Shown piece after piece: positions 1-64,000 of a stretch of 64,000 nucleotides of DNA. The position numbers and the translations under genes are program-made. The stretch comes from an uncultured Pelagibacteraceae bacterium (lineage in GTDB: Bacteria; Pseudomonadota; Alphaproteobacteria; Pelagibacterales; Pelagibacteraceae). Under the pieces are notes generated by a model that was not told the DNA's origin, ran no database searches, and saw only the letters and a program-made list of their open reading frames with translations. The stretch covers positions 1 through 64,000 of the forward strand of contig CACHGH010000004.1 of assembly GCA_902579215.1 (NCBI GenBank), read 5' to 3'. How positions within the stretch are numbered: position 1 is the stretch's first letter; every line of letters starts with the position of its first letter.

Positions 1-356
1 ATGACGATATGTATAAGGGTTTTAGTGCTGGAAGTAATCCAACAGGAAAAGTAAATGAAGATGTGAAGAATTATTTATTATCAAAACATTATGATCTTTC
101 AAATTATAGATCTAAAAATTTTAACGAGTTTATTAATGGTAAAATTAAAATGGATTATGTTATTACAGTTTGTAATAATGCCAATAACGAAGTCTGTCCT
201 ATTTGGCCAAATAAAGATCAGATAATTCATTGGGATATAGAGGATCCTGCTAAATTACTTAATGAAACAAATGACTTAAATAAAAAAGACAAAATAATTG
301 AAAAAGTTTTTAACCATATTAATAAAAATATAAAGGAACTACTTAATGAAAAATAA
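1..356 (+). CDS. arsC: Arsenate reductase, LMW-PTP type (5' truncated)
   Basis: C-terminal part of a thioredoxin-coupled-type arsenate reductase of the low-molecular-weight tyrosine phosphatase family, which reduces arsenate to arsenite in the cytoplasm. Visible family signatures are FSAGSNPTGKVN, VCNNANNEVCPIWP and HWDIEDPA. The N-terminal catalytic CX5R phosphate loop lies before the window. The reading frame is open to the left edge, so the ATG at 9 is internal and not the true start. The 3' end overlaps the following aquaporin gene by 11 bases, which suggests translational coupling. Its place beside polyphosphate and phosphate-uptake genes fits arsenate being a phosphate mimic that enters through phosphate transporters. 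The family call is fairly secure; the coupling reductant is inferred. Confidence 0.85.
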   Translation, partial: DDMYKGFSAGSNPTGKVNEDVKNYLLSKHYDLSNYRSKNFNEFINGKIKMDYVITVCNNANNEVCPIWPNKDQIIHWDIEDPAKLLNETNDLNKKDKIIEKVFNHINKNIKELLNEK

Positions 357-1005
357 AAATCGTTATTTTCTTGCTGAATTAATAGGAAGTTGTTTTTTAG
401 TAATGATTATTGTCGGCTCAGGTTTAATGGCTGAAAACTTAACTAATGACGTTGCTGTGATGTTAATTGCAAACACAATAGCAACAGGAGCAGGTTTATT
501 TGTCCTTATTACAGTATTTGCTGATGTATCAGGAGCTCACTTTAATCCATTTGTAAGTATCGCAATGACAATAACAGGAAAATTAAAAAAGAAACTACTA
601 CCCTACTATATCATTGCTCAACTGGTTGGTTGCTTGATTGGCGTTGGTTTAGCTAATTTCTTTTTTGAACATGAAATTTATGAATTATCTACTAAGTCAA
701 GAGATGGAATTTACATATTCACATCTGAGATAATAGCAACATTGGGGCTTATAATAATAATTTTTGGCTCCATGAAGTCAGGCAAAATTGCTGTTGCTGC
801 TAGTGTTGGTCTTTATATTACTGCTGGTTATTGGTTTACTTCCTCAACTTCATTTGCAAATCCAGCTGTAGCAATTGCTAGAACATTTACAGAGTCTTTT
901 ACTGGTATTAGTTATTTAAATACTCCTTATTATATTTTAGCAGAACTTGTGGGAATGTTAATTGCTGTATTTATTGTTAAAAAGTTATTTTTAGAGAAAA
1001 ATTGA
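346..1005 (+). CDS. Aquaporin-family channel, AqpS-like, linked to arsC
   Basis: A 219-residue membrane protein of the major intrinsic protein family with about six hydrophobic segments. The two half-helix motifs are visible: GAHFNPF at residues 64-69 and FANPAVAIAR at 170-179. The first motif reads NPF instead of the usual NPA. The second is NPAV, so the usual pore arginine directly after NPA is not in its standard place. In Sinorhizobium, an aquaglyceroporin (AqpS) in an ars operon lets arsenite out after ArsC makes it; the overlap with arsC here suggests the same role. Water or glycerol transport cannot be excluded. The stop codon overlaps the TTG start of the next gene. Confidence 0.8.
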   Translation: MKNKNRYFLAELIGSCFLVMIIVGSGLMAENLTNDVAVMLIANTIATGAGLFVLITVFADVSGAHFNPFVSIAMTITGKLKKKLLPYYIIAQLVGCLIGVGLANFFFEHEIYELSTKSRDGIYIFTSEIIATLGLIIIIFGSMKSGKIAVAASVGLYITAGYWFTSSTSFANPAVAIARTFTESFTGISYLNTPYYILAELVGMLIAVFIVKKLFLEKN

Positions 1006-1493
1006 AAAATATAAAACTTACCAATCAAATAAGTTTGATTAACAAAAAATTTAAGAAAAAAGAGTTTTATCATTATCTTAAAACTTCTAATCTTTCATTA
1101 GTAATACCTAAGATTAAAGACAAATATATAGTAGTATCTCAAAAAAGAGTTCCGATTAACAAAATTAATTATGAGTTTCCTTCTGGGATAGTAGAAAAAA
1201 AAGAAACAACTCTGCAATCAGCTTATAAGGAATTAAAAGAAGAAACAGGGTATAAATCAAGATCAAAATTGAGTAAAATTATAACTTTTTATACTGAGCC
1301 TGGGCGATTAACTACTAAAATTACTGGTTATTTTACGAAAGACTTAATAAAAATTTCAAAGCCAGAAAAAGGTATTAAAATTCATTTATTTAATCAAAGC
1401 GATATATTTAAATTAATATTAAATCAAAAATTCAATAATAGTTCTCATATAGCAATGTTTTTATATCTAATAACAAATCTTAAAAATCAATAA
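1002..1493 (+). CDS. Nudix hydrolase
   Basis: A 163-residue Nudix-fold pyrophosphohydrolase. The Nudix box runs from Gly62 to Tyr84 and contains GIVEKKE and KELKEETGY, so the catalytic EExG glutamates are present. The usual arginine of the REUXEE core is lysine. The layout (substrate strand, FPSG before the box) resembles ADP-ribose or nucleoside-diphosphate-sugar hydrolases, but the substrate cannot be read from the sequence. Translation probably starts at a TTG that overlaps the aquaporin stop, since no ATG lies near the expected N terminus and the first residues (KNIKLTNQ) follow directly. It ends the arsC-aquaporin operon. A link to arsenate or phosphate metabolism is only positional. Confidence 0.75.
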   Translation: MKNIKLTNQISLINKKFKKKEFYHYLKTSNLSLVIPKIKDKYIVVSQKRVPINKINYEFPSGIVEKKETTLQSAYKELKEETGYKSRSKLSKIITFYTEPGRLTTKITGYFTKDLIKISKPEKGIKIHLFNQSDIFKLILNQKFNNSSHIAMFLYLITNLKNQ

Positions 1494-1536
1494 ACTACAG
1501 GTTGTATCAAATTAACTTTCAGATTTATGAATTATG

Positions 1537-1551
1537 TGATTAAATTAATCA
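1537..1551. repeat. Short dyad upstream of small basic protein gene
   Basis: TGATTAA and TTAATCA form a perfect 7-base dyad around a central A, 21 bases before the start of the small lysine-rich protein. It could be an operator. In DNA this AT-rich such dyads also occur by chance. Confidence 0.25.
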
Positions 1552-1572
1552 TCTAAAAATTTGGAGGTAGAG

Positions 1573-1782
1573 ATGGGAAAAAAATTAAAAAAAAATGAGA
1601 AGAAAAAAACAAAAATTTTAAAAGCAATTGATAGACTGAAAAACAAAATTACGGCTAAAGAAAAAAAATTGTCAAAAGTTAATATTAAAATTGCTGGTTT
1701 AGAAAAGAAGGTTGCAGAAAAAAAAGCAAAAAAGCTTGCTAAGAAAAATGCAAAGCAGTCTCCTGCATCTGTAAATAATTAA
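1573..1782 (+). CDS. Small lysine-rich coiled-coil protein, unknown function
   Basis: A 69-residue protein with no recognised family. About a third of its residues are lysine, and a heptad-like stretch in the middle (around KILKAIDRLKNKI and KLSKVNIKIAGLEKKV) suggests one long amphipathic helix or coiled coil. There is no signal peptide or membrane segment. The ATG at 1573 is preferred over an in-frame TTG at 1561, because a strong GGAGG sits at 1563-1567, five bases before the ATG. This is a much better ribosome site than most neighbours have and suggests high expression. It stands alone between the arsC operon and the convergent ppx gene. A nucleic-acid-binding role is possible from the charge but is speculative. 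Confidence 0.65.
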   Translation: MGKKLKKNEKKKTKILKAIDRLKNKITAKEKKLSKVNIKIAGLEKKVAEKKAKKLAKKNAKQSPASVNN

Positions 1783-1797
1783 AATTCAATAAATCCT

Positions 1798-1831
1798 CTT
1801 TCTCCCTTGTTATTTAAGCAAAGGGAGAAAG
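1798..1831. terminator. Hairpin downstream of small basic protein gene
   Basis: CTTTCTCCCTT (1798-1808) and AAGGGAGAAAG (1821-1831) form a perfect 11-base-pair stem with a 12-base loop, 15 bases after the stop of the lysine-rich protein. There is no clear T-run on the plus strand, so this could be a weak intrinsic terminator, a transcript-end stabiliser, or a bidirectional element for the convergent ppx transcript. Confidence 0.55.
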
Positions 1832-1841
1832 TAGTTAATTA

Positions 1842-1898
1842 ACAAAATTTAAATTAAACGGAGAGGGATATAATTAGTTTAAATGCTTTAAATTTTGT
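1842..1898. repeat. 12-base inverted repeat between convergent genes
   Basis: ACAAAATTTAAA at 1842-1853 is matched by TTTAAATTTTGT at 1887-1898, a perfect 12-base inverted repeat around a 33-base loop containing CGGAGAGGGATATAATTA. It lies in the 183-base gap between the small basic protein and ppx. The loop is unusually GC-rich for its surroundings. It may be an RNA structure or protein-binding site; no open reading frame explains it. Confidence 0.4.
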
Positions 1899-1965
1899 AA
1901 TTACATTTTAAAAAAACTAAGTTACAAAAATATTTACTTATTATTAAAGTTTAATTAAATTCAGT

Positions 1966-3477
1966 TTATTTTGAATTATTTGAATAAATTACTCTTGGCT
2001 CTAAAAATAATTCTCTAGCAAGAGCTTTAAATCTTTTAGTAACTTGTTTTGAGATTATTTCTTGATGTTGTGATGGAATTTTCAAAAATACAGCATTACC
2101 TCTTTTATACAATTTAAACTCTTCAAGAAATATCGTAGATATCGAAGTCAATGATTGTGAAAATCTCAATGCAGCTCCCACTTGTTTGCTTGAAAAAATT
2201 TCATTATTATTTAGAAAAGTTAGGTACTCCATTTTTGGATTATATTTGATACTGCAGTAGCGCCAATAACATGACAAAGCTAATTGTATTCTTTCTTTGT
2301 GTGTCAGTCTAAGTAACGGAGTGTTTATCGTTTCTTGAAATACCAATTCGGCTTTTTGAAATGCTCCTAATCCCCAATCCATATGGCTTAATACACATGC
2401 TAGATATAATAATTTCTTATTAAAATGTTCATTGCCTTCAAAAACTGGCTGAATAAAATCATAATATTTTTTATAGTTCGATCCTAGATCACCTCTTTTT
2501 TTTGCAACATTCTCAAGTGCTTTGTAAAAGATTTCAGATTCTTTTACATCTTTAAAATAGTCAATTGATAAAGAACCTTCACGCAAACCACTTATAGAAC
2601 AAATTATATTTCTTGGATTTGTAACTCTCATAATTTCATCAAGTATAATGCAACTATAGGGTAAATATGGTGTTCTAGATTTTGAAATATACTCAACTGT
2701 TTTAAGTTTAGATTTATTAAAAGATGAAATTTTATCAACAAACTTAGATAAAACATTGTTATCAATACTATATTGATGAATTATATGTACCGGATGATTA
2801 TTTTGAAAAAGATGTAACTTAAATAATGCGCGCCAAGTACCTCCAACTAAATATAAATTATTAAACTTCTTTTTTGAGAGCCATTTTTCATCTCTTAATA
2901 ATTTTTTAATATATTTTGCTAAATTTCTTTTTTTAACTATAGGATTATTTAATAATCTTAAAACACCAACGGGTAATGAGGTTGTATTGGTTACAATATT
3001 GTTTTCAACTCTGGCTAACTCCAAACTACCACCCCCAAGATCAGCAACTAATCCATCAACATTTTCAAAACCTATTTTTACTCCCTCAGCTGAGCATGTA
3101 GCTTCTTCTTCGCCTGATAATATATTAATCTTAGTTTTAAAAAGTTTTTCAACTTCATCAATAAAAGGTTTTGTATCAGTTGCTTCTCTTATAACTGCTG
3201 TTGCAATAATCTTTAGATTTGTGATTTTTGAAATATTTAAAATTTCAGAAAATCTTTTTAAAACTTTTAAAGCATATTCAGTACCAGATCTGTGAAGTTT
3301 TTTCGATTTATCTAAATTTTTTCCAAGTTCACAAACAGCTTTTTCATTAAAAAAAGGCACACGAGAAGAACTGAAATCTTCATAAATTAGCATTCTTATA
3401 GAGTTTGATCCAATGTCTATTATAGCTAATTTTGCCTGTTTAAATTTTAAACTATTTTTACTTTTAATTACTTCCAC
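1966..3477 (-). CDS. ppx: Exopolyphosphatase (Ppx/GppA family)
   Basis: A 503-residue exopolyphosphatase of the Ppx/GppA family, which removes terminal phosphate from polyphosphate and may also hydrolyse pppGpp. The actin-like ATPase fold is visible from DIGSNSIRML (residues 21-30) and VADLGGGSLEL (about 144-154). The catalytic region GEEEATCSAEGV lies near residue 122. The length matches the long form with a C-terminal HD-like helical domain. It overlaps the upstream ppk1 gene by 14 bases, so the polyphosphate-making and polyphosphate-breaking enzymes are translationally coupled. The pair sits directly beside the pho/pst cluster, consistent with a phosphate-reserve role. Confidence in the family is high; the split between polyP and pppGpp activity is not decidable here. 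Confidence 0.92.
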   Translation of the reverse strand: MEVIKSKNSLKFKQAKLAIIDIGSNSIRMLIYEDFSSSRVPFFNEKAVCELGKNLDKSKKLHRSGTEYALKVLKRFSEILNISKITNLKIIATAVIREATDTKPFIDEVEKLFKTKINILSGEEEATCSAEGVKIGFENVDGLVADLGGGSLELARVENNIVTNTTSLPVGVLRLLNNPIVKKRNLAKYIKKLLRDEKWLSKKKFNNLYLVGGTWRALFKLHLFQNNHPVHIIHQYSIDNNVLSKFVDKISSFNKSKLKTVEYISKSRTPYLPYSCIILDEIMRVTNPRNIICSISGLREGSLSIDYFKDVKESEIFYKALENVAKKRGDLGSNYKKYYDFIQPVFEGNEHFNKKLLYLACVLSHMDWGLGAFQKAELVFQETINTPLLRLTHKERIQLALSCYWRYCSIKYNPKMEYLTFLNNNEIFSSKQVGAALRFSQSLTSISTIFLEEFKLYKRGNAVFLKIPSQHQEIISKQVTKRFKALARELFLEPRVIYSNNSK

Positions 3478-5620
3478 TTTTAATCAATCTTAAGTGCAGT
3501 TGTTTAGGCTGCATTTTTAGTTTAGCTTTACCTCTTCCAGATAAGCTCGGATTATTCATAAAATATTCATGAGCTGAAAAGGAATCGTTATTACTATATT
3601 GAATTTTTTTATAATTACCATCAGCATTGAGCTCCCAGCTCTGATTAGTATCAAGATAATTTGCTAACATTATTTGATCTAAAATTTGCTCATGAACAGT
3701 TTCATTTTCAATTGGCACTAGAAGTTCTACTCTTCTATTTAAATTTCTCGGCATTAAATCGGCTGAAGAAATATATACTTTTGCATTTCTATTAGGCATT
3801 TTTTTTGTACCATTACTAAAGCAGTAAATTCTAGAATGCTCTAAAAATCTTCCTATGATACTTTTCACAACTATGTTTTCTGATCTATCTTTAACTCCTG
3901 GTCTTAAACAACAAACACCCCTTACAAATAAATGAATTTTTACACCAGCATTCGAAGCTTCATAAAATTTATCAATAATTTCTGGATCTACTAAAGAGTT
4001 CATTTTTGCCCAAATAGCTGCAAATTTTCCATTTTTAGAATTTTTAATTTCAGCATCAATATTTTCATTTAAGGTTTGCCTCATATTTACTGGCGAAATA
4101 GATATTTTATTTAAATTTTTTGGTTTTGCGTATCCTGTTACATAATTGAAAAACTTTTCAACATCTGATGCCATTTTCTTATCACAACTAAATAAAGACA
4201 AATCAGTGTAAATTTTAGCATTTACTGGATGATAATTGCCAGTTCCTAAATGAAAATAAGTTTGTATTTTACCCTGTTCTCTTCTTAAAACTAATGATGA
4301 TTTTGCATGAGTTTTATATTTAGCAAAACCATAAACAATTTGAACACCTACTTTTTCTAAACTTCTTGATAGTTGAATATTAGCTTCCTCATCAAATCTA
4401 GCTTTAATTTCAATTAAAGCGGTAACTGTTTTTCCGTTTTCTGCTGCTGTTATTAAAGCTTTAACAATTGGTGAGTCTAGAGTTGTTCTATACAAAGTCT
4501 GTTTAATAGCTATAACTTTTTTATCATTTGCTGCTTGGTTTAGAAATTCAATTACTGAGTCAAATGTTTCAAAAGGATGATGAACAACTAAATCTTTCTT
4601 TTTAATAGTTTCAAAAAAGTTATCATTATATTCTTTTAATCTTTCAACTTCTCTAGGTGTAAAATGCTTAAATCTTAATTTTGGATTTTTTACTTTACAT
4701 ATTTGATCTATATCTTGAATTCCAACAAGGCCAGATACATCGTAAATATAATCGGGATTTATATCTAATTTATTAGTTATAAATTTTACCAATTCATTAT
4801 CGCTATTTTCGAGGATCTCTAAACGAACAATATCACCCGTTCTACGTCTTTTTAAAGCCAATTCAAAAGATCTAACTAAATCTTCCGCTTCTTCTTGAAT
4901 TTCTACATCACTATCTCTTATTACTCTAAAAATCATTTTCTTTTCTAAATCATGATCTGGAAAAATTTCATTAGCAAAAAAACTTATTACATCATCTAGA
5001 ATTACAAATTTCTTATGATTTTTTGAAGACTCTATTTCAATAAATCTAGATAATGCTTTTGGTATTACTATTATGGAGTTTAAAACCCTTTTTTTATTTT
5101 TTTTTCTTAATTTCATTACAAGTGCTCTTCCTTGATTGATTATGAATGGAAATGGGTGCGCAGGATCAATTGCTGATGGTGTTAATAAAGGGTAAATCTC
5201 TTCATTAAATATTTCTAGAAGTTTTTTTTTATCCTTAGTATTTAAATTAACAGGTTTAACTAAACTGATATTATTTTTTTTTAATTCTATAATCAGTTGA
5301 GTAAAAATTTTGTTCTGTTTTTTTAATAAATTTTTAGTTTCAAGTACTACCTCATCCATCTGTTCTTCAGGTGTCAAACCATCAGAACTTAATGAGTCAA
5401 CTTCTTGTTTTATTTGACTATATAATCCAGCAACTCGGACCATAAAAAATTCATCTAGATTAGACCCAGCAATTGATAAAAATTTTACTCTTTCATAAAG
5501 TGGATTTTCAGTATTTTGTGCTTCTAGAAGTACTCTATCGTTGAATTTTAACCAAGAAAGCTCTCTATTCAAATATTTAGATTTCAGCTCTTCTTTATGT
5601 TGTTTTTTTAAAGCAGTCAT
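3464..5620 (-). CDS. ppk1: Polyphosphate kinase 1
   Basis: A full-length (718 residues) polyphosphate kinase 1, which reversibly transfers the terminal phosphate of ATP to a growing polyphosphate chain. The N-terminal domain begins with YLNRELSWLKFNDRVL. The autophosphorylated histidine lies in YGFAKYKTHAKSSLVLRR, and the second phospholipase-D-like half includes RGVCCLRPG, GRFLEHSRIYCF and SADLMPRNLNRRVE. The arginine and histidine residues expected at the active site are present. The start codon at 5620 lies only 13 bases from the divergent sixA start, so the two promoters must overlap the opposing genes. It is the first gene of the ppk1-ppx pair. Confidence 0.95.
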   Translation of the reverse strand: MTALKKQHKEELKSKYLNRELSWLKFNDRVLLEAQNTENPLYERVKFLSIAGSNLDEFFMVRVAGLYSQIKQEVDSLSSDGLTPEEQMDEVVLETKNLLKKQNKIFTQLIIELKKNNISLVKPVNLNTKDKKKLLEIFNEEIYPLLTPSAIDPAHPFPFIINQGRALVMKLRKKNKKRVLNSIIVIPKALSRFIEIESSKNHKKFVILDDVISFFANEIFPDHDLEKKMIFRVIRDSDVEIQEEAEDLVRSFELALKRRRTGDIVRLEILENSDNELVKFITNKLDINPDYIYDVSGLVGIQDIDQICKVKNPKLRFKHFTPREVERLKEYNDNFFETIKKKDLVVHHPFETFDSVIEFLNQAANDKKVIAIKQTLYRTTLDSPIVKALITAAENGKTVTALIEIKARFDEEANIQLSRSLEKVGVQIVYGFAKYKTHAKSSLVLRREQGKIQTYFHLGTGNYHPVNAKIYTDLSLFSCDKKMASDVEKFFNYVTGYAKPKNLNKISISPVNMRQTLNENIDAEIKNSKNGKFAAIWAKMNSLVDPEIIDKFYEASNAGVKIHLFVRGVCCLRPGVKDRSENIVVKSIIGRFLEHSRIYCFSNGTKKMPNRNAKVYISSADLMPRNLNRRVELLVPIENETVHEQILDQIMLANYLDTNQSWELNADGNYKKIQYSNNDSFSAHEYFMNNPSLSGRGKAKLKMQPKQLHLRLIKSGSN

Positions 5621-5633
5621 ATATTTAGATTTT

Positions 5634-6158
5634 ATGTATCAATTATACGTCATGAGACACGCAAAATCTAGTTGGGATGATTTAAGTATTAATGATTTTG
5701 ATAGACCACTTAGTAAAAGAGGCAAGAAAAATGCAAAAATGATTTGTGAATTTTTTGTTAAAAAAAAATTTAAATTTGATTATGCATTAATTTCATCATC
5801 AAAAAGAACAAAAAAAACTTTTCAAATTTTGTCCAAGAAAATTGATAGGCCAAAAAAAGTTAATTTTTCAAAAGATTTATATTTAGTTGATGAGAATGCA
5901 ATTACAAAAAAAATTAAAGAAATATCCAGTGAATATAAATCAATTTTGATTATAAACCATGAACCATCAGTGAAAAATTTAGTACGAAATCTTACAAAAA
6001 ATCATAATACGAATAATTTTAAACTAATGAATTATAAATTCCCAACAGCAGCATTTGCAAAAATTGATTTTGATATTAAATCCTGGAATGAAATTGAGAA
6101 AAAAGGAGTTTTAAAAGAATTTATAAGACCCAAAGATCTTCAAGATTCTAAAGAATAA
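5634..6158 (+). CDS. SixA-like phosphohistidine phosphatase
   Basis: A 174-residue protein of the histidine phosphatase superfamily, SixA branch. The phospho-accepting RHA motif is at residues 8-10 in YVMRHAKSSW, and a second active-site histidine appears in IINHEPS. SixA proteins remove phosphate from histidine of phosphocarrier or phosphotransfer proteins; the target here is unknown. The ATG at 5634 is chosen because the N terminus then matches the family. An in-frame upstream start at 5541 would run inside ppk1. The 3' end overlaps the convergent phoB end by 19 bases. Its place between ppk1 and phoB suggests, but does not prove, a link to phosphate signalling. Confidence 0.82.
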   Translation: MYQLYVMRHAKSSWDDLSINDFDRPLSKRGKKNAKMICEFFVKKKFKFDYALISSSKRTKKTFQILSKKIDRPKKVNFSKDLYLVDENAITKKIKEISSEYKSILIINHEPSVKNLVRNLTKNHNTNNFKLMNYKFPTAAFAKIDFDIKSWNEIEKKGVLKEFIRPKDLQDSKE

Positions 6159-6823
6159 CCAGCTGATCTCACTGTTCTAATTAAAGGTTTTGTATTTTGT
6201 ATGTTAATTGCTTGTCTCAATCTTCTAATATGAACATCTACTGTTCTAGACTCAACATATATATTTTCCCCCCAAACATTATTTAGAAGTTGTTCTCTTG
6301 AATAAACTCTTTTTGGATTTTTGATAAAAAAATCTAATAGTTTAAATTCAGTTGGACCTAAAGTAATTTCCTTATCTTTTCTATAAACTCTTTTTGTAAT
6401 CCGATCTATTTTTAAATCAATAAATTCTACAATGTCTGATGATGATTGAGGCTTAGATCTTCTCAATAAAGATTTAATTCTAGCATTTAATTCTTTTTGA
6501 CTAAAAGGTTTAGTTACATAATCATCTGCACCTGTATCAAATGCTTTTAATTTGTCTTCTTCCTCCCCTTTTGCAGTTAACATAATGACTGGAATATCAT
6601 TAAACTTATTATCTTTTTTTAAGTTTTTACAAATTTCAACACCAGATAATTCAGGTAACATCCAATCCATTAATATCAAATCTGGCTGTTTTGATTTTAT
6701 TTGTTTAAGAGCATCTTCTCCATTTTCTGAATGACTGACTTTATAACCTTCTTTTTCAAGATTGTACTTTAACAAACTAACAATTGATGCTTCATCTTCA
6801 GCTATAAAAACATGAGCTGACAT
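6140..6823 (-). CDS. phoB: Phosphate response regulator PhoB
   Basis: An OmpR/PhoB-family response regulator of 227 residues. The receiver domain has acidic residues ED at 9-10, the phospho-accepting Asp53 in LILMDWMLPELSG, the conserved Thr in MLTAKGEE and Lys in YVTKPFSQKE. The C-terminal winged-helix DNA-binding domain covers about residues 130-227, with the typical RTVDVHIRRLRQAI recognition region. It is the last gene of the minus-strand pst cluster, three bases after phoU, and is expected to be phosphorylated by the PhoR encoded in the same cluster when phosphate is low. The probable DNA targets are the repeated elements before pstS and plcP. Identity as PhoB is strongly supported by context. 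Confidence 0.95.
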   Translation of the reverse strand: MSAHVFIAEDEASIVSLLKYNLEKEGYKVSHSENGEDALKQIKSKQPDLILMDWMLPELSGVEICKNLKKDNKFNDIPVIMLTAKGEEEDKLKAFDTGADDYVTKPFSQKELNARIKSLLRRSKPQSSSDIVEFIDLKIDRITKRVYRKDKEITLGPTEFKLLDFFIKNPKRVYSREQLLNNVWGENIYVESRTVDVHIRRLRQAINIQNTKPLIRTVRSAGYSLES

Positions 6824-6826
6824 AAA

Positions 6827-7534
6827 TCATTTTTCTCCAGTTACAATTGGCTCGGTGCCCTTAGGTCTGTCACCTTCTAAATATTCACCTTTAGCTAAAT
6901 AATAAATTTGTTCTGCAACATTTGTAGTATGATCGCCAATACGCTCAACGTTTTTGGTCACAAACAACAAGTGAGTTCCATCCTCTAAATTTTTTTCATT
7001 TTCTTTAAGATATTTTATAACTTCTTGCATACATAGATTTGTTAGATCATCTATTTGCTCATCACCTTCCCAAACATTTACTGCCATTGGCGCAGATCTT
7101 TCTAGATAAGCGTCTAATGTTGATTTTAATTGTTTTTGAACACCGTTAGATACTCTATTTAATGAATCTACCAAATTCTTTGGAAGATTTTCATTAAGCA
7201 AAAGTGTTCTCTTGGATATATTTTTTGCTAAATCACCTATTCTTTCTAAATCTGAAGACATTTTCAAAGCTGTTACTGTCTCTCTTAAATCAATTGCCAT
7301 AGGTTGTCTCAATGCAATTAAATTTACGACTTGTTGTTCAATCAAAGTTTCATATTTATCTATTTTTTCATCGTCTTGAATTACTGCTTCCGCAAAGTCG
7401 CTATTTCTTGTGGTAATGGCTTGAATTGCTTTACCCAAAGCTTCCTCACATGCACTTCCCATTTTAATGATATTAGCATTTAGATTTTTGAGTTCTTCTT
7501 CGTAAGATTTAACTGTATGTGGTGCTTCAGACAT
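6827..7534 (-). CDS. phoU: Phosphate signalling protein PhoU
   Basis: A 235-residue cytoplasmic all-helical protein with two PhoU repeats, carrying the characteristic ALKMSSDLERIGDLAKNI and TKNVERIGDHTTNVAEQI metal-binding motifs. PhoU connects the Pst transporter to PhoR and dampens the response when phosphate is plentiful. Its start overlaps the pstB stop by one base (TAATG), and phoB follows after three bases, so transporter, sensor link and regulator are co-translated. Full length, with no unusual features. Confidence 0.95.
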   Translation of the reverse strand: MSEAPHTVKSYEEELKNLNANIIKMGSACEEALGKAIQAITTRNSDFAEAVIQDDEKIDKYETLIEQQVVNLIALRQPMAIDLRETVTALKMSSDLERIGDLAKNISKRTLLLNENLPKNLVDSLNRVSNGVQKQLKSTLDAYLERSAPMAVNVWEGDEQIDDLTNLCMQEVIKYLKENEKNLEDGTHLLFVTKNVERIGDHTTNVAEQIYYLAKGEYLEGDRPKGTEPIVTGEK

Positions 7535-8289
7535 TATCCAAACCTCCCGGTTATATAGTCCTGGGTTTTTTTATTATCAGGATTCTTAAATATTTTATCA
7601 GTAGATCCATGTTCTATCAATTGTCCTAAGTGAAAAAAACCTGTATTTTGAGATACACGTGCCGCTTGAGCCATAGAATGAGTTACAATTATTATTGTGT
7701 GCTCTTTTTTTAATTCATCAATCAATTCTTCAATTTGTGCTGTTGCTATAGGATCTAATGCTGAACAAGGCTCATCCATTAATATAACTTCAGGTCTTAC
7801 AGAAATTGCTCTAGCAATACAAAGTCTTTGCTGTTGCCCTCCAGATAATCCAGTTCCAGGTTCATGCAACCTATCTTTTACCTCTTCCCATAGTGCAGCT
7901 TTTTTTAAGCTAGTTTCAACAATTTCATCCATTTCTTGTTTTGATTGAGCTATACCATGAATTGTTGGACCGTAAGATACATTTTCATATAAAGTTTTTG
8001 GGAAAGGATTAGGTTTTTGAAAAACCATACCAATTTTTTCTCTTAGTCTTACTACATCACAACCTTTATCATTGATATTAAAGTCATTAATTAAAATTTC
8101 TCCTTTAACACTGCAGATATCAATTACATCATTCATTCTATTAAGACATCTTAGGAAAGTTGATTTACCACAACCAGATGGACCAATTAATGCCGTGACT
8201 TGATTTTCCTCAATATCTAAACTTATATTAAAGAGTGCTTGTTTTTTTCCGTAAAAAACATCAACATCTTTTGCTTTAATCTTTATCAT
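7534..8289 (-). CDS. pstB: Phosphate ABC transporter ATPase PstB
   Basis: ATP-binding subunit of the high-affinity phosphate importer, 251 residues from the preferred start. Visible are Walker A GPSGCGKS, the Q-loop region [13 protein letters not shown] (typical of PstB), the signature LSGGQQQR, Walker [12 protein letters not shown] and the switch histidine in VTHSMAQA. The ATG at 8289 is chosen over one at 8310 because GGAG lies five bases before it and it starts one base past the pstA stop. The N-terminal [14 protein letters not shown] matches the family. It sits third in the pstCAB order and overlaps phoU by one base. Confidence 0.95.
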
Positions 8290-8290
8290 T

Positions 8291-9559
8291 TTAACTCCAT
8301 TTTTTCTCAAACTTATGTCTTATTATTTGGGCAAATAAATTCATTATTATTAAAAAGCCAAGTAAGACCATTATACATGCTGAAACTTTTTCTACAAATC
8401 CCCTTTCAGCACTTTCAGCCCAAATATAAATTTGAACTGGTAAACTTGCAGCAGGATCCATAGGTGATCCAGGTATCGTGTTAACAAAAGCAACCATTCC
8501 AATTAAAATTAGGGGTGCAGTTTCTCCTAAAGCTTGAGCTAAACCAATTATTGTTCCTGATAACGTACCAGGCATAGAAAGAGGAACTGTATGATGCATT
8601 GTGGTTTGCATTCGACTTGCTCCCATAGCAAGTGCTGCCTCTCTTATACTTGGTGGAACCGCTTTTAAAGATGCTCTAGCAGCTATAATTATTGTTGGTA
8701 AAGTCATTAAGGACAAAGTGATACCTCCAACTAATGGGGTAGACCTTGGTAGTTGAAATATAGCTAATAAAATGCCTAACCCTAATAGACCAAAAACTAT
8801 AGATGGAACTGCTGCTAAGTTATTTATATTTACTTCAATAAAATCAGTGAATCTATTTTTAGGGGCAAATTCTTCAAGATAGATTGCTGCTAGAACCGCT
8901 ACAGGAAAAGCTATCATTAAACAAACAAGTATAGAAAAAATTGAGCCCATAAATGAACTTGCTATTCCAGCTAGTTCTGCTTCTCTTGAGTCAGCATTTG
9001 TAAAAAAGCTAATATTAAATTTACTTTCAACCTTACCATTTGCAACAAGTTGATCAAAAATTTTTAATTGATAATCGCTTACTCTTCTTTGGTCTTCAGG
9101 TAAATCTCTTGGATAATTTCCTTTAAAGACTTGGTCTAAGTCATCAGATGCAGTTAGGTAAACTTCTTTGGTTTTTCCTAATAAATTTGGATCTTTTAAT
9201 AATTCTTGTTTTATCTCTCTTTCAAAGAAATAAGAAACCATTCTTTTTAATTGATTTTGTTGATCCTCATTAGCGTTAGGGTCTAAATTCCACATTGATT
9301 GAAGTGCTATTTCGTAATAGTCCGCATCTTCGATATCTTGTTTTGTTGGATTTTCATCTAACATCATTAATTCAGCATCAAAGGTTACTGGAACAATGAG
9401 CCAAGTTTTTTGAAAAGCAGAATAGCCAGTTGAAAAAATTTTAAAAATAAAGATTGTTAAAAATAAAAGTGCCATAAAAATTGCACTTTGACCGTATAAG
9501 CGAAATCTCTGCTCAGCCTTGTATCTTTTATTTAATAATTGTTCTTTATTTTTATTCAT
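8291..9559 (-). CDS. pstA: Phosphate ABC transporter permease PstA
   Basis: Membrane subunit of the phosphate importer, 422 residues from the preferred start. It has an N-terminal transmembrane segment (about residues 30-45), a long hydrophilic periplasmic insert to about residue 195, and a C-terminal permease domain with the EAA-type loop (around [20 protein letters not shown]). The long periplasmic insert makes it larger than the E. coli protein, a form seen in alphaproteobacteria. The ATG at 9559 is preferred over the one at 9583: AGAGAGA precedes it, and it overlaps the pstC stop by only 8 bases. Confidence 0.93.
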
Positions 9560-10937
9560 ATTTCTCTCTATATTTTTTAACAACTCTTAAGGCCACAATG
9601 TTTAAACAAAGCGTTACTAAAAATAATGACATACCTAAAGCAAAAGCAGCTTGTGTTTTTGGGTCGCCAAAAGCTTGATCACCAATTAGAATAACTACAA
9701 TTTGAGCTGTAATTGTTGAAGTAGACTCTAATGGATTTAAAGTTAAATTAGCAGCTAAACCAGAGGCCATAACAACTATCATTGTTTCACCAATAGCTCT
9801 TGAAACACCAAGTAAAATAGATCCAACTATCCCCGGCAATGCTGCAGGAAAAATAACTCTCTTGATTGTTTCTGATTTAGTTGCTCCCATAGCATAACTT
9901 CCATCTCTTAAACTTTGAGGTACACTTGTAATTACATCGTCACTTAAACTTGAAATAAATGGTATGATCATAATGCCCATTACCCCTCCTGCTGCTAAAG
10001 CACTTTCAGCTGAAACTTCAAGACCCATAGAGGTTCCTAATTCTTTTAAAAATGGGCCAACAGTTAGGGCAGCAAAAAAACCATAAACAACTGTTGGTAT
10101 ACCAGCTAAAATTTCAATTAAAGGTTTTGCGTATTGTCTAACTTTATATGATGCATATTCAGCTAAATAAATTCCACTCATTAATCCAATTGGGATAGCA
10201 ACGCACATAGCAATAAATGCAATAAAAAATGTGCCTGCAAAAATAGGGACCGCTCCAAAAGTATCAGAATACATTGACGGATCTAAAGCCTCAGAAGAAT
10301 CTCTAACAAAAGCTTTTGCTGGATACCAGTGAGTTCCAAAGACAAAATCAAATAATGGAATTACTTTAAAAAAATCTATAGTTTGAAATATAAGTGAGAA
10401 AACTATTCCAACAGTAGTTAATATTGCGGCTAATGAAGCTGTAAATAAAACTGCGTTCAAAAATTTTTCAACTGGTTCTCTTGTTCTAGAATTAGATGAA
10501 ATTCTTTTATACGCATAAGCAACAGAGGCAATGATTGCAGACAATACTATAACAACTTTTGAACTTTGAGCTATTGATCGAAGACTTAAATATTTTTCAG
10601 CTGAAGCTTCAATAAAAGGTGTAATTTCTCCAGTGAATTGACCTCGAGACAATGCTTTTGTTTTTTCGTATATTAAATTTAATTCATCATCAAGATAACC
10701 TTGATTTGAATAATCACTTAAAACTAATAGTTTTACAATTGTGGGCTCAAAAATTGCCCATAAAGAAAAAATTATAAAGGCTGGTATTGCACACCAGATC
10801 GCAAGATAATAACCATAAAATTGAGGTAATGCAGTTAATCTTTTTTTGGTAGATTGAATTGTGTATGCTTTTTTACGTCCAAAATAATAACTTGTGAAAC
10901 CTAGAAGAACAATAAATGTAAACAATATTAAGTTCAA
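9552..10937 (-). CDS. pstC: Phosphate ABC transporter permease PstC
   Basis: A 461-residue permease subunit of the phosphate importer. The N terminus has several hydrophobic segments and a periplasmic loop before the conserved transport domain, which begins near FDFVFGTHWYPAKAF and contains the cytoplasmic EAA-type loop GSYAMGATKSETIKRVIFPA. The N-terminal part is expanded like that of PstA. It is separated from pstS by 91 bases holding a strong hairpin, so less of the permease than of the binding protein is expected. Downstream it overlaps pstA. Confidence 0.94.
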   Translation of the reverse strand: MNLILFTFIVLLGFTSYYFGRKKAYTIQSTKKRLTALPQFYGYYLAIWCAIPAFIIFSLWAIFEPTIVKLLVLSDYSNQGYLDDELNLIYEKTKALSRGQFTGEITPFIEASAEKYLSLRSIAQSSKVVIVLSAIIASVAYAYKRISSNSRTREPVEKFLNAVLFTASLAAILTTVGIVFSLIFQTIDFFKVIPLFDFVFGTHWYPAKAFVRDSSEALDPSMYSDTFGAVPIFAGTFFIAFIAMCVAIPIGLMSGIYLAEYASYKVRQYAKPLIEILAGIPTVVYGFFAALTVGPFLKELGTSMGLEVSAESALAAGGVMGIMIIPFISSLSDDVITSVPQSLRDGSYAMGATKSETIKRVIFPAALPGIVGSILLGVSRAIGETMIVVMASGLAANLTLNPLESTSTITAQIVVILIGDQAFGDPKTQAAFALGMSLFLVTLCLNIVALRVVKKYREKYE

Positions 10938-10972
10938 AGAATCTCCTTTATTGAGGACTTTACTCTTATTTT

Positions 10973-11004
10973 AAAAAAAGGGGGTCTAAAAAGACCCCCT
11001 TTTT
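10973..11004 (-). terminator. Hairpin between pstS and pstC
   Basis: GGGGGTC (10980-10986) and GACCCCC (10993-10999) form a 7-pair GC-rich stem with a 6-base loop, flanked by A-runs and T-runs that extend the stem. Read on the minus strand it ends in seven T residues, 24 bases after the pstS stop. This is a textbook intrinsic terminator and probably acts as an attenuator, so that pstS RNA exceeds pstCAB RNA. Confidence 0.9.
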
Positions 11005-11028
11005 AATCATTTGTTAACTGAGGAATAA

Positions 11029-12060
11029 TTAATTACCCATAGCAACTAGTTTGGTAGCATTAGTTCTAGTTGTTTTATACAACTTAGAGTCTAATGGCAC
11101 TAAACCAATGTCTGCTAGGTAACCACCTTTTCCAATAGCTTTCTTTGTTGTGAATTCTTTCACAAACTCATGTAAGCCTGGAATTACTCCAACGTGAGCT
11201 TTTTTCACGTAGAAGAATAAAGGTCTAGCAACAGCATAACTGTAGTCTTGAATAGACTTCAATGATGGTTGTCCACCATCAATACTTGCTGCTTGTAATT
11301 TATCTTTTGCAGCTAAGAAATAACTGAAACCAAAGAAACCAAACATATCTTTATCTTGAGTTAACTTTTGGATGATTAAACTATCATTTTCTCCAACTTC
11401 AATAGCAGCACCATCTTCTCTGTAAAGTTTTTGAGGTTTTTTGTATTTTTTATTTCCAGCTTCAAAACCAGCTTTATAAAGAGCTTTAGCTTCTTTAGTC
11501 ATACCTTTTTTCATCACTAAAGAATTCCAAGCATCTCTAGTTCCTGATGTTCCTGGTGGGATCATCACTGAAATTTTTTGTTTTGGTAAACTAGAGTCAA
11601 TTTGGTCCCAAGTTTTATAAATATTTGGAACTAATTTACCATCAACAACTGTATGAGCAGCTAGTGCTAAATACAAATGTTCTTTAGTAAAGTTTACTGG
11701 TTTTGCATCTTTGCTGTAAGCTAATGTAATACCATCGTTACCAATTACGATCTCAACGATTTCATTTACACCATTTTTCTTACATAGAGCTTTTTCTTTA
11801 TCTTTCATAGCTCTTGATGCGTTTGTAATATCTGGATGTTGTTCACCTACACCAGCACAGAATAGTTTAGCTCCACCACCAGTACCAGTAGATTCGATTA
11901 CAGGAGTTTTAAATCCTGAACCACCAAATCTTTCAGCAACAACTGTTGCATAAGGGAATACCGTAGAAGAACCAACTATCTTAATTTGATCTCTTGCTTG
12001 AGCAACAGTTGCAATTGAAAGTGCAACTAAAGAAGCAATTACTATAGTTAGTTTTTTCAT
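11029..12060 (-). CDS. pstS: Phosphate-binding periplasmic protein PstS
   Basis: Periplasmic phosphate receptor of 343 residues. A signal peptide covers about residues 1-22 (ending VAQA-RD). The mature start IKIVGSSTVFPYA and the phosphate-site segments STGTGGGAKLFCAG and MIPPGTSGTRDAWNSL are typical of PstS. It delivers phosphate to PstCA. It is the first gene of the transport part and is followed by a strong hairpin, and it is preceded by a repeated element probably recognised by PhoB. PstS is commonly very abundant in SAR11 cells under low phosphate, but that is background knowledge rather than something visible here. Confidence 0.96.
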   Translation of the reverse strand: MKKLTIVIASLVALSIATVAQARDQIKIVGSSTVFPYATVVAERFGGSGFKTPVIESTGTGGGAKLFCAGVGEQHPDITNASRAMKDKEKALCKKNGVNEIVEIVIGNDGITLAYSKDAKPVNFTKEHLYLALAAHTVVDGKLVPNIYKTWDQIDSSLPKQKISVMIPPGTSGTRDAWNSLVMKKGMTKEAKALYKAGFEAGNKKYKKPQKLYREDGAAIEVGENDSLIIQKLTQDKDMFGFFGFSYFLAAKDKLQAASIDGGQPSLKSIQDYSYAVARPLFFYVKKAHVGVIPGLHEFVKEFTTKKAIGKGGYLADIGLVPLDSKLYKTTRTNATKLVAMGN

Positions 12061-12124
12061 TATCTTTAATCCTTTCGTTATTTATTAATTAAAAGATGTG
12101 AGACTCCTATAAATTTATTGAATC

Positions 12125-12158
12125 TTTAATATTACAAATTTGTTACACTTTTGTTAAA
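12125..12158 (-). promoter_or_regulatory. Candidate Pho box upstream of pstS
   Basis: On the minus strand this region reads TAACAAA-AGTG-TAACAAA-TTTG-TAATATT, three heptamer-like units with an 11-base period as in Pho boxes. The core TAACAAATTTGTAAYATTA recurs in the plcP/dagK intergenic region at 15959-15979, in the same orientation to plcP, with 20 of 21 bases equal. It ends 64 bases before the pstS ATG, leaving room for a -10 element. PhoB binding is inferred. Confidence 0.65.
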
Positions 12159-12169
12159 AAGGTAACTTT

Positions 12170-12778
12170 TTAGTTGTAATTTTTTGATATAATTATCTGA
12201 TCAGTATCAGCTTCTAGACCACCAATACATGAAACAGGGTTTACCTGTTCACTAAGAGCGAGTTCATTGCTTGGACGTAAAGTTATTTCTAGTTTTACTA
12301 AGTTTACTAATTCTTCTCTAATTTCTTCATCATATCTCCAGCTAGGCCATGAACTTGGGGTTGAAAATATAGAGGTTAAATAACTTGTAGCCATAGTATA
12401 TCTGTAATTACTCAAATTTTCATTCCTCAATAAAAAATTTCTTACAGAATTAAAAATATTCCTACATCTAAAAGAATCTGAAAAATAATTTTTCTTCTTG
12501 AGATTTTCATTCATAGGAACAGAAACAATTAAATCAATTGAATTTTTAGAATACGAGGTAACTACGTCTGTATAAAATTCAGCTTCAGTAACTTCTAAAT
12601 GATCTTTTATAGAAGGATATGAGGTTTTTAAATCTGCTTCTAATCTAAAAATTCCAATATCAAAAACTGTAAGTTGCTGATTTCTTAGTATGGTTGTGAT
12701 ATCTTTTGAAAAAGCACTTGTTATTAAAGAGCTTAAAAAAATAACATAAATCAAAATATTTTTAAATATTTTAACCAT
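12170..12778 (-). CDS. Exported protein of unknown function in the pho/pst cluster
   Basis: A 202-residue protein that I do not recognise. The first 24 residues look like a signal peptide (charged MVKIFK, then hydrophobic IYVIFLSSLITSAFS, followed by KDI), so it is probably periplasmic or secreted. It has two cysteines (in FRCRN and VSCIGG) that might form a disulphide. Motifs such as YTMATSYLTSIFS and SSWPSWRYDEEIREEL do not match a family I know. It sits between phoR and pstS, in the same direction, 90 bases after phoR and 109 bases before pstS. This placement suggests a role in phosphate acquisition or sensing, but no function is assigned. Confidence 0.7.
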   Translation of the reverse strand: MVKIFKNILIYVIFLSSLITSAFSKDITTILRNQQLTVFDIGIFRLEADLKTSYPSIKDHLEVTEAEFYTDVVTSYSKNSIDLIVSVPMNENLKKKNYFSDSFRCRNIFNSVRNFLLRNENLSNYRYTMATSYLTSIFSTPSSWPSWRYDEEIREELVNLVKLEITLRPSNELALSEQVNPVSCIGGLEADTDQIIISKNYN

Positions 12779-12868
12779 ATATAAAATTAATTAAAAGATT
12801 AACATTAATCAAGTAAAGAAATGTTAAAAAAACCTTCTAAAATTATTATAAAATAATACTTTTTAAAT

Positions 12869-14014
12869 CTAAGTTTTCGCTGGTAAATAAATTTGGATTT
12901 CAGTTCCTTTATTCTCTTCACTTAGAATCTCATAGTGTCCACGATGTTGAGTAATTATATGTTTAACAATAGCTAATCCTAAACCAGTTCCACCAACTTT
13001 ATTACTTTGTTCAAGATCTACTCTAAAAAATCTTTCTGTAATTCTAGAAATAAATCTTTGAGGAATGCCAACACCTTCGTCTTTAACACTGATCATAAAA
13101 TTTTTTTCTAACAATTTACCATCACTAATTTCACTTGATATAAAAATAGACTTATTTTCCATTGAATACTTAATTGCATTATCTAAAAGATTAGAAAAAA
13201 CAGTTTGTAATTTTTTTTTATCTCCAATAACAATTGTTGGATTTGCGAGAGATAAATTAATGTTTAATTTCTTTTTTTTTAAAATAATCTCAAAATTACT
13301 GATGATTGTTTTGAAAAGATCATTTATATCAACTAAAGTGCTTGGCCTTATATGTTCTTCTAATTCAATTCTTGTGAGTATTAAAAGATCATTAACTAAA
13401 TTTTCCATTCTATTTGATTGATCAGTGATTATTTTCATAAATTTTTTTTTAGCCTTTTCATCATCAGACGCTGGACCTTCAATAGTTTCTAAAGATCCTT
13501 TGATTGCCATTAAAGGTGTTCTTAATTCGTGACTTACATTGGCTACAAAATCAGTTTTAAATTTTTGTGCTTTTGTAATTTCAGTAAAATCTTTAAAAAA
13601 TAACACAACAGAATCTGGTTCAGTAAATAAATGAGTTGGGCCAGGGATGATATAAATCTTATAAAATTGATATGATGGCAAGTCTATTTCAACATCAATA
13701 TTTTTTGTTTTATTTTCAATTATAGCTTTTTCAATATTTTCTATTAATTCTGGTTTTCGAATTACAGAAGAAATGTTTTTATCAATTAAACTACTTCCAA
13801 ATCTTTTTAATGCACTTGGATTAGCATATTTAATTATATTAAATTTATTTAATGCAAAAAACTGATCCTCAAGCTCATCAATAATTACTCTTTTAGTTTT
13901 TTCTTCTCTTTTATTAATTATTGTGGCTGTATTTATTGGTTTGTTTTTTTTTTGATTAAGTAAATATAGAAGATAAATTATAACAACTATAAGTAGAATG
14001 ACGAAATATTCCAT
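12869..14014 (-). CDS. phoR: Phosphate sensor histidine kinase PhoR
   Basis: A 381-residue membrane histidine kinase. One N-terminal transmembrane helix (about residues 3-19) has almost no periplasmic part, as expected for PhoR, which senses the Pst/PhoU state from inside. A PAS-like domain follows (about 50-145), then the dimerisation H-box FVANVSHELRTPLMAIKG with His162. The ATPase domain shows N-box DNAIKYS, G1 DEGVGIP and G2 GGTGLGLAIVKH. It sits between agt and the unknown exported gene. Its partner is the phoB product at the other end of the cluster. Confidence 0.92.
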   Translation of the reverse strand: MEYFVILLIVVIIYLLYLLNQKKNKPINTATIINKREEKTKRVIIDELEDQFFALNKFNIIKYANPSALKRFGSSLIDKNISSVIRKPELIENIEKAIIENKTKNIDVEIDLPSYQFYKIYIIPGPTHLFTEPDSVVLFFKDFTEITKAQKFKTDFVANVSHELRTPLMAIKGSLETIEGPASDDEKAKKKFMKIITDQSNRMENLVNDLLILTRIELEEHIRPSTLVDINDLFKTIISNFEIILKKKKLNINLSLANPTIVIGDKKKLQTVFSNLLDNAIKYSMENKSIFISSEISDGKLLEKNFMISVKDEGVGIPQRFISRITERFFRVDLEQSNKVGGTGLGLAIVKHIITQHRGHYEILSEENKGTEIQIYLPAKT

Positions 14015-14032
14015 AAATTTAGATATGTTAAT

Positions 14033-14060
14033 TTTGCATCATTAAACTTTTTAATGCAAA
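14033..14060 (-). repeat. Hairpin between agt and phoR
   Basis: On the minus strand TTTG-CATTAAA, loop AAG, TTTAATG, a three-base bulge and CAAA can fold into an interrupted 11-pair stem in the 64-base gap between agt and phoR. There is no T-run, so it is more likely an RNA-processing or stability element than a terminator. Confidence 0.4.
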
Positions 14061-14078
14061 CAAATTAAGAAAAATTAA

Positions 14079-15086
14079 CTAATGATTTGGTGAAATATTA
14101 TTAAAAAATATTTTTGCTGTTTCTTCCCAAGTGAATTTCTTTGCAAATTCAAGACAATCATTTCTGTCAACTTTTAAAGCTTTATGGGCTGAAACTTTAA
14201 GATCATTATCTAAACAATTTATTTTGGATCCTTCAAATATATCTTTAGGACCTGGAACAGGATACGCAGCAACAGGAGTACCACAATTTAAAGCCTCAGT
14301 AACTACAATTCCAAATGTATCTGTTTTACTAGGGAATACAAAAACATCAGAAGATGCAAAATATGATGCAAGTGCACCATTTGTTTTTTCTCCTAAAAAA
14401 ATATCTTTAGGGAATTCTTCTTTTAATTTTTTTAAATCGGGTCCTTTTCCTATTATTATTTTTGTACCTTCTAAATCACATTCTAAGAAAGCTCTTATGT
14501 TTTTTTCAACTGCAACTCTTCCAACATAAATCCAAATTGGTCTTTTGTGATGTAATTCAATTTTTTTAGGTTTCTTAAAGGCTCCGTGATTTCCCCCTCT
14601 GGTCCAAGTAATCATTTTATTATTATCTATACCTATATCGATTAATTCTTTTCTCATGGATTCTGTTGTTACTAAAATTCTCTCGGCCTTGTTATGAAAA
14701 TTTGCTAAGAATTTTTCAGCCCATTTTGCTGGTATAATAGGAAAGTAAAGTTTTAGATATTTATCAAATCTTGTATGGAAACTCGTAGTAAACTTTAGAT
14801 TATTTTTTAAACAATATCTTCTTGCCATCGTCCCTATAGGACCTTCGGTAGCAATATGTATTGCATCAGGTTTTATTTTCTTTATTAAACTACCAACTCT
14901 TGGCCATACATTTATAGACAACCTAATTTCGTTATATTTCGGCATCGGAAAAGTTAAAAATAAGTCTGGTGTAATATATTCTATAATATGACCTTGTTCT
15001 TTTAATACATTGCCTGTTTCATGTAAGGTTCTTACGACACCATTTACTTGTGGAAAATATGCATCTGTCGCTATTAAAATTTTCAT
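14079..15086 (-). CDS. agt: GT4 glycosyltransferase, probable glycolipid synthase (Agt-like)
   Basis: A 335-residue GT-B fold family 4 glycosyltransferase. The N-terminal acceptor domain starts ILIATDAYFPQVNGVVRT and has a typical SFHTRFDKYL motif. The nucleotide-sugar domain has IYVGRVAVEKN and the EX7E-type region SKTDTFGIVVTEALNCGTP. This N-terminal pattern is shared with diacylglycerol-sugar and phosphatidylinositol-mannose-type transferases. In marine bacteria an agt next to plcP makes monoglucosyl or glucuronosyl diacylglycerol from the diacylglycerol that PlcP releases. Here the gene starts three bases after the plcP stop, so it almost certainly acts with it. The sugar donor (UDP-glucose, UDP-galactose or UDP-glucuronate) cannot be read from the sequence. 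Confidence 0.85.
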   Translation of the reverse strand: MKILIATDAYFPQVNGVVRTLHETGNVLKEQGHIIEYITPDLFLTFPMPKYNEIRLSINVWPRVGSLIKKIKPDAIHIATEGPIGTMARRYCLKNNLKFTTSFHTRFDKYLKLYFPIIPAKWAEKFLANFHNKAERILVTTESMRKELIDIGIDNNKMITWTRGGNHGAFKKPKKIELHHKRPIWIYVGRVAVEKNIRAFLECDLEGTKIIIGKGPDLKKLKEEFPKDIFLGEKTNGALASYFASSDVFVFPSKTDTFGIVVTEALNCGTPVAAYPVPGPKDIFEGSKINCLDNDLKVSAHKALKVDRNDCLEFAKKFTWEETAKIFFNNISPNH

Positions 15087-15089
15087 TAA

Positions 15090-15902
15090 CTATGAAGCTT
15101 TTTTTAAGTCTTCAGTTTTAATTGGTTTAATTATTTCTTTAGCGTCTAAATATTGTTCTCTTATTTTGTCCCAATATAATATTTCAAAACTACCATCATA
15201 ATTTTCGGCTAATGCAGTGCAGGATTCAACCCAGTCTCCACAATTTAAATAATTGACCCCATTAAAATCTCTATCTTCAGCATGATGGATGTGGCCACAA
15301 ATAATTCCATCAAATTTTTTTCTTTTTGCATAATCTGAGACTGTTTTTTCATATTCACCAATATATTTGACTGCGTTTTTGACTTTATACTTTAAAAATT
15401 TTGCAAGAGACCAATATTCTTTTCCTCGCAACCTTCTAAAAAAGTTAATTATTACATTTAATTGTAACAATAAATTATAGGCTATTGATCCAAGTTTAGA
15501 TAACCATTTAGCATGTTTCATAACACCATCCCAAGCATCACCATGAACAACGACATATTTTTTTCCAGAATTTGTTTCATGAATAACTCTATTAACCATT
15601 TGGATGTCACCAAAATGCATTGGAATAAATTTTCTTAACATTTCGTCATGATTACCCATTATGTAGAAAACTTTAGTACCATGCCTTGCTTTTCTTAAAA
15701 TTTTTTGAATTACATCATTATGTTCTTGAGGCCAAAAAAAACTTTTTTGCATTTCCCAAATATCTATAATATCTCCTACAAGATAAAGATTTTCAGATCT
15801 TGAGTTTTTAAAAAACTCTAAAAGTTTATTTGCCTGACATCCCTTGGTACCTAAATGCACGTCAGAAATAAATATACTTTTGTATTTAAGTATATTAGGC
15901 AT
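15090..15902 (-). CDS. plcP: PlcP-like phospholipase C (metallophosphoesterase)
   Basis: A 270-residue calcineurin-like metallophosphoesterase with the metal-ligand motifs SDVHLG (13-18), VGDIIDIW (42-49), MGNHDE (82-87), VVHGDAWD (about 117-124) and CGHIHHAED (about 195-203). By family alone it would be labelled UDP-2,3-diacylglucosamine hydrolase (LpxH-like). Two facts argue for PlcP, the enzyme that cuts phospholipid head groups under phosphate stress: it forms an operon with an agt-like transferase and phoR, and the lipid A operon in this window already carries lpxI. It is the first gene of the minus-strand pho cluster, with a pstS-like regulatory element upstream. There is no signal peptide, so it acts on the inner face of the membrane. 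Confidence 0.85.
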   Translation of the reverse strand: MPNILKYKSIFISDVHLGTKGCQANKLLEFFKNSRSENLYLVGDIIDIWEMQKSFFWPQEHNDVIQKILRKARHGTKVFYIMGNHDEMLRKFIPMHFGDIQMVNRVIHETNSGKKYVVVHGDAWDGVMKHAKWLSKLGSIAYNLLLQLNVIINFFRRLRGKEYWSLAKFLKYKVKNAVKYIGEYEKTVSDYAKRKKFDGIICGHIHHAEDRDFNGVNYLNCGDWVESCTALAENYDGSFEILYWDKIREQYLDAKEIIKPIKTEDLKKAS

Positions 15903-15958
15903 TTAAAAAACTTTTTTTTAACACAACTGTAACACGAATCATGTAATTCTTATTTCAT

Positions 15959-15980
15959 TTTAATGTTACAAATTTGTTAA
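15959..15980. promoter_or_regulatory. Candidate Pho box between plcP and dagK-like gene
   Basis: On the minus strand the core TAACAAATTTGTAACATTA matches the element before pstS in 20 of 21 bases and lies 56 bases before the plcP start, close to the 64 bases seen for pstS. On the plus strand it reads ATGTTAC-AAAT-TTGTTAA, two heptamers with an 11-base period, ending 20 bases before the dagK-like start. Control of both divergent genes by PhoB is inferred. Confidence 0.62.
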
Positions 15981-16000
15981 AAATTTTTTAAGGATTAATT

Positions 16001-16885
16001 ATGTTGTATTGTTTAATTTACAATTTGAACTCTTCTGCTGGAAGAAAATCAAAGTTCATAAATAAAGTTTTATCTAAATTAAAAAAAAACAATTCTGTAG
16101 ACTACTTTGAGACCAATACAATAAGTCAAGCTAAGAAAATTTTTAAAGATTTTAATCAAAAAAATTATGATCGACTAATAATAGCTGGTGGTGATGGTTC
16201 AGTTTCTTTTGCAATTAATGAATTAATTAAAAATAATTTTAATTTTAAAGACGATTTTGCCATAGGTTATATTCCTGCTGGCACTGCAAATTTGCTTCAA
16301 GCTGAATTATCAATGAATAAAAAAGTTGACGATATAGTCAATGTATTGATTTCTAACAATTATAAATCCTCTAATCTTGTAAAAATTAACGAGAATTATT
16401 TCTTTTTAATGGCTGGTATAGGGTGGGATGCAAAAATTGTTCATTCAATTAATTCAAAAATTAAAAAAATTCTTGGTAAAATTATTTTCGGCATTAAAGG
16501 TTTTCAATATTTCTTATTTATGAATAATAAAAAATTAAATGTAACTTTTGATGGGCAATTTTATCAAGCAGATTGGATATTATCTTCAAATACCAAATAT
16601 TACGCTGGACATCATAAAATAAATAAAACAAATATTTTTGAAGATAAATTAGTCACCTATATTTTTAAAGATTTGACTAGGGTCAGTTTATTATATTCTA
16701 TATTCTTAATAATTCTTAATGGTGATTTAAGTAAAAACAAAAATGTTATTACTACTTATTCAAAAAACATCACCATTGATGGAAATGATTTGATACCTGT
16801 TCAAATTGATGGAGATAATTTTGGTTCATATAAAAAAATTCATTTAAATCAATCAAATAAAAAAGTGAATTTTCTTATAAAATAA
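16001..16885 (+). CDS. Diacylglycerol kinase-like lipid kinase (DagK/YegS family)
   Basis: A 294-residue lipid kinase of the diacylglycerol kinase catalytic superfamily. The nucleotide motif GGDGS is at residues 63-67, followed by the family motif YIPAGTANLLQAEL at about 89-102. The catalytic-core segments MAGIGWDAKIV and PVQIDGDNFG are also present. It phosphorylates diacylglycerol or a related lipid using ATP in the cytoplasm. The ATG at 16001 has AAGGA six bases upstream. It is divergent from plcP across 98 bases and shares the candidate Pho box. A likely job is to return PlcP-released diacylglycerol to phosphatidate, balancing its conversion to glycolipid by Agt. The substrate is inferred; a sphingoid or other lipid is possible. 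Confidence 0.82.
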   Translation: MLYCLIYNLNSSAGRKSKFINKVLSKLKKNNSVDYFETNTISQAKKIFKDFNQKNYDRLIIAGGDGSVSFAINELIKNNFNFKDDFAIGYIPAGTANLLQAELSMNKKVDDIVNVLISNNYKSSNLVKINENYFFLMAGIGWDAKIVHSINSKIKKILGKIIFGIKGFQYFLFMNNKKLNVTFDGQFYQADWILSSNTKYYAGHHKINKTNIFEDKLVTYIFKDLTRVSLLYSIFLIILNGDLSKNKNVITTYSKNITIDGNDLIPVQIDGDNFGSYKKIHLNQSNKKVNFLIK

Positions 16886-16924
16886 TCATTTTATTCACCC
16901 ATAAACAGTCTTATTTTAAATCTT

Positions 16925-17263
16925 TTAAGAACTTACTTTTCCTAAATAGTTTACTAGTACCACACCTATAATTATTAAGATTATACCAATAGTTCCATAA
17001 ATATTAGGTAATTGATTATATTTTAAAATACCAAAGATTGTTACTGCAGTAATTGTTAATCCTCCATAAGTTGCATAAGTATAACCTACTGGAATTATAT
17101 TCATTGCTTTAGATAAGCAAAAAATACAAAGGACGATTGATATAATACAAAAAATTGTAGGAAAAATATTTGTAAATCCATTGGTGGTTTTTAAAAATCC
17201 ATTAGCTGAAATTCCAAGTATTATCGCTAGAAATAAATAAATATATCCAGATGTAGTATTCAT
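16925..17263 (-). CDS. SMR-family-like membrane protein lacking the proton-coupling glutamate
   Basis: A 112-residue protein with four transmembrane helices, the size and layout of small multidrug resistance proteins. Signatures such as SGYIYLFLAIILG, NGFTNIFPT, IIPVGYTYATYGGL and GVVLVNYLG align with EmrE. The residue aligned to the essential Glu14 of EmrE is Gly (LAIILGIS), and Trp63 of the YAIW motif is Tyr. Both are central for proton-coupled drug export, so ordinary EmrE-type efflux is unlikely. It follows a BASS transporter gene by three bases and is the last gene of the valS operon. It could be a flippase, a channel or a partner subunit; the function is unknown. Confidence 0.75.
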   Translation of the reverse strand: MNTTSGYIYLFLAIILGISANGFLKTTNGFTNIFPTIFCIISIVLCIFCLSKAMNIIPVGYTYATYGGLTITAVTIFGILKYNQLPNIYGTIGIILIIIGVVLVNYLGKVSS

Positions 17264-17266
17264 ATT

Positions 17267-18130
17267 CTATTCACTATCCTCAACATAAATAAATTTCAAA
17301 CCAATTACATAGATAAAAATCACAGCATACATCAATAAACTGTATGTTGCTATTGGCACTAGATAAACAGGATCATTAAATATTAAGCCCGTTACAACAA
17401 TTGCTAAAGTTCCATTTTGTAATCCGGTTTCGATTAATATTGTTTTTTTGGCGGGTTTCTCAACTTTAAAAATACTACATAATAGGAGTGCCCCGGCTAA
17501 AACCATTACATTTAAAACAAATGTTACCATACCACTTGCTGAAAAGTATCCTAAAAGATTGTCATATTCTTGATAAATTGCCATAAACAAAAAAACTAAA
17601 AAAAGAATAAAAGATAAATTAATAAAAAATTTTTCAAATCTAGCTATTAAGTTTGGTAGCAAAATCTTTAAAATCATTCCTAGAACTACTGGCACTGTGG
17701 TTATTAAAAAGATTTGGATAATAATACTGCCAATTGAATATTCAAAAGGTAAAACTTGTCCAGTTACAATTGGATATGTAAATGAAAAAATTAGAGGAAC
17801 GGTAACAAAGCAAAGCAAGCTAATAACAGCAGTTAATGAGATGGATAGCGCGACATCACCTCCTGCAAACTTTGAAATTACATTTGTTGTAACACCACCT
17901 GGTGCAGCTGCTAGTAATATAAGCCCTACCTTTAATTCTACAGGTAAAGGGAAAATTAAAGCGATCGATATCGCTATTAAAGGAAAAATAATTACTTGAG
18001 ATAATGCTCCTACAAAGAAGTTTTTTGGCTGAGTGAGGATATTCTTAAAGTTATTAATTGAAAGACCCATTCCAAGTGAAAGCATTATAAATGCTAAAAT
18101 GATTGGTCCTGCAATTTTTACTAGTTCCAT
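17267..18130 (-). CDS. Bile acid:sodium symporter (BASS) family transporter
   Basis: A 287-residue membrane protein with about nine hydrophobic helices. Family motifs include MLSLGMGLSINNF, LLAAAPGGVTTNVISKFAGGD and IETGLQNGTLAIVV, the crossing-helix regions of the BASS fold. Bacterial members import organic anions such as pyruvate, pantoate, 2-keto acids or sulphonates with sodium. The substrate is not readable here. It starts five bases after manC and is followed at three bases by the SMR-like gene, so the two membrane proteins may work together. The neighbouring ilvD makes a branched-chain keto acid, which makes a keto acid substrate possible but unproven. Confidence 0.85.
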   Translation of the reverse strand: MELVKIAGPIILAFIMLSLGMGLSINNFKNILTQPKNFFVGALSQVIIFPLIAISIALIFPLPVELKVGLILLAAAPGGVTTNVISKFAGGDVALSISLTAVISLLCFVTVPLIFSFTYPIVTGQVLPFEYSIGSIIIQIFLITTVPVVLGMILKILLPNLIARFEKFFINLSFILFLVFLFMAIYQEYDNLLGYFSASGMVTFVLNVMVLAGALLLCSIFKVEKPAKKTILIETGLQNGTLAIVVTGLIFNDPVYLVPIATYSLLMYAVIFIYVIGLKFIYVEDSE

Positions 18131-18135
18131 AATGT

Positions 18136-19341
18136 TTAATTTACACGACCATAGACATCTTGATACCTAACAATATCTGTCTCTTTTAGAATTGGTCCAG
18201 TTTGTACCTCTATTATTTTAACTGGTTTTTTATATTTATTTTCTATTCTATGAATTGCGCCCCTAGGTATGAAGACTGACTCATTAGGTTTTTTCTCAAA
18301 TTTAGCTTTGTTAATTGTGATAAGTGGTTTACCATCAGTAATCATCCAATGTTCAGATCTATGATGATGTTTTTGTAGACTTATAGATGATTTAGAATTG
18401 ACTATAAGTTCTTTAACCAAGAAATTTTTTCCCTCAAACAAGTTTATATAGCGTCCCCATGGTCTATGATAAACGTTCTTTTTTTTATAAAACTTAGATT
18501 TATCTCTTTTATAAATTTTAGATATTTCTCGCCAACTTCCTAAATCTGTCCAAGGAATATCAAGCTTAATAGCGTTTATATTTTTTGATTTCTCTAAGAT
18601 TGCATAATCAAAAGATTTTTCCACGGCTTTTTTAAAGGCATTTTTATTCAAAAAGTATGTATTATTTTTAAATTTAGATTTAGATACAGCAGCAAAGCAA
18701 CTCTTATAAGTTTTAGGTTGGAATTTTTTAAAATTATTAATAATAGAGTCTTTTCTTAAGTAAAACATACCTGAGTTCCAGTATCCCTTTTTTTTAATAA
18801 CTTGCTTTGCTCTAGATAGGTTTGGTTTCTCAATAAATTTAGTAACTTTATTAATATTTTTATTTATTTTTTTAGTTATAAAATATCCATATTCGCTGGA
18901 TGGATTTGAAGGTTTAATACCAAATATAAATACATTTTTATCATCAAGATTTGTTTTATTTTTTTTAAGTGATTTATCCATTATGCCTGACTTTTCAATT
19001 AGATGATCTGCTGCAAAGAACATTAATGGCTGATCATTTGGAATTTCATTTATTAATGCAGAAGATAATATCGCTGGTGCGGTATTTTTTTTTGCAGGTT
19101 CTAATATTATTCTATAGTTTTTAATTCTTGATTTTTTCAAGGCATTTCTCACCTGTTTTAAATACTTTGAATTTGTACTTATTACAGGATAATCAAAAAA
19201 AGGTTTTTTAATTCTTTCAAGAGTTTTTTTGATTAAAGTCCATCCACCAAAATCTATAAATTGTTTGGCTTGATGGTTCTTTTGGTTTGGCCAAAGTCTA
19301 GTCCCTGCTCCACCACATAAAATAACTGGTCTAATTTTCAT
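18136..19341 (-). CDS. manC: Mannose-1-phosphate guanylyltransferase / mannose-6-phosphate isomerase
   Basis: A 401-residue bifunctional-type enzyme making GDP-mannose for surface polysaccharide. The N-terminal nucleotidyltransferase domain has PVILCGGAGTRLWP (residues 5-18) with AKQF, and the AADHLIE, SEYGYF and NSGMF blocks. The C-terminal type II isomerase cupin has SLQKHHHRSEHW and VFIPRGAIHRIEN. The usual QMHHHR is QKHHHR, which keeps the metal-binding histidines. It is shorter than typical members (about 470 residues) because loops are trimmed, as is usual in streamlined genomes. Its start overlaps the ilvD stop by one base. Confidence 0.9.
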   Translation of the reverse strand: MKIRPVILCGGAGTRLWPNQKNHQAKQFIDFGGWTLIKKTLERIKKPFFDYPVISTNSKYLKQVRNALKKSRIKNYRIILEPAKKNTAPAILSSALINEIPNDQPLMFFAADHLIEKSGIMDKSLKKNKTNLDDKNVFIFGIKPSNPSSEYGYFITKKINKNINKVTKFIEKPNLSRAKQVIKKKGYWNSGMFYLRKDSIINNFKKFQPKTYKSCFAAVSKSKFKNNTYFLNKNAFKKAVEKSFDYAILEKSKNINAIKLDIPWTDLGSWREISKIYKRDKSKFYKKKNVYHRPWGRYINLFEGKNFLVKELIVNSKSSISLQKHHHRSEHWMITDGKPLITINKAKFEKKPNESVFIPRGAIHRIENKYKKPVKIIEVQTGPILKETDIVRYQDVYGRVN

Positions 19342-21059
19342 TAAATATCAGCGTATACCTTAACTTCATTTTTACCACCTGGGTGCGTAGGTGCTCCTAG
19401 GTAAGCAGGACCAACAGTTTGTGCATACTTCCACAATGTTCCATTACCAAAATTCATTTTTTTAGGTTTCCATTTTTTTCGTCTCTTTGCTAATTCCTTT
19501 TTAGAAAGACGAACATTAATTGTTCCTTTCTTAGCATCTAAATCAATTATGTCGCCGTTTCTAAGTAATGCTATAGGACCTCCAACAGAAGCTTCTGGCC
19601 CAACATGACCAATGCAAAAACCTCTTGTTGCTCCAGAAAATCTACCGTCAGTAATTAGAGCAACTTTTTCTCCTTTTCCTTGCCCATAAATAGCTCCTGT
19701 TGTTTGAAGCATTTCTCTCATACCAGGACCACCCTTTGGTCCTTCGTATCTAATAATGATTATATCACCATCTTTGTATTTTCTATTTTTTACAGCTTTA
19801 TAGGCAGACTCTTCTGTATCAAAGCATCTTGCTTTACCTGTGAACTGTAATTTTTTTAATCCGGCAACTTTTACTATTGCACCTTCAGGAGCTAGATTTC
19901 CTTTTAAACCAACAACTCCACCATCTTGTGATAAAGGATTGTTGTGCTTTCTCATAACTTTTTGTTTTGAATTAAATTTAACTTTTTTCAAATTTTCTCT
20001 CATTGTTTTGCCAGTAACTGTCATGCAGTTGCCATGTATATAACCACCATCGAGCAAAGTTTTTAAAAGCATTGGAACTCCTCCTGCTTTCCACATATCT
20101 TTTGCTACATATTTTCCACCTGGTTTTAAATCTGCTAGATAAGGTGTTTTCTTAAATATTTTAGCTACATCCATTAAATCAAATTTAATTCCTATTTCAT
20201 TTGCTAAAGCAGGCAAATGTAATGCTGCATTTGTAGATCCACCAGTAGCAGCAACTATTGTAGCTGCATTTTCTAATGATTTACGAGTAACTATATCTCT
20301 TGGTCTAATATTTTTTGCTAATAAATTCATTACTGCTCTACCGCTTTGTAATGAGTATTTATCTCTTTGTTCATATGGAGCTGGTGTTCCCGCTGAATAA
20401 GGTAATGCTAAACCTATAGCTTCAGAAACACAGGCCATTGTATTTGCAGTAAATTGACCTCCGCATGCACCAGCACTAGGACAAGCTTTTAATTCTAATT
20501 TTCTCAATGCAGAAGCAGACATCTTTCCTGATGAATATTTACCAACACCTTCGAATACATCCACTACTGTTACATCTTTTCCATTAAATCTTCCTGGTAA
20601 TATAGATCCACCATAAATAAAAACACTCGGCACATTTAAACGAACCATTGCCATCATTAAACCAGGTAATGATTTATCACATCCTGCAACACCTACTAGA
20701 GCATCATAACAATGTCCTCTAACTGTAAGTTCGGTTGAGTCTGCAATAACATCTCTTGAAATTAATGAAGACTTCATTCCTTCGTGGCCCATAGCAATAC
20801 CATCAGTTACAGTAATTGTACAAAATTCCCTAGGAGTACCACCAGCTTGATGAACACCTTTTTTAACCGATTGTGCTTGTCTCATTAACGCTATATTACA
20901 AGGCGCCGCCTCATTCCATGTCGATACAACTCCTACGAATGGTTTAGCAACATCTTTTTCGGTTAAATTCATTGCATAATAAAATGATCTTTGAGGTGCC
21001 TTATCTGGTCCAACAGAAGTATGTCTACTAGGTAATTTTTTTTTATTAAATTTAGGCAT
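19341..21059 (-). CDS. ilvD: Dihydroxy-acid dehydratase
   Basis: A 572-residue IlvD, the iron-sulphur dehydratase that makes 2-keto acids of the valine, isoleucine and leucine pathway from dihydroxy acids. Cluster cysteines are in [12 protein letters not shown] and [16 protein letters not shown]. Active-site segments GGPGMREML and [16 protein letters not shown] are also present. The ATG at 21059 overlaps the valS stop (TAATG), and the 3' end overlaps manC the same way, so the three genes are translationally coupled. Full length. Confidence 0.96.
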
Positions 21060-23686
21060 TATAAACTTTTTATTGTAAGTGATATTTTTTTTATATTGTT
21101 TTGTAGATTATTATAATTAGTTTTTTCTTGTTCAACAATATGTTTCGGTGCGCGTTTAACAAAGTCTTTATTTTTCAATTTAGACTGAATTTTATCCATT
21201 TCTGCTTGATATTTACTTTGTTTATTTAACAGATTTTCTTTTATTAAATTTAAATCAATATTTTCATCAAAATAAATTTTGAAAACCTTACCTTTAATAA
21301 CTAATGATGCAGATGGTTTGTTTATATCTTGAGGTAAAAAATTAGAAATACGACCAAGTTTTTTAAGCACAATTTCATTTTTTTTCAAAAAATCCTTATT
21401 TTTTTTATCAATTTTGGACATTGATAAATCAATGAAAGAACCTGGGCTAACGTTTAGCTCATTTTTGAATGATCTTATTTCAGATATGAAATAAATTAAA
21501 TATTCAACATCTTTACTGCTACTGTCTTTTTTAATTTTTCCATCTGGCCAATTATTAAGCATTAGGAAACTTTTACTTGATCTATCAAGCTTGTTTTTCA
21601 GCCAAATTTCCTCAGTGATGAATGGTATAAATGGATGCAATAATACAAGTATTTCTTTAAAAACATAGGCTGCCATTTCTTTAACTTCTTTAATGTCTTT
21701 TTTACTATCAGAATATAAAATTGTTTTTGATAGCTCTAAATACCAATCACAATAAGAATGCCATACAAAAGCATAAATATGTCTTGCTGCTTCATCAAAG
21801 CGATAATCTTTAATATTTTTTTCTACTATTTTTTTAGTATTGATTAATTCAAAATGTATCCACTTATTTATATTAATTTTGCTTTTGGGTGCTTTTTTAA
21901 TGTTGTTAAAACTGCATTTATTATGAATTAAAAAATTATTTGCATTCCATAGTTTGTTTAAAAAATTTCTATAACCTTTAACTCTTTCTTCAGATAACTT
22001 AACATCTCTTCCAGGTGAGGCCATTGAAAGTAATGTAAATCTTAATGCATCCGCACTATATTTATTTATTAAGTCTAAAGGATCAATAACATTACCTTTT
22101 GACTTAGACATTTTTTGTCCTTTTTCATCTCGTACTAATGCGTGAACATAAATATCTTTAAAAGGTTCTTTATTTAAAAATTCCATACCAAACATAATCA
22201 TTCTTGCTACCCAAAAGAAAATAATATCAAAACCAGTAACTAAAACTGAAGTTGGATAAAATTTTTTTAAATATTCATTATTTTTTGGCCAACCTAATGT
22301 CGCAAAGGCCCATAACCCAGATGAAAACCAAGTATCAAGAACATCTGGATCTCTTACTAAAGTAACATTTTTTTTATAAAATTTATTAGCTTTTTTTATT
22401 GCTTCTTTTTCACTAGTAGCTACAAAAATTTTTTTATCAGGTCCATACCATGCAGGTATTTGATGTCCCCACCAAAGTTGCCTAGAAACACACCATGGTT
22501 CAATATTATTCATCCATTGAAAATATGTTTTTGACCAATTAACAGGAAAAAAATTTGTTTTTTTTGATTTTACTATTTTTTTTGCTTTAACTGATAATTT
22601 TTTTGCATCAACAAACCATTGCTCAGTTAAAAAAGGTTCAATTACTGAATTTGATCTATCACCATATGGAACTTTATTTTTTGTGTTTTCTTCCTTAACT
22701 AATAGATCTAAACTTAAAAGATCTTCTAAAATCTTTTTTCGTGCTTCAAATCTATCAAGACCACTATACTTAATTGGAGCATTTTTATTAATTTTACCAT
22801 CCTCAGTAAAAATATTAATTATTTTTAGTTTATTTCTTTTTCCAACATCGTAATCATTAAAGTCGTGAGCGGGAGTAATTTTAACAGCTCCAGTTCCTTG
22901 TTCAGGATCGGCATAATTATCAAAAATAATTTTTATTTTTCTCTCTACTAAAGGAACAGTTACCTCTTTTCCTTTATATTTTTTATATCTTCCATCTTTT
23001 GGATTTACAGCTATAGCAGTGTCTCCTAGCATAGTTTCTGGTCTTGTTGTTGCTATAGTTATAAATTCGTTAGTTCCGTTTATTGGATATTTAATATGGT
23101 ATAATTTTGAATTTACTTCTCTCTGATCAACCTCAAGATCTGAAATGGCTGTTTTTAATACTGTGTCCCAATTTACCAACTTTGTTGATTTATATATAAG
23201 TTTTTTTTTATATAATTCCTCAAATACTTTAATAACACTTTGCGAAAGATTCTCATCCATTGTAAACGCATTTCGTGACCAATCACATGAACAACCAAGT
23301 TTTTTAAGTTGATTTATTATAATATCGCCATATTGCCCCTTCCACTCCCAAACTTTTTCAATAAACTTTTCTCTTCCAAGATCACTTTTTTTAATACCTT
23401 CGTTTTCTAATTTTTTTTCAACTAAAGCTTGAGTTGCTATTCCAGCATGATCCGTCCCAGGCTGCCATAAAGTTTCGTAACTATTCATTCTATGGTATCT
23501 AGTTAATAAATCTTGAATAGAGTTATTGAGAGCATGACCCATATGCAAACTTCCGGTAACATTTGGTGGAGGTATAACTATTGAAAATTTTTTTTTATTC
23601 TTCTTGGGTTTAAAAAGGTTGTTTTTTTCCCAATATTTGTAAATACGGTTTTCTACTTCAGAATGATTATATTTATCAAAACTCAT
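21059..23686 (-). CDS. valS: Valyl-tRNA synthetase
   Basis: An 875-residue class I aminoacyl-tRNA synthetase that charges tRNA-Val. The HIGH-type motif is [15 protein letters not shown] near the N terminus. The editing domain region includes [17 protein letters not shown] and [13 protein letters not shown], and the KMSKS loop is [12 protein letters not shown]-terminal coiled-coil arm is visible in roughly the last 60 residues. It opens a five-gene operon that continues with ilvD. The gene is divergent from tRNA-Cys across 127 bases. Confidence 0.97.
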
Positions 23687-23813
23687 ATGTCTTTTTAGTT
23701 TATAAATTAATCGTTTGAATAAACAATCATCAATTTATAGCTAAAATTTATAGACTAATAAGAAAAAACAATTATATAAACATATGTTAAATTGATTTAA
23801 TATCCTTTTAGAT

Positions 23814-23887
23814 GGCAACGTGGCGGAATGGTTACGCAGAGGATTGCAAATCCTTGTATCCCGGTTCGATTCCGGGCGTTGCCTCCA
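23814..23887 (+). tRNA. tRNA-Cys (GCA)
   Basis: The cloverleaf has acceptor arms GGCAACG and CGTTGCC, anticodon loop around TTGCAAA with anticodon GCA, T-arm CCCGG-TTCGATT-CCGGG, a U discriminator and an encoded CCA. The anticodon assigns cysteine. Confidence 0.95.
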
Positions 23888-23935
23888 AAAAAAGAGTTGT
23901 TTTAAATTAAAAAAAAAGTAAGTTGAAAATGTTAT

Positions 23936-24011
23936 TCCTCGGTAGCTCAGTTGGTAGAGCAGTTGACTGTTAATCAATTGGTCGCAGGTTCGAGTCCTGC
24001 CCGAGGAGCCA
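23936..24011 (+). tRNA. tRNA-Asn (GTT)
   Basis: Acceptor arms TCCTCGG and CCGAGGA, D-arm AGCTCAGTTGGTAGAGC, anticodon GTT in CTGTTAA, T-arm GCAGG-TTCGAGT-CCTGC, G discriminator and an encoded CCA. It lies 48 bases after tRNA-Cys and ends only six bases before the convergent XRE regulator gene. Confidence 0.96.
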
Positions 24012-24017
24012 GAAAAA

Positions 24018-24389
24018 CTAACCTACCTTTGATATACCAACGTTTGAAATCTGTAAATTTTTACTAAATTTAATTTTTTGTTCGTTATTAAGTTCAGAAT
24101 ATAATCTTACTAAAAAATTATAATTTACATTTAAATGACCTTCTTTTGATTTATCTAGATTAGCTGCGTAATCTGGAAAATCCTCAAAGAAATAATTAAT
24201 TGGTACTTTTAAATAATTTGCTAATTGAAGAAGTCTAATAGAACTTACTCCATTTGTACCTTTTTCGTATTTTTGTATTTGTTGAAATGTAACATTGATT
24301 GCTTTTGCCACTTTAGTTTGTGTTAAACCTAATGCTAGTCTTCTAAGCTTTAACTTATTACCTAAGTGCTTGTTAAAATTATCTTCCAT
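24018..24389 (-). CDS. XRE-family transcriptional regulator
   Basis: A 123-residue cytoplasmic regulator with an N-terminal helix-turn-helix (about residues 8-68). The helix-turn-helix core is LGLTQTKVAKAINVTFQQIQ, followed by KYEKGTNGVSSIRLLQLANYL. The C-terminal 50 residues probably mediate dimerisation or ligand response. Proteins of this form are common in alphaproteobacteria, as housekeeping or symbiosis-type Cro/CI regulators. It stands alone between tRNA-Asn and the aap operon. Its 155-base upstream region, shared with the end of aapP, holds repeated CCTAAAATAA that it might bind. The target genes are unknown. Confidence 0.85.
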   Translation of the reverse strand: MEDNFNKHLGNKLKLRRLALGLTQTKVAKAINVTFQQIQKYEKGTNGVSSIRLLQLANYLKVPINYFFEDFPDYAANLDKSKEGHLNVNYNFLVRLYSELNNEQKIKFSKNLQISNVGISKVG

Positions 24390-24544
24390 TAAGACCCCTC
24401 TTAAATATATATTTTAGAAGATTGAACTATTTATTTAGAGTTAGTGCAAGCCCTAAAATAATTTTTTTTAGACCTAAAATAAGAGCTTGACTCCCTTTAA
24501 AAAAGCCTTTTTCTTATTTAGAAAAAACACCTAGTTTAGAATGA
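24390..24544. other. Intergenic region between XRE regulator and aapP
   Basis: This gap lies upstream of the XRE regulator (minus strand) and downstream of aapP. It contains the direct repeat CCTAAAATAA at about 24452-24461 and 24474-24483, a possible operator or autoregulatory site. No tRNA, no clear intrinsic terminator and no coding frame were recognised. Confidence 0.35.
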
Positions 24545-25279
24545 TTATAAAATTTGACTTAAAAAAAGCTTTGTTCTTTCGTTTTTAGGATTGGCAAAAA
24601 AATCTTTTGTACTTGCTTTTTCAACTATCATACCTTCGTCCATGAAAATAACTTCATCAGCAACCTCTTTAGCAAAGCCCATTTCATGTGTTACAACTAT
24701 CATTGTCATTCCTTGTTTAGCTAAATTAACCATGGCATCAAGTACTTCTTTAATCATCTCTGGATCTAATGCTGATGTAGGCTCATCGAATAACATAATC
24801 TTTGGTTCCATACATAAAGCTCTTGCTATAGCGCATCTTTGTTGTTGTCCACCAGATAATTGTCCTGGAAATTTTAGAGCTTGGTCAGAAATTTGTACTT
24901 TTTCTAACTGTTTCATTGCTAATTCTTCTGCTTTTTTTTTGGGATACTTTTTTACCCATATTGGTGCAAGAGTACAGTTATCTAAAATAGAAAGATGTGG
25001 AAATAAATTAAATTGCTGAAACACCATACCCACTTCAGCTCTTACTTGCTCTATATTTTTTGTATCTTCAGATAGTTCTGTACCGTCTACAACTATTGAT
25101 CCTTCTTGATGTTCTTCTAATCTATTTATACATCTAATTAAAGTTGATTTTCCAGAACCAGACGGACCACAAACTACAATTTTTTTATTTTTTTCAACAG
25201 AAAGATTAATATCTTTTAAAACTTGAAAATCACCAAACCATTTATTCATTTTTTGAATTTTAATAATAGGATCTGACAT
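24545..25279 (-). CDS. aapP: Amino-acid ABC transporter ATPase AapP
   Basis: ATP-binding subunit (244 residues) of the general L-amino-acid importer. Walker A is GPSGSGKST, the Q-loop region is [14 protein letters not shown], the signature is [15 protein letters not shown], Walker B is [13 protein letters not shown], and the switch histidine lies in [13 protein letters not shown]. It follows aapM after two bases and ends the aapJQMP operon. Polar amino-acid type ATPases are very alike, but the adjacent long permeases and binding protein make the Aap assignment firm. Confidence 0.93.
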
Positions 25280-25281
25280 TT

Positions 25282-26553
25282 TTATCTTTCAGTTTTAAAT
25301 TTTAATTCTAAATTATAACTATACTTACTCATAGCATAGCAAATTATCCAGAATATTATAGCAGCAAAAACATAACCTTCCATAACAAAACCTAACCATT
25401 TTGGGTTCGCCTTAGCCATAGTTATCATTCCAACAAAATCGGCCAATCCTACAACAAAGATTAATGGGGTATCTTTAACTAATGCCAAAAATGTGTTTGC
25501 AATGCCTGGAATAACAAATTTTAATGCTTGAGGTAAAATAACAAATATATGCATTTTCCAATATCCCATTCCAAGAGATTTAGCAGCATCATATTGACCT
25601 TTAGGCAAAGCTTGTAATCCTCCTCTAATAACTTCTGCTACATAAGCAGCTTCAAAAAGAGATATAGCAATAATAACTCTAATTAATTTATCTATAAATA
25701 AATCATCTGGTAAAAACATAGGAAACATTACAGAGGCCATAAATAAAACTGTAATTAAAGGAACTCCTCTCCAAAACTCAATGAATGAAATTGCGATATA
25801 ACGTGTTGTTGGTAAATCAGATCTTCTTGCCAAAGCTAATATCATACCTATAGGAAAACAGAATATTAAACAGAAAAATGCAACAATGAATGTTAAGGAT
25901 AATCCACCCCACGATCCAGTATCTATCCATGCTAATCCAAATGATCCACCAGAAATTAAATAATAAATTAAGATAAATGCAATAACCGGATAAACTATTA
26001 TATAGAATAGTGGTAAAAGTTTTTTTAATTTATTACCTACAAAAAAACCTGCAAACGCTAAAGCTATCAAAACTATAAAAGCTAAATTTATTCTCCAGTG
26101 ATGTTCGTTTGGATACATTCCATAAATAAATCTTCTTAACCAAATTTTAACAAAAGTCCAACAAGCACCCTCGCCAGTGCATGCCTCTTTTGTGTCTCCA
26201 CTAATAGTTGCATCAAATATTAGCCAGTTTAAAGATGGTGGAATAGTTATAATTAAAACAAAAATTATTAAAAGTGTTAAAACTGCATTAAAATTATTTG
26301 TGTTGATATGTTTGTTTAACAAATCTAAATTTTTAATCCCAGAATAGTCTATTCTTATTAAGTATAATCCAAAACTTCCTAAAATTAATGGAAGAAAAAA
26401 GTTAAGTGTTTCAGGTAAAAAAGATGTTATATTTATTTTGAAAGATGATTTTAAAATGACATCTATGATACTTACAAAAATTAAAAAAGTACCTATCAAA
26501 AGATAAGTCTGTAAATTTTTTTTATTTGGTTTTATAAAATTTAATTTTTCCAT
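25282..26553 (-). CDS. aapM: Amino-acid ABC transporter permease AapM
   Basis: A 423-residue permease with about nine hydrophobic segments. The C-terminal half is the amino-acid permease domain, with the EAA-type loop [25 protein letters not shown] and [11 protein letters not shown]. The long N-terminal extension with extra helices separates Aap permeases from small HisM-type proteins. Its start shares one base with the aapQ stop, so AapQ and AapM are made together as the membrane heterodimer. It imports a broad range of L-amino acids together with AapJ and AapP. Confidence 0.92.
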
Positions 26554-27914
26554 TATTTCTCTTTTATTGCTATTCTTTTGTTATACCAATTCATAAACAA
26601 TGATATGACCAAGCTTATTGTTAAATAAGTAAACATAACAATCATAATTATTTCTATTGCCCTTCCAGTCTGCATTAAAGCTGTTCCAGCAAACACTAAA
26701 ACAAGATCTGGATATGCTATTAAAGCAGCAAGTGATGAATTTTTTGTTAAATTTAAATATTGGTTTGTAGTAGGTGGAATAATAATTCTTAAAGCTTGTG
26801 GCATAATTATAAGATTTAAAACTTGCTTTCTATTTAAGCCAATTGATGCAGCAGCTTCTTTTTGACCTTTGCTTATTCCTTCTATTCCTGCTCTTACACA
26901 TTCCGCAACAAATGTTGCAGTATATAAAGATAATGCAAGAACTAATGCCATAAATTCAGGTGGAATTCTTGCTCCACCTTCAAAAATAAAAGATGTTTTT
27001 GCTAGCTGTTTTAAAACAGGTATTTCGACCTCAGCACTAACACCTCCTATAAGAAATGTTATTGCAGGTAAAATTAATATTAAAGCTATCGATATATATA
27101 AAACCGGTAACTGTTTTCCTTCATTGTCTCTAAGTTTGTTTGAGTAATTTTTAATTAAAATAATTGCTACAATTGCTACTATTATTGAATAGATAAAAAT
27201 ATTTAAATTTTCCCATATTAAACCTGGTACATACAATCCTTTAAGAGACAAGAATATTACACCAAATAAAGGTTCTGTTTTTTCAGGTAATGGCATTGTT
27301 CTTAATGCAGCAAAATACCAAAAGAATATTTGTACTATCAATGGGATGTTTCTAAAAAACTCTATATAGCCAGCAGCAGTTTTTCTAATTAAGTAATTTG
27401 GCGATAATCTTGCTACACCAACTATTACACCAATCACTGTACAAAATATTATACCTGTAACAGCTACTAAAAGAGTATTTATTAATCCAACTAGATAAAC
27501 CCTTGCATATGAATGTGACCCGTCATATTCGATTAGAGAAAAATTTACATCAAAAGAGGATTCTTGGCGTAAAAAGTGGAAACCAAATTCAATTCCTCTG
27601 GTATCCATGTTTGTTTGAGCGTTAAATATAAAATACGCAAATATTAATAATGTGAAAGTAAAAACTATAAATTGTGGAGTGTAATATTTATATTTTGATG
27701 TTCCATATATCTCCACCGTATTTCTAACTCTAAATTCTTTTAAAAAGATACCTCCAATTGCAAAAAATACGAATGGGGTAAAGGTTACAAAAGGCCTTAT
27801 ATATGCATAGTAGAAATCACTATCAGACTCAAAAATAGCACCAAAAAATAACTTATAAAATAAGTCTACAGCACCTAATAAAAAGAAGAAATAAGATAGT
27901 AGTTTTAATTTCAT
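26553..27914 (-). CDS. aapQ: Amino-acid ABC transporter permease AapQ
   Basis: A 453-residue permease, partner of AapM. The conserved domain starts near LLVAVTGIIFCTVIGVIVG and has the EAA-type loop CVRAGIEGISKGQKEAAASIGLNRKQ and the segment PQALRIIIPP. An additional pair of N-terminal helices and a periplasmic stretch make it slightly longer than usual. It begins 67 bases after the aapJ stop, with a terminator-like hairpin between, so its expression is likely lower than that of the binding protein. Confidence 0.92.
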   Translation of the reverse strand: MKLKLLSYFFFLLGAVDLFYKLFFGAIFESDSDFYYAYIRPFVTFTPFVFFAIGGIFLKEFRVRNTVEIYGTSKYKYYTPQFIVFTFTLLIFAYFIFNAQTNMDTRGIEFGFHFLRQESSFDVNFSLIEYDGSHSYARVYLVGLINTLLVAVTGIIFCTVIGVIVGVARLSPNYLIRKTAAGYIEFFRNIPLIVQIFFWYFAALRTMPLPEKTEPLFGVIFLSLKGLYVPGLIWENLNIFIYSIIVAIVAIILIKNYSNKLRDNEGKQLPVLYISIALILILPAITFLIGGVSAEVEIPVLKQLAKTSFIFEGGARIPPEFMALVLALSLYTATFVAECVRAGIEGISKGQKEAAASIGLNRKQVLNLIIMPQALRIIIPPTTNQYLNLTKNSSLAALIAYPDLVLVFAGTALMQTGRAIEIIMIVMFTYLTISLVISLFMNWYNKRIAIKEK

Positions 27915-27930
27915 ATAATTTAAGACAATA

Positions 27931-27962
27931 AAAAAAAGGGCTAGAAAAATCTAGCCCTTTTT
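27931..27962 (-). terminator. Hairpin between aapJ and aapQ
   Basis: GGGCTAG (27938-27944) and CTAGCCC (27951-27957) form a 7-pair stem with a 6-base loop, flanked by a run of A on the left and TTTTT on the right. On the minus strand this is an intrinsic terminator, with a run of at least seven T, 19 bases past the aapJ stop. The design is nearly the same as that between pstS and pstC. Confidence 0.9.
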
Positions 27963-27981
27963 AAAGTTTATTTGATAATTA

Positions 27982-29022
27982 TTATCTAGCTGGAGATACG
28001 TAAAGAATTCCACCTTTTGTCCATAATTCGTTTGGACCTCTATCAGGTAAAATACCAGTATCACCTAGGTTTCTCTTATAACTTTCGCCGTAATTACCAA
28101 CTTGTTTGATAATTCTTAAGCTCCAGTCATTATCTAAACCTAAAGCTAAACCTAGCTCACCTTCTGCACCAACAAGTCTTTTGATTGCTGGGTTGTTAGA
28201 AGTTTTGCTAGCATCAGCATTTGCAGATGTAACTCCATATTCTTCAGCCTCAATCATAACGTTTAGTGACCATCTTACGATATCTTCCCATACATGGTCT
28301 CCTTGACGTACAACTGGTCCTAATGGCTCTTTAGATATTGTTTCTGGCAATGTGATATGATCATCAGGATTAGACATTTTAGTTCTTTGTGCAGCTAATG
28401 CTGATTTATCAGTTGTGTAAGTATCACATCTTCCAGCATCATATGCAGCAACAACTTCGTCTGCTTTTTCAAACGCAACAGGCTCATATTTAATTCCTCT
28501 TGAATCAAAGAAGTCTCTCATATTAAGCTCTGTAGTTGTTCCTGTGTTCGTACATGCAGAAATACCATCTTTAAACTGATTTACAGACGTAATTCCTGAG
28601 CTTTTTCTAACCATGAAACCTTGACCATCGTAAAAGTTTACTCCTACGAAAGTAAGACTTAAGTCAGCATCTCTTGAAAGAGTCCAAGTTGTGTTTCTAG
28701 ATAACATATCGATCTCACCAGCGTTTAGCGCTGTAAATCTTTCTTTAGCAGTTAATCCAGTGAATTTAACTTTATTAGCATCACCAAGTACTGCAGCCGC
28801 TACTGCTCTACAAACATCAACATCTATACCAGTCCAGTTTCCTGATGCGTCAGGATTTGAAAATCCAGGTACACCTTGAGAAACACCACATCTTAAAAAA
28901 CCTTTCTTAAGAACGTTTTTCATTGTTTTTGACTTTTTAGCAGCCATTGTTTCTGATGCAAAAACAAACATCATTAAAACCATAGCAACTAAAGAAGTTA
29001 GTTGTTTTATGTATTTTGACAT
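27982..29022 (-). CDS. aapJ: General L-amino-acid binding protein AapJ
   Basis: Periplasmic binding protein of 346 residues. The signal peptide runs from about residue 1 to 27 (ending SETMAA-KK). The mature protein has LRCGVSQGVPGFSNPD, the family segments FTGLTAKERFTALNAGEIDMLSRNTTWTL and ISACTNTGTTTELN, and the C-terminal part typical of AapJ (LGDTGILPDRGPNELW). It captures many L-amino acids for AapQMP. It is the first gene of the operon, and two palindromic sites lie 24-60 bases upstream. In SAR11 such receptors are among the most abundant proteins. Confidence 0.95.
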   Translation of the reverse strand: MSKYIKQLTSLVAMVLMMFVFASETMAAKKSKTMKNVLKKGFLRCGVSQGVPGFSNPDASGNWTGIDVDVCRAVAAAVLGDANKVKFTGLTAKERFTALNAGEIDMLSRNTTWTLSRDADLSLTFVGVNFYDGQGFMVRKSSGITSVNQFKDGISACTNTGTTTELNMRDFFDSRGIKYEPVAFEKADEVVAAYDAGRCDTYTTDKSALAAQRTKMSNPDDHITLPETISKEPLGPVVRQGDHVWEDIVRWSLNVMIEAEEYGVTSANADASKTSNNPAIKRLVGAEGELGLALGLDNDWSLRIIKQVGNYGESYKRNLGDTGILPDRGPNELWTKGGILYVSPAR

Positions 29023-29045
29023 TTTTCTTCCTCTTTATTTAGTTT

Positions 29046-29081
29046 ATTTGTTAACAAATAATTCAAAATTAACTTTTGAAT
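29046..29081. promoter_or_regulatory. Two adjacent dyads upstream of aapJ
   Basis: ATTTGTTAACAAAT at 29046-29059 is a perfect 14-base palindrome. One base further, ATTCAAAA-TTAAC-TTTTGAAT at 29061-29081 is an 8-base perfect inverted repeat. Both lie within 60 bases of the aapJ start and look like operator sites for a dimeric regulator. The regulator is unknown. Confidence 0.45.
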
Positions 29082-29157
29082 AAATGAATTTAATCATGAT
29101 CTATTTTCTGCTTCAAGCTAAATAAACCAAAAAAAGTGAGTATTTTTAGAGACTTTT

Positions 29158-29234
29158 TGGCGCGCTCTGAAGGATTCGAACCTTCGACCCTCGGTTTAGA
29201 AAACCGATGCTCTATCCAGCTGAGCTAAGAGCGC
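29158..29234 (-). tRNA. tRNA-Arg (TCT)
   Basis: On the minus strand the acceptor arms are GCGCTCT and AGAGCGC, the D-arm is AGCTCAGCTGGATAGAGC, the anticodon TCT sits in TTTCTAA, and the T-arm is GAAGG-TTCGAAT-CCTTC. There is a G discriminator and an encoded CCA (29158-29160). The anticodon reads AGA/AGG arginine codons, which dominate arginine usage in this AT-rich DNA. Confidence 0.96.
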
Positions 29235-29272
29235 AAAATATTATATAAATATAGTATATTTATATTATTAAT

Positions 29273-30682
29273 TTAATTTTTAAAAAGAAATTTTTTTATA
29301 ATAATTAACAAAGTCAATAGTTCAACCCTGCCGATAATCATAAATATAATCAAATATAATTTATTAATAAATTGCAAATCAACGAAATTGAAATATGACA
29401 ACCCATACATAGATGAATTAACAGTATTCATTAAGGTTAATATTGATAGTTTAAAAGAAGTTTCAAATTCTATTCCTGAAATAGACAATAACATAGTTAA
29501 GATAAAAAGTGATATTATGAATATTAATACTGTTAAAAAATATTTGTTAACTTCACCACTTTTAATATTAATGTCAGAAAAATAGTTTTTATTTGTAAAA
29601 ACATTTTTTGGCCTTGAATGTGATAATAAATCATTAACAGAAAATTTGAATAGGGAGTATAATTTCAAAAATCTGATGCCAGAGCTTGTGGATAAAAAAG
29701 AGCCACCAATTATAACTAAAATCAAAAAAATAAATGATAGATTTTGTGGAGCATTATCCAGAGAAATTCCTATGTTAGATATACTGCTTGTTAATGATAA
29801 AAATATTGAACTAAAATTATAATCTACATTAAATAATAAAAAGAATAAAACAATTATGAATATTAGGTAGAATAAAAGGTATATATCTTCTTGAAAAAAA
29901 TTTATATTTTTATTTTTTATAAATATTAAATTATAAGATAAAAAAATACTGAAAAAAGAAATTAACATTGTTAGTGAAAAAATAATTACTTTTACATTAG
30001 TATTTAGTATACCAACTAAGTTATCAGTTGGTAAAAATCCACCTGATGAAATAAGACTCATTGCTAAATTAAATGATATAAATGATCTTATGTCGATAAA
30101 GTAAAAAATAAGGAATATAATAAATGTTAGAGAAACATAGAGAAATAAAATTTTGAATGATTGTTTTAGTGTCTCTGATGTATCAAATGATAAAAAATTT
30201 GTTACTGATTTTTTTAAGTTATTATCGAAAATATCAATTAACAAAACAATTGAAAATAAAAAATACAAACCCCCTACCCACTGTGATGAAGATCTCCACA
30301 AAATTAAACTTTCATCTATGTACCTAATATTATCAAAAATTGTGAAGCCTGTAGATGTGAAACCAGATATGGCTTCAAAATATGAGTTTACAAAAGATAA
30401 ATTATATATACTAAAATAATACGGTAAAGAAATTATCAAGGGTAATATCAGATAACCAATAATTACTGTCAAAATTTTACTATAAATAGTTATTTTAAAA
30501 ACATCTTTTTTTTTTATTAAAAATGTTAGTCCAAAAATTAAACTAATTATTAGCGTATAAATGTAACTATTTAAATTAAGAAAAATATTAAAGTAATAAG
30601 AATATAAAATATTAAAAAAAGATAAAATTGAAATAATTAAAAAAAAAATTCCGATATAAGTTAAGCTAAATCTGCTCATCAA
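29273..30682 (-). CDS. trkH: Potassium uptake protein TrkH
   Basis: A 469-residue potassium-translocating membrane subunit of the Trk system, with ten or more hydrophobic segments. Pore-loop segments are recognisable as SGFTSTGFTIFDN (first filter), SSGGFLPTDN and SSTSSGIRFLKLYSLFK, with the second-half glycines expected for the filter repeats. It starts two bases after the trkA stop, so both Trk subunits are coupled. It is preceded on the strand by ntrY-ntrX-trkA, an order common in alphaproteobacteria. The protein is rich in Phe, Ile and Asn codons, as is usual for this genome. Confidence 0.9.
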   Translation of the reverse strand: MMSRFSLTYIGIFFLIISILSFFNILYSYYFNIFLNLNSYIYTLIISLIFGLTFLIKKKDVFKITIYSKILTVIIGYLILPLIISLPYYFSIYNLSFVNSYFEAISGFTSTGFTIFDNIRYIDESLILWRSSSQWVGGLYFLFSIVLLIDIFDNNLKKSVTNFLSFDTSETLKQSFKILFLYVSLTFIIFLIFYFIDIRSFISFNLAMSLISSGGFLPTDNLVGILNTNVKVIIFSLTMLISFFSIFLSYNLIFIKNKNINFFQEDIYLLFYLIFIIVLFFLLFNVDYNFSSIFLSLTSSISNIGISLDNAPQNLSFIFLILVIIGGSFLSTSSGIRFLKLYSLFKFSVNDLLSHSRPKNVFTNKNYFSDINIKSGEVNKYFLTVLIFIISLFILTMLLSISGIEFETSFKLSILTLMNTVNSSMYGLSYFNFVDLQFINKLYLIIFMIIGRVELLTLLIIIKKFLFKN

Positions 30683-30684
30683 AT

Positions 30685-32058
30685 TTACATTGAGCTTATT
30701 CTAAACATATTTTCCACAAGTGATATTTGATCTTTTTTGGAAACAAAAACAACTACATCATTTTTTTCAAAAACAAAATTTGATCTAGGTATAATTATGT
30801 CTTTATCTCTTAAAATTGCACCAATTTTAATTTCTTCTGGTAAATTAGAATTTTTAAGTTCTTTGTTGATCAGTTCTGAAGTTTCAATTATTTCAGCTTC
30901 AATAACTTCGTATTCACCATCTAAGATACTATAAGCAGTTTCTATTGTTCCTTTATGAACATGTTTCAATATACTAGAAACTGTATTCATTCTTGGATCT
31001 ATTAAATCATCTATTTTTAAAGATGATTGAAGCAAGGAATAATTTGGTTTGTTAATTAATGCCATAGTTCTTTTGTCTTTTGAAAATTTTTCAACCAAGA
31101 CACTAACCATTAGATTGTCTTCATCATCATTTGTTAAAGCTAAAACTGTTTCAATCTCTTCTAAATTTGCTTCGGTTAAAACATCTTCATCTAATCCATT
31201 TCCATTTATAATTATTGAATTATTAAGTTGACTTGCAATAAATTCTGCTCTTTCTTTATTTTTTTCTATTATTTTAATTCTTACAGAATCCAAAGAATTT
31301 TCTATATTTTTTGCTAAATTAAAACCTATGTTTCCTCCACCAATTATTAAAATTTTGTTTGCGATTTTTTCATTATGTCCAAAAGCTGAAAGTGTTAATT
31401 CCATTTGTAAAGAATTTATAATCACATATGCTTTATCATTTTCTTTTAAAACATCATTTTTTTTTAAATAAATAAATTTTTCATTTCGGATTACACCTAG
31501 AATGTTTGCTTCTAGTTTTGGGTATTTTTTTGTTAAATCATTTAGTTTAATGTTTATTAATGGACATGATTTATTTACTGATATTTCTAATAGCCTTATT
31601 TTATTATCGGCAAAAGGAACATTGTCCATAGCACCTGGTGCTTCTAGTTTCCTTTGAACGGATTTAGCGATTTCAAGTTCTGGAGAAATAATCACGTCAA
31701 TAGGTAAATTTTCTTTACTATAAACCTTTGAAAATTTCGGGTTAAGATAATCTTGAGATCTAATTCTTGCAATTTTTTTTTGAATTTTAAAAATGGAGTA
31801 AGCAATTTGGCATATTAGCATATTAATTTCATCATTACGTGTTACTGCTATTATCATATCGGCATCTTTGGCGTTTGCCTGCTCTAATACCGACGGATAA
31901 GTAGCTTTTCCAACTATTGCTTTTACATCGAGACTATCATTTATTTTTTGAATATCCTCACTAGATTGATCTATAACAGTTATAGAGTGATTTTGTTCGC
32001 TCAATAATTTAGCTATTGTAAACCCTACTCTTCCAGCTCCACAAATTATAATATTCAT
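30685..32058 (-). CDS. trkA: Trk potassium system regulatory protein TrkA
   Basis: A 457-residue cytoplasmic protein with two RCK units. Each has a Rossmann nucleotide site: MNIIICGAGRVGFTIAKLL at the N terminus and ILIIGGGNIGFNLAKNI at about residues 233-249. Each is followed by a ligand-binding RCK_C part. It binds NAD(H) or ATP and gates TrkH. It is separated by two bases from trkH and three bases from ntrX. Full length. Confidence 0.94.
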   Translation of the reverse strand: MNIIICGAGRVGFTIAKLLSEQNHSITVIDQSSEDIQKINDSLDVKAIVGKATYPSVLEQANAKDADMIIAVTRNDEINMLICQIAYSIFKIQKKIARIRSQDYLNPKFSKVYSKENLPIDVIISPELEIAKSVQRKLEAPGAMDNVPFADNKIRLLEISVNKSCPLINIKLNDLTKKYPKLEANILGVIRNEKFIYLKKNDVLKENDKAYVIINSLQMELTLSAFGHNEKIANKILIIGGGNIGFNLAKNIENSLDSVRIKIIEKNKERAEFIASQLNNSIIINGNGLDEDVLTEANLEEIETVLALTNDDEDNLMVSVLVEKFSKDKRTMALINKPNYSLLQSSLKIDDLIDPRMNTVSSILKHVHKGTIETAYSILDGEYEVIEAEIIETSELINKELKNSNLPEEIKIGAILRDKDIIIPRSNFVFEKNDVVVFVSKKDQISLVENMFRISSM

Positions 32059-32061
32059 ATT

Positions 32062-33417
32062 TTAATTTAAATCTTTAACACCAAGGCCTTTTAATTTTCT
32101 ATGTAAAGCAGATCTTTCCATGCCCACAAACTTGGCAGTTTTTGATATATTTCCACCAAATTTTTTCAACTGTGTTGTTAAATACTCTTTTTCAAAATTT
32201 TCTCTAGCTTCTTTTAGTGGTACCGATAAAGTATTTTCAACTTTAAAATTAGTATCATCATAAGTTTTTAAAGACTCTTTAATTATATTGGAAATTTTCT
32301 CACTATTTCCAGGAGAAAGAATTCCTATTCTCTCTATTAAATTCCTTAACTCTCTAACATTACCAGGCCACTGATAATTAATTAAATACTGATTGTTTGT
32401 ATCAATAAAAAATTCCTTTAAATTATAAATATCAGATATCTTTTTAGAAAAATATTCGATTAATAAAGGAATATCCTCAACTCGATTTGCTAGAGGTTCT
32501 ATATCAATTTGAAAAACATTTAGCCTATGAAACAAATCTTCTCTAAAATTACCTGCTTTAATTTCATTTTTGATGTCTTTACTTGTTGAACAAATTATTC
32601 TTACATCAACATTTATATCATGATCACCATTAATTCTTTTAAACTTTTGGTCTATTAAAACTCTTAATATTTTTGATTGTGTTTCTAAAGGTATTTCAGA
32701 AACTTCATCTATTAAAAGTGTACCACCTGAAGCTTTTTCTAACGAACCATATGAAATAGAACCATTGTCCTTTTCTTCACCGAATAATTCTTGTTCGTAT
32801 TTTTTTACATCAAGTAACGCACCATTTAAAATAACAAAAGGTCCCTTTTTTCTTTTTGAGAGTTTATGTATTTTACGAGATATTAATTCTTTTCCCGAAC
32901 CAGTCGGTCCATTGATGAATATTCTGCTTTCTGAGGATGAACATTTAGAAATTTGATCTTTAATTTTTTCTATATTTGAACTTTTTCCTACTAAATCAAA
33001 AGAGTGAAAAAGTTTATTTTCAAGTTCTTTATTTTTATTTTTTAAATTAATATTTTCAACTGCTCTGTTTATAAAATTTAATAATCTTTCTTGATCAAAA
33101 GGTTTTTGTATAAATTCAAATGCTCCTGATTTTAATGATTTTATCGCCATTTCTATATTTGCATGACCAGAAATCATTATAACAGGAATGTCTTTATTTT
33201 TAGTTTTAATATGATTAAGTAATTCAATACCATCATTATCACCTTTGTCTAATTTTACATCTATAATTGCAACGTCTGGTAAATTTTTATCAATTTCTTT
33301 AAGTGCTTGGTTATAGTTTGCAGCTACTCTAGTTTTGTAACCAGCATCTTTAATTAAATCGTTCAGGATATTTCTTATATCCACGTTATCATCTATAATT
33401 AATATTTCACTGGACAT
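32062..33417 (-). CDS. ntrX: Response regulator NtrX
   Basis: A 451-residue NtrC-family regulator. The receiver domain has the phospho-accepting Asp in VAIIDVKLDKGDNDG and Lys in FIQKPFDQE. The AAA+ domain has Walker A GPTGSGKE, and a FIS-type helix-turn-helix (NISKTAKFVGMERSALHRKL) ends the protein. Where sigma-54 activators have the GAFTGA loop, this protein has EEKDNGSISYGSLEKA, so it is unlikely to use sigma-54, as in other alphaproteobacterial NtrX. It overlaps ntrY by 11 bases. The pair has been linked to nitrogen, redox and envelope control in relatives. Confidence 0.92.
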   Translation of the reverse strand: MSSEILIIDDNVDIRNILNDLIKDAGYKTRVAANYNQALKEIDKNLPDVAIIDVKLDKGDNDGIELLNHIKTKNKDIPVIMISGHANIEMAIKSLKSGAFEFIQKPFDQERLLNFINRAVENINLKNKNKELENKLFHSFDLVGKSSNIEKIKDQISKCSSSESRIFINGPTGSGKELISRKIHKLSKRKKGPFVILNGALLDVKKYEQELFGEEKDNGSISYGSLEKASGGTLLIDEVSEIPLETQSKILRVLIDQKFKRINGDHDINVDVRIICSTSKDIKNEIKAGNFREDLFHRLNVFQIDIEPLANRVEDIPLLIEYFSKKISDIYNLKEFFIDTNNQYLINYQWPGNVRELRNLIERIGILSPGNSEKISNIIKESLKTYDDTNFKVENTLSVPLKEARENFEKEYLTTQLKKFGGNISKTAKFVGMERSALHRKLKGLGVKDLN

Positions 33418-35191
33418 TATTTGGGAAATTTAAAATTACTTTAGCTCCTTGGTCATGGGTGATAAATTTAATAGTACCATTGTGATCATTTATAATTTTA
33501 TTAACTATCGATAAACCTAATCCGCTTCCGTATGATTTTGTAGTAAAATAAGGTTTAAAAATATTTTTTATATTTTTTTCAGAAAATCCTGTTCCATTAT
33601 CGGTTATTATAATTTCTATATAATCACTTTTAGACTGTATTTCTATATCAATTTTTTTAGCTAAATCAGGGGTTTTTATAAATTTTTCTTGAATACTTTC
33701 AATTGAATTTTTAATTAAATTAAAAAATACTCTACTTAATTGTTCGTTGTCACAGTTTAAATATATCGATTCTTTATTTGATTTAAATAATATTGAAATT
33801 GTTGCATCTATTTCTTTAAGTAATTTTATGTTTTGAGTCAAAATAATACTAATATTATTTTTTTTAAATATAGGTTTTGGCATTCGAGCAAAATCTGAAA
33901 ATTCGTTGACGAGACTTTCTATTTGATTTATTTGTTTTAAAATAATTTTTAAATTTTCATTAAAATTTTCTTTTTCAGCATCGTTTAATAAGTTGTTGTA
34001 CTTATTTTTAAGTCTATCAATAGTTAACTGAATGGGGGTTAAGGGGTTTTTAATTTCATGCGCTAATTTTCTTGCAATTCCTTCCCAAGCCTCATGACGT
34101 TCATTTATTAGTAATTTATCTTGCTGCGATTTAAGTCTTTCAGTCATTAAATTAAAATTTTTATTTAACAACTCCAATTCTTTATCAGTTTTTACTTCAG
34201 GGACTTTTATATCTAGATTTCCACCACCTATACTTTTTGATGCTGAAATTAAATTATTTATAGATCTAAAGAATCTTGATGAAAATCTGATCGCTATAGT
34301 TACTGATAAAAATAAAAGTAAAGAAACTACTATTAAATAAATTATGATAAAAGAAATCTTAATACCTGTTCTTTTATTTTCAACTGTATAGTAAAAGCTT
34401 AATGCTTCTTGTGACTCTGTTAAATACTGAGAAATATCTTCTTCTAAAAATTTCACCACGTATAAAAAAGAATTATCAAACGAATTTAACTTAATAATTG
34501 CAGCAGATTTATTCTCAAATGCATTAATTATTTTCAAAGGCCTATCATCAGTAAGAACTAATTTTAAAGCTCTGTCAGCCGGTGGAACATATTCGTTATT
34601 GTCCTCTAATGTTGTGAAAATTAGTTCTCTGTCATTGTTTATGACATGAATTTCATCTACGTCTCTAATTATTTTTTGTGTTGTAAGAAATTTTTTAAAG
34701 TTTTTAGGATTGTTGTTTAAAAAGTTTACACTTTTGTTAATATCAAATGATATCAAAACAATATCAGATTCAATTTTATTTCTTACTTCTTCAACATAAT
34801 TTTTTGCAAGTTCATAAGAATTGTTTACAGCAGTTGTGATTTTTTTATCAAAGTATTTTTCTAATGCAAAAGAAAATAAAAATAATGAAAAAGCGGATAT
34901 TAATATTGATGGTATTAACGTAAATAGAGAAAAAAAGGTGATATATTTAGAGTTGGATTTTGACCCATCTACATCGATATCATTTCTAATAGATTTTTTA
35001 ATTTCAATAAAAATTAAGAAAAAGAAAAATAAAAGTAAAATAATGTTTACAATTAGTAGATTTTGAAGATTTTCGTCATTTAACTGAATTATACTTTTGT
35101 CTATGAAAGTTAAAAATGTTAAAAAACCGACAAATAGTGTTACAAAGAAAATTATAATTATAAATATATTTTTTTTGATTAATTCAAGCAT
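33407..35191 (-). CDS. ntrY: Sensor histidine kinase NtrY
   Basis: A 594-residue membrane sensor kinase. There are three N-terminal hydrophobic segments (about residues 8-30, 43-61, 85-108), a periplasmic sensing region to about 285, then another transmembrane helix and a HAMP domain. The H-box is RKLAHEIKNPLTPIQLTIDRLKN, and the ATPase boxes are NLIKNSIES, TDNGTGFSEK and GSGLGLSIVNKI. It phosphorylates NtrX, encoded directly downstream. The PAS domain common in longer NtrY proteins is not evident, so it is a shortened form. It is divergent from ispDF with 34 bases between starts. Confidence 0.92.
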   Translation of the reverse strand: MLELIKKNIFIIIIFFVTLFVGFLTFLTFIDKSIIQLNDENLQNLLIVNIILLLFFFFLIFIEIKKSIRNDIDVDGSKSNSKYITFFSLFTLIPSILISAFSLFLFSFALEKYFDKKITTAVNNSYELAKNYVEEVRNKIESDIVLISFDINKSVNFLNNNPKNFKKFLTTQKIIRDVDEIHVINNDRELIFTTLEDNNEYVPPADRALKLVLTDDRPLKIINAFENKSAAIIKLNSFDNSFLYVVKFLEEDISQYLTESQEALSFYYTVENKRTGIKISFIIIYLIVVSLLLFLSVTIAIRFSSRFFRSINNLISASKSIGGGNLDIKVPEVKTDKELELLNKNFNLMTERLKSQQDKLLINERHEAWEGIARKLAHEIKNPLTPIQLTIDRLKNKYNNLLNDAEKENFNENLKIILKQINQIESLVNEFSDFARMPKPIFKKNNISIILTQNIKLLKEIDATISILFKSNKESIYLNCDNEQLSRVFFNLIKNSIESIQEKFIKTPDLAKKIDIEIQSKSDYIEIIITDNGTGFSEKNIKNIFKPYFTTKSYGSGLGLSIVNKIINDHNGTIKFITHDQGAKVILNFPNNVQ

Positions 35192-35225
35192 TATGTAATA
35201 AATTCAAAATCTATAATAAGTTGAT

Positions 35226-36332
35226 ATGAATAATTGTTTTATATTACTAGCTGCAGGACAAAGCAAAAGGTTTAAATCCAATAAGCCTAAACAATTCATA
35301 TCGTACAAAAACAAACCTTTATATGAGCATTCTATAGATAAAATTTTAAAATCAAGTCTTTTTAAGCATATTATACTCGTTGTAAATAATAAAAAAAATA
35401 TATTAAAAAAGTATCCTAAATCAGTCAAAATAATTAAAGGTGGTAAAGAAAGAAGTGACTCATCATTTCTAGCTTTAAAATATATAAAAAAACACAATGT
35501 AAGAAATGTTCTGATTCATGATGCGGCGAGACCAAATTTTTCAATAAATCTAGTCAAAAAATTATTAAAAGAATTAAAAAAAAATAAAGCAGTAGTTCCT
35601 TATATTAATTCAAGAGACTCGATTAAATACAGTTATAAAAATAGTATATATAATCTTTTTCGAAAAAATTCTCTTTTAACTCAAACTCCACAAGCATTTA
35701 GATTTAGGGATTTATATTTACTGGCGAAAAATAATAAAAAAATAATTCAAGACGAATCATCATTATTTATAGATAGAAATATAAAGTTAAAGTTTATAAA
35801 AGGTGAAAATAGAAATTCTAAAATAACTTATTCTGAAGATATTAAAAAATTTAATATAAGATATGGAATAGGTTTTGATGTTCACAGATTAGTACCTAAA
35901 AGAAAACTTTATTTAGGAGGTATAAAGATTAAATCTCATTTAGGAACTCTGGGACATTCTGATGGAGACCCTGTCCTTCATGCCATCACAGACTCAATTC
36001 TTGGTGCTTGTAAAATGGGAGATATTGGTCAAAAGTTTTCTGATAAAAATAAAAAATTTAAAAATATAAGATCTACTATACTTTTACAAAATATAATAAA
36101 TGAAGTTAAAAAAAAGGAATATTTTATAAATAATCTTGATATAAATATAATTACTCAAACACCAAAAATTTCCAAATATAGAAATAAAATCATAAAATGT
36201 ATTTCTGATATTTGTGATATATCCGCAAATCAAATAAATCTAAAAGGAAAGACTACTGAAAAATTAGGTTTGATTGGAAAAGAAAAAGCTATAGCATGTG
36301 AGGTAATAACTTCAGTAATAAAATATGATTAG
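35226..36332 (+). CDS. ispDF: Bifunctional IspD/IspF isoprenoid enzyme
   Basis: A 368-residue fusion of 2-C-methyl-D-erythritol 4-phosphate cytidylyltransferase (IspD, about residues 1-210) and 2-C-methyl-D-erythritol 2,4-cyclodiphosphate synthase (IspF, about 212-368), two steps of the MEP pathway. IspD signatures are ILLAAGQSKRF, KPKQF, GGKERSDSS and IHDAARPNF. IspF signatures are GIGFDVHRLV, HSDGDPVLHAITDSILGA and GKTTEKLG. The fused form is typical of many alphaproteobacteria. The gene overlaps pgpA by 8 bases. dxr, an earlier pathway step, is also in this window. Confidence 0.95.
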   Translation: MNNCFILLAAGQSKRFKSNKPKQFISYKNKPLYEHSIDKILKSSLFKHIILVVNNKKNILKKYPKSVKIIKGGKERSDSSFLALKYIKKHNVRNVLIHDAARPNFSINLVKKLLKELKKNKAVVPYINSRDSIKYSYKNSIYNLFRKNSLLTQTPQAFRFRDLYLLAKNNKKIIQDESSLFIDRNIKLKFIKGENRNSKITYSEDIKKFNIRYGIGFDVHRLVPKRKLYLGGIKIKSHLGTLGHSDGDPVLHAITDSILGACKMGDIGQKFSDKNKKFKNIRSTILLQNIINEVKKKEYFINNLDINIITQTPKISKYRNKIIKCISDICDISANQINLKGKTTEKLGLIGKEKAIACEVITSVIKYD

Positions 36333-36819
36333 TCAAATTAATTTTTTATTTGTTACTTTATTTGGTATAGGAAAGATTGGAAAAATACCAGGTAGTATAG
36401 CATCGTTAGTTACAACATTATTTTTATTTTTTATATTCCATGTTTTAAAAATTTCTCCAAATATTGTTTTAATTTTTATAATTATAATTTTTTTTTTTTC
36501 TCTTTATTCTGTTAATATTTTTATAAAAGATATGGATAATAAAGATCCTAAAGAAGTAGTAATTGATGAATTTATAGGTCAATCAATTCCTATTTGTCTT
36601 TATGAAATTGCACACGAAGGATTGAATGAACCTAAGCAGGTATTAACTTTTTATTTTATTATGTTCATTTTGTTTAGAATTTTTGATATCACTAAACCCT
36701 ACCCTGTTAGCTACTATGATAAAAACTTTAAAAATAGTTTTGGTGTTGTCATGGATGATGTCTGTGCTGGTTTATATGTTGTGGCTGTACTTGTTTTATA
36801 TATGGTAATCACCTCATGA
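36325..36819 (+). CDS. pgpA: Phosphatidylglycerophosphatase A
   Basis: A 164-residue integral membrane phosphatase that makes phosphatidylglycerol from its phosphate. Family motifs are GIGKIGKIPGSIASLV near the N terminus, the acidic VVIDEFIGQSIPI in the middle and FRIFDITKPYPVSYYD. It overlaps ispDF by 8 bases and pncC by 4 (ATGA). It links to the phospholipid theme in this genome, but it is a housekeeping gene and no Pho element was seen before it. Confidence 0.9.
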   Translation: MISQINFLFVTLFGIGKIGKIPGSIASLVTTLFLFFIFHVLKISPNIVLIFIIIIFFFSLYSVNIFIKDMDNKDPKEVVIDEFIGQSIPICLYEIAHEGLNEPKQVLTFYFIMFILFRIFDITKPYPVSYYDKNFKNSFGVVMDDVCAGLYVVAVLVLYMVITS

Positions 36820-37289
36820 AAAAACTTGCTCAAAAGGTTGTTAAAATATTAAAAAAAAAAAAAATTAAAATATCTTTTGCAGAATCTTGTACTGGAGGTT
36901 TGCTTTCGAGTTCTATTACATCAATAAGCGGCTCATCTAAAGTATTTACTATGGGATTAGTTACTTACTCAAATCAATCTAAAGTAAACATTCTTAAAAT
37001 TCCTAAAAAAAAAATAATGAAACATGGTGCTGTAAGTTATGAAACTTGTTTATATATGGTAAAAAATTTGAATAAAATTAGCAAAACCAATATTTCTGTA
37101 TCAATAACTGGTATTGCTGGACCCAAAGGTGGGACTAAAAAAAAACCTGTCGGTCTAGTTTTCATCGGTATAAAAAAAGGAAACAAAGTTTTAGTTATAA
37201 AAAACTACTTTAAGAATAATAAAAGAGACTTAATTCAAAAAGCTGTAGTAAATAAGGCTTTAAATTTAATTTTAAGTTTTATTAAATAG
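36816..37289 (+). CDS. pncC: Nicotinamide-nucleotide amidohydrolase (CinA C-terminal type)
   Basis: A 157-residue stand-alone CinA C-terminal domain, which deamidates nicotinamide mononucleotide for NAD recycling. Signatures are SFAESCTGGLLSSSITSISGSS (two overlapping blocks), VTYSNQSKVNILKI and ISVSITGIAGPKGGTKKKPVGLV. The N-terminal molybdopterin-binding-like domain of full CinA is absent, as is common in proteobacteria. It ends convergently with the ratA gene, overlapping it by 18 bases. Confidence 0.88.
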   Translation: MKKLAQKVVKILKKKKIKISFAESCTGGLLSSSITSISGSSKVFTMGLVTYSNQSKVNILKIPKKKIMKHGAVSYETCLYMVKNLNKISKTNISVSITGIAGPKGGTKKKPVGLVFIGIKKGNKVLVIKNYFKNNKRDLIQKAVVNKALNLILSFIK

Positions 37290-37721
37290 ATCTTCTGCTC
37301 TTTTTTGAAAAGAATCAGCAATTTTATCTAAACCAAATTGAAATGATTTAGTCATAACTATATTTAAAAAATGGTTTTTTAATTCAAAATCAACCTCGAA
37401 TAAAACTTCTGTAATCTTGTTATCTTCTCTAAATTTCCATTTATTTTCTAAATATTTTAATGGCCCATCGAGATTTGTAACATAAATAGAGTCTTCTTTT
37501 TTGTTGAATTTAACATCACTTTTGTAGGTATCTTTAAATGGTCCTTTTCCTATTGTTAAATCTGCAACTATTAATAAAAGTTCACCTTGTAGTTTTTTTT
37601 TATGTACTTTTGCGTCTAAACAAAAAGGAACAAAAATTGGATATTTTTCTATATCAAGAACTAAATCGATTAACTGATCCTTGTTACATTCAATAGATCT
37701 TTTAACTGATGCTTTGGGCAT
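37272..37721 (-). CDS. Coq10/RatA-like START-domain protein
   Basis: A 149-residue protein of the polyketide cyclase / START-like family (Coq10 or RatA). The family start [33 protein letters not shown] and the end [20 protein letters not shown] are recognisable across several short matches. It may bind ubiquinone and help respiratory quinone function, or, as described for E. coli RatA, act on ribosome association. It starts within the end of lipA (20-base overlap), an arrangement common in alphaproteobacteria. Confidence 0.85.
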
Positions 37722-38640
37722 TAGTTTGATCTATTCTATTTTTTTGTAGTTTAGCAAAATCTTCATCTGCATGGTAAGAAGATCTTGTAAGTGGTGATGA
37801 AGAGACTAATAAAAAATTTTTTGATTTAGCTATTCTTTCTAATTCTTCAAATTCTTCTGGTCTATAATATCTATCTAAAGGATGGTGCTTAACAGATGGT
37901 TGAAGGTATTGACCTATTGTTAAAAAATCAACCTCAGCAGATTTTAAATCATCCATAACTTGTAAAATTTCATCTTTTTTTTCTCCTAGCCCAACCATTA
38001 TTCCAGATTTAGTAAAAATATTTTTATCAATTTTTTTTGCATTTTTTAAAAGTTCAAGCGAGGCAAAGTATCTTGATCCTGGTCTAACTTTTCTATAAAG
38101 GCTAGGAACTGTTTCGATATTATGATTAAAAACATCAGGTTTAGCTTCTATAACTTTTTTATATGAATTACCTTTTCTTAAAAAATCTGGAGTTAAAACT
38201 TCAATAGTTGTGTTTGGATTATATTTCCTAGTTTCTTTAATTACATCATAAAAATGGTTAGCACCACCATCATCAAGGTCGTCTCTATCTACAGATGTTA
38301 TAACGGCATGTCTTAAGTTTAATTTTTTCACTGCATTTGCAATTTTTAAAGGCTCTAGGCTATCAAGTGCTTTTGGTTTTCCAGTAATAACATCGCAAAA
38401 GGCACATGCTCTGGTACATGTATCTCCCATAATTAGAAAAGTCGCATGTCTCTTACTCCAACACTCAGTGATATTTGGACAATTAGCTTCTTGGCAAACG
38501 GTTTTTAAATTATGTTTATTAACTATTGTTTTAGTTAAAAAAAATTCTTGGCTATTAACTAGTTTAGCTCTAATCCAATCAGGTTTTTTTTTAATTGGAT
38601 TTATTGGTTTGTTTACTTTTTCTGGATGTCTAGCTTTCAT
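37702..38640 (-). CDS. lipA: Lipoyl synthase
   Basis: A 312-residue radical-SAM enzyme that inserts sulphur into octanoyl groups to make lipoate. The auxiliary cluster motif [13 protein letters not shown] and the radical-SAM motif [10 protein letters not shown] are intact. RPGSRY and the C-terminal [12 protein letters not shown] segment are also typical. It overlaps the ftsB-like gene upstream by 11 bases and ratA downstream by 20. In many relatives, pyruvate dehydrogenase genes lie between ftsB and lipA; here they are absent. Confidence 0.96.
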
Positions 38641-38932
38641 CTTTTTTTAATATATAGATAGTTTCGTTATCCCTACCATATAAAAATTTTTTTCTTATTA
38701 AAGTTTCTATATAATCTAGGTCAATTTTATCTACTAATAATGAATTTTTAAACTCTAAATCAACAATTTTTTTGGTTAATTCATCTTCTTCATTTTTAAG
38801 ATTAGTAAGTTCATGTTTTTTTTTAAAATATGAAAATAAACCTCTTTCACCACCAAATAAGTTAATTAAAAAATAGATCATTAAAAATGAGAATAGATAT
38901 ATAAGTAAATTTTTTTTAATTTTTAATAGCAT
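38630..38932 (-). CDS. FtsB/DivIC-like septum formation initiator
   Basis: A 100-residue bitopic protein with one membrane helix (about residues 9-26) followed by a periplasmic coiled coil (around [21 protein letters not shown]) and a short C-terminal region. Size, layout and position directly after eno match the FtsB/DivIC cell-division proteins of alphaproteobacteria, which bridge FtsQ and FtsL in the divisome. Sequence conservation is weak in this family, so the call depends partly on position. Confidence 0.78.
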
Positions 38933-38934
38933 AT

Positions 38935-40191
38935 TTAAAGTTTATTCATTTTTGATTTATTTCCTAGTTCTTCTTCTATACGTAATAATTGGTTATATTT
39001 AGCAACTCTTTCTGATCTTGATAAAGAACCACTTTTTATTTGATTTGAATTTGTTCCAACTGCCATATCAGATATAAATGTATCCTCTGTATCACCAGAT
39101 CTATGAGAAATTATGGTCTTAAAACCTGCTAAATGTGCAAACTTTATAACTTCAAGAGTTTCAGTGACAGTTCCTATTTGATTTAGCTTTATCAATATTG
39201 AATTAGATGAGTTGTTAAGAAATCCTTTGTTTAGTCTTTCTAAATTAGTAACATAAAGATCATCCCCGACAATTTGAATTTTTGAGTCGATTTTGTTCAT
39301 GAAATCTGACCAAGAGGACCAATCGTTTTCAGAAAAAGGATCCTCGATTGACTTTATCTTAAATTTTTTAATTAATTGAACATACTTTTTAATTGTTTGT
39401 TCGGTAGATAATAATTTTTTTGAATGAATAGAATATTTTTTATTTTTATATAATTCATTGGCGGCAACATCAAGACAGATAGATATATCTTTTCCATTTA
39501 TAAATCCTGAAACACTTATAGATTTTAATATTAATTTCAAAGCTTCTTCATTGCTATTTATCATTGGAGCAAAGCCACCTTCGTCTCCTACTGATGTTGA
39601 TAAACCTTTTTTTTTAATAATTTTTCTTAAATTGTTTATAACTAAAAAGCACATTCTTAGAGATTCTGAAAAAGATTTAGCACCATCAGGTCTGATCATA
39701 AATTCTTGAATTCTCAAGCCATTATTTGCATGAGATCCTCCATTAATGATGTTCATCAAAGGATACGGTAATTTGTAATTATTTTTAAGTAAAAATGACT
39801 TATATAATGGAATCTTTCTTAATTTTGCTGAAAGTTTTTTAACAGCCATTGATACAGCTAATGTGGTATTGCCTCCAATTTTACTTTTTTGTTTTGTTCC
39901 ATCTAATTTAATTAATATATGGTCTATTTTTTCTTGATTATGAACAAATTGATTTTTTATTTTTTTTGATATTTTTTTATTAATTATTTCTACAGATTTA
40001 AATACACTTTTTCCTAAATATTTTTTATTGTAAATGTCCCTTTTTTCAAAAGCTTCAAATGTTCCAGTTGATGCACCAGAGGGAGAAATTGCTATAGAAC
40101 TTATATTATTTGAAAATACTTCTGCTTCAACTGTTGGGTTGCCTCTACTATCAAAAACTTGTCTTCCAACAACTTTTGTAATTTTATGCAT
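38935..40191 (-). CDS. eno: Enolase
   Basis: A 418-residue glycolytic enzyme converting 2-phosphoglycerate to phosphoenolpyruvate. Motifs: FDSRGNPTVEAEVF, SGASTGTFEAFEKRD, INGGSHANNGLRIQEFM, VGDEGGFAPM, IEDPFSENDW, the metal-ligand VGDDLYVTN and SHRSGDTEDTFISDMAVG. The catalytic lysines lie in ILIKLNQIGT and the C-terminal block. It overlaps kdsA by 8 bases; both use or supply phosphoenolpyruvate, since KdsA consumes it. Confidence 0.97.
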   Translation of the reverse strand: MHKITKVVGRQVFDSRGNPTVEAEVFSNNISSIAISPSGASTGTFEAFEKRDIYNKKYLGKSVFKSVEIINKKISKKIKNQFVHNQEKIDHILIKLDGTKQKSKIGGNTTLAVSMAVKKLSAKLRKIPLYKSFLLKNNYKLPYPLMNIINGGSHANNGLRIQEFMIRPDGAKSFSESLRMCFLVINNLRKIIKKKGLSTSVGDEGGFAPMINSNEEALKLILKSISVSGFINGKDISICLDVAANELYKNKKYSIHSKKLLSTEQTIKKYVQLIKKFKIKSIEDPFSENDWSSWSDFMNKIDSKIQIVGDDLYVTNLERLNKGFLNNSSNSILIKLNQIGTVTETLEVIKFAHLAGFKTIISHRSGDTEDTFISDMAVGTNSNQIKSGSLSRSERVAKYNQLLRIEEELGNKSKMNKL

Positions 40192-41017
40192 TATTTTTTT
40201 TTACTAAGCTATCAATTTCAACAATTTGATTTAATAAATTTTCTAATTTACTTAGAGGTACCATATTTGGTCCATCTGAAGGTGCATTATCAGGATCTTG
40301 GTGTGTTTCAATAAAAATTCCTGCGACACCCACTGCTGAAGCTGCTCTTGATAAATGCTCTACAAATTCTCTTTGGCCTCCACTTTTTTCTCCCATGCCA
40401 CCTGGTTGTTGCACTGAGTGAGTTGCATCAAAAATTACTGGGTAACCATTTTTTGCCATAATAGGAATAGATCTCATATCCGAAACCAAAGTATTATAAC
40501 CAAAGCTAGCACCACGTTCTGTAACTAAAATTTGATCATTTCCTGAATCAGATATTTTTTTTGTAACATTAATCATATCCCATGGCGCTAAAAATTGTCC
40601 TTTTTTGACATTTATAATTTTTTTTGTTTTGGCAGCTGCAATCAGTAGATCTGTTTGTCTGCACAGAAAAGCTGGAATTTGAAGTACATCAACATGGTTA
40701 GAAACAATTTTACATTGTTCTTCATTATGAATATCGGTTAAAATTGGAGTATTTAAATCTTTTTTAATTTTATCAAAAACTGGTAATGATTTTTCTAAAC
40801 CAGCGCCCCTCTTACCTTTAATGCTTGTTCTATTAGCCTTATCAAAAGAAGTTTTATAAATAAAACCTATGTTTAATTTACTAGAAATTTCACTTATTTT
40901 ACCAGCCATATCCATAGCATGCTGTTCAGACTCAAGCTGACATGGTCCAGCAATTAAGGTTATCTTATTATTATTAGATATTTTAATACCATTACAATTT
41001 ACTTCTTTATTTTTCAT
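40184..41017 (-). CDS. kdsA: KDO-8-phosphate synthase
   Basis: A 277-residue 3-deoxy-D-manno-octulosonate 8-phosphate synthase, which condenses phosphoenolpyruvate with arabinose 5-phosphate for the lipopolysaccharide inner core. Motifs: LIAGPCQLESEQHAMDMA, YKTSFDKANRTS, RGAGLEK, LQIPAFLCRQTDLL, TERGASFGYNTLVSDMR and FDATHSVQQPGG. It overlaps pyrG by 4 bases (ATGA). CTP from PyrG is also used to activate KDO, giving a plausible reason for the order pyrG-kdsA. Confidence 0.96.
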   Translation of the reverse strand: MKNKEVNCNGIKISNNNKITLIAGPCQLESEQHAMDMAGKISEISSKLNIGFIYKTSFDKANRTSIKGKRGAGLEKSLPVFDKIKKDLNTPILTDIHNEEQCKIVSNHVDVLQIPAFLCRQTDLLIAAAKTKKIINVKKGQFLAPWDMINVTKKISDSGNDQILVTERGASFGYNTLVSDMRSIPIMAKNGYPVIFDATHSVQQPGGMGEKSGGQREFVEHLSRAASAVGVAGIFIETHQDPDNAPSDGPNMVPLSKLENLLNQIVEIDSLVKKNNA

Positions 41018-42630
41018 TTGTAGAATTTTGCAGCTTTGATAAATGATGAGAATAAAGGATGTGGAGTTAAAGGTCTAGATCTAAATTCTGGATGAAATTG
41101 AACTCCTATAAACCATGGATGGTTTTTAAGCTCAACTATTTCAGGCAGTTTATTATCTGGTGACATTCCAGAAAAAAGCATGCCTTTATTTTCAAATTTT
41201 TCTTTTAAATTACTATTCACTTCGTATCGATGCCTATGTCTTTCAAATATAGATTTTGATTTATAAATTTTTTGTATCAATGAATTATGTCTTAATTTAG
41301 CTTCATATAAACCTAATCTCATTGTACCCCCGAGATCTATGTTTGTTCCTTTTATTAACCTTCCATCTTTATTCCACTCATTTAATAAACCAACTACGGG
41401 AAAGCATTTTTTATCAAGTTCACTAGAGCCAGCATTTTTGATCTTTAAAGTATTTCTTGCAAATTCAATTACTGCCATTTGCATTCCAAAACATATGCCT
41501 AAAAAAGGTATTTTATATTTTCTTGCATATGTAATGGCAGATACTTTTCCTTCTGTTCCTCTTTTTCCAAATCCACCAGGAATTAAAATTCCAGATACAT
41601 TTTTTAAAACTTGTTTAATTTGATTAGATTTTAATTTATCAGATTCAATTCTTACTAAATTTACTTTTATATTATTGCTTATTCCTCCATGAATTAAGGC
41701 TTCATCCAATGATTTATATGCATCTTTCAAATTTACATACTTACCTATAATCGCAATATTTACTATTTTTTTTGTATTTAAAACAGTTTTAGTAATTTTC
41801 TTCCATGGTAATAAATTCACTTTCTTTTTTGGTTTTAACTTAAAGTACTTTAAAACCTGCTTATCTAATTTTTCATTATAAAAGCTTATGGGTGCTTCAT
41901 AAATTGTTCTAACGTCAACAGTTTCTATAACATTTTCAATTGATACATTGCAGAATAAAGATATTTTTTTTCTTTGATCAAGGGGAATACTTTTTTGAGA
42001 TCGACAAATAATTATATTTGGTTGAATGCCAAGACTTCTTAATTCTTTAACTGAGTGTTGTGTTGGTTTTGTTTTAATTTCATCTGAAGATTTTAAAAAT
42101 GGTACAAATGTTAAATGAATAAATAAACTTTTATCTCTACCAACCTCATTTGAAAATTGTCTTATTGCCTCTACAAATGGTAAACTTTCTATATCACCTA
42201 CGGTTCCGCCAATCTCACAAATAACGAAATCTTCGTTAGTTATATCACCTCTTATAAACTCTCTTATTCTATCAGTAACATGTGGTATAACTTGAACTGT
42301 TTTTCCTAAATAATTACCTTTACGTTCTTTTTTAATTATATCGCTATAAATTTTTCCAGTTGTAATATTGTCTGATTTTTTTGCTGAAATATTTGTAAAT
42401 CTTTCATAGTGACCAAGATCAAGGTCTGTTTCTGCGCCATCATTAGTTACAAAAACTTCACCATGTTGAAATGGACTCATGGTCCCTGGATCTACATTTA
42501 GATATGGATCCATTTTTCTTATTCTAACTTTATAACCTTGAGATTTTAAAAGATAAGCTAATGAAGCAGAAGATAATCCCTTGCCTAAAGATGAAACCAC
42601 GCCGCCAGTAACGAATATATATCGCGCCAT
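41014..42630 (-). CDS. pyrG: CTP synthase
   Basis: A 538-residue CTP synthase making CTP from UTP. The N-terminal synthase domain has YIFVTGGVVSSLGKGL, KMDPYLNVDPGTMSP and EVFVTNDGAETDLDLGHYERF. The C-terminal glutamine amidotransferase has the nucleophile Cys in FLGICFGMQ and the His-Glu pair in VQFHPEF. Full length. It follows secG after 46 bases and overlaps kdsA. The pyrimidine pathway gene pyrH, often seen beside tsf, is missing from this window. Confidence 0.97.
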   Translation of the reverse strand: MARYIFVTGGVVSSLGKGLSSASLAYLLKSQGYKVRIRKMDPYLNVDPGTMSPFQHGEVFVTNDGAETDLDLGHYERFTNISAKKSDNITTGKIYSDIIKKERKGNYLGKTVQVIPHVTDRIREFIRGDITNEDFVICEIGGTVGDIESLPFVEAIRQFSNEVGRDKSLFIHLTFVPFLKSSDEIKTKPTQHSVKELRSLGIQPNIIICRSQKSIPLDQRKKISLFCNVSIENVIETVDVRTIYEAPISFYNEKLDKQVLKYFKLKPKKKVNLLPWKKITKTVLNTKKIVNIAIIGKYVNLKDAYKSLDEALIHGGISNNIKVNLVRIESDKLKSNQIKQVLKNVSGILIPGGFGKRGTEGKVSAITYARKYKIPFLGICFGMQMAVIEFARNTLKIKNAGSSELDKKCFPVVGLLNEWNKDGRLIKGTNIDLGGTMRLGLYEAKLRHNSLIQKIYKSKSIFERHRHRYEVNSNLKEKFENKGMLFSGMSPDNKLPEIVELKNHPWFIGVQFHPEFRSRPLTPHPLFSSFIKAAKFYK

Positions 42631-42676
42631 GGAATTATCTTATAACTATTTAATTTGCAAATTGAAAGTATTAATT

Positions 42677-42973
42677 TTAATTTTCTGGAATTTCCGGTGT
42701 ATCGCCAGATTCCTCTTCTATTTTATCAATTACTGATATTTCTGGTTTTAAATCCCCTCTAGATACTATTGTAAGGCTTAAACTGCAAATAATAAATAAT
42801 GCTGCCACAATAGATGTTGCTTTAGTAAAAAAATCACCTGCTGTTCGAGAAAACATAAAACTATCTTGTGATACACCAATACCTAAGGCTCCACCCTCAG
42901 ATTTTTGAATCAAAACTAAACATACCAATACTAAGGCAAGAACTACATTGATGACTAATAGAATGTTTTCCAT
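42677..42973 (-). CDS. secG: Preprotein translocase subunit SecG
   Basis: A 98-residue membrane protein with two transmembrane helices (about residues 4-22 and 54-71) and the conserved cytoplasmic loop VLIQKSEGGALGIG. SecG assists SecYE and SecA in protein export. The C-terminal tail is acidic (EESGDTPEIPEN). It follows tpiA after five bases, the order tpiA-secG-pyrG being widespread in proteobacteria. Confidence 0.93.
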   Translation of the reverse strand: MENILLVINVVLALVLVCLVLIQKSEGGALGIGVSQDSFMFSRTAGDFFTKATSIVAALFIICSLSLTIVSRGDLKPEISVIDKIEEESGDTPEIPEN

Positions 42974-42978
42974 AAGGT

Positions 42979-43731
42979 CTAGATAAAGGTTTTTTTGACT
43001 ATATCAATAAAATTTTTAGATTTTTGCGAAGCGCCACCTATCAAAAAACCATCTATAATTTTAATTTCTTTAAGTTTTTGTATATTGTTTGAATTTACAG
43101 ATCCACCGTATAAAACTTTAGGGAATTTTAATCTAAAGTTATTTTTTAATTTGTTTTTAACAAAATTTATAGTTTGACTTAAATCTTTTGATTTGGGTAT
43201 TAATCCTGTTCCAATGGACCAAATAGGCTCATAAGCAAAAAGAATTCTATCTTTCTTTTTAACACCTTTAAGTGCTCTTGAAATCTGTCTTATTAAAACA
43301 CGATTAGTATCTTTTTTTCTTTTTTGTTTTAACGTTTCTCCAAAACAAAAAATTATATTTAAATTATTTTTAATTGATGATTTTATTTTTTTATTTATGT
43401 CATCATCAGTTTCACCTGTGGATCTATTTTCTGAATGTCCAATAATTACGTATTTAACACCAATTTTTTTTAGCATTTTAGAACTTATAGATCCAGTATA
43501 GGGACCACTTGACTCTTCATGGTGACAGTTTTGAGCGCCTAAAATTATTTTTGAATTTTGTATTTTTTTATAGAAAGTGTTTAGAAGTGTATATGGGGGA
43601 CAGTATATTAACTTAAATTTTTTATTTTTACTCAATTTTGAAAATTTAATAACATTATTTATTGAATTTAGTGATTTTATATCACCAAACATTTTCCAAT
43701 TTGCTATAAAATACATATATTTATTTGTCAT
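42979..43731 (-). CDS. tpiA: Triosephosphate isomerase
   Basis: A 250-residue glycolytic isomerase interconverting dihydroxyacetone phosphate and glyceraldehyde 3-phosphate. The catalytic lysine is in FIANWKMFG, the catalytic histidine in VIIGHSENR, and the catalytic glutamate in FAYEPIWSIGTG. The phosphate-grip loops are VLYGGSVN and GFLIGGAS. It is divergent from the PpiD-like gene across 58 bases. Confidence 0.96.
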   Translation of the reverse strand: MTNKYMYFIANWKMFGDIKSLNSINNVIKFSKLSKNKKFKLIYCPPYTLLNTFYKKIQNSKIILGAQNCHHEESSGPYTGSISSKMLKKIGVKYVIIGHSENRSTGETDDDINKKIKSSIKNNLNIIFCFGETLKQKRKKDTNRVLIRQISRALKGVKKKDRILFAYEPIWSIGTGLIPKSKDLSQTINFVKNKLKNNFRLKFPKVLYGGSVNSNNIQKLKEIKIIDGFLIGGASQKSKNFIDIVKKTFI

Positions 43732-43789
43732 AATGAAAATTTTAATCTATAGGTTTGTCATTTAGAGATCAATATCTTAAAAAATACCA

Positions 43790-45217
43790 ATGTTAAATAA
43801 TATTCGAAATTTTTCCAAAACTGTGTTTGCCAAAATAATACTGGTGATAATTATTATTCCTTTTGTTTTTTGGGGTATGGGAGGCGTTTTTAATACAGGA
43901 AACACAAACAACATAGTTAAAATAGATAATCAAAATATATCTACACAAGATTTTATGGATCATTTAAATGACATGAGATTAGATCCAGATACTATTAGAG
44001 ATAATATTGACAATAATTTAATTGAGGAAATTTTAGCGGGTCTAATATCAAAAGTATTGCTTGATATGGAGATTAAAAATCTAGATCTTCAACTATCAGA
44101 AAAAAATTTAGGAAGAACAATTAAAAATAATAAAAATTTTTTAGATGATGATAAAAAATTTTCTAGGGTAAAATATGAAAAATTCTTAATATTAAATAAC
44201 ATAGATGCTCCAAGTTTTGAAAAAAGAGTTTATGAAAATGAATTAAAAAAAAGGTTGTTTAATTATATAAGTGGTGGAATTAAATCGCCTTTATTTTTAA
44301 CAAATCAAATTTTTGAAGAAGAGACGAAAAATATTGATGTAGAAGTGCTGGAGTTAAACGGTATTTATAAGTCAAAAAAAAGTTTCACAACAGTTGAGAT
44401 TAATAAATTTATTGATGAAAACAAAGAAATATTAGAAGTAGATTATATTGATTTTAGTTATGTAAAACTTAACCCAAAAAATTTAACTGGATCAAATGAA
44501 TTTAGTGATCTTTTCTTCAATAGAGTTGATGAAATTGAAAATAAAATTTTAAATGGAGAAAGTTTTGAAAGTATAGTTTCTCAATATAAATTGAAAGCAC
44601 TAAGTAAAAAGGATTATACACATAATTCTGGAGACGATATAGATAAGTCCATCTATAGTAAAAGAAATGAAACCAAAATACAACTTATTGATAAAGATGA
44701 CTTTTATTTAATGTATGAAATTAAAAATATTAAAAAAATTCTTCCAGAAATAAATAATAATAATTTTAAAAGTAAAGTTGTAAATCTTATTTATGAAAAA
44801 AATAAATATGATTATAATAAAAAATTAATTGAGGAGATTAATAGCAAAATTTTTGATAATAATTCTTTTATAAAGTTATCAAACAATAAATCTATTCCAA
44901 TAAAAAAAATAAAGATAAGCTCTATTCAAGATGACAAAAAATTTACTAGTGACTCCATAAAGCTTTTATATTCTTTACCGATAAACTCATTTACTTTGGT
45001 AACGGATGATAAAAATAATATATATTTAGCTAAAATATTAAAACAATATACCAGAAATATTAAAAAAAGTTCGGATGAGTATAATAAATATTTTATAAAA
45101 TCAAATGTTAAGATTAAAGAAAACATTTACTCGTCGTATGATGTTTTAATTAATGGTAAATATAAAGTGAAAATTAATGAAAAAACAATTGAAAGAGTAA
45201 AAAACTATTTTAGATGA
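43790..45217 (+). CDS. PpiD/SurA-like periplasmic chaperone, PPIase domain not evident
   Basis: A 475-residue protein anchored by one N-terminal transmembrane helix (about residues 11-31, KTVFAKIILVIIIIPFVFWG), with the rest probably periplasmic. The N-terminal part resembles the SurA_N chaperone region of PpiD (VKIDNQNISTQDFMDHL), and a C-terminal region is expected to be chaperone-like. It is shorter than PpiD (about 620 residues). The typical parvulin PPIase motifs (a GG-LG region) are not visible, so it may be a chaperone without isomerase activity. The gene directly before trpE in alphaproteobacteria is often such a PpiD homologue. The stop overlaps the trpE start. Confidence 0.8.
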   Translation: MLNNIRNFSKTVFAKIILVIIIIPFVFWGMGGVFNTGNTNNIVKIDNQNISTQDFMDHLNDMRLDPDTIRDNIDNNLIEEILAGLISKVLLDMEIKNLDLQLSEKNLGRTIKNNKNFLDDDKKFSRVKYEKFLILNNIDAPSFEKRVYENELKKRLFNYISGGIKSPLFLTNQIFEEETKNIDVEVLELNGIYKSKKSFTTVEINKFIDENKEILEVDYIDFSYVKLNPKNLTGSNEFSDLFFNRVDEIENKILNGESFESIVSQYKLKALSKKDYTHNSGDDIDKSIYSKRNETKIQLIDKDDFYLMYEIKNIKKILPEINNNNFKSKVVNLIYEKNKYDYNKKLIEEINSKIFDNNSFIKLSNNKSIPIKKIKISSIQDDKKFTSDSIKLLYSLPINSFTLVTDDKNNIYLAKILKQYTRNIKKSSDEYNKYFIKSNVKIKENIYSSYDVLINGKYKVKINEKTIERVKNYFR

Positions 45218-46678
45218 TGATTAATAGAAACTTTAAAGATTTCAAGTTTCAACATAAAAGAAATCAAAACCAAATTTTATTTACATCAAAAAAAGTAAAA
45301 GGAAATAATCAAATTTTAAATTTAATAGATAATTTTCTTAATGAAAAAAATAGCTTTGTTTTTGAGTCAGTTGAAAAAGGTGTTATTAGAGGTAGATACA
45401 CTATATTTGGGAGAAAGCCTGACAAAATATGGGAATTTAATGATAAAAATTCATACACTGTTGATAAATTTAATAAAAAGAAAAAAATAGAAGGAGATCC
45501 AAAAAAAAATATTGAAAAAATTATCGAAGACTTCAAGTTTAAAACACCTAAAAGTTTACCTCCAATATGCTCATTAATATCAGGATATTTTTCATACGAT
45601 ATAATAAGATATTTAGAGAAAATACCAAATACATGTAAAGATGATCTTAAGCTGCCAGATGTAAGAATTATAAGACCTAGAGTTTTAATTATTCACGATA
45701 ATCTACGAAAGAAAATTTTTTATATAGTTAATGTTTTTAAAGATGAAAAGATTAATGATTATAAGAAAAAATACTTTGATATTAAAAGTGAATTAAATTT
45801 TTTAATGTCATTATCTGAAATTAATTCAATAAAAAAAAATAAATAAAAATAAGAAAATAAATCTTCTTATTAAATCAAATACTTCAAAAGAAAAATTTAT
45901 ATCAATAGTTAATAAAGCTAAAAAATACATTAAAATAGGCGATATATTTCAAGTAGTTTTAAGTCAAAGATTTGAATCGAAATTAACAAAGGAACCTTTA
46001 GAAATATATAAAAAACTTAGAGTCACTAACCCATCTCCATTCATGTACTTTTTTAATTTTGAAGATTTTCAAATTATTGGTGCAAGTCCTGAAATTTTGG
46101 TTAGGCTTAGAAACAATCAAATAACCATACGTCCAATTGCTGGAACAAGACCTAGAGGTAAAAATAATAAACAAGATAAATTTTTAGCTAAAGATCTATT
46201 AAGTGATAAAAAAGAACTATCAGAACACTTAATGTTACTAGATCTTGGCAGAAATGATGTTGGTAAAGTTGCTAAAGTTAACTCTGTTAAAGTAACTGAA
46301 AAATTTAAAATAGAAAAATATTCGCATGTTATGCACATTGTTTCTAACGTTATTGGAATATTTAATAAAAAATACTCAAAATTCAATTCTCTGTTATCAG
46401 GATTTCCTGCTGGAACAGTTTCTGGCGCACCAAAAATAAGGGCAATGGAAATTATTGATGAATTAGAAAAAACAAAAAGAAAAATTTATGCGGGTGGAAT
46501 CGGTTATTTTTCTGCGAACGGTGAGTTTGATACGTGTATAGCATTAAGAACTGCATTGGTTAAAAATGATAAATTTTATGTTCAGGCTGGTGCTGGCATT
46601 GTAGCTGATAGTAAACCTGAAAATGAGTATAAAGAAACAATTAATAAAGCTAAAGCATTGTTAAGTGCATTGAAATAA
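45214..46678 (+). CDS. trpE: Anthranilate synthase component I, interrupted by a +1 frameshift
   Basis: Anthranilate synthase large subunit, the first step of tryptophan synthesis from chorismate. The first part (45214-45846) contains the N-terminal regulatory domain (SFVFESVEKGVIRGRYTIFGR). The rest continues in the next frame, from about 45842 to 46678, with KAKKYIKIGDIFQVVLSQRF, DLGRNDVGKVA, GFPAGTVSGAPKIRAMEIIDE and FYVQAGAGIVADS. Removing one A from the nine-A run at 45831-45839 joins both into 487 residues, the normal length. All catalytic segments are intact, so a sequence error or a slippery homopolymer is more likely than a dead gene. trpG, trpD and trpC follow. Confidence 0.9.
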
Positions 46679-47250
46679 TGAAAATACTTTTAATAGATAA
46701 CTACGATAGTTTTACATTTAATCTTTATCACTACATATCCTCACTGAAAGTAAAAGTTGATGTAGTTAGAAATGATAAAATTAACACTAAACAAATTTTA
46801 AAAAAAAAATATAATAAAATAGTAATTTCTCCTGGTCCTGGAAATCCCAATCAAGCTGGTAACTGCATAAAAATAGTTAATTCACTTTATAAAAAAATAC
46901 CAATTCTAGGAGTTTGCCTAGGGCACCAAATAATAGGCCAAGTATTTGGATCAAAAATAATTCAAGCAAAAAAACTGATGCATGGCAAAACAAGTATAAT
47001 TTTTTCTAAAAATTTAGGCATTTTAAAAAATATTCCAAGTAAATTTGAAGCTACAAGATATCATAGTCTTATTATTGATAAAAAAACCTTAAATAAAGAT
47101 CTTATTCTTACAGCAAAAACTTCAGATGGAATAGTAATGGGAATTGAACATAAAAAATATAATATACATGGTGTTCAATTTCATCCAGAAAGCATAAAAA
47201 CACCTATTGGTATTAAAATATTAAAAAATTTTATAAATTATAAAAAATGA
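46678..47250 (+). CDS. trpG: Anthranilate synthase component II (glutamine amidotransferase)
   Basis: A 190-residue glutamine amidotransferase delivering ammonia to TrpE. Motifs: LLIDNYDSFTFNLYHY, ISPGPGNP, nucleophile Cys in GVCLGHQIIGQVFG, and His-Glu in GVQFHPESIKTP. Its start overlaps the trpE stop by one base (TAATG), so it is translationally coupled. The same enzyme may serve folate synthesis (PabA role), since a single copy is common in small genomes. Confidence 0.95.
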   Translation: MKILLIDNYDSFTFNLYHYISSLKVKVDVVRNDKINTKQILKKKYNKIVISPGPGNPNQAGNCIKIVNSLYKKIPILGVCLGHQIIGQVFGSKIIQAKKLMHGKTSIIFSKNLGILKNIPSKFEATRYHSLIIDKKTLNKDLILTAKTSDGIVMGIEHKKYNIHGVQFHPESIKTPIGIKILKNFINYKK

Positions 47251-48242
47251 TAGAAAAGTTTTTAAATAAACTAAAAGCTAAAGAGAATTTAACTTTTGAT
47301 GAAACTAAAGAAGTATTTGAAATTTTAATGAGCGGCAATGCTACTGATCAAGAAATATATAATTTTCTTATACTGCTTTCAGCAAAAGGCGAAACTGCAG
47401 ATGAAATCGCTGGTGGTGTGTACGTTCTAAGAGAAAAATCTAAAAGAGTTAACATTAAAGACTGTATAGATACGTGTGGAACCGGTGGAGACGGAAAAAA
47501 CACATTAAATATATCAACCGCTTCTGCTTTATTGTTATCAAGTATGGATATTAAAGTTGCAAAGCATGGAAATAAAGCAGTATCTTCAAAATGTGGTTCA
47601 GGTGATGTTTTGGAAGCTTTAAATATAAAAATTAATTTAGAACCAAATGATATTGAAAACCAGATTAATAAAAATAATTTTGGTTTTATGTTTGCTCCAA
47701 ATTATCATAGTGCCATGAAACATGTTGGTCCAACAAGAAAAAAGATAGGCAAAAGAACGATATTTAATATGATTGGTCCATTAAGTAGTCCAGCGCTGGT
47801 TCAAAGGCAAGTTGTAGGTGTTTTTGATAAAAAGTTACTTAATGTATTTGCAAATGGACTTAAAAATTTAACTATTAAATTTGCATGGATTGTAAATAGT
47901 GAAGATGGATTAGATGAAATTTCACCATATGCTAAAACAAATGTCATGCAATTAAAAAATGGCCAGATAACAGAAATTTCAATTGATCCAAATGAATTAA
48001 ATATTAATGCAGATAAATTCGATAACTTGTTAGGTGCTGATGCAAAATTTAATGCTGAAAAAATTATCAACATATTTAAAGGAGAAGATAACGATTTTTC
48101 AAAAGCCGTATGCTTAAATGCTGCTGCAGGTTTAATTGTTAAAGAAAATCACACGCAGTTTGCAGAGGCTTATAAAGATGCGAGAAATCATATATTATCA
48201 GGTAAAGCTATACAACATTTAAATAAAATTCAAAATGGCTGA
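47247..48242 (+). CDS. trpD: Anthranilate phosphoribosyltransferase
   Basis: A 331-residue enzyme that joins anthranilate to phosphoribosyl pyrophosphate. Motifs: DTCGTGGDGKNTLNIST (PRPP site), KHGNKAVSSKCGSGDVLEAL, FMFAPNYHSAMKHVGPTRKKIGKRT (several short blocks) and NMIGPLSSPA. It overlaps trpG by 4 bases (ATGA) and trpC by 8. Confidence 0.96.
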   Translation: MIEKFLNKLKAKENLTFDETKEVFEILMSGNATDQEIYNFLILLSAKGETADEIAGGVYVLREKSKRVNIKDCIDTCGTGGDGKNTLNISTASALLLSSMDIKVAKHGNKAVSSKCGSGDVLEALNIKINLEPNDIENQINKNNFGFMFAPNYHSAMKHVGPTRKKIGKRTIFNMIGPLSSPALVQRQVVGVFDKKLLNVFANGLKNLTIKFAWIVNSEDGLDEISPYAKTNVMQLKNGQITEISIDPNELNINADKFDNLLGADAKFNAEKIINIFKGEDNDFSKAVCLNAAAGLIVKENHTQFAEAYKDARNHILSGKAIQHLNKIQNG

Positions 48243-49026
48243 AAACATACTTGAAAAAATTATAAAGAATAAAGTTATTAAAATTAACAATCTAAAAAAA
48301 AATATAAATTTGGATTCTCTTATTGATAAAATTAAAGAAGTTAAATCATTTATTAATTTTAAAGAGAAAATCGAAAATAACTCTTATAAAGACAAAATAT
48401 CAATTATAGCTGAAATAAAAAAAGCAAGTCCCTCTGCAGGTATTATTGTAAAAAATTATGATCCAGTAAATATAGCAAAAATTTATAATGATAATAATGC
48501 TACATGTTTATCAGTACTTACGGAGGAAGATTTTTTTTTAGGAAACTTAATACATATCAGTAAAATTAAACAAAAAGTTAAATTGCCAATTTTATGTAAA
48601 GATTTTTTCATTGATAAATTTCAAATACCTTTGGCAAAAAGTTACGGAGCCGATGCAATTTTAATTATTCTTGCAGGAGTTTCGGATAATTTGGCAAATG
48701 ATTTATACGAAGAGGCGTTAAAATTTAATATGTCTGTAATTATTGAGGTCCATACAGTGGATGAAGCCAAAAGAGCTTTAAAGTTTAATGAAGCTTTAAT
48801 TGGGATTAATAATAGAAACCTCAAAACTTTAAAAACCGAAATAAATACAACTTACGATATTTATGATTGTTTAATTAATCATAAAGGTCCTTTAATTTCC
48901 GAAAGTGGAATTAAAACAAAAGAAGAACTTTTAGAAATAAATAAAAAAACCAAAATTAATACTTTTTTAATTGGTGAATCATTATTAAAAAATTTAGAAA
49001 AAAATTCTATTTTTTCTGTTCTTTAA
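48235..49026 (+). CDS. trpC: Indole-3-glycerol phosphate synthase
   Basis: A 263-residue beta-barrel enzyme closing the indole ring. Motifs: ISIIAEIKKASPSAGII, CLSVLTEEDFFLG, ILCKDFFIDKFQI, LIGINNRNLKT and LISESGIKT. It is a stand-alone TrpC with no TrpF domain. trpF, trpB and trpA, the later steps, are not in this window and must lie elsewhere. It is the last gene of the trpEGDC cluster; lexA follows after 88 bases that hold an SOS box. Confidence 0.95.
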   Translation: MAENILEKIIKNKVIKINNLKKNINLDSLIDKIKEVKSFINFKEKIENNSYKDKISIIAEIKKASPSAGIIVKNYDPVNIAKIYNDNNATCLSVLTEEDFFLGNLIHISKIKQKVKLPILCKDFFIDKFQIPLAKSYGADAILIILAGVSDNLANDLYEEALKFNMSVIIEVHTVDEAKRALKFNEALIGINNRNLKTLKTEINTTYDIYDCLINHKGPLISESGIKTKEELLEINKKTKINTFLIGESLLKNLEKNSIFSVL

Positions 49027-49076
49027 ACAAAAAAAACCGCTATTTTGTTGATTTTTAAGCTATTGTTAATCTATAA

Positions 49077-49091
49077 GAACTTTTGTAGAAC
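49077..49091. promoter_or_regulatory. SOS box (LexA operator) before lexA
   Basis: GAAC-TTTTGTA-GAAC is the reverse complement of GTTC-N7-GTTC, the known alphaproteobacterial LexA operator. It ends 23 bases before the lexA start, a normal place for autoregulation. A further GTTC sits at 49110-49113, four bases before the ATG region, but without the correct spacing. Confidence 0.8.
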
Positions 49092-49114
49092 AGAATCTGT
49101 ACGATATTTGTTCT

Positions 49115-49798
49115 ATGTTAACAAAAAAACAAAAAAACCTGCTTTTATTTATCAACAAGAAGTTGAGATCTTCTGGTGTGTCTCCATCTTATGAAGAAAT
49201 GAAAGATTCTTTAAACCTAAAATCGAAATCAGGAATTCATAGATTGATAAGCGCTTTGGAAGAAAGAGGCTTTATTAAAAGACTTGCGCATAAAGCCAGA
49301 GCTTTAGAAGTAATTAAGCTTCCCGAGACTGCATCAGCCAATGATATTTACAACAATTTTTCTCCAAGTGTTATTAAAGGTGGTTTAGATGATGATAATA
49401 AAAACACTATTGATTCTACAGAAATACCTGTTCTAGGTAAAATAGCTGCAGGTACTCCTGTAGAAGCAATTCAGAATGAAGTTGATAGAATTCCTTTGCC
49501 CGAAAATTTAGAGAAAAATGGTGAATATTTTGGTCTTAAAGTACAAGGTGATTCAATGATTGAAGCTGGGATTAATGAAGGAGATACTGTTATAATCAAA
49601 AAAACAAACATTGCAGATAATGGCAAAATCATTGTAGCTTTAATTGATGATCATGAAGCAATGCTAAAAAGAATTAGAAGAAAAGGAAAAACTGTAGCAT
49701 TGGAGAGCGCTAATAGAAATTACGAAACAAAAATTTTTGGTCCTGATAGAGTAAAAGTTCAAGGAATACTTGTATCTTTATATAGAAACTTCCAATAA
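49115..49798 (+). CDS. lexA: LexA repressor
   Basis: A 227-residue SOS repressor. The N-terminal winged helix (about residues 1-66) has [23 protein letters not shown]. The self-cleavage Ala-Gly bond is in [11 protein letters not shown], the catalytic serine in [11 protein letters not shown] and the lysine in [11 protein letters not shown] longer linker (about residues 70-105) separates the domains. RecA-stimulated self-cleavage would relieve repression of DNA-repair genes. It is autoregulated through the box upstream. gltX starts 19 bases after the stop. Confidence 0.95.
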
Positions 49799-49817
49799 AA
49801 TAGTCTAAAAATTATTA

Positions 49818-51218
49818 ATGACAAAAGTAGCAACTAGATTTGCTCCATCGCCAACAGGTCCTTTACATATCGGAGGCGTTAGAACGGCTTTGTTTAATTG
49901 GTTGTTTTCAAAAAATAATAAAGGTACTTTTCACTTAAGAATAGAAGATACAGACAAAGAAAGATCTAAAAAAGAGTATCAAAATCAAATAATAAAATCT
50001 CTCAGATGGATCGGCATTCAGTATGATGGCGAAGAATATATTCAATCTACTAAAATCAAAAAACATGTAGATGTAGCTAATGAATTATTAAAAAGTGGTA
50101 ACGCATATAAATGTTACTGTTCAAGTGAAGAAATAGATGAACAAAAAAAAAGAGCAAGACAAAAAAAAATTCCTTACGTCTATGATAGAAAATGGAGAGA
50201 TAAAAAAGACTCTGATGCTCCTAAAGATATCAAGCCAGTAATTCGATTTAAAAGTAAAATAGATGGAACATCTGTATTAAAAGACTTAGTACAAGGTGAT
50301 GTTGAAATAGATAATAATACTATTGAGGATTTTATTATTTTAAGAAATGATGGAACTCCAACATATAACTTATCAGCATCCGTCGATGATCATCAAATGA
50401 ATATGACACATATAATTAGAGGTGATGACCATAAAATAAATACCTTTAAACAAATACAAATTTATCAAGCTATGAAATGGGAGTTGCCATCATTTGCACA
50501 TATACCTTTAATACATACTATTGAAGGAAAGAAGCTATCAAAGAGAGACAAAGCTTCTACGTTAGATGATTACTCTAAAATTGGTATTATGCCCGATGCT
50601 CTTAGAAACTATCTTCTTAGATTAGGATGGTCTTATAAAGATAAGGAAATATTCACTTTAGACGAAAGTATTAAACATTTTAATCTTGAAGGAATTGGTA
50701 AATCTCCCTCAAAACTAGATATGAGTAGAATTTTATCAATGAATGAACACTACATTAAAAATATCGATGAAAATGATTTATTCAAACAACTTACTGAGTA
50801 TTGCAAATTATATAAAAGTGAAATTAAATCAGATAAAAAAGATAAGATTAAAAAATCCCTTAGCTTCCTAAAAAACAAAGCTAAAACCCTGGAAGATATA
50901 TTTAATAATGGTCAATATATAATAGTTGATGAGATTAATTTTAATCAAGATGATATTAAGTTAATTGATGAAAAGGCCAAAAAAGTCATTTCTGATTTCA
51001 ATACTCAATTTGCTAGTATTGATAAACTTAGTAAAGAAAAATTAGAGCCAATAGTGAATAAGTTGATTAAATCAAACGATACTAATTTTAAAGGGGTTGG
51101 GCAGCCATTAAGAATAGCTTTAACAGGTTCAAAATTTGGACCTGGCATATATGATATAATTATTTCACTTGGAAAAGAGGAAGTAACAAAAAGATTAACC
51201 AATAAGAAACTTGGTTAA
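49818..51218 (+). CDS. gltX: Glutamyl-tRNA synthetase
   Basis: A 466-residue class I synthetase. The HIGH motif is in RFAPSPTGPLHIGGVRTALFNW, and the KMSKS-type loop is GKKLSKRDKAS. The zinc-like motif is partly present as CYCSSEE. Alphaproteobacteria often have two GltX proteins, one also charging tRNA-Gln for later amidation by GatCAB. Which of these this is cannot be told here. It ends convergently with lpxB, overlapping it by 24 bases. Confidence 0.94.
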   Translation: MTKVATRFAPSPTGPLHIGGVRTALFNWLFSKNNKGTFHLRIEDTDKERSKKEYQNQIIKSLRWIGIQYDGEEYIQSTKIKKHVDVANELLKSGNAYKCYCSSEEIDEQKKRARQKKIPYVYDRKWRDKKDSDAPKDIKPVIRFKSKIDGTSVLKDLVQGDVEIDNNTIEDFIILRNDGTPTYNLSASVDDHQMNMTHIIRGDDHKINTFKQIQIYQAMKWELPSFAHIPLIHTIEGKKLSKRDKASTLDDYSKIGIMPDALRNYLLRLGWSYKDKEIFTLDESIKHFNLEGIGKSPSKLDMSRILSMNEHYIKNIDENDLFKQLTEYCKLYKSEIKSDKKDKIKKSLSFLKNKAKTLEDIFNNGQYIIVDEINFNQDDIKLIDEKAKKVISDFNTQFASIDKLSKEKLEPIVNKLIKSNDTNFKGVGQPLRIALTGSKFGPGIYDIIISLGKEEVTKRLTNKKLG

Positions 51219-52331
51219 TACTGCAGAAGCTTCATCAGAGGATGAGGTTTTTGATCTGATTTTAGTTAAAGTTTCCTCACAATCATTAATTTGTTTTTTC
51301 ATTAATTCTGGATTTTTTAAAAAATAGACAACTGAATTAAAAATTTCTTTAGCATTACATTCTTTTTGTATTAATTCTGGAATTATTTCTTTGTTATTAA
51401 TAATATTAATGATGTTAGCAAATTTAATTTTAACTAACATTTTGACAATTAAAAAATTCAAAAAATTCATTTTATAGATAATTATAGAGGGAACTTTTGC
51501 ATTACAAATTTCAAGAGAAACTGTACCAGATTTAGAAACTGCAAAAATAGATTTATCTAGTATTTGTTTTTTAATATTTTCGTCATAAATGACCTCAGCA
51601 TTTTCAACATTTGTATTATTTATTTTTTCACTTATTAAATTCTTATTCTCATCAGTTGCGTGAAAAACAAAAGTGAAATTATCAAATTTTTTATTCATCA
51701 TATTTATAAAATCTATCAAAATAGGTAATAGTAAATTTACTTCAGATAATCTACTGCCAGAAAAAAGAGAAATAATTTTTTTATCATTTGATATGATGCT
51801 AGATAGATCTATTTTATTTTTTGACTCTTGTTCTAATAATGGATGTCCGACGAAAGTATTTGGAATATTTTCTTTATCAAAATATTTTTTTTCAAAATCA
51901 AATAATAATAAAATATGATCTAAGAACTTCTTAAACTTTTTAACCCTTCCCTCTCTCCAAACCCAAACTTGAGGAGCTACATAATGTATTGTTTTAATAT
52001 TAGGATTAATGCTTTTTACTTTTTTAGCAACTCTCAAAGTAAAATCTGGACTATCTACACTAAATAAAATATCTGGATTAAATTTTATTATTTCTTCAAC
52101 AGTTTTGTTTATTTTATTTTTTATCTTCAAAATATTTAAAAAAACACTTGTGAAACCAATGTAAGTAATTTCTTTAAGGTCAAAAATAGATTTTATTCCT
52201 AACGAATTTAAATGTGTTCCACCAACACAAGAATACTCAACGTTAGGGTTATTTTTTTGAAGTTTAGATATCACTTTTGAAGCAAGTTTATCTCCTGAAG
52301 GTTCACCAGTTAATATAAAAATTTTTTTCAT
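51195..52331 (-). CDS. lpxB: Lipid-A-disaccharide synthase
   Basis: A 378-residue GT-B fold transferase that joins UDP-diacylglucosamine to lipid X, forming the lipid A disaccharide. Motifs: ILTGEPSGDKLASKVI, CVGGTHLNSLG, YVAPQVWVWREGRVKK, TFVGHPLLE and SKSGTVSLEICNA. It overlaps lpxI by 4 bases (ATGA). It is the last gene of the block bamA-skp-lpxD-fabZ-lpxA-lpxI-lpxB. Confidence 0.95.
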   Translation of the reverse strand: MKKIFILTGEPSGDKLASKVISKLQKNNPNVEYSCVGGTHLNSLGIKSIFDLKEITYIGFTSVFLNILKIKNKINKTVEEIIKFNPDILFSVDSPDFTLRVAKKVKSINPNIKTIHYVAPQVWVWREGRVKKFKKFLDHILLLFDFEKKYFDKENIPNTFVGHPLLEQESKNKIDLSSIISNDKKIISLFSGSRLSEVNLLLPILIDFINMMNKKFDNFTFVFHATDENKNLISEKINNTNVENAEVIYDENIKKQILDKSIFAVSKSGTVSLEICNAKVPSIIIYKMNFLNFLIVKMLVKIKFANIINIINNKEIIPELIQKECNAKEIFNSVVYFLKNPELMKKQINDCEETLTKIRSKTSSSDEASAVLTKFLIG

Positions 52332-53122
52332 ATAACTGAGATAAACATCCTATTTTTATTAGCAAATTTAATACATTTGCTTTTATCTAAAAAAACATGT
52401 TGTTTGTTTTTAACTACAATACCCTTTAATCCAGCTGTTTTACTTTGTTTTAAAGTTTTTAATCCAATGGTAGGTAGATCTACCCTCAAGTCTTGTTTCT
52501 TTTTTGGAAACTTGACTAAAACACCATGGTTCCTTAATTTTTTACTTCTGCTTTTTTCAAGCATTTTTTTAGTTCCACCTTTTCCTTCTATAGAAACTAC
52601 TTTTTTATTTCTAACTACAGCTCCTTGGCTAAAATTATATTGTCTTAAATTATTTAAAGTTTTTATTGCTATTTTTATATCTAATTGATCTTGTTTGTTT
52701 GGTTTAATCTTTGAATAGTTACCTTTCTTTAAGGATAGTTCAGGATTAAATATAAGTGAATTTTCAGTTTTGATTTTATTTTGAACTAATATTTTAATAA
52801 TTTCTTTAAGTATTGCTGCATCTCCAAGTTTAGATGCTTTGATTATTCTAGGGATATAATAAATACCTTTGAAGTCTAATTTCAGTTTAGAAAAGTTAGG
52901 TTTATTTACTTTTCCGGCAAATAAGACTTTTTTACAGTTATTCTCTTTTAGAATATTAATAATTTTACCGAATTGACCTATGGAAACTGAATAAGACTTT
53001 GTATCCTTTTTAAACTTCTTTGATTTTGACAAATCAATTATCAAATATTTAATTTTTCTTTTTTTGACAGTTTTTACAATTTCCTTTGGAAATTCAGTAT
53101 CACCAAAAATTAATCCTATCAT
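52328..53122 (-). CDS. lpxI: UDP-2,3-diacylglucosamine pyrophosphatase LpxI
   Basis: A 264-residue LpxI (DUF1009) protein, which makes lipid X from UDP-2,3-diacylglucosamine; it replaces the unrelated LpxH in many alphaproteobacteria. Visible family segments are LIFGDTEFPKEIV at the N terminus, VGQFG-like SIGQFGKIINILKENNC, LGDAAILKEII and the C-terminal DLPTIGLKTLKQSKTAGLKGI. It lies between lpxA and lpxB, two bases after lpxA. Its presence means the metallophosphoesterase beside the pst cluster is not needed as LpxH. Confidence 0.92.
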   Translation of the reverse strand: MIGLIFGDTEFPKEIVKTVKKRKIKYLIIDLSKSKKFKKDTKSYSVSIGQFGKIINILKENNCKKVLFAGKVNKPNFSKLKLDFKGIYYIPRIIKASKLGDAAILKEIIKILVQNKIKTENSLIFNPELSLKKGNYSKIKPNKQDQLDIKIAIKTLNNLRQYNFSQGAVVRNKKVVSIEGKGGTKKMLEKSRSKKLRNHGVLVKFPKKKQDLRVDLPTIGLKTLKQSKTAGLKGIVVKNKQHVFLDKSKCIKFANKNRMFISVI

Positions 53123-53123
53123 T

Positions 53124-53903
53124 TTACGAAAATGGTGTGCAAATAGATCTTTTTTTATCTTTTGTTATAAAATCAATTACATTTTTAACTAATGGATTTT
53201 CTTTAAATGAGCCATTCAATTTACTGATATTTTCGTTGATATTCTTTGTAGCAAAAATTTCCTTATAAGCTTCGCTAAGTCCTAAAATATCTTTATTTTC
53301 AAACTTGGCTCTTCTTAAACCTATTAAGTTCAATCCTTGTAATGAGTTTCTATTTCCTGTTGATAATCCATAAGGAATTACATCATGCAGTACACCAGTC
53401 ATTCCGCCAATCATTGCCATTTTTCCAATTCTTGTAAATTGTTGAACTGCTGAGTTTCCGCCAATGACTACATTATCTTCAATTGTAACATGCCCACCTA
53501 AAGGGACATTATTAGCTATGATTACATTATTTCCCACTCTACAATCGTGAGCAACGTGTGAAGAAATCATAAATAAACAATTATCTCCAATTTTTGTTAA
53601 TCCTCCACCACCTTCTGTTCCAGGGTTTATTGTTACATATTCTCTTATAGAATTATTTTTTCCAATTTCTAATTTAGTATTTTCACCTTTATATTTTAAA
53701 TCTTGAGGATCATTTCCAATACTAGCAAAAGGGAAAATTTTTGTACCTTCGTCAATTTTTGTATTGCCTGAAATATTAACATGAGAATAGATTTTTACAT
53801 TATCATAAATCTCAACATTAGGTCCTATTACAACGTACGGGCCTACTTCCGCAGTTTCAGCAATTTTTGCATTTTTATGAATTACAGAATTTTTATCAAT
53901 CAT
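53124..53903 (-). CDS. lpxA: UDP-N-acetylglucosamine acyltransferase
   Basis: A 259-residue LpxA (from the preferred start) with a left-handed beta-helix of hexapeptide repeats (for example VIGPNV, IYDNVK, VIIANN, VTIEDN), the first step of lipid A synthesis. The catalytic His is in SSHVAHDCRVGNN. The ATG at 53903 (MIDKNSVIH) is chosen because LpxA usually begins like this; another ATG at 53921 is possible. It is followed after one base by lpxI and preceded by fabZ, the usual order. Confidence 0.94.
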   Translation of the reverse strand: MIDKNSVIHKNAKIAETAEVGPYVVIGPNVEIYDNVKIYSHVNISGNTKIDEGTKIFPFASIGNDPQDLKYKGENTKLEIGKNNSIREYVTINPGTEGGGGLTKIGDNCLFMISSHVAHDCRVGNNVIIANNVPLGGHVTIEDNVVIGGNSAVQQFTRIGKMAMIGGMTGVLHDVIPYGLSTGNRNSLQGLNLIGLRRAKFENKDILGLSEAYKEIFATKNINENISKLNGSFKENPLVKNVIDFITKDKKRSICTPFS

Positions 53904-53957
53904 TGATATCTTTATTATCAAAGTTGAAGTTATTTTCTTATCAATAAATATTGCTAA

Positions 53958-54407
53958 TTATTTCCTATCAACAATAGTTGCAGACCACATGGCATCTGCC
54001 ATTTTTTTTTCTCCTACAATAGCTTCACCTTTATATTTCCAAACCCTTCCATGAGATCTAATAGCCTCAATATTAAGCTCTAAAGTACAATCTGGTACAA
54101 CAGGATTTCTAAATCTTGCTTTTTCAATATTCATTAGAAAAACAAGTTTATTTTCATATGTTGATTTGTCTAATCCATGTGCTGTTAGAGCTGCTGCGGC
54201 TTGACCAAAAGCTTCAACAATCAGAACTCCTGGCATAACTGGTTGTCCGGGAAAATGACCTTGAACAAAAAAACTATCTTTTTTTACATTTACAATAGCT
54301 GTAGCTGAAAATAATTTTTTTATATTTTTGAGCTCATTAATTAGTAACATTGGCTCTCTATGTGGAAGGAGATCCATTATATCTTGTTTGTTTAATCTAT
54401 CTTTCAT
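53958..54407 (-). CDS. fabZ: 3-hydroxyacyl-ACP dehydratase FabZ
   Basis: A 149-residue hot-dog-fold dehydratase of fatty-acid synthesis. The catalytic histidine is in LLPHREPMLLINEL, the catalytic glutamate in VMPGVLIVEAFGQAAA, with the loop GHFPGQP. Its substrate pool, hydroxyacyl-ACP, is shared with LpxA and LpxD, which explains the clustering. It overlaps lpxD by 11 bases. Confidence 0.95.
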   Translation of the reverse strand: MKDRLNKQDIMDLLPHREPMLLINELKNIKKLFSATAIVNVKKDSFFVQGHFPGQPVMPGVLIVEAFGQAAAALTAHGLDKSTYENKLVFLMNIEKARFRNPVVPDCTLELNIEAIRSHGRVWKYKGEAIVGEKKMADAMWSATIVDRK

Positions 54408-55398
54408 TTTTATAATCTTTAATAAATTCTTTCAAATCTCTAGCTGGATAACCCATAACTTTGCTGTTGTCAGGTATATTTTTTATAACTCCACTACCCC
54501 CTCCAATTTGCACATTATTACCAATTTTAATATGTCCAGAAACTCCAGCCTGACCACCTATCATAACATTATTTCCTAATGATGCACTTCCTGCAATACC
54601 AACTTGTCCAGCAATAATACAATTATTACCAATTTTTACATTGTGGGCAATATGGACTTGGTTATCTAAATAAGTATTTTCACCAATAACAGTTAAAGAC
54701 AAAGATCCTCTATCAATTGTTGAACCTGAACCAATTTCACAATTTTTCTTAATATGTACATACCCAATATGAGGATATCTATAGTTTTTAGATTGTATAG
54801 GAATAAAACCAAAACCTTTTTTTCCTACAATAGCAGAATCTAGAATATGAACATCATCTTCAACATAGGTATTTCTCAAAATTACATTTGAACCAATATA
54901 ACAATTGCTACCTATGGTAACATTTTTTTCAATTATAGTGTTATGACCTATTTTAGTATTATTTCCAATTTTAACATTTGGGCCAACAAGAGTATTTTGT
55001 CCTGAAATAATATTTGTAAAAATTTCATTAATAGGTTTGAGGTTAAAATTGTTATCATCAACTATTGAGTCTGGATAAAATTGCTCCGTAACTTTGGCAG
55101 TTATCAAAAGAACATTATCAACAAATATTTTTTTACAATTTTTGGGTAGATATTTATCTAATGTTTCTTTTGTAATACATGCATAAGCCTTAGTCGATTG
55201 TGCTGCTTCTTTATAATTTACTGAATTGAAGAAAGTAATATCCTTTTGGGTTGCATCATTTAAACTCTTAATATCAGAAATTAAAATCTCTTTTGATAAT
55301 AAATTAGAATCCTGTGTTGGCTTTAAACCAGTTTTACTATTATATACAAGATTAGTTAATTTAAATGGTCCTTTATTTTCAAAAAAAGGATTATTCAT
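54397..55398 (-). CDS. lpxD: UDP-3-O-acylglucosamine N-acyltransferase
   Basis: A 333-residue LpxD with an N-terminal uridine-binding domain (DATQKDITFFNSVNY) and a long hexapeptide beta-helix (VGPNVKIGNNTKIGHN, then ILDSAIVGKKGFGF). The catalytic His is in QVHIAHNVKIGNNC. It adds the second hydroxyacyl chain of lipid A precursors. It follows skp after four bases and overlaps fabZ by 11. Confidence 0.95.
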   Translation of the reverse strand: MNNPFFENKGPFKLTNLVYNSKTGLKPTQDSNLLSKEILISDIKSLNDATQKDITFFNSVNYKEAAQSTKAYACITKETLDKYLPKNCKKIFVDNVLLITAKVTEQFYPDSIVDDNNFNLKPINEIFTNIISGQNTLVGPNVKIGNNTKIGHNTIIEKNVTIGSNCYIGSNVILRNTYVEDDVHILDSAIVGKKGFGFIPIQSKNYRYPHIGYVHIKKNCEIGSGSTIDRGSLSLTVIGENTYLDNQVHIAHNVKIGNNCIIAGQVGIAGSASLGNNVMIGGQAGVSGHIKIGNNVQIGGGSGVIKNIPDNSKVMGYPARDLKEFIKDYKNER

Positions 55399-55402
55399 TA
55401 AT

Positions 55403-55930
55403 TTAATTTATTTTAATTTTGTTTATTTTTGAGTCTACAATTTTAAGAATTTCATTAGTAATATCTAAATTAGATTTTCCTATTATAATGTTCTTTTTTT
55501 GAAAGATCATTGATATAGAGTTTTTGTCGGAATACTCAACTAATATTGGATTTATAGTATTCAAAAGTTTATTTGTTGCATCAATTTTTTTTTTATTGAA
55601 TGAATTAATATCTTTATTTCTTTCATTTCGATATTTATTTGCTTTATTTTTCAGTTCAATAATTTTTTTTTTGTATTCATTCTCATCTAATATATTTTTT
55701 TGTGATTTTATTTTTAATTCATCCTCTTTTAGGTTAATTTCAATTTGTTTATATTTTTTAGTAGTTTCAGAAAGTAAATTTTCCAACTGTTTATTTATTG
55801 ATTTTCCAGCTTTAGACTGTCTCATTATTTTATCAATATCTATATAAGCAAATTTTTCATTTGAATTAGCTGATGAATAACACAAAGTAACAACAAATAT
55901 TAAGACAACAAAATTTACAAAATATTTCAT
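55403..55930 (-). CDS. OmpH/Skp-family periplasmic chaperone
   Basis: A 175-residue secreted protein with a signal peptide (about residues 1-23, ending SSANS) and a long charged coiled coil, the tentacle form of Skp. FAYIDIDKIMRQSKAGKSI is the family start. Skp carries unfolded outer-membrane proteins to BamA, encoded directly upstream and overlapping by one base. It is typical for the bamA-skp-lpxD order. Confidence 0.88.
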   Translation of the reverse strand: MKYFVNFVVLIFVVTLCYSSANSNEKFAYIDIDKIMRQSKAGKSINKQLENLLSETTKKYKQIEINLKEDELKIKSQKNILDENEYKKKIIELKNKANKYRNERNKDINSFNKKKIDATNKLLNTINPILVEYSDKNSISMIFQKKNIIIGKSNLDITNEILKIVDSKINKIKIN

Positions 55931-58170
55931 TAAAAAGTTGTGCCTAAATTAAATCTAAACTTTTCTGTTTTATCTGTAGATGCTTTGGTTATAGGTTTGG
56001 CGAAAGAAAAGTTAAGAGGTCCTATTGGTGTAAACCAATCTATGGCTATACCCGTTGCAGATCTTATTTTATTTGAATCGTCAATAGTATCACTATAATC
56101 AACACCCCATACATTCCCTGCGTCAATGAAAAAGCTAAAATCAGTATTTTCTAATTCTTTTAAAAGATTTGGCAGTGTTGCGCTAGCATTTATTGAGGAT
56201 GAATAATTACCACCTACAAAGTCATCGTTTTCTACCGGTCCAACCCTTCCAGACTCAAATCCTCTTAATCTTTTGGCAGGTAAGTATAATCTTTTTGATA
56301 CTCGAACATCATCGTCTGATAGAGAGTTTATTGTTGATAGATAAAAACCTAACTTACCAATAGTATCAGGTAAAATTTCTTTATACGTTGTAAATGTGTA
56401 GAGATTTGATAGAGAAGCGTTATCAGATACTAAAGGTATGGATTGGCTAAATCTGCTTATAAAACCATCTGAAGGTTGCCATGACTGATTTCTTTTATCG
56501 TAAGAAATTCTATATTGAAAAGTTGTATCAAAATAATTACCAGCTTGTTTTTTATAGCTATCAGAGGCCGAATCAGAAGTGCTCAACTTTTCTGAAAAAA
56601 TTGATATCTCTGGAGATACATAAAAATCTGTATATTGTTCAAATCCAGTTCCAATTGAGAAACCAGTTTTTGTAGTTTTGTATCCAAATCTAGCTAATTT
56701 GTCTGTTTCAGTAACCTCTAATGAAGTCTTCAAAGATTTATCTGAGTAATTATAATTTGGATTTGTGACAGAAAAAATTCCTTTAATTTTTTCTTCTGAA
56801 AGTGCAAGTGCAGAATTTAACTTTATACCTTTGCCTATAAAATTATTTTCTTTCACACCAAAAGAAATTGTACTACCGCTTGTTGTACCAACTCCAGCAC
56901 CAGCTGATATTTCACCCGTTGCTTTTTCTTCAACCTCGATATTAATTATTTTCTGACTTGGGGTTGATCCATCAACTACCTCTGATTTAACAAAACCAAA
57001 AAGATTTTTAGCTCTAAGGTTATTTACTGATTTATTATGTAATATTTGATTAAAGGCATCACCCTCATCTACTATCAAGGAATTCCTGATTACGCTTTCA
57101 ACTGTAATATTATTTCCTAAAATATTAACTTTTTCTACATAGAATTTTTCAGTCTCTTCAACGTTAATTGTAAAATTTAATTTGTTATTATTTACAATTT
57201 CCTCAGTGACGGATGCATTTATAAATTCATATTGTTTATTAAGAGCAATTAAGTCTATTTCATCTAAAATTTTTTCTATTTTATTATAAGAATAGATTTC
57301 GTCTTTTAAATCTTCAAACATTTCGTTTATTTCTTTAAAATTACTAGTTTCGTAATCAGCAGGAAGAACAAGATTTATATTATTAAAGTAATATTTTTTA
57401 TCAGCGTTAATATTAAAAATTAGTTCAAATTCATTTTTATCAAGTAATTTTGCTGATGCATTTTGGACTTTAACGTCATAAAAACCTTTGTTTTTATAAA
57501 AATTTGATAATAATTTTATATCTAGATTTATTCTATTCATGTCTAAATATTTTCTTTGAGATATAAACTTCCAAAACTTAGCTTCTTCGGACACGATAAT
57601 GTTTCTTAAAACTCTGTCTTTAAATACTTTGTTTCCAGTGAACTTGATTTTTTTTATTAAAACTTTTTTGCCTAGAGAAATATCATATTTTAAATTTACA
57701 GTATTATTATTGTTTTCTATTAGAGTAGTTTTAACATCAGCAAAATAGTAACCATTTGATTTAAGTACAGATTTAATAAAGTTTAAATCTTGTTTAGCTA
57801 AATAATCAACATATGAAGTTTTTTCCTTAAGTTTAAGATTTTCGGTGATTTTTTCAGTTAAAGGTTTGGATTTAATACCATTAATTTCAACCAATTGAAT
57901 TATAGGATTTTCAACAACTGTAATTTTTAAAACACCATTGACTAAGACAACATCTATATTTTTAAAAAAATTAGTTTCGTAAAGTTCTTTAAGTAATTTA
58001 TTTAAATCTTTACTTGAAAGGTCATCGCCAACTTTAAAACTACCGAATACAGAAAATGTTTCGTTTGAAATTCGTTTATTTCCTTTAATTTCAATTTTAC
58101 TAATAACTTCAGAATTTGAAGGTGTAAAAAGAGTGAGCAAAAAAAGAATCAAAGTTATTATTTTAATCAT
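55930..58170 (-). CDS. bamA: Outer membrane assembly factor BamA
   Basis: A 746-residue outer-membrane barrel protein. There is a signal peptide (about residues 1-20), then five POTRA domains (about 22-420; for example VISKIEIKGNKRISNETF and NSNVVEKATG-like VEEKATGEISAGAGVG at the end), and a 16-strand barrel with the lid motif RLRGFESGRVG and a C-terminal FRFNLGTTF with terminal Phe. It inserts outer-membrane proteins. It starts directly after the dxr stop. In many bacteria rseP lies between dxr and bamA; here it does not. Confidence 0.94.
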   Translation of the reverse strand: MIKIITLILFLLTLFTPSNSEVISKIEIKGNKRISNETFSVFGSFKVGDDLSSKDLNKLLKELYETNFFKNIDVVLVNGVLKITVVENPIIQLVEINGIKSKPLTEKITENLKLKEKTSYVDYLAKQDLNFIKSVLKSNGYYFADVKTTLIENNNNTVNLKYDISLGKKVLIKKIKFTGNKVFKDRVLRNIIVSEEAKFWKFISQRKYLDMNRINLDIKLLSNFYKNKGFYDVKVQNASAKLLDKNEFELIFNINADKKYYFNNINLVLPADYETSNFKEINEMFEDLKDEIYSYNKIEKILDEIDLIALNKQYEFINASVTEEIVNNNKLNFTINVEETEKFYVEKVNILGNNITVESVIRNSLIVDEGDAFNQILHNKSVNNLRAKNLFGFVKSEVVDGSTPSQKIINIEVEEKATGEISAGAGVGTTSGSTISFGVKENNFIGKGIKLNSALALSEEKIKGIFSVTNPNYNYSDKSLKTSLEVTETDKLARFGYKTTKTGFSIGTGFEQYTDFYVSPEISIFSEKLSTSDSASDSYKKQAGNYFDTTFQYRISYDKRNQSWQPSDGFISRFSQSIPLVSDNASLSNLYTFTTYKEILPDTIGKLGFYLSTINSLSDDDVRVSKRLYLPAKRLRGFESGRVGPVENDDFVGGNYSSSINASATLPNLLKELENTDFSFFIDAGNVWGVDYSDTIDDSNKIRSATGIAIDWFTPIGPLNFSFAKPITKASTDKTEKFRFNLGTTF

Positions 58171-59343
58171 CTATTTTGATAATACACTTAAGGCACGAGT
58201 TTTCAATCTAACATATTCATCTAGGCTTAAAATTTGCTTATAATTATTAGGAGTTATTTGCTGATATCGTTTATATTTTTTATTATTTAAAATTTTTATT
58301 AAAATTCTTGTAATATCTGTAAATTTTATCTTACCTTTTAAAAATAAATCAACTAGTTCATCATTTGCACTAACTAAAACTGTTTCAAAAAGAGTATTTT
58401 TGTTATTTAGTTTATTTAAGATTTTTATTGAAGGAAATTTATTTGAATCTACTTTATTAAAATCTAAATTATTTATTTTTTTATAATCTAATTTTTTAGT
58501 TTTTAAATGATTGTTATAATTATTAAATATTGAATTAAAAATTGGAATTTTCATATCAGTATCGTGAATAAGAATTTTGGTTAGGCCATTTTTAAATTTT
58601 ATAATAGCATGTACATATGATTTTGGATGAGTTAATACTTTAAATTTTTTAAAATCGATTCCAAATATTTTTTGCGCTTCAATAACTTCAAAAACTTTGT
58701 TCATTAAAGTAGAAGAATCTATTGATATTTTTTTTCCCATTCTCCAATTAGGGTGTTTTATTGCATCTTTGGGTTTGATTTTATAAAATTTATTTTTTGG
58801 AATATTTAAAAAAGGACCTCCTGAAGCAGTAATAATAATTTCATCGACGCTAGATATTGGTTTGTTTTCTAATAGACTCTTTATTGAAAAGTGTTCTGAG
58901 TCCACGGGTATAAATTGAGTTTTATGTTTAGTTAATTTTTTTTGAATTATATTCCAAGCACAGATTATTGACTCTTTGTTAGCAATAGCTATGGTTTTTG
59001 TAAATTTAATACAATCTATAGTTGGTTTTAGACCAGCTAAACCTGTAATTGAACACATAGTATAGTCAAGTTTTTTTCTAATAATTTTATTTAGATCGTT
59101 AAAATTATTAAAAATTCTTATATTTTTATTTTTCAATTTTTTTTTTAAGTTTAGGTAGTGTGGTTTACTACAAACTAATATATTTCTTACTTTAACTTGA
59201 CGAGTTTGTTTTATAATTTCTTTTATATTTTTGTTTGTTGTTAAAAGTAAAACTTCAAAATTATTTTTATTTTTTTTTATAATATTAAAAGTTGTTTTTC
59301 CTATAGATCCAGTTGATCCAATTATAGCAATTTTTTTTTTCAT
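58171..59343 (-). CDS. dxr: 1-deoxy-D-xylulose 5-phosphate reductoisomerase
   Basis: A 390-residue NADPH-dependent reductoisomerase, the committed step of the MEP isoprenoid pathway. Motifs: IAIIGSTGSIGKTTFNII (nucleotide site), IANKESIICAW, PVDSEHFSI, ITASGGPFLN, HPNWRMGKKISIDSSTLMNK (in two blocks) and VFEVIEAQKIFG. It overlaps cdsA by 4 bases (ATGA). With ispDF in this window, it shows that the MEP route is used. Confidence 0.96.
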   Translation of the reverse strand: MKKKIAIIGSTGSIGKTTFNIIKKNKNNFEVLLLTTNKNIKEIIKQTRQVKVRNILVCSKPHYLNLKKKLKNKNIRIFNNFNDLNKIIRKKLDYTMCSITGLAGLKPTIDCIKFTKTIAIANKESIICAWNIIQKKLTKHKTQFIPVDSEHFSIKSLLENKPISSVDEIIITASGGPFLNIPKNKFYKIKPKDAIKHPNWRMGKKISIDSSTLMNKVFEVIEAQKIFGIDFKKFKVLTHPKSYVHAIIKFKNGLTKILIHDTDMKIPIFNSIFNNYNNHLKTKKLDYKKINNLDFNKVDSNKFPSIKILNKLNNKNTLFETVLVSANDELVDLFLKGKIKFTDITRILIKILNNKKYKRYQQITPNNYKQILSLDEYVRLKTRALSVLSK

Positions 59344-59966
59344 CTGCTTAAAACACCCATTAATTCAATTATGTAAAAAGTTGGAAATGCAAAAATCATA
59401 CCATCAATCCTATCAAGTAAGCCTCCATGTCCGGGGATAATTTTTCCTGTATTTTTTATTTTTGATAGTCTTTTAAAATAAGAAATAATTATATCTCCAA
59501 TCTGACTAATGGTAGAAAGTAAAATAGTTGCTATAAACCAATTGATTGATATTTCATGATTAATCCAGCTCATAAAATACGACAAAGATATTAACGATAA
59601 AAAATATCCTCCTACCATTCCTGAATATGTTTTATTTGGACTTATTTTAGTTAATTTTGGTCCCTTAAAAATTTTACCAAAAAGATAGCCGCCAATATCT
59701 GTTGCTACACAAACTAAAAGAACAAATATACCTACATAAAAATTGGTTAAACTTTCATAAAAAGTAAAAAATGAAAAAAGTAAAAAAGTAAATCCTAAAA
59801 GTTTATAATTCAATTTTTTTGTCATCTTATGCCACTCATATGAAGCAACTAAAAAACAAATAGTTGTAAAAAATATAAAATAGAAAGAGCCTGCAAATAT
59901 AAAATAAAGTGTTAATGGTATTAGTATTATTGAACTCAATATTCTTTTAATTAACTCTTTACTCAT
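59340..59966 (-). CDS. cdsA: Phosphatidate cytidylyltransferase
   Basis: A 208-residue membrane enzyme making CDP-diacylglycerol from phosphatidate and CTP. The signature near the C terminus is KIIPGHGGLLDRIDGMIFAF, and ATDIGGYLFGKIFKGPKLTKISPNKTYSG (as short blocks) marks the active region. It is shorter than E. coli CdsA (285 residues), with fewer N-terminal helices. It shares one base with uppS. It would accept the phosphatidate made by a diacylglycerol kinase. Confidence 0.93.
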   Translation of the reverse strand: MSKELIKRILSSIILIPLTLYFIFAGSFYFIFFTTICFLVASYEWHKMTKKLNYKLLGFTFLLFSFFTFYESLTNFYVGIFVLLVCVATDIGGYLFGKIFKGPKLTKISPNKTYSGMVGGYFLSLISLSYFMSWINHEISINWFIATILLSTISQIGDIIISYFKRLSKIKNTGKIIPGHGGLLDRIDGMIFAFPTFYIIELMGVLSR

Positions 59967-60640
59967 TAAATATTACCGTAGTTCCTTTTTATTTTTTTAA
60001 ATTTTTCTAATATTTTATTGTAATCGTTTTCCTTGAAATCCGGCCATAGTTTCTTTTCAAAAAAGATTTCTGAATAAGCAATTTGCCATAACAAAAAATT
60101 ACTTAGCCTTTTTGTATTTCCAGTTCTAATTAAAAGATCTGGATCAGGTGTATTATTGGTAAATAGATATTTAGAAATGTTTTTTTCGTTAATTTTTACT
60201 TTATTTTTTTGAATTAATTTGAATGCATTTATTAATTCACTCTTAGAACCATAATTTAAAGCCAGGTTTATTTGCAAGCGTTTGTTCTTCATAGTTTTTT
60301 TTTCAGATACACTTAAAAGATTGTTTATTTTCCTTGAAAAATTCTTTTTTCCAATAATCTTAAGTTTAATATTTTGTTTGTTAAGATCTGTTATTTTGTT
60401 TAAAAGAAAATTTTCCAATAAATTAAATAAAAAATTAATTTCTTTTTTTGGTCTTTTCCAATTTTCTGTTGAAAAGGCGTATAAGGTTAAAAATTTAATT
60501 TTATTCTTGATGGTGGTTTTAATAACTTGTTCTACAATTTTTAAACCTTCTCTATGACCCAAGTTTCTTGATTTTTTATGTTTAATTCCCCAACGTCCAT
60601 TACCATCCATAATGATGGCGACATGTCTAATATGATTCAT
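59966..60640 (-). CDS. uppS: Undecaprenyl diphosphate synthase
   Basis: A 224-residue cis-prenyltransferase that makes the C55 carrier for peptidoglycan and polysaccharide. Motifs: VAIIMDGNGRWG, GHREGLKIV, LYAFSTENWKRP, LNYGSKSELI, DLLIRTGNTKRLSNFLLWQIAYSE (short blocks) and FFEKKLWPDF. It overlaps frr by 4 bases and cdsA by one. Confidence 0.95.
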   Translation of the reverse strand: MNHIRHVAIIMDGNGRWGIKHKKSRNLGHREGLKIVEQVIKTTIKNKIKFLTLYAFSTENWKRPKKEINFLFNLLENFLLNKITDLNKQNIKLKIIGKKNFSRKINNLLSVSEKKTMKNKRLQINLALNYGSKSELINAFKLIQKNKVKINEKNISKYLFTNNTPDPDLLIRTGNTKRLSNFLLWQIAYSEIFFEKKLWPDFKENDYNKILEKFKKIKRNYGNI

Positions 60641-61188
60641 ATCGTCATTATTTCTTTTTCTTTAGAAATAATTTTTTCGTCAATTTTTTTTATATGATTA
60701 TCTGTAAATACTTGAACTTTTTTTTCAAAAGACTTTTCAATATCTTCGCTTATTTCTTTAGATTTAAGTAATCTTTTTAACTCATCATTTGCTTCTCTTC
60801 TTATGTTTCTAATTGAGACTTTACATTTTTCACCCATAGTCTTAATCATTTTTTTAATTTCACTTCTTCTTTCTTCGTTTAAATCGGGAATGGGTAATCT
60901 TATTAACTGTCCATCAATTTGTGGATTCAATCCTAACTCTGATTTTTTAATTGCTGAGTCTATTAAATTAACATTGTTTACATCCCAAACTTGAATATTT
61001 ATTGTTCTTGGCTCAGGGACAGTTATGCTGCCAAGTTGATTAATAGGCATTTTTTGTCCATAAACATCTACCTTAACTATGTCCAACATATTAGAATTAG
61101 CTCTTCCTGTTCTTAATGAAGATAATTCTTTTTCAAAAACACCAAAAGTTTTATCCATTTTTTGATTGTAATTATTTTCTTCGAACAT
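60637..61188 (-). CDS. frr: Ribosome recycling factor
   Basis: A 183-residue factor that splits the post-termination ribosome with EF-G. Motifs: LSSLRTGRANSNMLD, LGSITVPEPRTINIQVWD, GLNPQIDGQLIRLPIP and LNEERRSEIKKMIK. It starts directly after the tsf stop with no gap. In most alphaproteobacteria pyrH lies between tsf and frr; here it is missing. Confidence 0.96.
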   Translation of the reverse strand: MFEENNYNQKMDKTFGVFEKELSSLRTGRANSNMLDIVKVDVYGQKMPINQLGSITVPEPRTINIQVWDVNNVNLIDSAIKKSELGLNPQIDGQLIRLPIPDLNEERRSEIKKMIKTMGEKCKVSIRNIRREANDELKRLLKSKEISEDIEKSFEKKVQVFTDNHIKKIDEKIISKEKEIMTI

Positions 61189-62041
61189 CTATTCCCCAAT
61201 TTTTAATCTAAAAAAATCTTTAATTTTTAAATCTTTGATATCCAATTCCTTTAAAATATCTCTAACTTTTTTCTTTGGTTCCATTACCCAATCCTGAGTT
61301 AGTAATGCATTTTCTTCTTTAAATTTATTCATTTTACCAATGCTAATTTTTTTTACAATATCATCAGGTTTACCTGTATTACTTAATTCTTCATTAATTA
61401 AATCAGATTCCTTATCAATAATGTCTTTATCTATCAAATCTGTGTTTAAAGCTAATGGATTAGATGCTGCAATATGCATTGAAAGTTGTTTTCCAAAATT
61501 TTTTAAGTTTATCGGAATTATCGCCAGATTCTAAAGATGTTATAACAACTAATTTGGATAAATTATCTTTAACAATTGTATGAGAGTATTTAAATTTTAT
61601 CGAGCCGTCTTGAGCAAATGTTTTTGCTCTTCCTATTGTTATTTTTTCACCTACTTTAGAAATTAATGCAATTAAATTATCATCTACAGATTTTGAATTT
61701 TTCATTTTTGTTTTTTTTAAAGTTTCAATAATTGAGTTTGTTGAATTATTTATTTCACTTAGTTCTTTAACAAAATCAACGAAATCATTATTTTTCGCAA
61801 CAAAATCGGTTTCACAATTCACCTCGATAACTGAGATTTTTTTTTCATCTCCGCTTACTGCAACAACACCTTCTTTTGCAGTTCGTGACATTTTTTTAGA
61901 TGCCTTAGATATACCTTTAACACGTAAAATTTCTGCAGCTTTATCTAAATCACCATTTGACTCTTCTATTGCAGCACTACAGTCTTTAAAACCTGCACCT
62001 GTAGACTGTCTCAACTGCTTAATCATTTCAATATCACTCAT
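61189..62041 (-). CDS. tsf: Translation elongation factor Ts, interrupted by a +1 frameshift
   Basis: EF-Ts, the nucleotide exchange factor of EF-Tu. The first frame (62041 to 61460) carries [19 protein letters not shown] and [18 protein letters not shown]. The rest is in the next frame, from about 61510 to 61189, with [16 protein letters not shown] and the C-terminal [18 protein letters not shown]. Dropping one base in the A6-T4 tract at 61496-61506 (read on the minus strand) gives a complete protein of 283 residues with the normal [12 protein letters not shown] junction. Because tsf is a key translation gene, an error in the sequence or homopolymer slippage is more likely than a real loss. 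Confidence 0.92.
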
Positions 62042-62049
62042 TATTATTT

Positions 62050-62841
62050 TTAATTAGCTTTATCTTTAACAGCTGTTTTTTTTTTAATTATTTTTTTCGT
62101 TATTTTTTTTTCTTTTTCTTCGATTGGAGGTTTTGTTTCTTCTGTAGTATTAACTATTTCTTTTGAAGCATTTTCAATGGTTTCTTTCAAAAGCGAACAA
62201 TATAAATCTATTGATCTTCTTGCATCATCGTTACCTGGTATTGGAAAATTAATACCTTCTGGATCTGAGTTTGTATCAAGTATTGCAATTATAGGTATAT
62301 CTAGTTTTATTGCTTCTTTGATAGCTAAAGACTCATAATTTGTATCAATAACAAAAATAAGGTCAGGTATTTTTTTCATTTCAGCTATACCACCTAATGA
62401 TCTTTGTAATTTATCTCTTTGCACACTCATTTTTAGTAATTCTTTTTTAGTAAAACCTCTATTTTCAGAAACAAGATCAATATTGATTTTGTGAAGTTTT
62501 TTTATAGAGTTTGAAATTGTTCCCCAATTAGTTAACATTCCACCTAACCATCTATAATTTACGTAATACTGTCCTGTATTTTTTGCAAGTTCTGCAATTG
62601 CCTCGGAAGCTTGTTTTTTTGTTGAAATAAATAAAATCTTACCATTATTTTTGATTGTTTCATAAACTTTTTCTAAAGCAGTATTCGCAAGTTCTAATGT
62701 TTTTGTTAAATCAATAATATGAATTGAATCTCTTTTGCCAAAAATATAGTTTTTCATTTTTGGATTCCATCTTAGGGTTTTATGCCCTAAGTGTACGCCT
62801 GCTTCTAATAGCTGTTGTATTGTTAAATTTGGTATCTTCAT
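62050..62841 (-). CDS. rpsB: 30S ribosomal protein S2
   Basis: Ribosomal protein S2 (263 residues from the preferred start). Motifs: [46 protein letters not shown] and [12 protein letters not shown]-like [18 protein letters not shown]. The start at 62841 ([10 protein letters not shown]) is chosen because S2 proteins begin this way; an upstream ATG at 62877 would eat into the leader structure. The C terminus is a lysine- and glutamate-rich tail ([14 protein letters not shown]). tsf follows after eight bases, the universal order. Confidence 0.95.
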
Positions 62842-62912
62842 ATTTTTTCCCGGTTGTTCCACCACGGTAATTTCCACTTAAGGACCGGAGGTTTAAAACC
62901 AAATACCGTGTG
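62842..62912 (-). promoter_or_regulatory. Structured rpsB leader, candidate S2 autoregulatory RNA
   Basis: On the minus strand CACGGTA (62904-62910) pairs with TACCGTG (62863-62869), enclosing GGTTTTAAACC, which can form a small inner hairpin, and CTCCGGTCC. ACCGGG follows close to the ribosome site and could pair with the CCGG of the loop. Its GC content is far above its surroundings. Leaders before rpsB that bind S2 are known in several bacteria; I recall one proposed for Pelagibacter. Confidence 0.6.
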
Positions 62913-62963
62913 CGTTTTTTATGAGCTTATTTACAAAGAAATATCAAAATAAACAAGTTTTTT

Positions 62964-64000
62964 TTAAATTATATTTGTCAAAATATCTTGATTTTTAAGG
63001 GTATTTAACAATTTTCTATCAACTAATCTCTTATTTTTTAACTGAAAAACTAAGTTTTTATTTTTTTTCTGAACTTTTATTTTAATTAATGTATTTCCCT
63101 CTTTGCTAAAAAGTTTTGAAATTTGTTCAATTTTATCCTCATCACTAATTTTAAATTCTACCTCGGAAATTGGTTTATTTAATAAATCGCTCAATAATGT
63201 TAGTTTTTTTACATTTATTCTTTTAAATCTATTTGATTGATCAGTTATATATTTGCTTAAAGTGATTATTAAAGAGTTTCCTTCTATTAATATTTTTCTA
63301 TTAAGTTCTAGTGTGTCTGAAAAAATAAATAATTCAAATACACTACTAAGATCAGTTAGTTTTAAAATTGCATAAGAATTTCCTTTTTGAGTCTTTTTTT
63401 CCTGAATTTTTAAAAGAGTAGCTGCAATATTGGTTTCTTCTACTTCTTCATTATTATTAAACTTTAAAAATTCAGTTATTTTATATTCTTTAAAAATTTC
63501 TTTATATTGATTAAGGGGATGATCAGAAATAAAAAATCCAATAGCTTCAAACTCTTTTGAAAGTCTATCTTCAAATTTCCAATCTTCTGATTTTTCTAAT
63601 ATATTATCTTCGTTGCTCTTGTCAGTCAAAAACAAATCAATTTGGTTTGTGACTTTATTATCAAATATGCTTTTTGATTTTAAAATTAAGTTTGGTATAG
63701 AATCAAACAAAGACTTTCTATTAATATTTATGCTATCAAACGCTCCCGCTTTCACGAGACCTTCTAATTGAAGCTTATTAATATCTTTTGGATTCACTCT
63801 ATTTACAAAATCAGTAATAGAATCAAATTTGCCATTTGTTTCTCTTTCTTTAACAATATTCGACACTGCTTCAAAACCTACATTTTTGATTCCTCCAAGC
63901 GCGTAATAAAAATTATAATCATCAGAAATAAATTGAGCAAAACATTGATTAATGTCTGGTCTTATAATTTTTATATTTAGTCTTTTTAATTCTTCATAAA
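62964..64000 (-). CDS. dnaE: DNA polymerase III alpha subunit, C-terminal part (window-truncated)
   Basis: C-terminal about 345 residues of the replicative polymerase subunit; the frame is open to the right edge, so the true start is outside. Recognisable segments are IKIIRPDINQC, YYALGGIKNVGFEAV, FDSITDFVNRVNPKDINK, LVKAGAFDSI and the OB-fold region (ATLLKIQEKKTQKGNSYAILKLTD in short blocks). The first Met in the frame at 63866 is internal. The polymerase catalytic aspartates lie upstream of the window. rpsB starts 122 bases downstream, a neighbourhood that is usual in SAR11-like genomes as far as I recall. Confidence 0.92.
   Translation of the reverse strand, partial: YEELKRLNIKIIRPDINQCFAQFISDDYNFYYALGGIKNVGFEAVSNIVKERETNGKFDSITDFVNRVNPKDINKLQLEGLVKAGAFDSININRKSLFDSIPNLILKSKSIFDNKVTNQIDLFLTDKSNEDNILEKSEDWKFEDRLSKEFEAIGFFISDHPLNQYKEIFKEYKITEFLKFNNNEEVEETNIAATLLKIQEKKTQKGNSYAILKLTDLSSVFELFIFSDTLELNRKILIEGNSLIITLSKYITDQSNRFKRINVKKLTLLSDLLNKPISEVEFKISDEDKIEQISKLFSKEGNTLIKIKVQKKNKNLVFQLKNKRLVDRKLLNTLKNQDILTNII

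Follow-up and report, generated by a model that had tools for sequence, protein, structure and literature searches.

On sequence evidence, the gene at 15090..15902 (minus strand) of the analysed window, a 64,000-nt stretch of DNA from an uncultured Pelagibacteraceae bacterium, belongs to the PlcP (also termed LpxH2) family and is not LpxH. It is almost certainly a SAR11 plcP, acting in a Pho-induced plcP-agt pair that would turn phospholipid via diacylglycerol into glycolipid, with lipid X supplied by LpxI instead. PlcP is a known enzyme, often mislabelled LpxH and otherwise ordinary, and neither the pair nor its clade is new, since PlcP and Agt of the SAR11 strain HTCC7211 have already been tested by others. 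SAR11 bacteria are some of the most abundant marine cells. Under phosphate shortage they probably use PlcP to remove the phosphate-bearing head groups of their membrane lipids and let sugars take their place; this swap of phospholipid for glycolipid is a main way to cut phosphorus need. An LpxH name on plcP hides the lipid-remodelling trait, and the gene set here is a lipid-remodelling unit. The features of the locus are:

phoB, 6140-6823, minus strand: PhoB model above cut-off
phoU, 6827-7534, minus strand: PhoU model above cut-off
pstB, 7534-8310, minus strand: PstB model above cut-off
pstA, 8291-9583, minus strand: named from ORF order and synteny
pstC, 9552-10937, minus strand: named from ORF order and synteny
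pstS, 11029..12060, minus strand: phosphate-binding protein, TIGR02136 133 bits (below the cut-off of 206.6), named from context
pstS upstream region, 12061..12169: two Pho-box-like repeats, 12132-12147 (minus) and 12141-12156 (plus)
predicted exported protein, 12170..12778, minus strand: between pstS and phoR
phoR, 12869..14014, minus strand: phosphate-regulon sensor histidine kinase
agt, 14079..15086, minus strand: GT4 glycosyltransferase predicted, from motifs and co-occurrence with plcP, to transfer glucose or glucuronic acid onto diacylglycerol
plcP, 15090..15902, minus strand: predicted Mn-type metallophosphoesterase and predicted phospholipase C releasing diacylglycerol, from the tree, the GNHD motif and LpxH-model scores below cut-off
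divergent promoter region shared by plcP and the lipid kinase gene, 15903..16000: 98 bp with two Pho-box-like direct repeats, 15919-15934 (minus) and 15964-15979 (plus)
YegS/DgkB-type lipid kinase, 16001..16885, plus strand: predicted diacylglycerol kinase, divergent from plcP

The plcP reading frame is intact, with an ATG start, 270 encoded residues and no internal stop, and is single-copy in the assembly (1.01 Mb, 33 contigs, 83% complete). The closest named loci come from single-cell genomes of Pelagibacteraceae/Pelagibacterales, with 95–98% protein identity. The protein is a calcineurin-type metallophosphoesterase (Metallophos domain PF00149, 50.6 bits against a cut-off of 21.5) and keeps the complete D, H, D, N, H, H, H ligand set of two-metal phosphoesterases (D14, H16, D44, N84, H120, H204 and H206), which is conserved in 48/48 PlcP-type proteins. 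PlcP is read as a two-metal phosphoesterase, probably with Mn as the metal. The same core and seven metal ligands are found in LpxH (E. coli b0524; PDB 5b49, 5k8k, 6ph9), which differs in its GNRD arginine, its lipid X contacts and its insert.

The original prediction, that this metallophosphoesterase is probably PlcP and not LpxH, had set phylogeny against characterised members of both families beforehand as its refutation test. A maximum-likelihood tree (LG+C20+F+G4) built from 68 proteins places PlcP, Sinorhizobium meliloti PlcP and 37 further rows on one side of a branch, and E. coli LpxH plus 28 others on the opposite side; the branch has support 100/100 and is found in all 200 bootstrap trees examined (100%). 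Of the LpxH-side proteins, 28 score above the LpxH model cut-off. The prediction passed this test, and GNHD in place of GNRD, the gene context and the presence of LpxI, described below, bear it out as well. The S. meliloti sequence (L194) is read as PlcP (SMc00171) because its gene adjoins those for an AHL synthase and for a regulator of the LuxR type; the sin genes flank SMc00171. It is 46% identical to PlcP over 246 residues and shares GNHD, but its gene is followed by an MFS transporter, not by agt as in SAR11.

Residues that define LpxH are replaced in PlcP. The position of LpxH Arg80 (GNRD) is His85 (GNHD) in our alignment, with histidine in 48/48 PlcP-type proteins and 0/31 LpxH and arginine in 31/31 LpxH. 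This arginine binds the beta-phosphate and is reported to replace His in LpxH only, where it is unique and universal (PMC5016852). Phe82, Asp122 and Tyr125, invariant across the LpxH set, are also replaced, and some thirty further alignment columns split the two groups. Judged from these alignments, PlcP has other residues where LpxH recognises the beta-phosphate and lipid X.

Scores against profile models agree with the tree: the two curated NCBI LpxH models give PlcP 52.3 bits against a cut-off of 134 and 41.2 bits against a cut-off of 190.35. The expectation that the family would automatically be annotated as LpxH is borne out, with the correction that these models do not themselves assign the name. 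Database homologues carry it: at least 10 of the best 15 plasmid-collection records (46–52% identity) are called ‘UDP-2,3-diacylglucosamine diphosphatase’, the remainder having no listed feature, and so is the S. meliloti plcP gene beside the AHL synthase and LuxR-type regulator.

We also modelled PlcP with AlphaFold2 (35 relatives; pLDDT 82.5, pTM 0.80). The phosphoesterase core is confident; a helical insert, residues 126–180, is the least certain part. The top 13 PDB fold matches are all LpxH, with TM of about 0.5, rmsd of about 8 to 12 Å and 16–20% identity in the fold alignments. A profile search of the PDB found no PlcP-family structure. With LpxH proteins making up all of the nearest solved folds, the two families cannot be told apart by fold alone.

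Lipid A synthesis in this genome has its own gene for the step in question. As the original prediction had noted, lpxI lies between lpxA and lpxB:

lpxA, 53124-53921: first in the order lpxA-lpxI-lpxB
lpxI, 52328..53122, minus strand: UDP-diacylglucosamine step, NF047836 168 bits, E 2.4e-49 (cut-off 400)
lpxB, 51195-52331: last in the order lpxA-lpxI-lpxB

On this reading, LpxI and not PlcP would make lipid X in this genome. None of the 81 genomes of the order Pelagibacterales contains an LpxH above the model cut-off. In a phylum-wide sample, true LpxH is present in 58/199 genomes, all outside Alphaproteobacteria; by table count, a PlcP-type gene with no LpxH above cut-off is present in this genome and in 40 more of the alphaproteobacterial genomes sampled, and 27 other genomes have both. 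Within the genus, plcP is present in at least 11/49 genomes, a lower bound because assemblies are incomplete; its absence is uncertain in three (G027, G033, G039) because contigs end at the locus. A gene that coexists with LpxH elsewhere and is missing from most genomes of its genus is therefore unlike an essential lipid A enzyme.

The genes next to plcP point to lipid remodelling. The start of agt lies 3 nt past the plcP stop, a spacing preserved in 80/80 of the best named Pelagibacteraceae loci, and phoR follows 64 nt downstream of agt. Among the 81 genomes of the order, agt is present in 27/27 with plcP and 0/54 without it; the latter contain at most a weak GT4 match. Agt carries the H104-D256 dyad, GRVAVEKN at 189 and FPSKTDTFG at 251, the features reported for HTCC7211 GTcp (catalytic dyad His104-Asp256, motifs GRVAxEKN and FPSxTDTFG; PMC8231724). 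The link of PlcP-type genes to a gene for non-phosphorus lipid synthesis (agt or btaAB) under Pho control is seen here in the adjoining agt, the nearby phoR and pst genes and the Pho-box-like repeats. The coupling of plcP to a glycosyltransferase and phoR had been part of the original prediction, as had the argument that context favours phospholipid head-group hydrolysis; both are upheld, the context being the published SAR11 plcP-agt unit (PMC4796936).

The plcP-agt pair lies upstream of phoR and pstSCAB-phoU-phoB. PhoR is a clear family match below the equivalog cut-offs (TIGR02966, 280 bits, cut-off 334; NF046044 PnpS, 283 bits, cut-off 400), and its gene is next after plcP-agt in 72/80 of the best named Pelagibacteraceae loci. 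The predicted exported protein at 12170-12778 has no match in NCBIfam or Pfam; it is present in the plcP-bearing loci of the genus and was not found in the alternative type of phosphate locus described below. The polyphosphate kinase gene ppk (3464-5620, minus) and an exopolyphosphatase-like gene (1966-3477, minus) lie beside phoB.

The pattern TGTWAC-N5-TGTWA, a SAR11-like form of the Pho box, has four matches in the 64 kb, every one of them within the short stretches that precede pstS and plcP; a first-order model predicts 0.23, and the maximum in 100 simulations was 3. Because we settled on this pattern after viewing the sequence, the signal is suggestive only. The site on the plcP strand consists of two 11-bp repeats, TTTTTAACAAA-TTTGTAACATT, and resembles GTGTAACAATT-CTGTAATATTA before pstS in relatives. 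Matches occur in 83/96 plcP and 74/77 pstS upstream regions, mostly of close homologues, and strict matches fade in remoter relatives. The standard Pho box, TGTCA-N6-TGTCA with two mismatches, gave no signal (52 matches against 54.9 expected). Putative Pho boxes in plcP clusters have been reported (PMC4796936). Adjacency and the Pho-box-like sites suggest that PhoR-PhoB probably switches on plcP-agt under phosphate scarcity.

PlcP would then split membrane phospholipid, releasing diacylglycerol and a phospho-head group, as its family and the published complementation by a SAR11 PlcP suggest. For homologues, others have demonstrated such a phospholipase C activity and its Mn dependence. Agt would add glucose or glucuronic acid to diacylglycerol, yielding MGDG and GADG as others showed for the HTCC7211 homologue, and the cell would regain phosphorus while keeping a glycolipid membrane. 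A Phaeobacter plcP mutant regains DGTS synthesis when given HTCC7211 PlcP, and E. coli carrying HTCC7211 Agt produces MGDG and GADG (PMC4796936). By published description, the ‘Candidatus Pelagibacter’ HTCC7211 proteins, PlcP (PB7211_983) and Agt/GTcp (PB7211_960, WP_008545403), match ours in clade, plcP-agt order, Pho-regulon setting, Agt motifs and Agt length (335 aa here, 334 in HTCC7211), with no known difference; the HTCC7211 locus falls outside the best 80 named loci. Papers describe a similar plcP-agt pair with a Pho box in Pseudomonas aeruginosa, PlcP (PA3219, LpxH2 in older literature) and Agt1 (PA3218), in a genome that, unlike this one, also has true LpxH. A P. aeruginosa plcP mutant loses MGDG (PMC8528852).

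Could the enzyme nevertheless be LpxH, which cleaves UDP-2,3-diacylglucosamine and so provides lipid X for making lipid A? The shared superfamily, the LpxH structures that are nearest by both sequence and fold, and the database names of homologues would fit. We give this reading next to no chance: the tree places PlcP apart, Arg80, Phe82, Asp122 and Tyr125 are missing, lpxI is present, plcP is patchy within the genus whereas making lipid A is a core function, and P. aeruginosa LpxH2 did not replace the LpxH of E. coli (PMC3087551, citing Babinski). It is also highly improbable that PlcP is bifunctional and backs up LpxI through weak hydrolysis of UDP-diacylglucosamine. Ancestry shared with LpxH and a published speculation that LpxH and LpxH2 are interchangeable (PMC3087551) speak for it; replacement of the recognition residues, and the fact that most genomes of the genus manage without plcP, speak against it.

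The substrate of PlcP leaves more latitude. PG and PE, named in the original prediction and proposed for SAR11 PlcP (PMC8231724), are plausible. S. meliloti PlcP acted on PE and PC only, and the specificity of the SAR11 enzyme is said to need further study (PMC4796936). These differing ranges, and an insert that in our model would be expected to contact substrate and is the part least certain, leave some room for a phosphoesterase of the PlcP family that acts mainly on another lipid, such as phosphatidic acid or PE only, and still feeds diacylglycerol to Agt. We consider this unlikely, as HTCC7211 PlcP can stand in for its Phaeobacter counterpart (PMC4796936). Hydrolysis of membrane phospholipids by PlcP for glycolipid synthesis by Agt remains our preferred reading.

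The divergent gene at 16001-16885 encodes a lipid kinase (DAGK_cat PF00781, 78.5 bits against a cut-off of 23.6; TIGR00147, 102.6 bits against a cut-off of 118.65) and shares the 98-bp promoter region and its Pho-box-like sites with plcP. It adjoins plcP in 78/80 of the best named Pelagibacteraceae loci, and none of these loci with room for the kinase lacks it. All 11 plcP-bearing members of the genus have the kinase (two partial, at contig ends), and no member without plcP does. The kinase might return diacylglycerol to phosphatidic acid. Tentatively, it could join PlcP and Agt as a further phosphate-regulated component of lipid swapping in SAR11, a safety valve or a route back to phospholipid once phosphate returns, a possibility that we hold with some doubt. 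We found no description of such a role for SAR11 in the literature searched. The conserved divergent kinase, the quantified exclusion of LpxH and the pointer to a probable mislabel in HIMB59 (below) are the additions of this analysis.

Part of the co-occurrence of kinase and plcP within the genus reflects linkage, because the two sit on a swappable phosphate island. Four same-genus genomes without plcP (G004, G009, G012, G022) have a different phosphate locus between valS-ilvD-manC and the pst genes, with phoR ~45% and pstS ~66% identical and without kinase, plcP or agt. This alternative occupies the same place; plcP therefore travels with one version of the island. Versions less than 60% identical at one position have already been reported (PMC7318151). 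In a second family of the order, plcP-agt is retained at 50–60% identity; ppk, ppx, phoR and pstS lie nearby, and the kinase is absent. A 2023 study of HIMB59 phosphate islands lists ‘DGK, LpxH, RfaG’, describes the glycosyltransferase and diacylglycerol kinase as having no direct phosphorus function and proposes no lipid-swap role for the trio (PMC10734472). The matching gene set, by names, hints that the HIMB59 ‘LpxH’ is a probable plcP under the same mislabel (PMC10734472).

Some minor features were noted. In G012, a complete plcP-less genome of the genus, reading by eye revealed an ORF of ~110 aa that resembles a DgkA-type diacylglycerol kinase in the same place (L211 6720-7300). In the window, genes for an SMR-type (Emr/Qac) small transporter and a bile acid:sodium symporter-type protein (16925-18130, minus) lie between the lipid kinase gene and manC. 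The symporter is found in 0/80 and the small transporter in 4/80 of the best named loci, so this is a variable insertion site. Finally, trpE (45214-46678, plus) is read as two ORFs, split where an A-rich stretch near 45846 seems to contain one frameshift, which may be a real lesion or a sequencing or assembly error.
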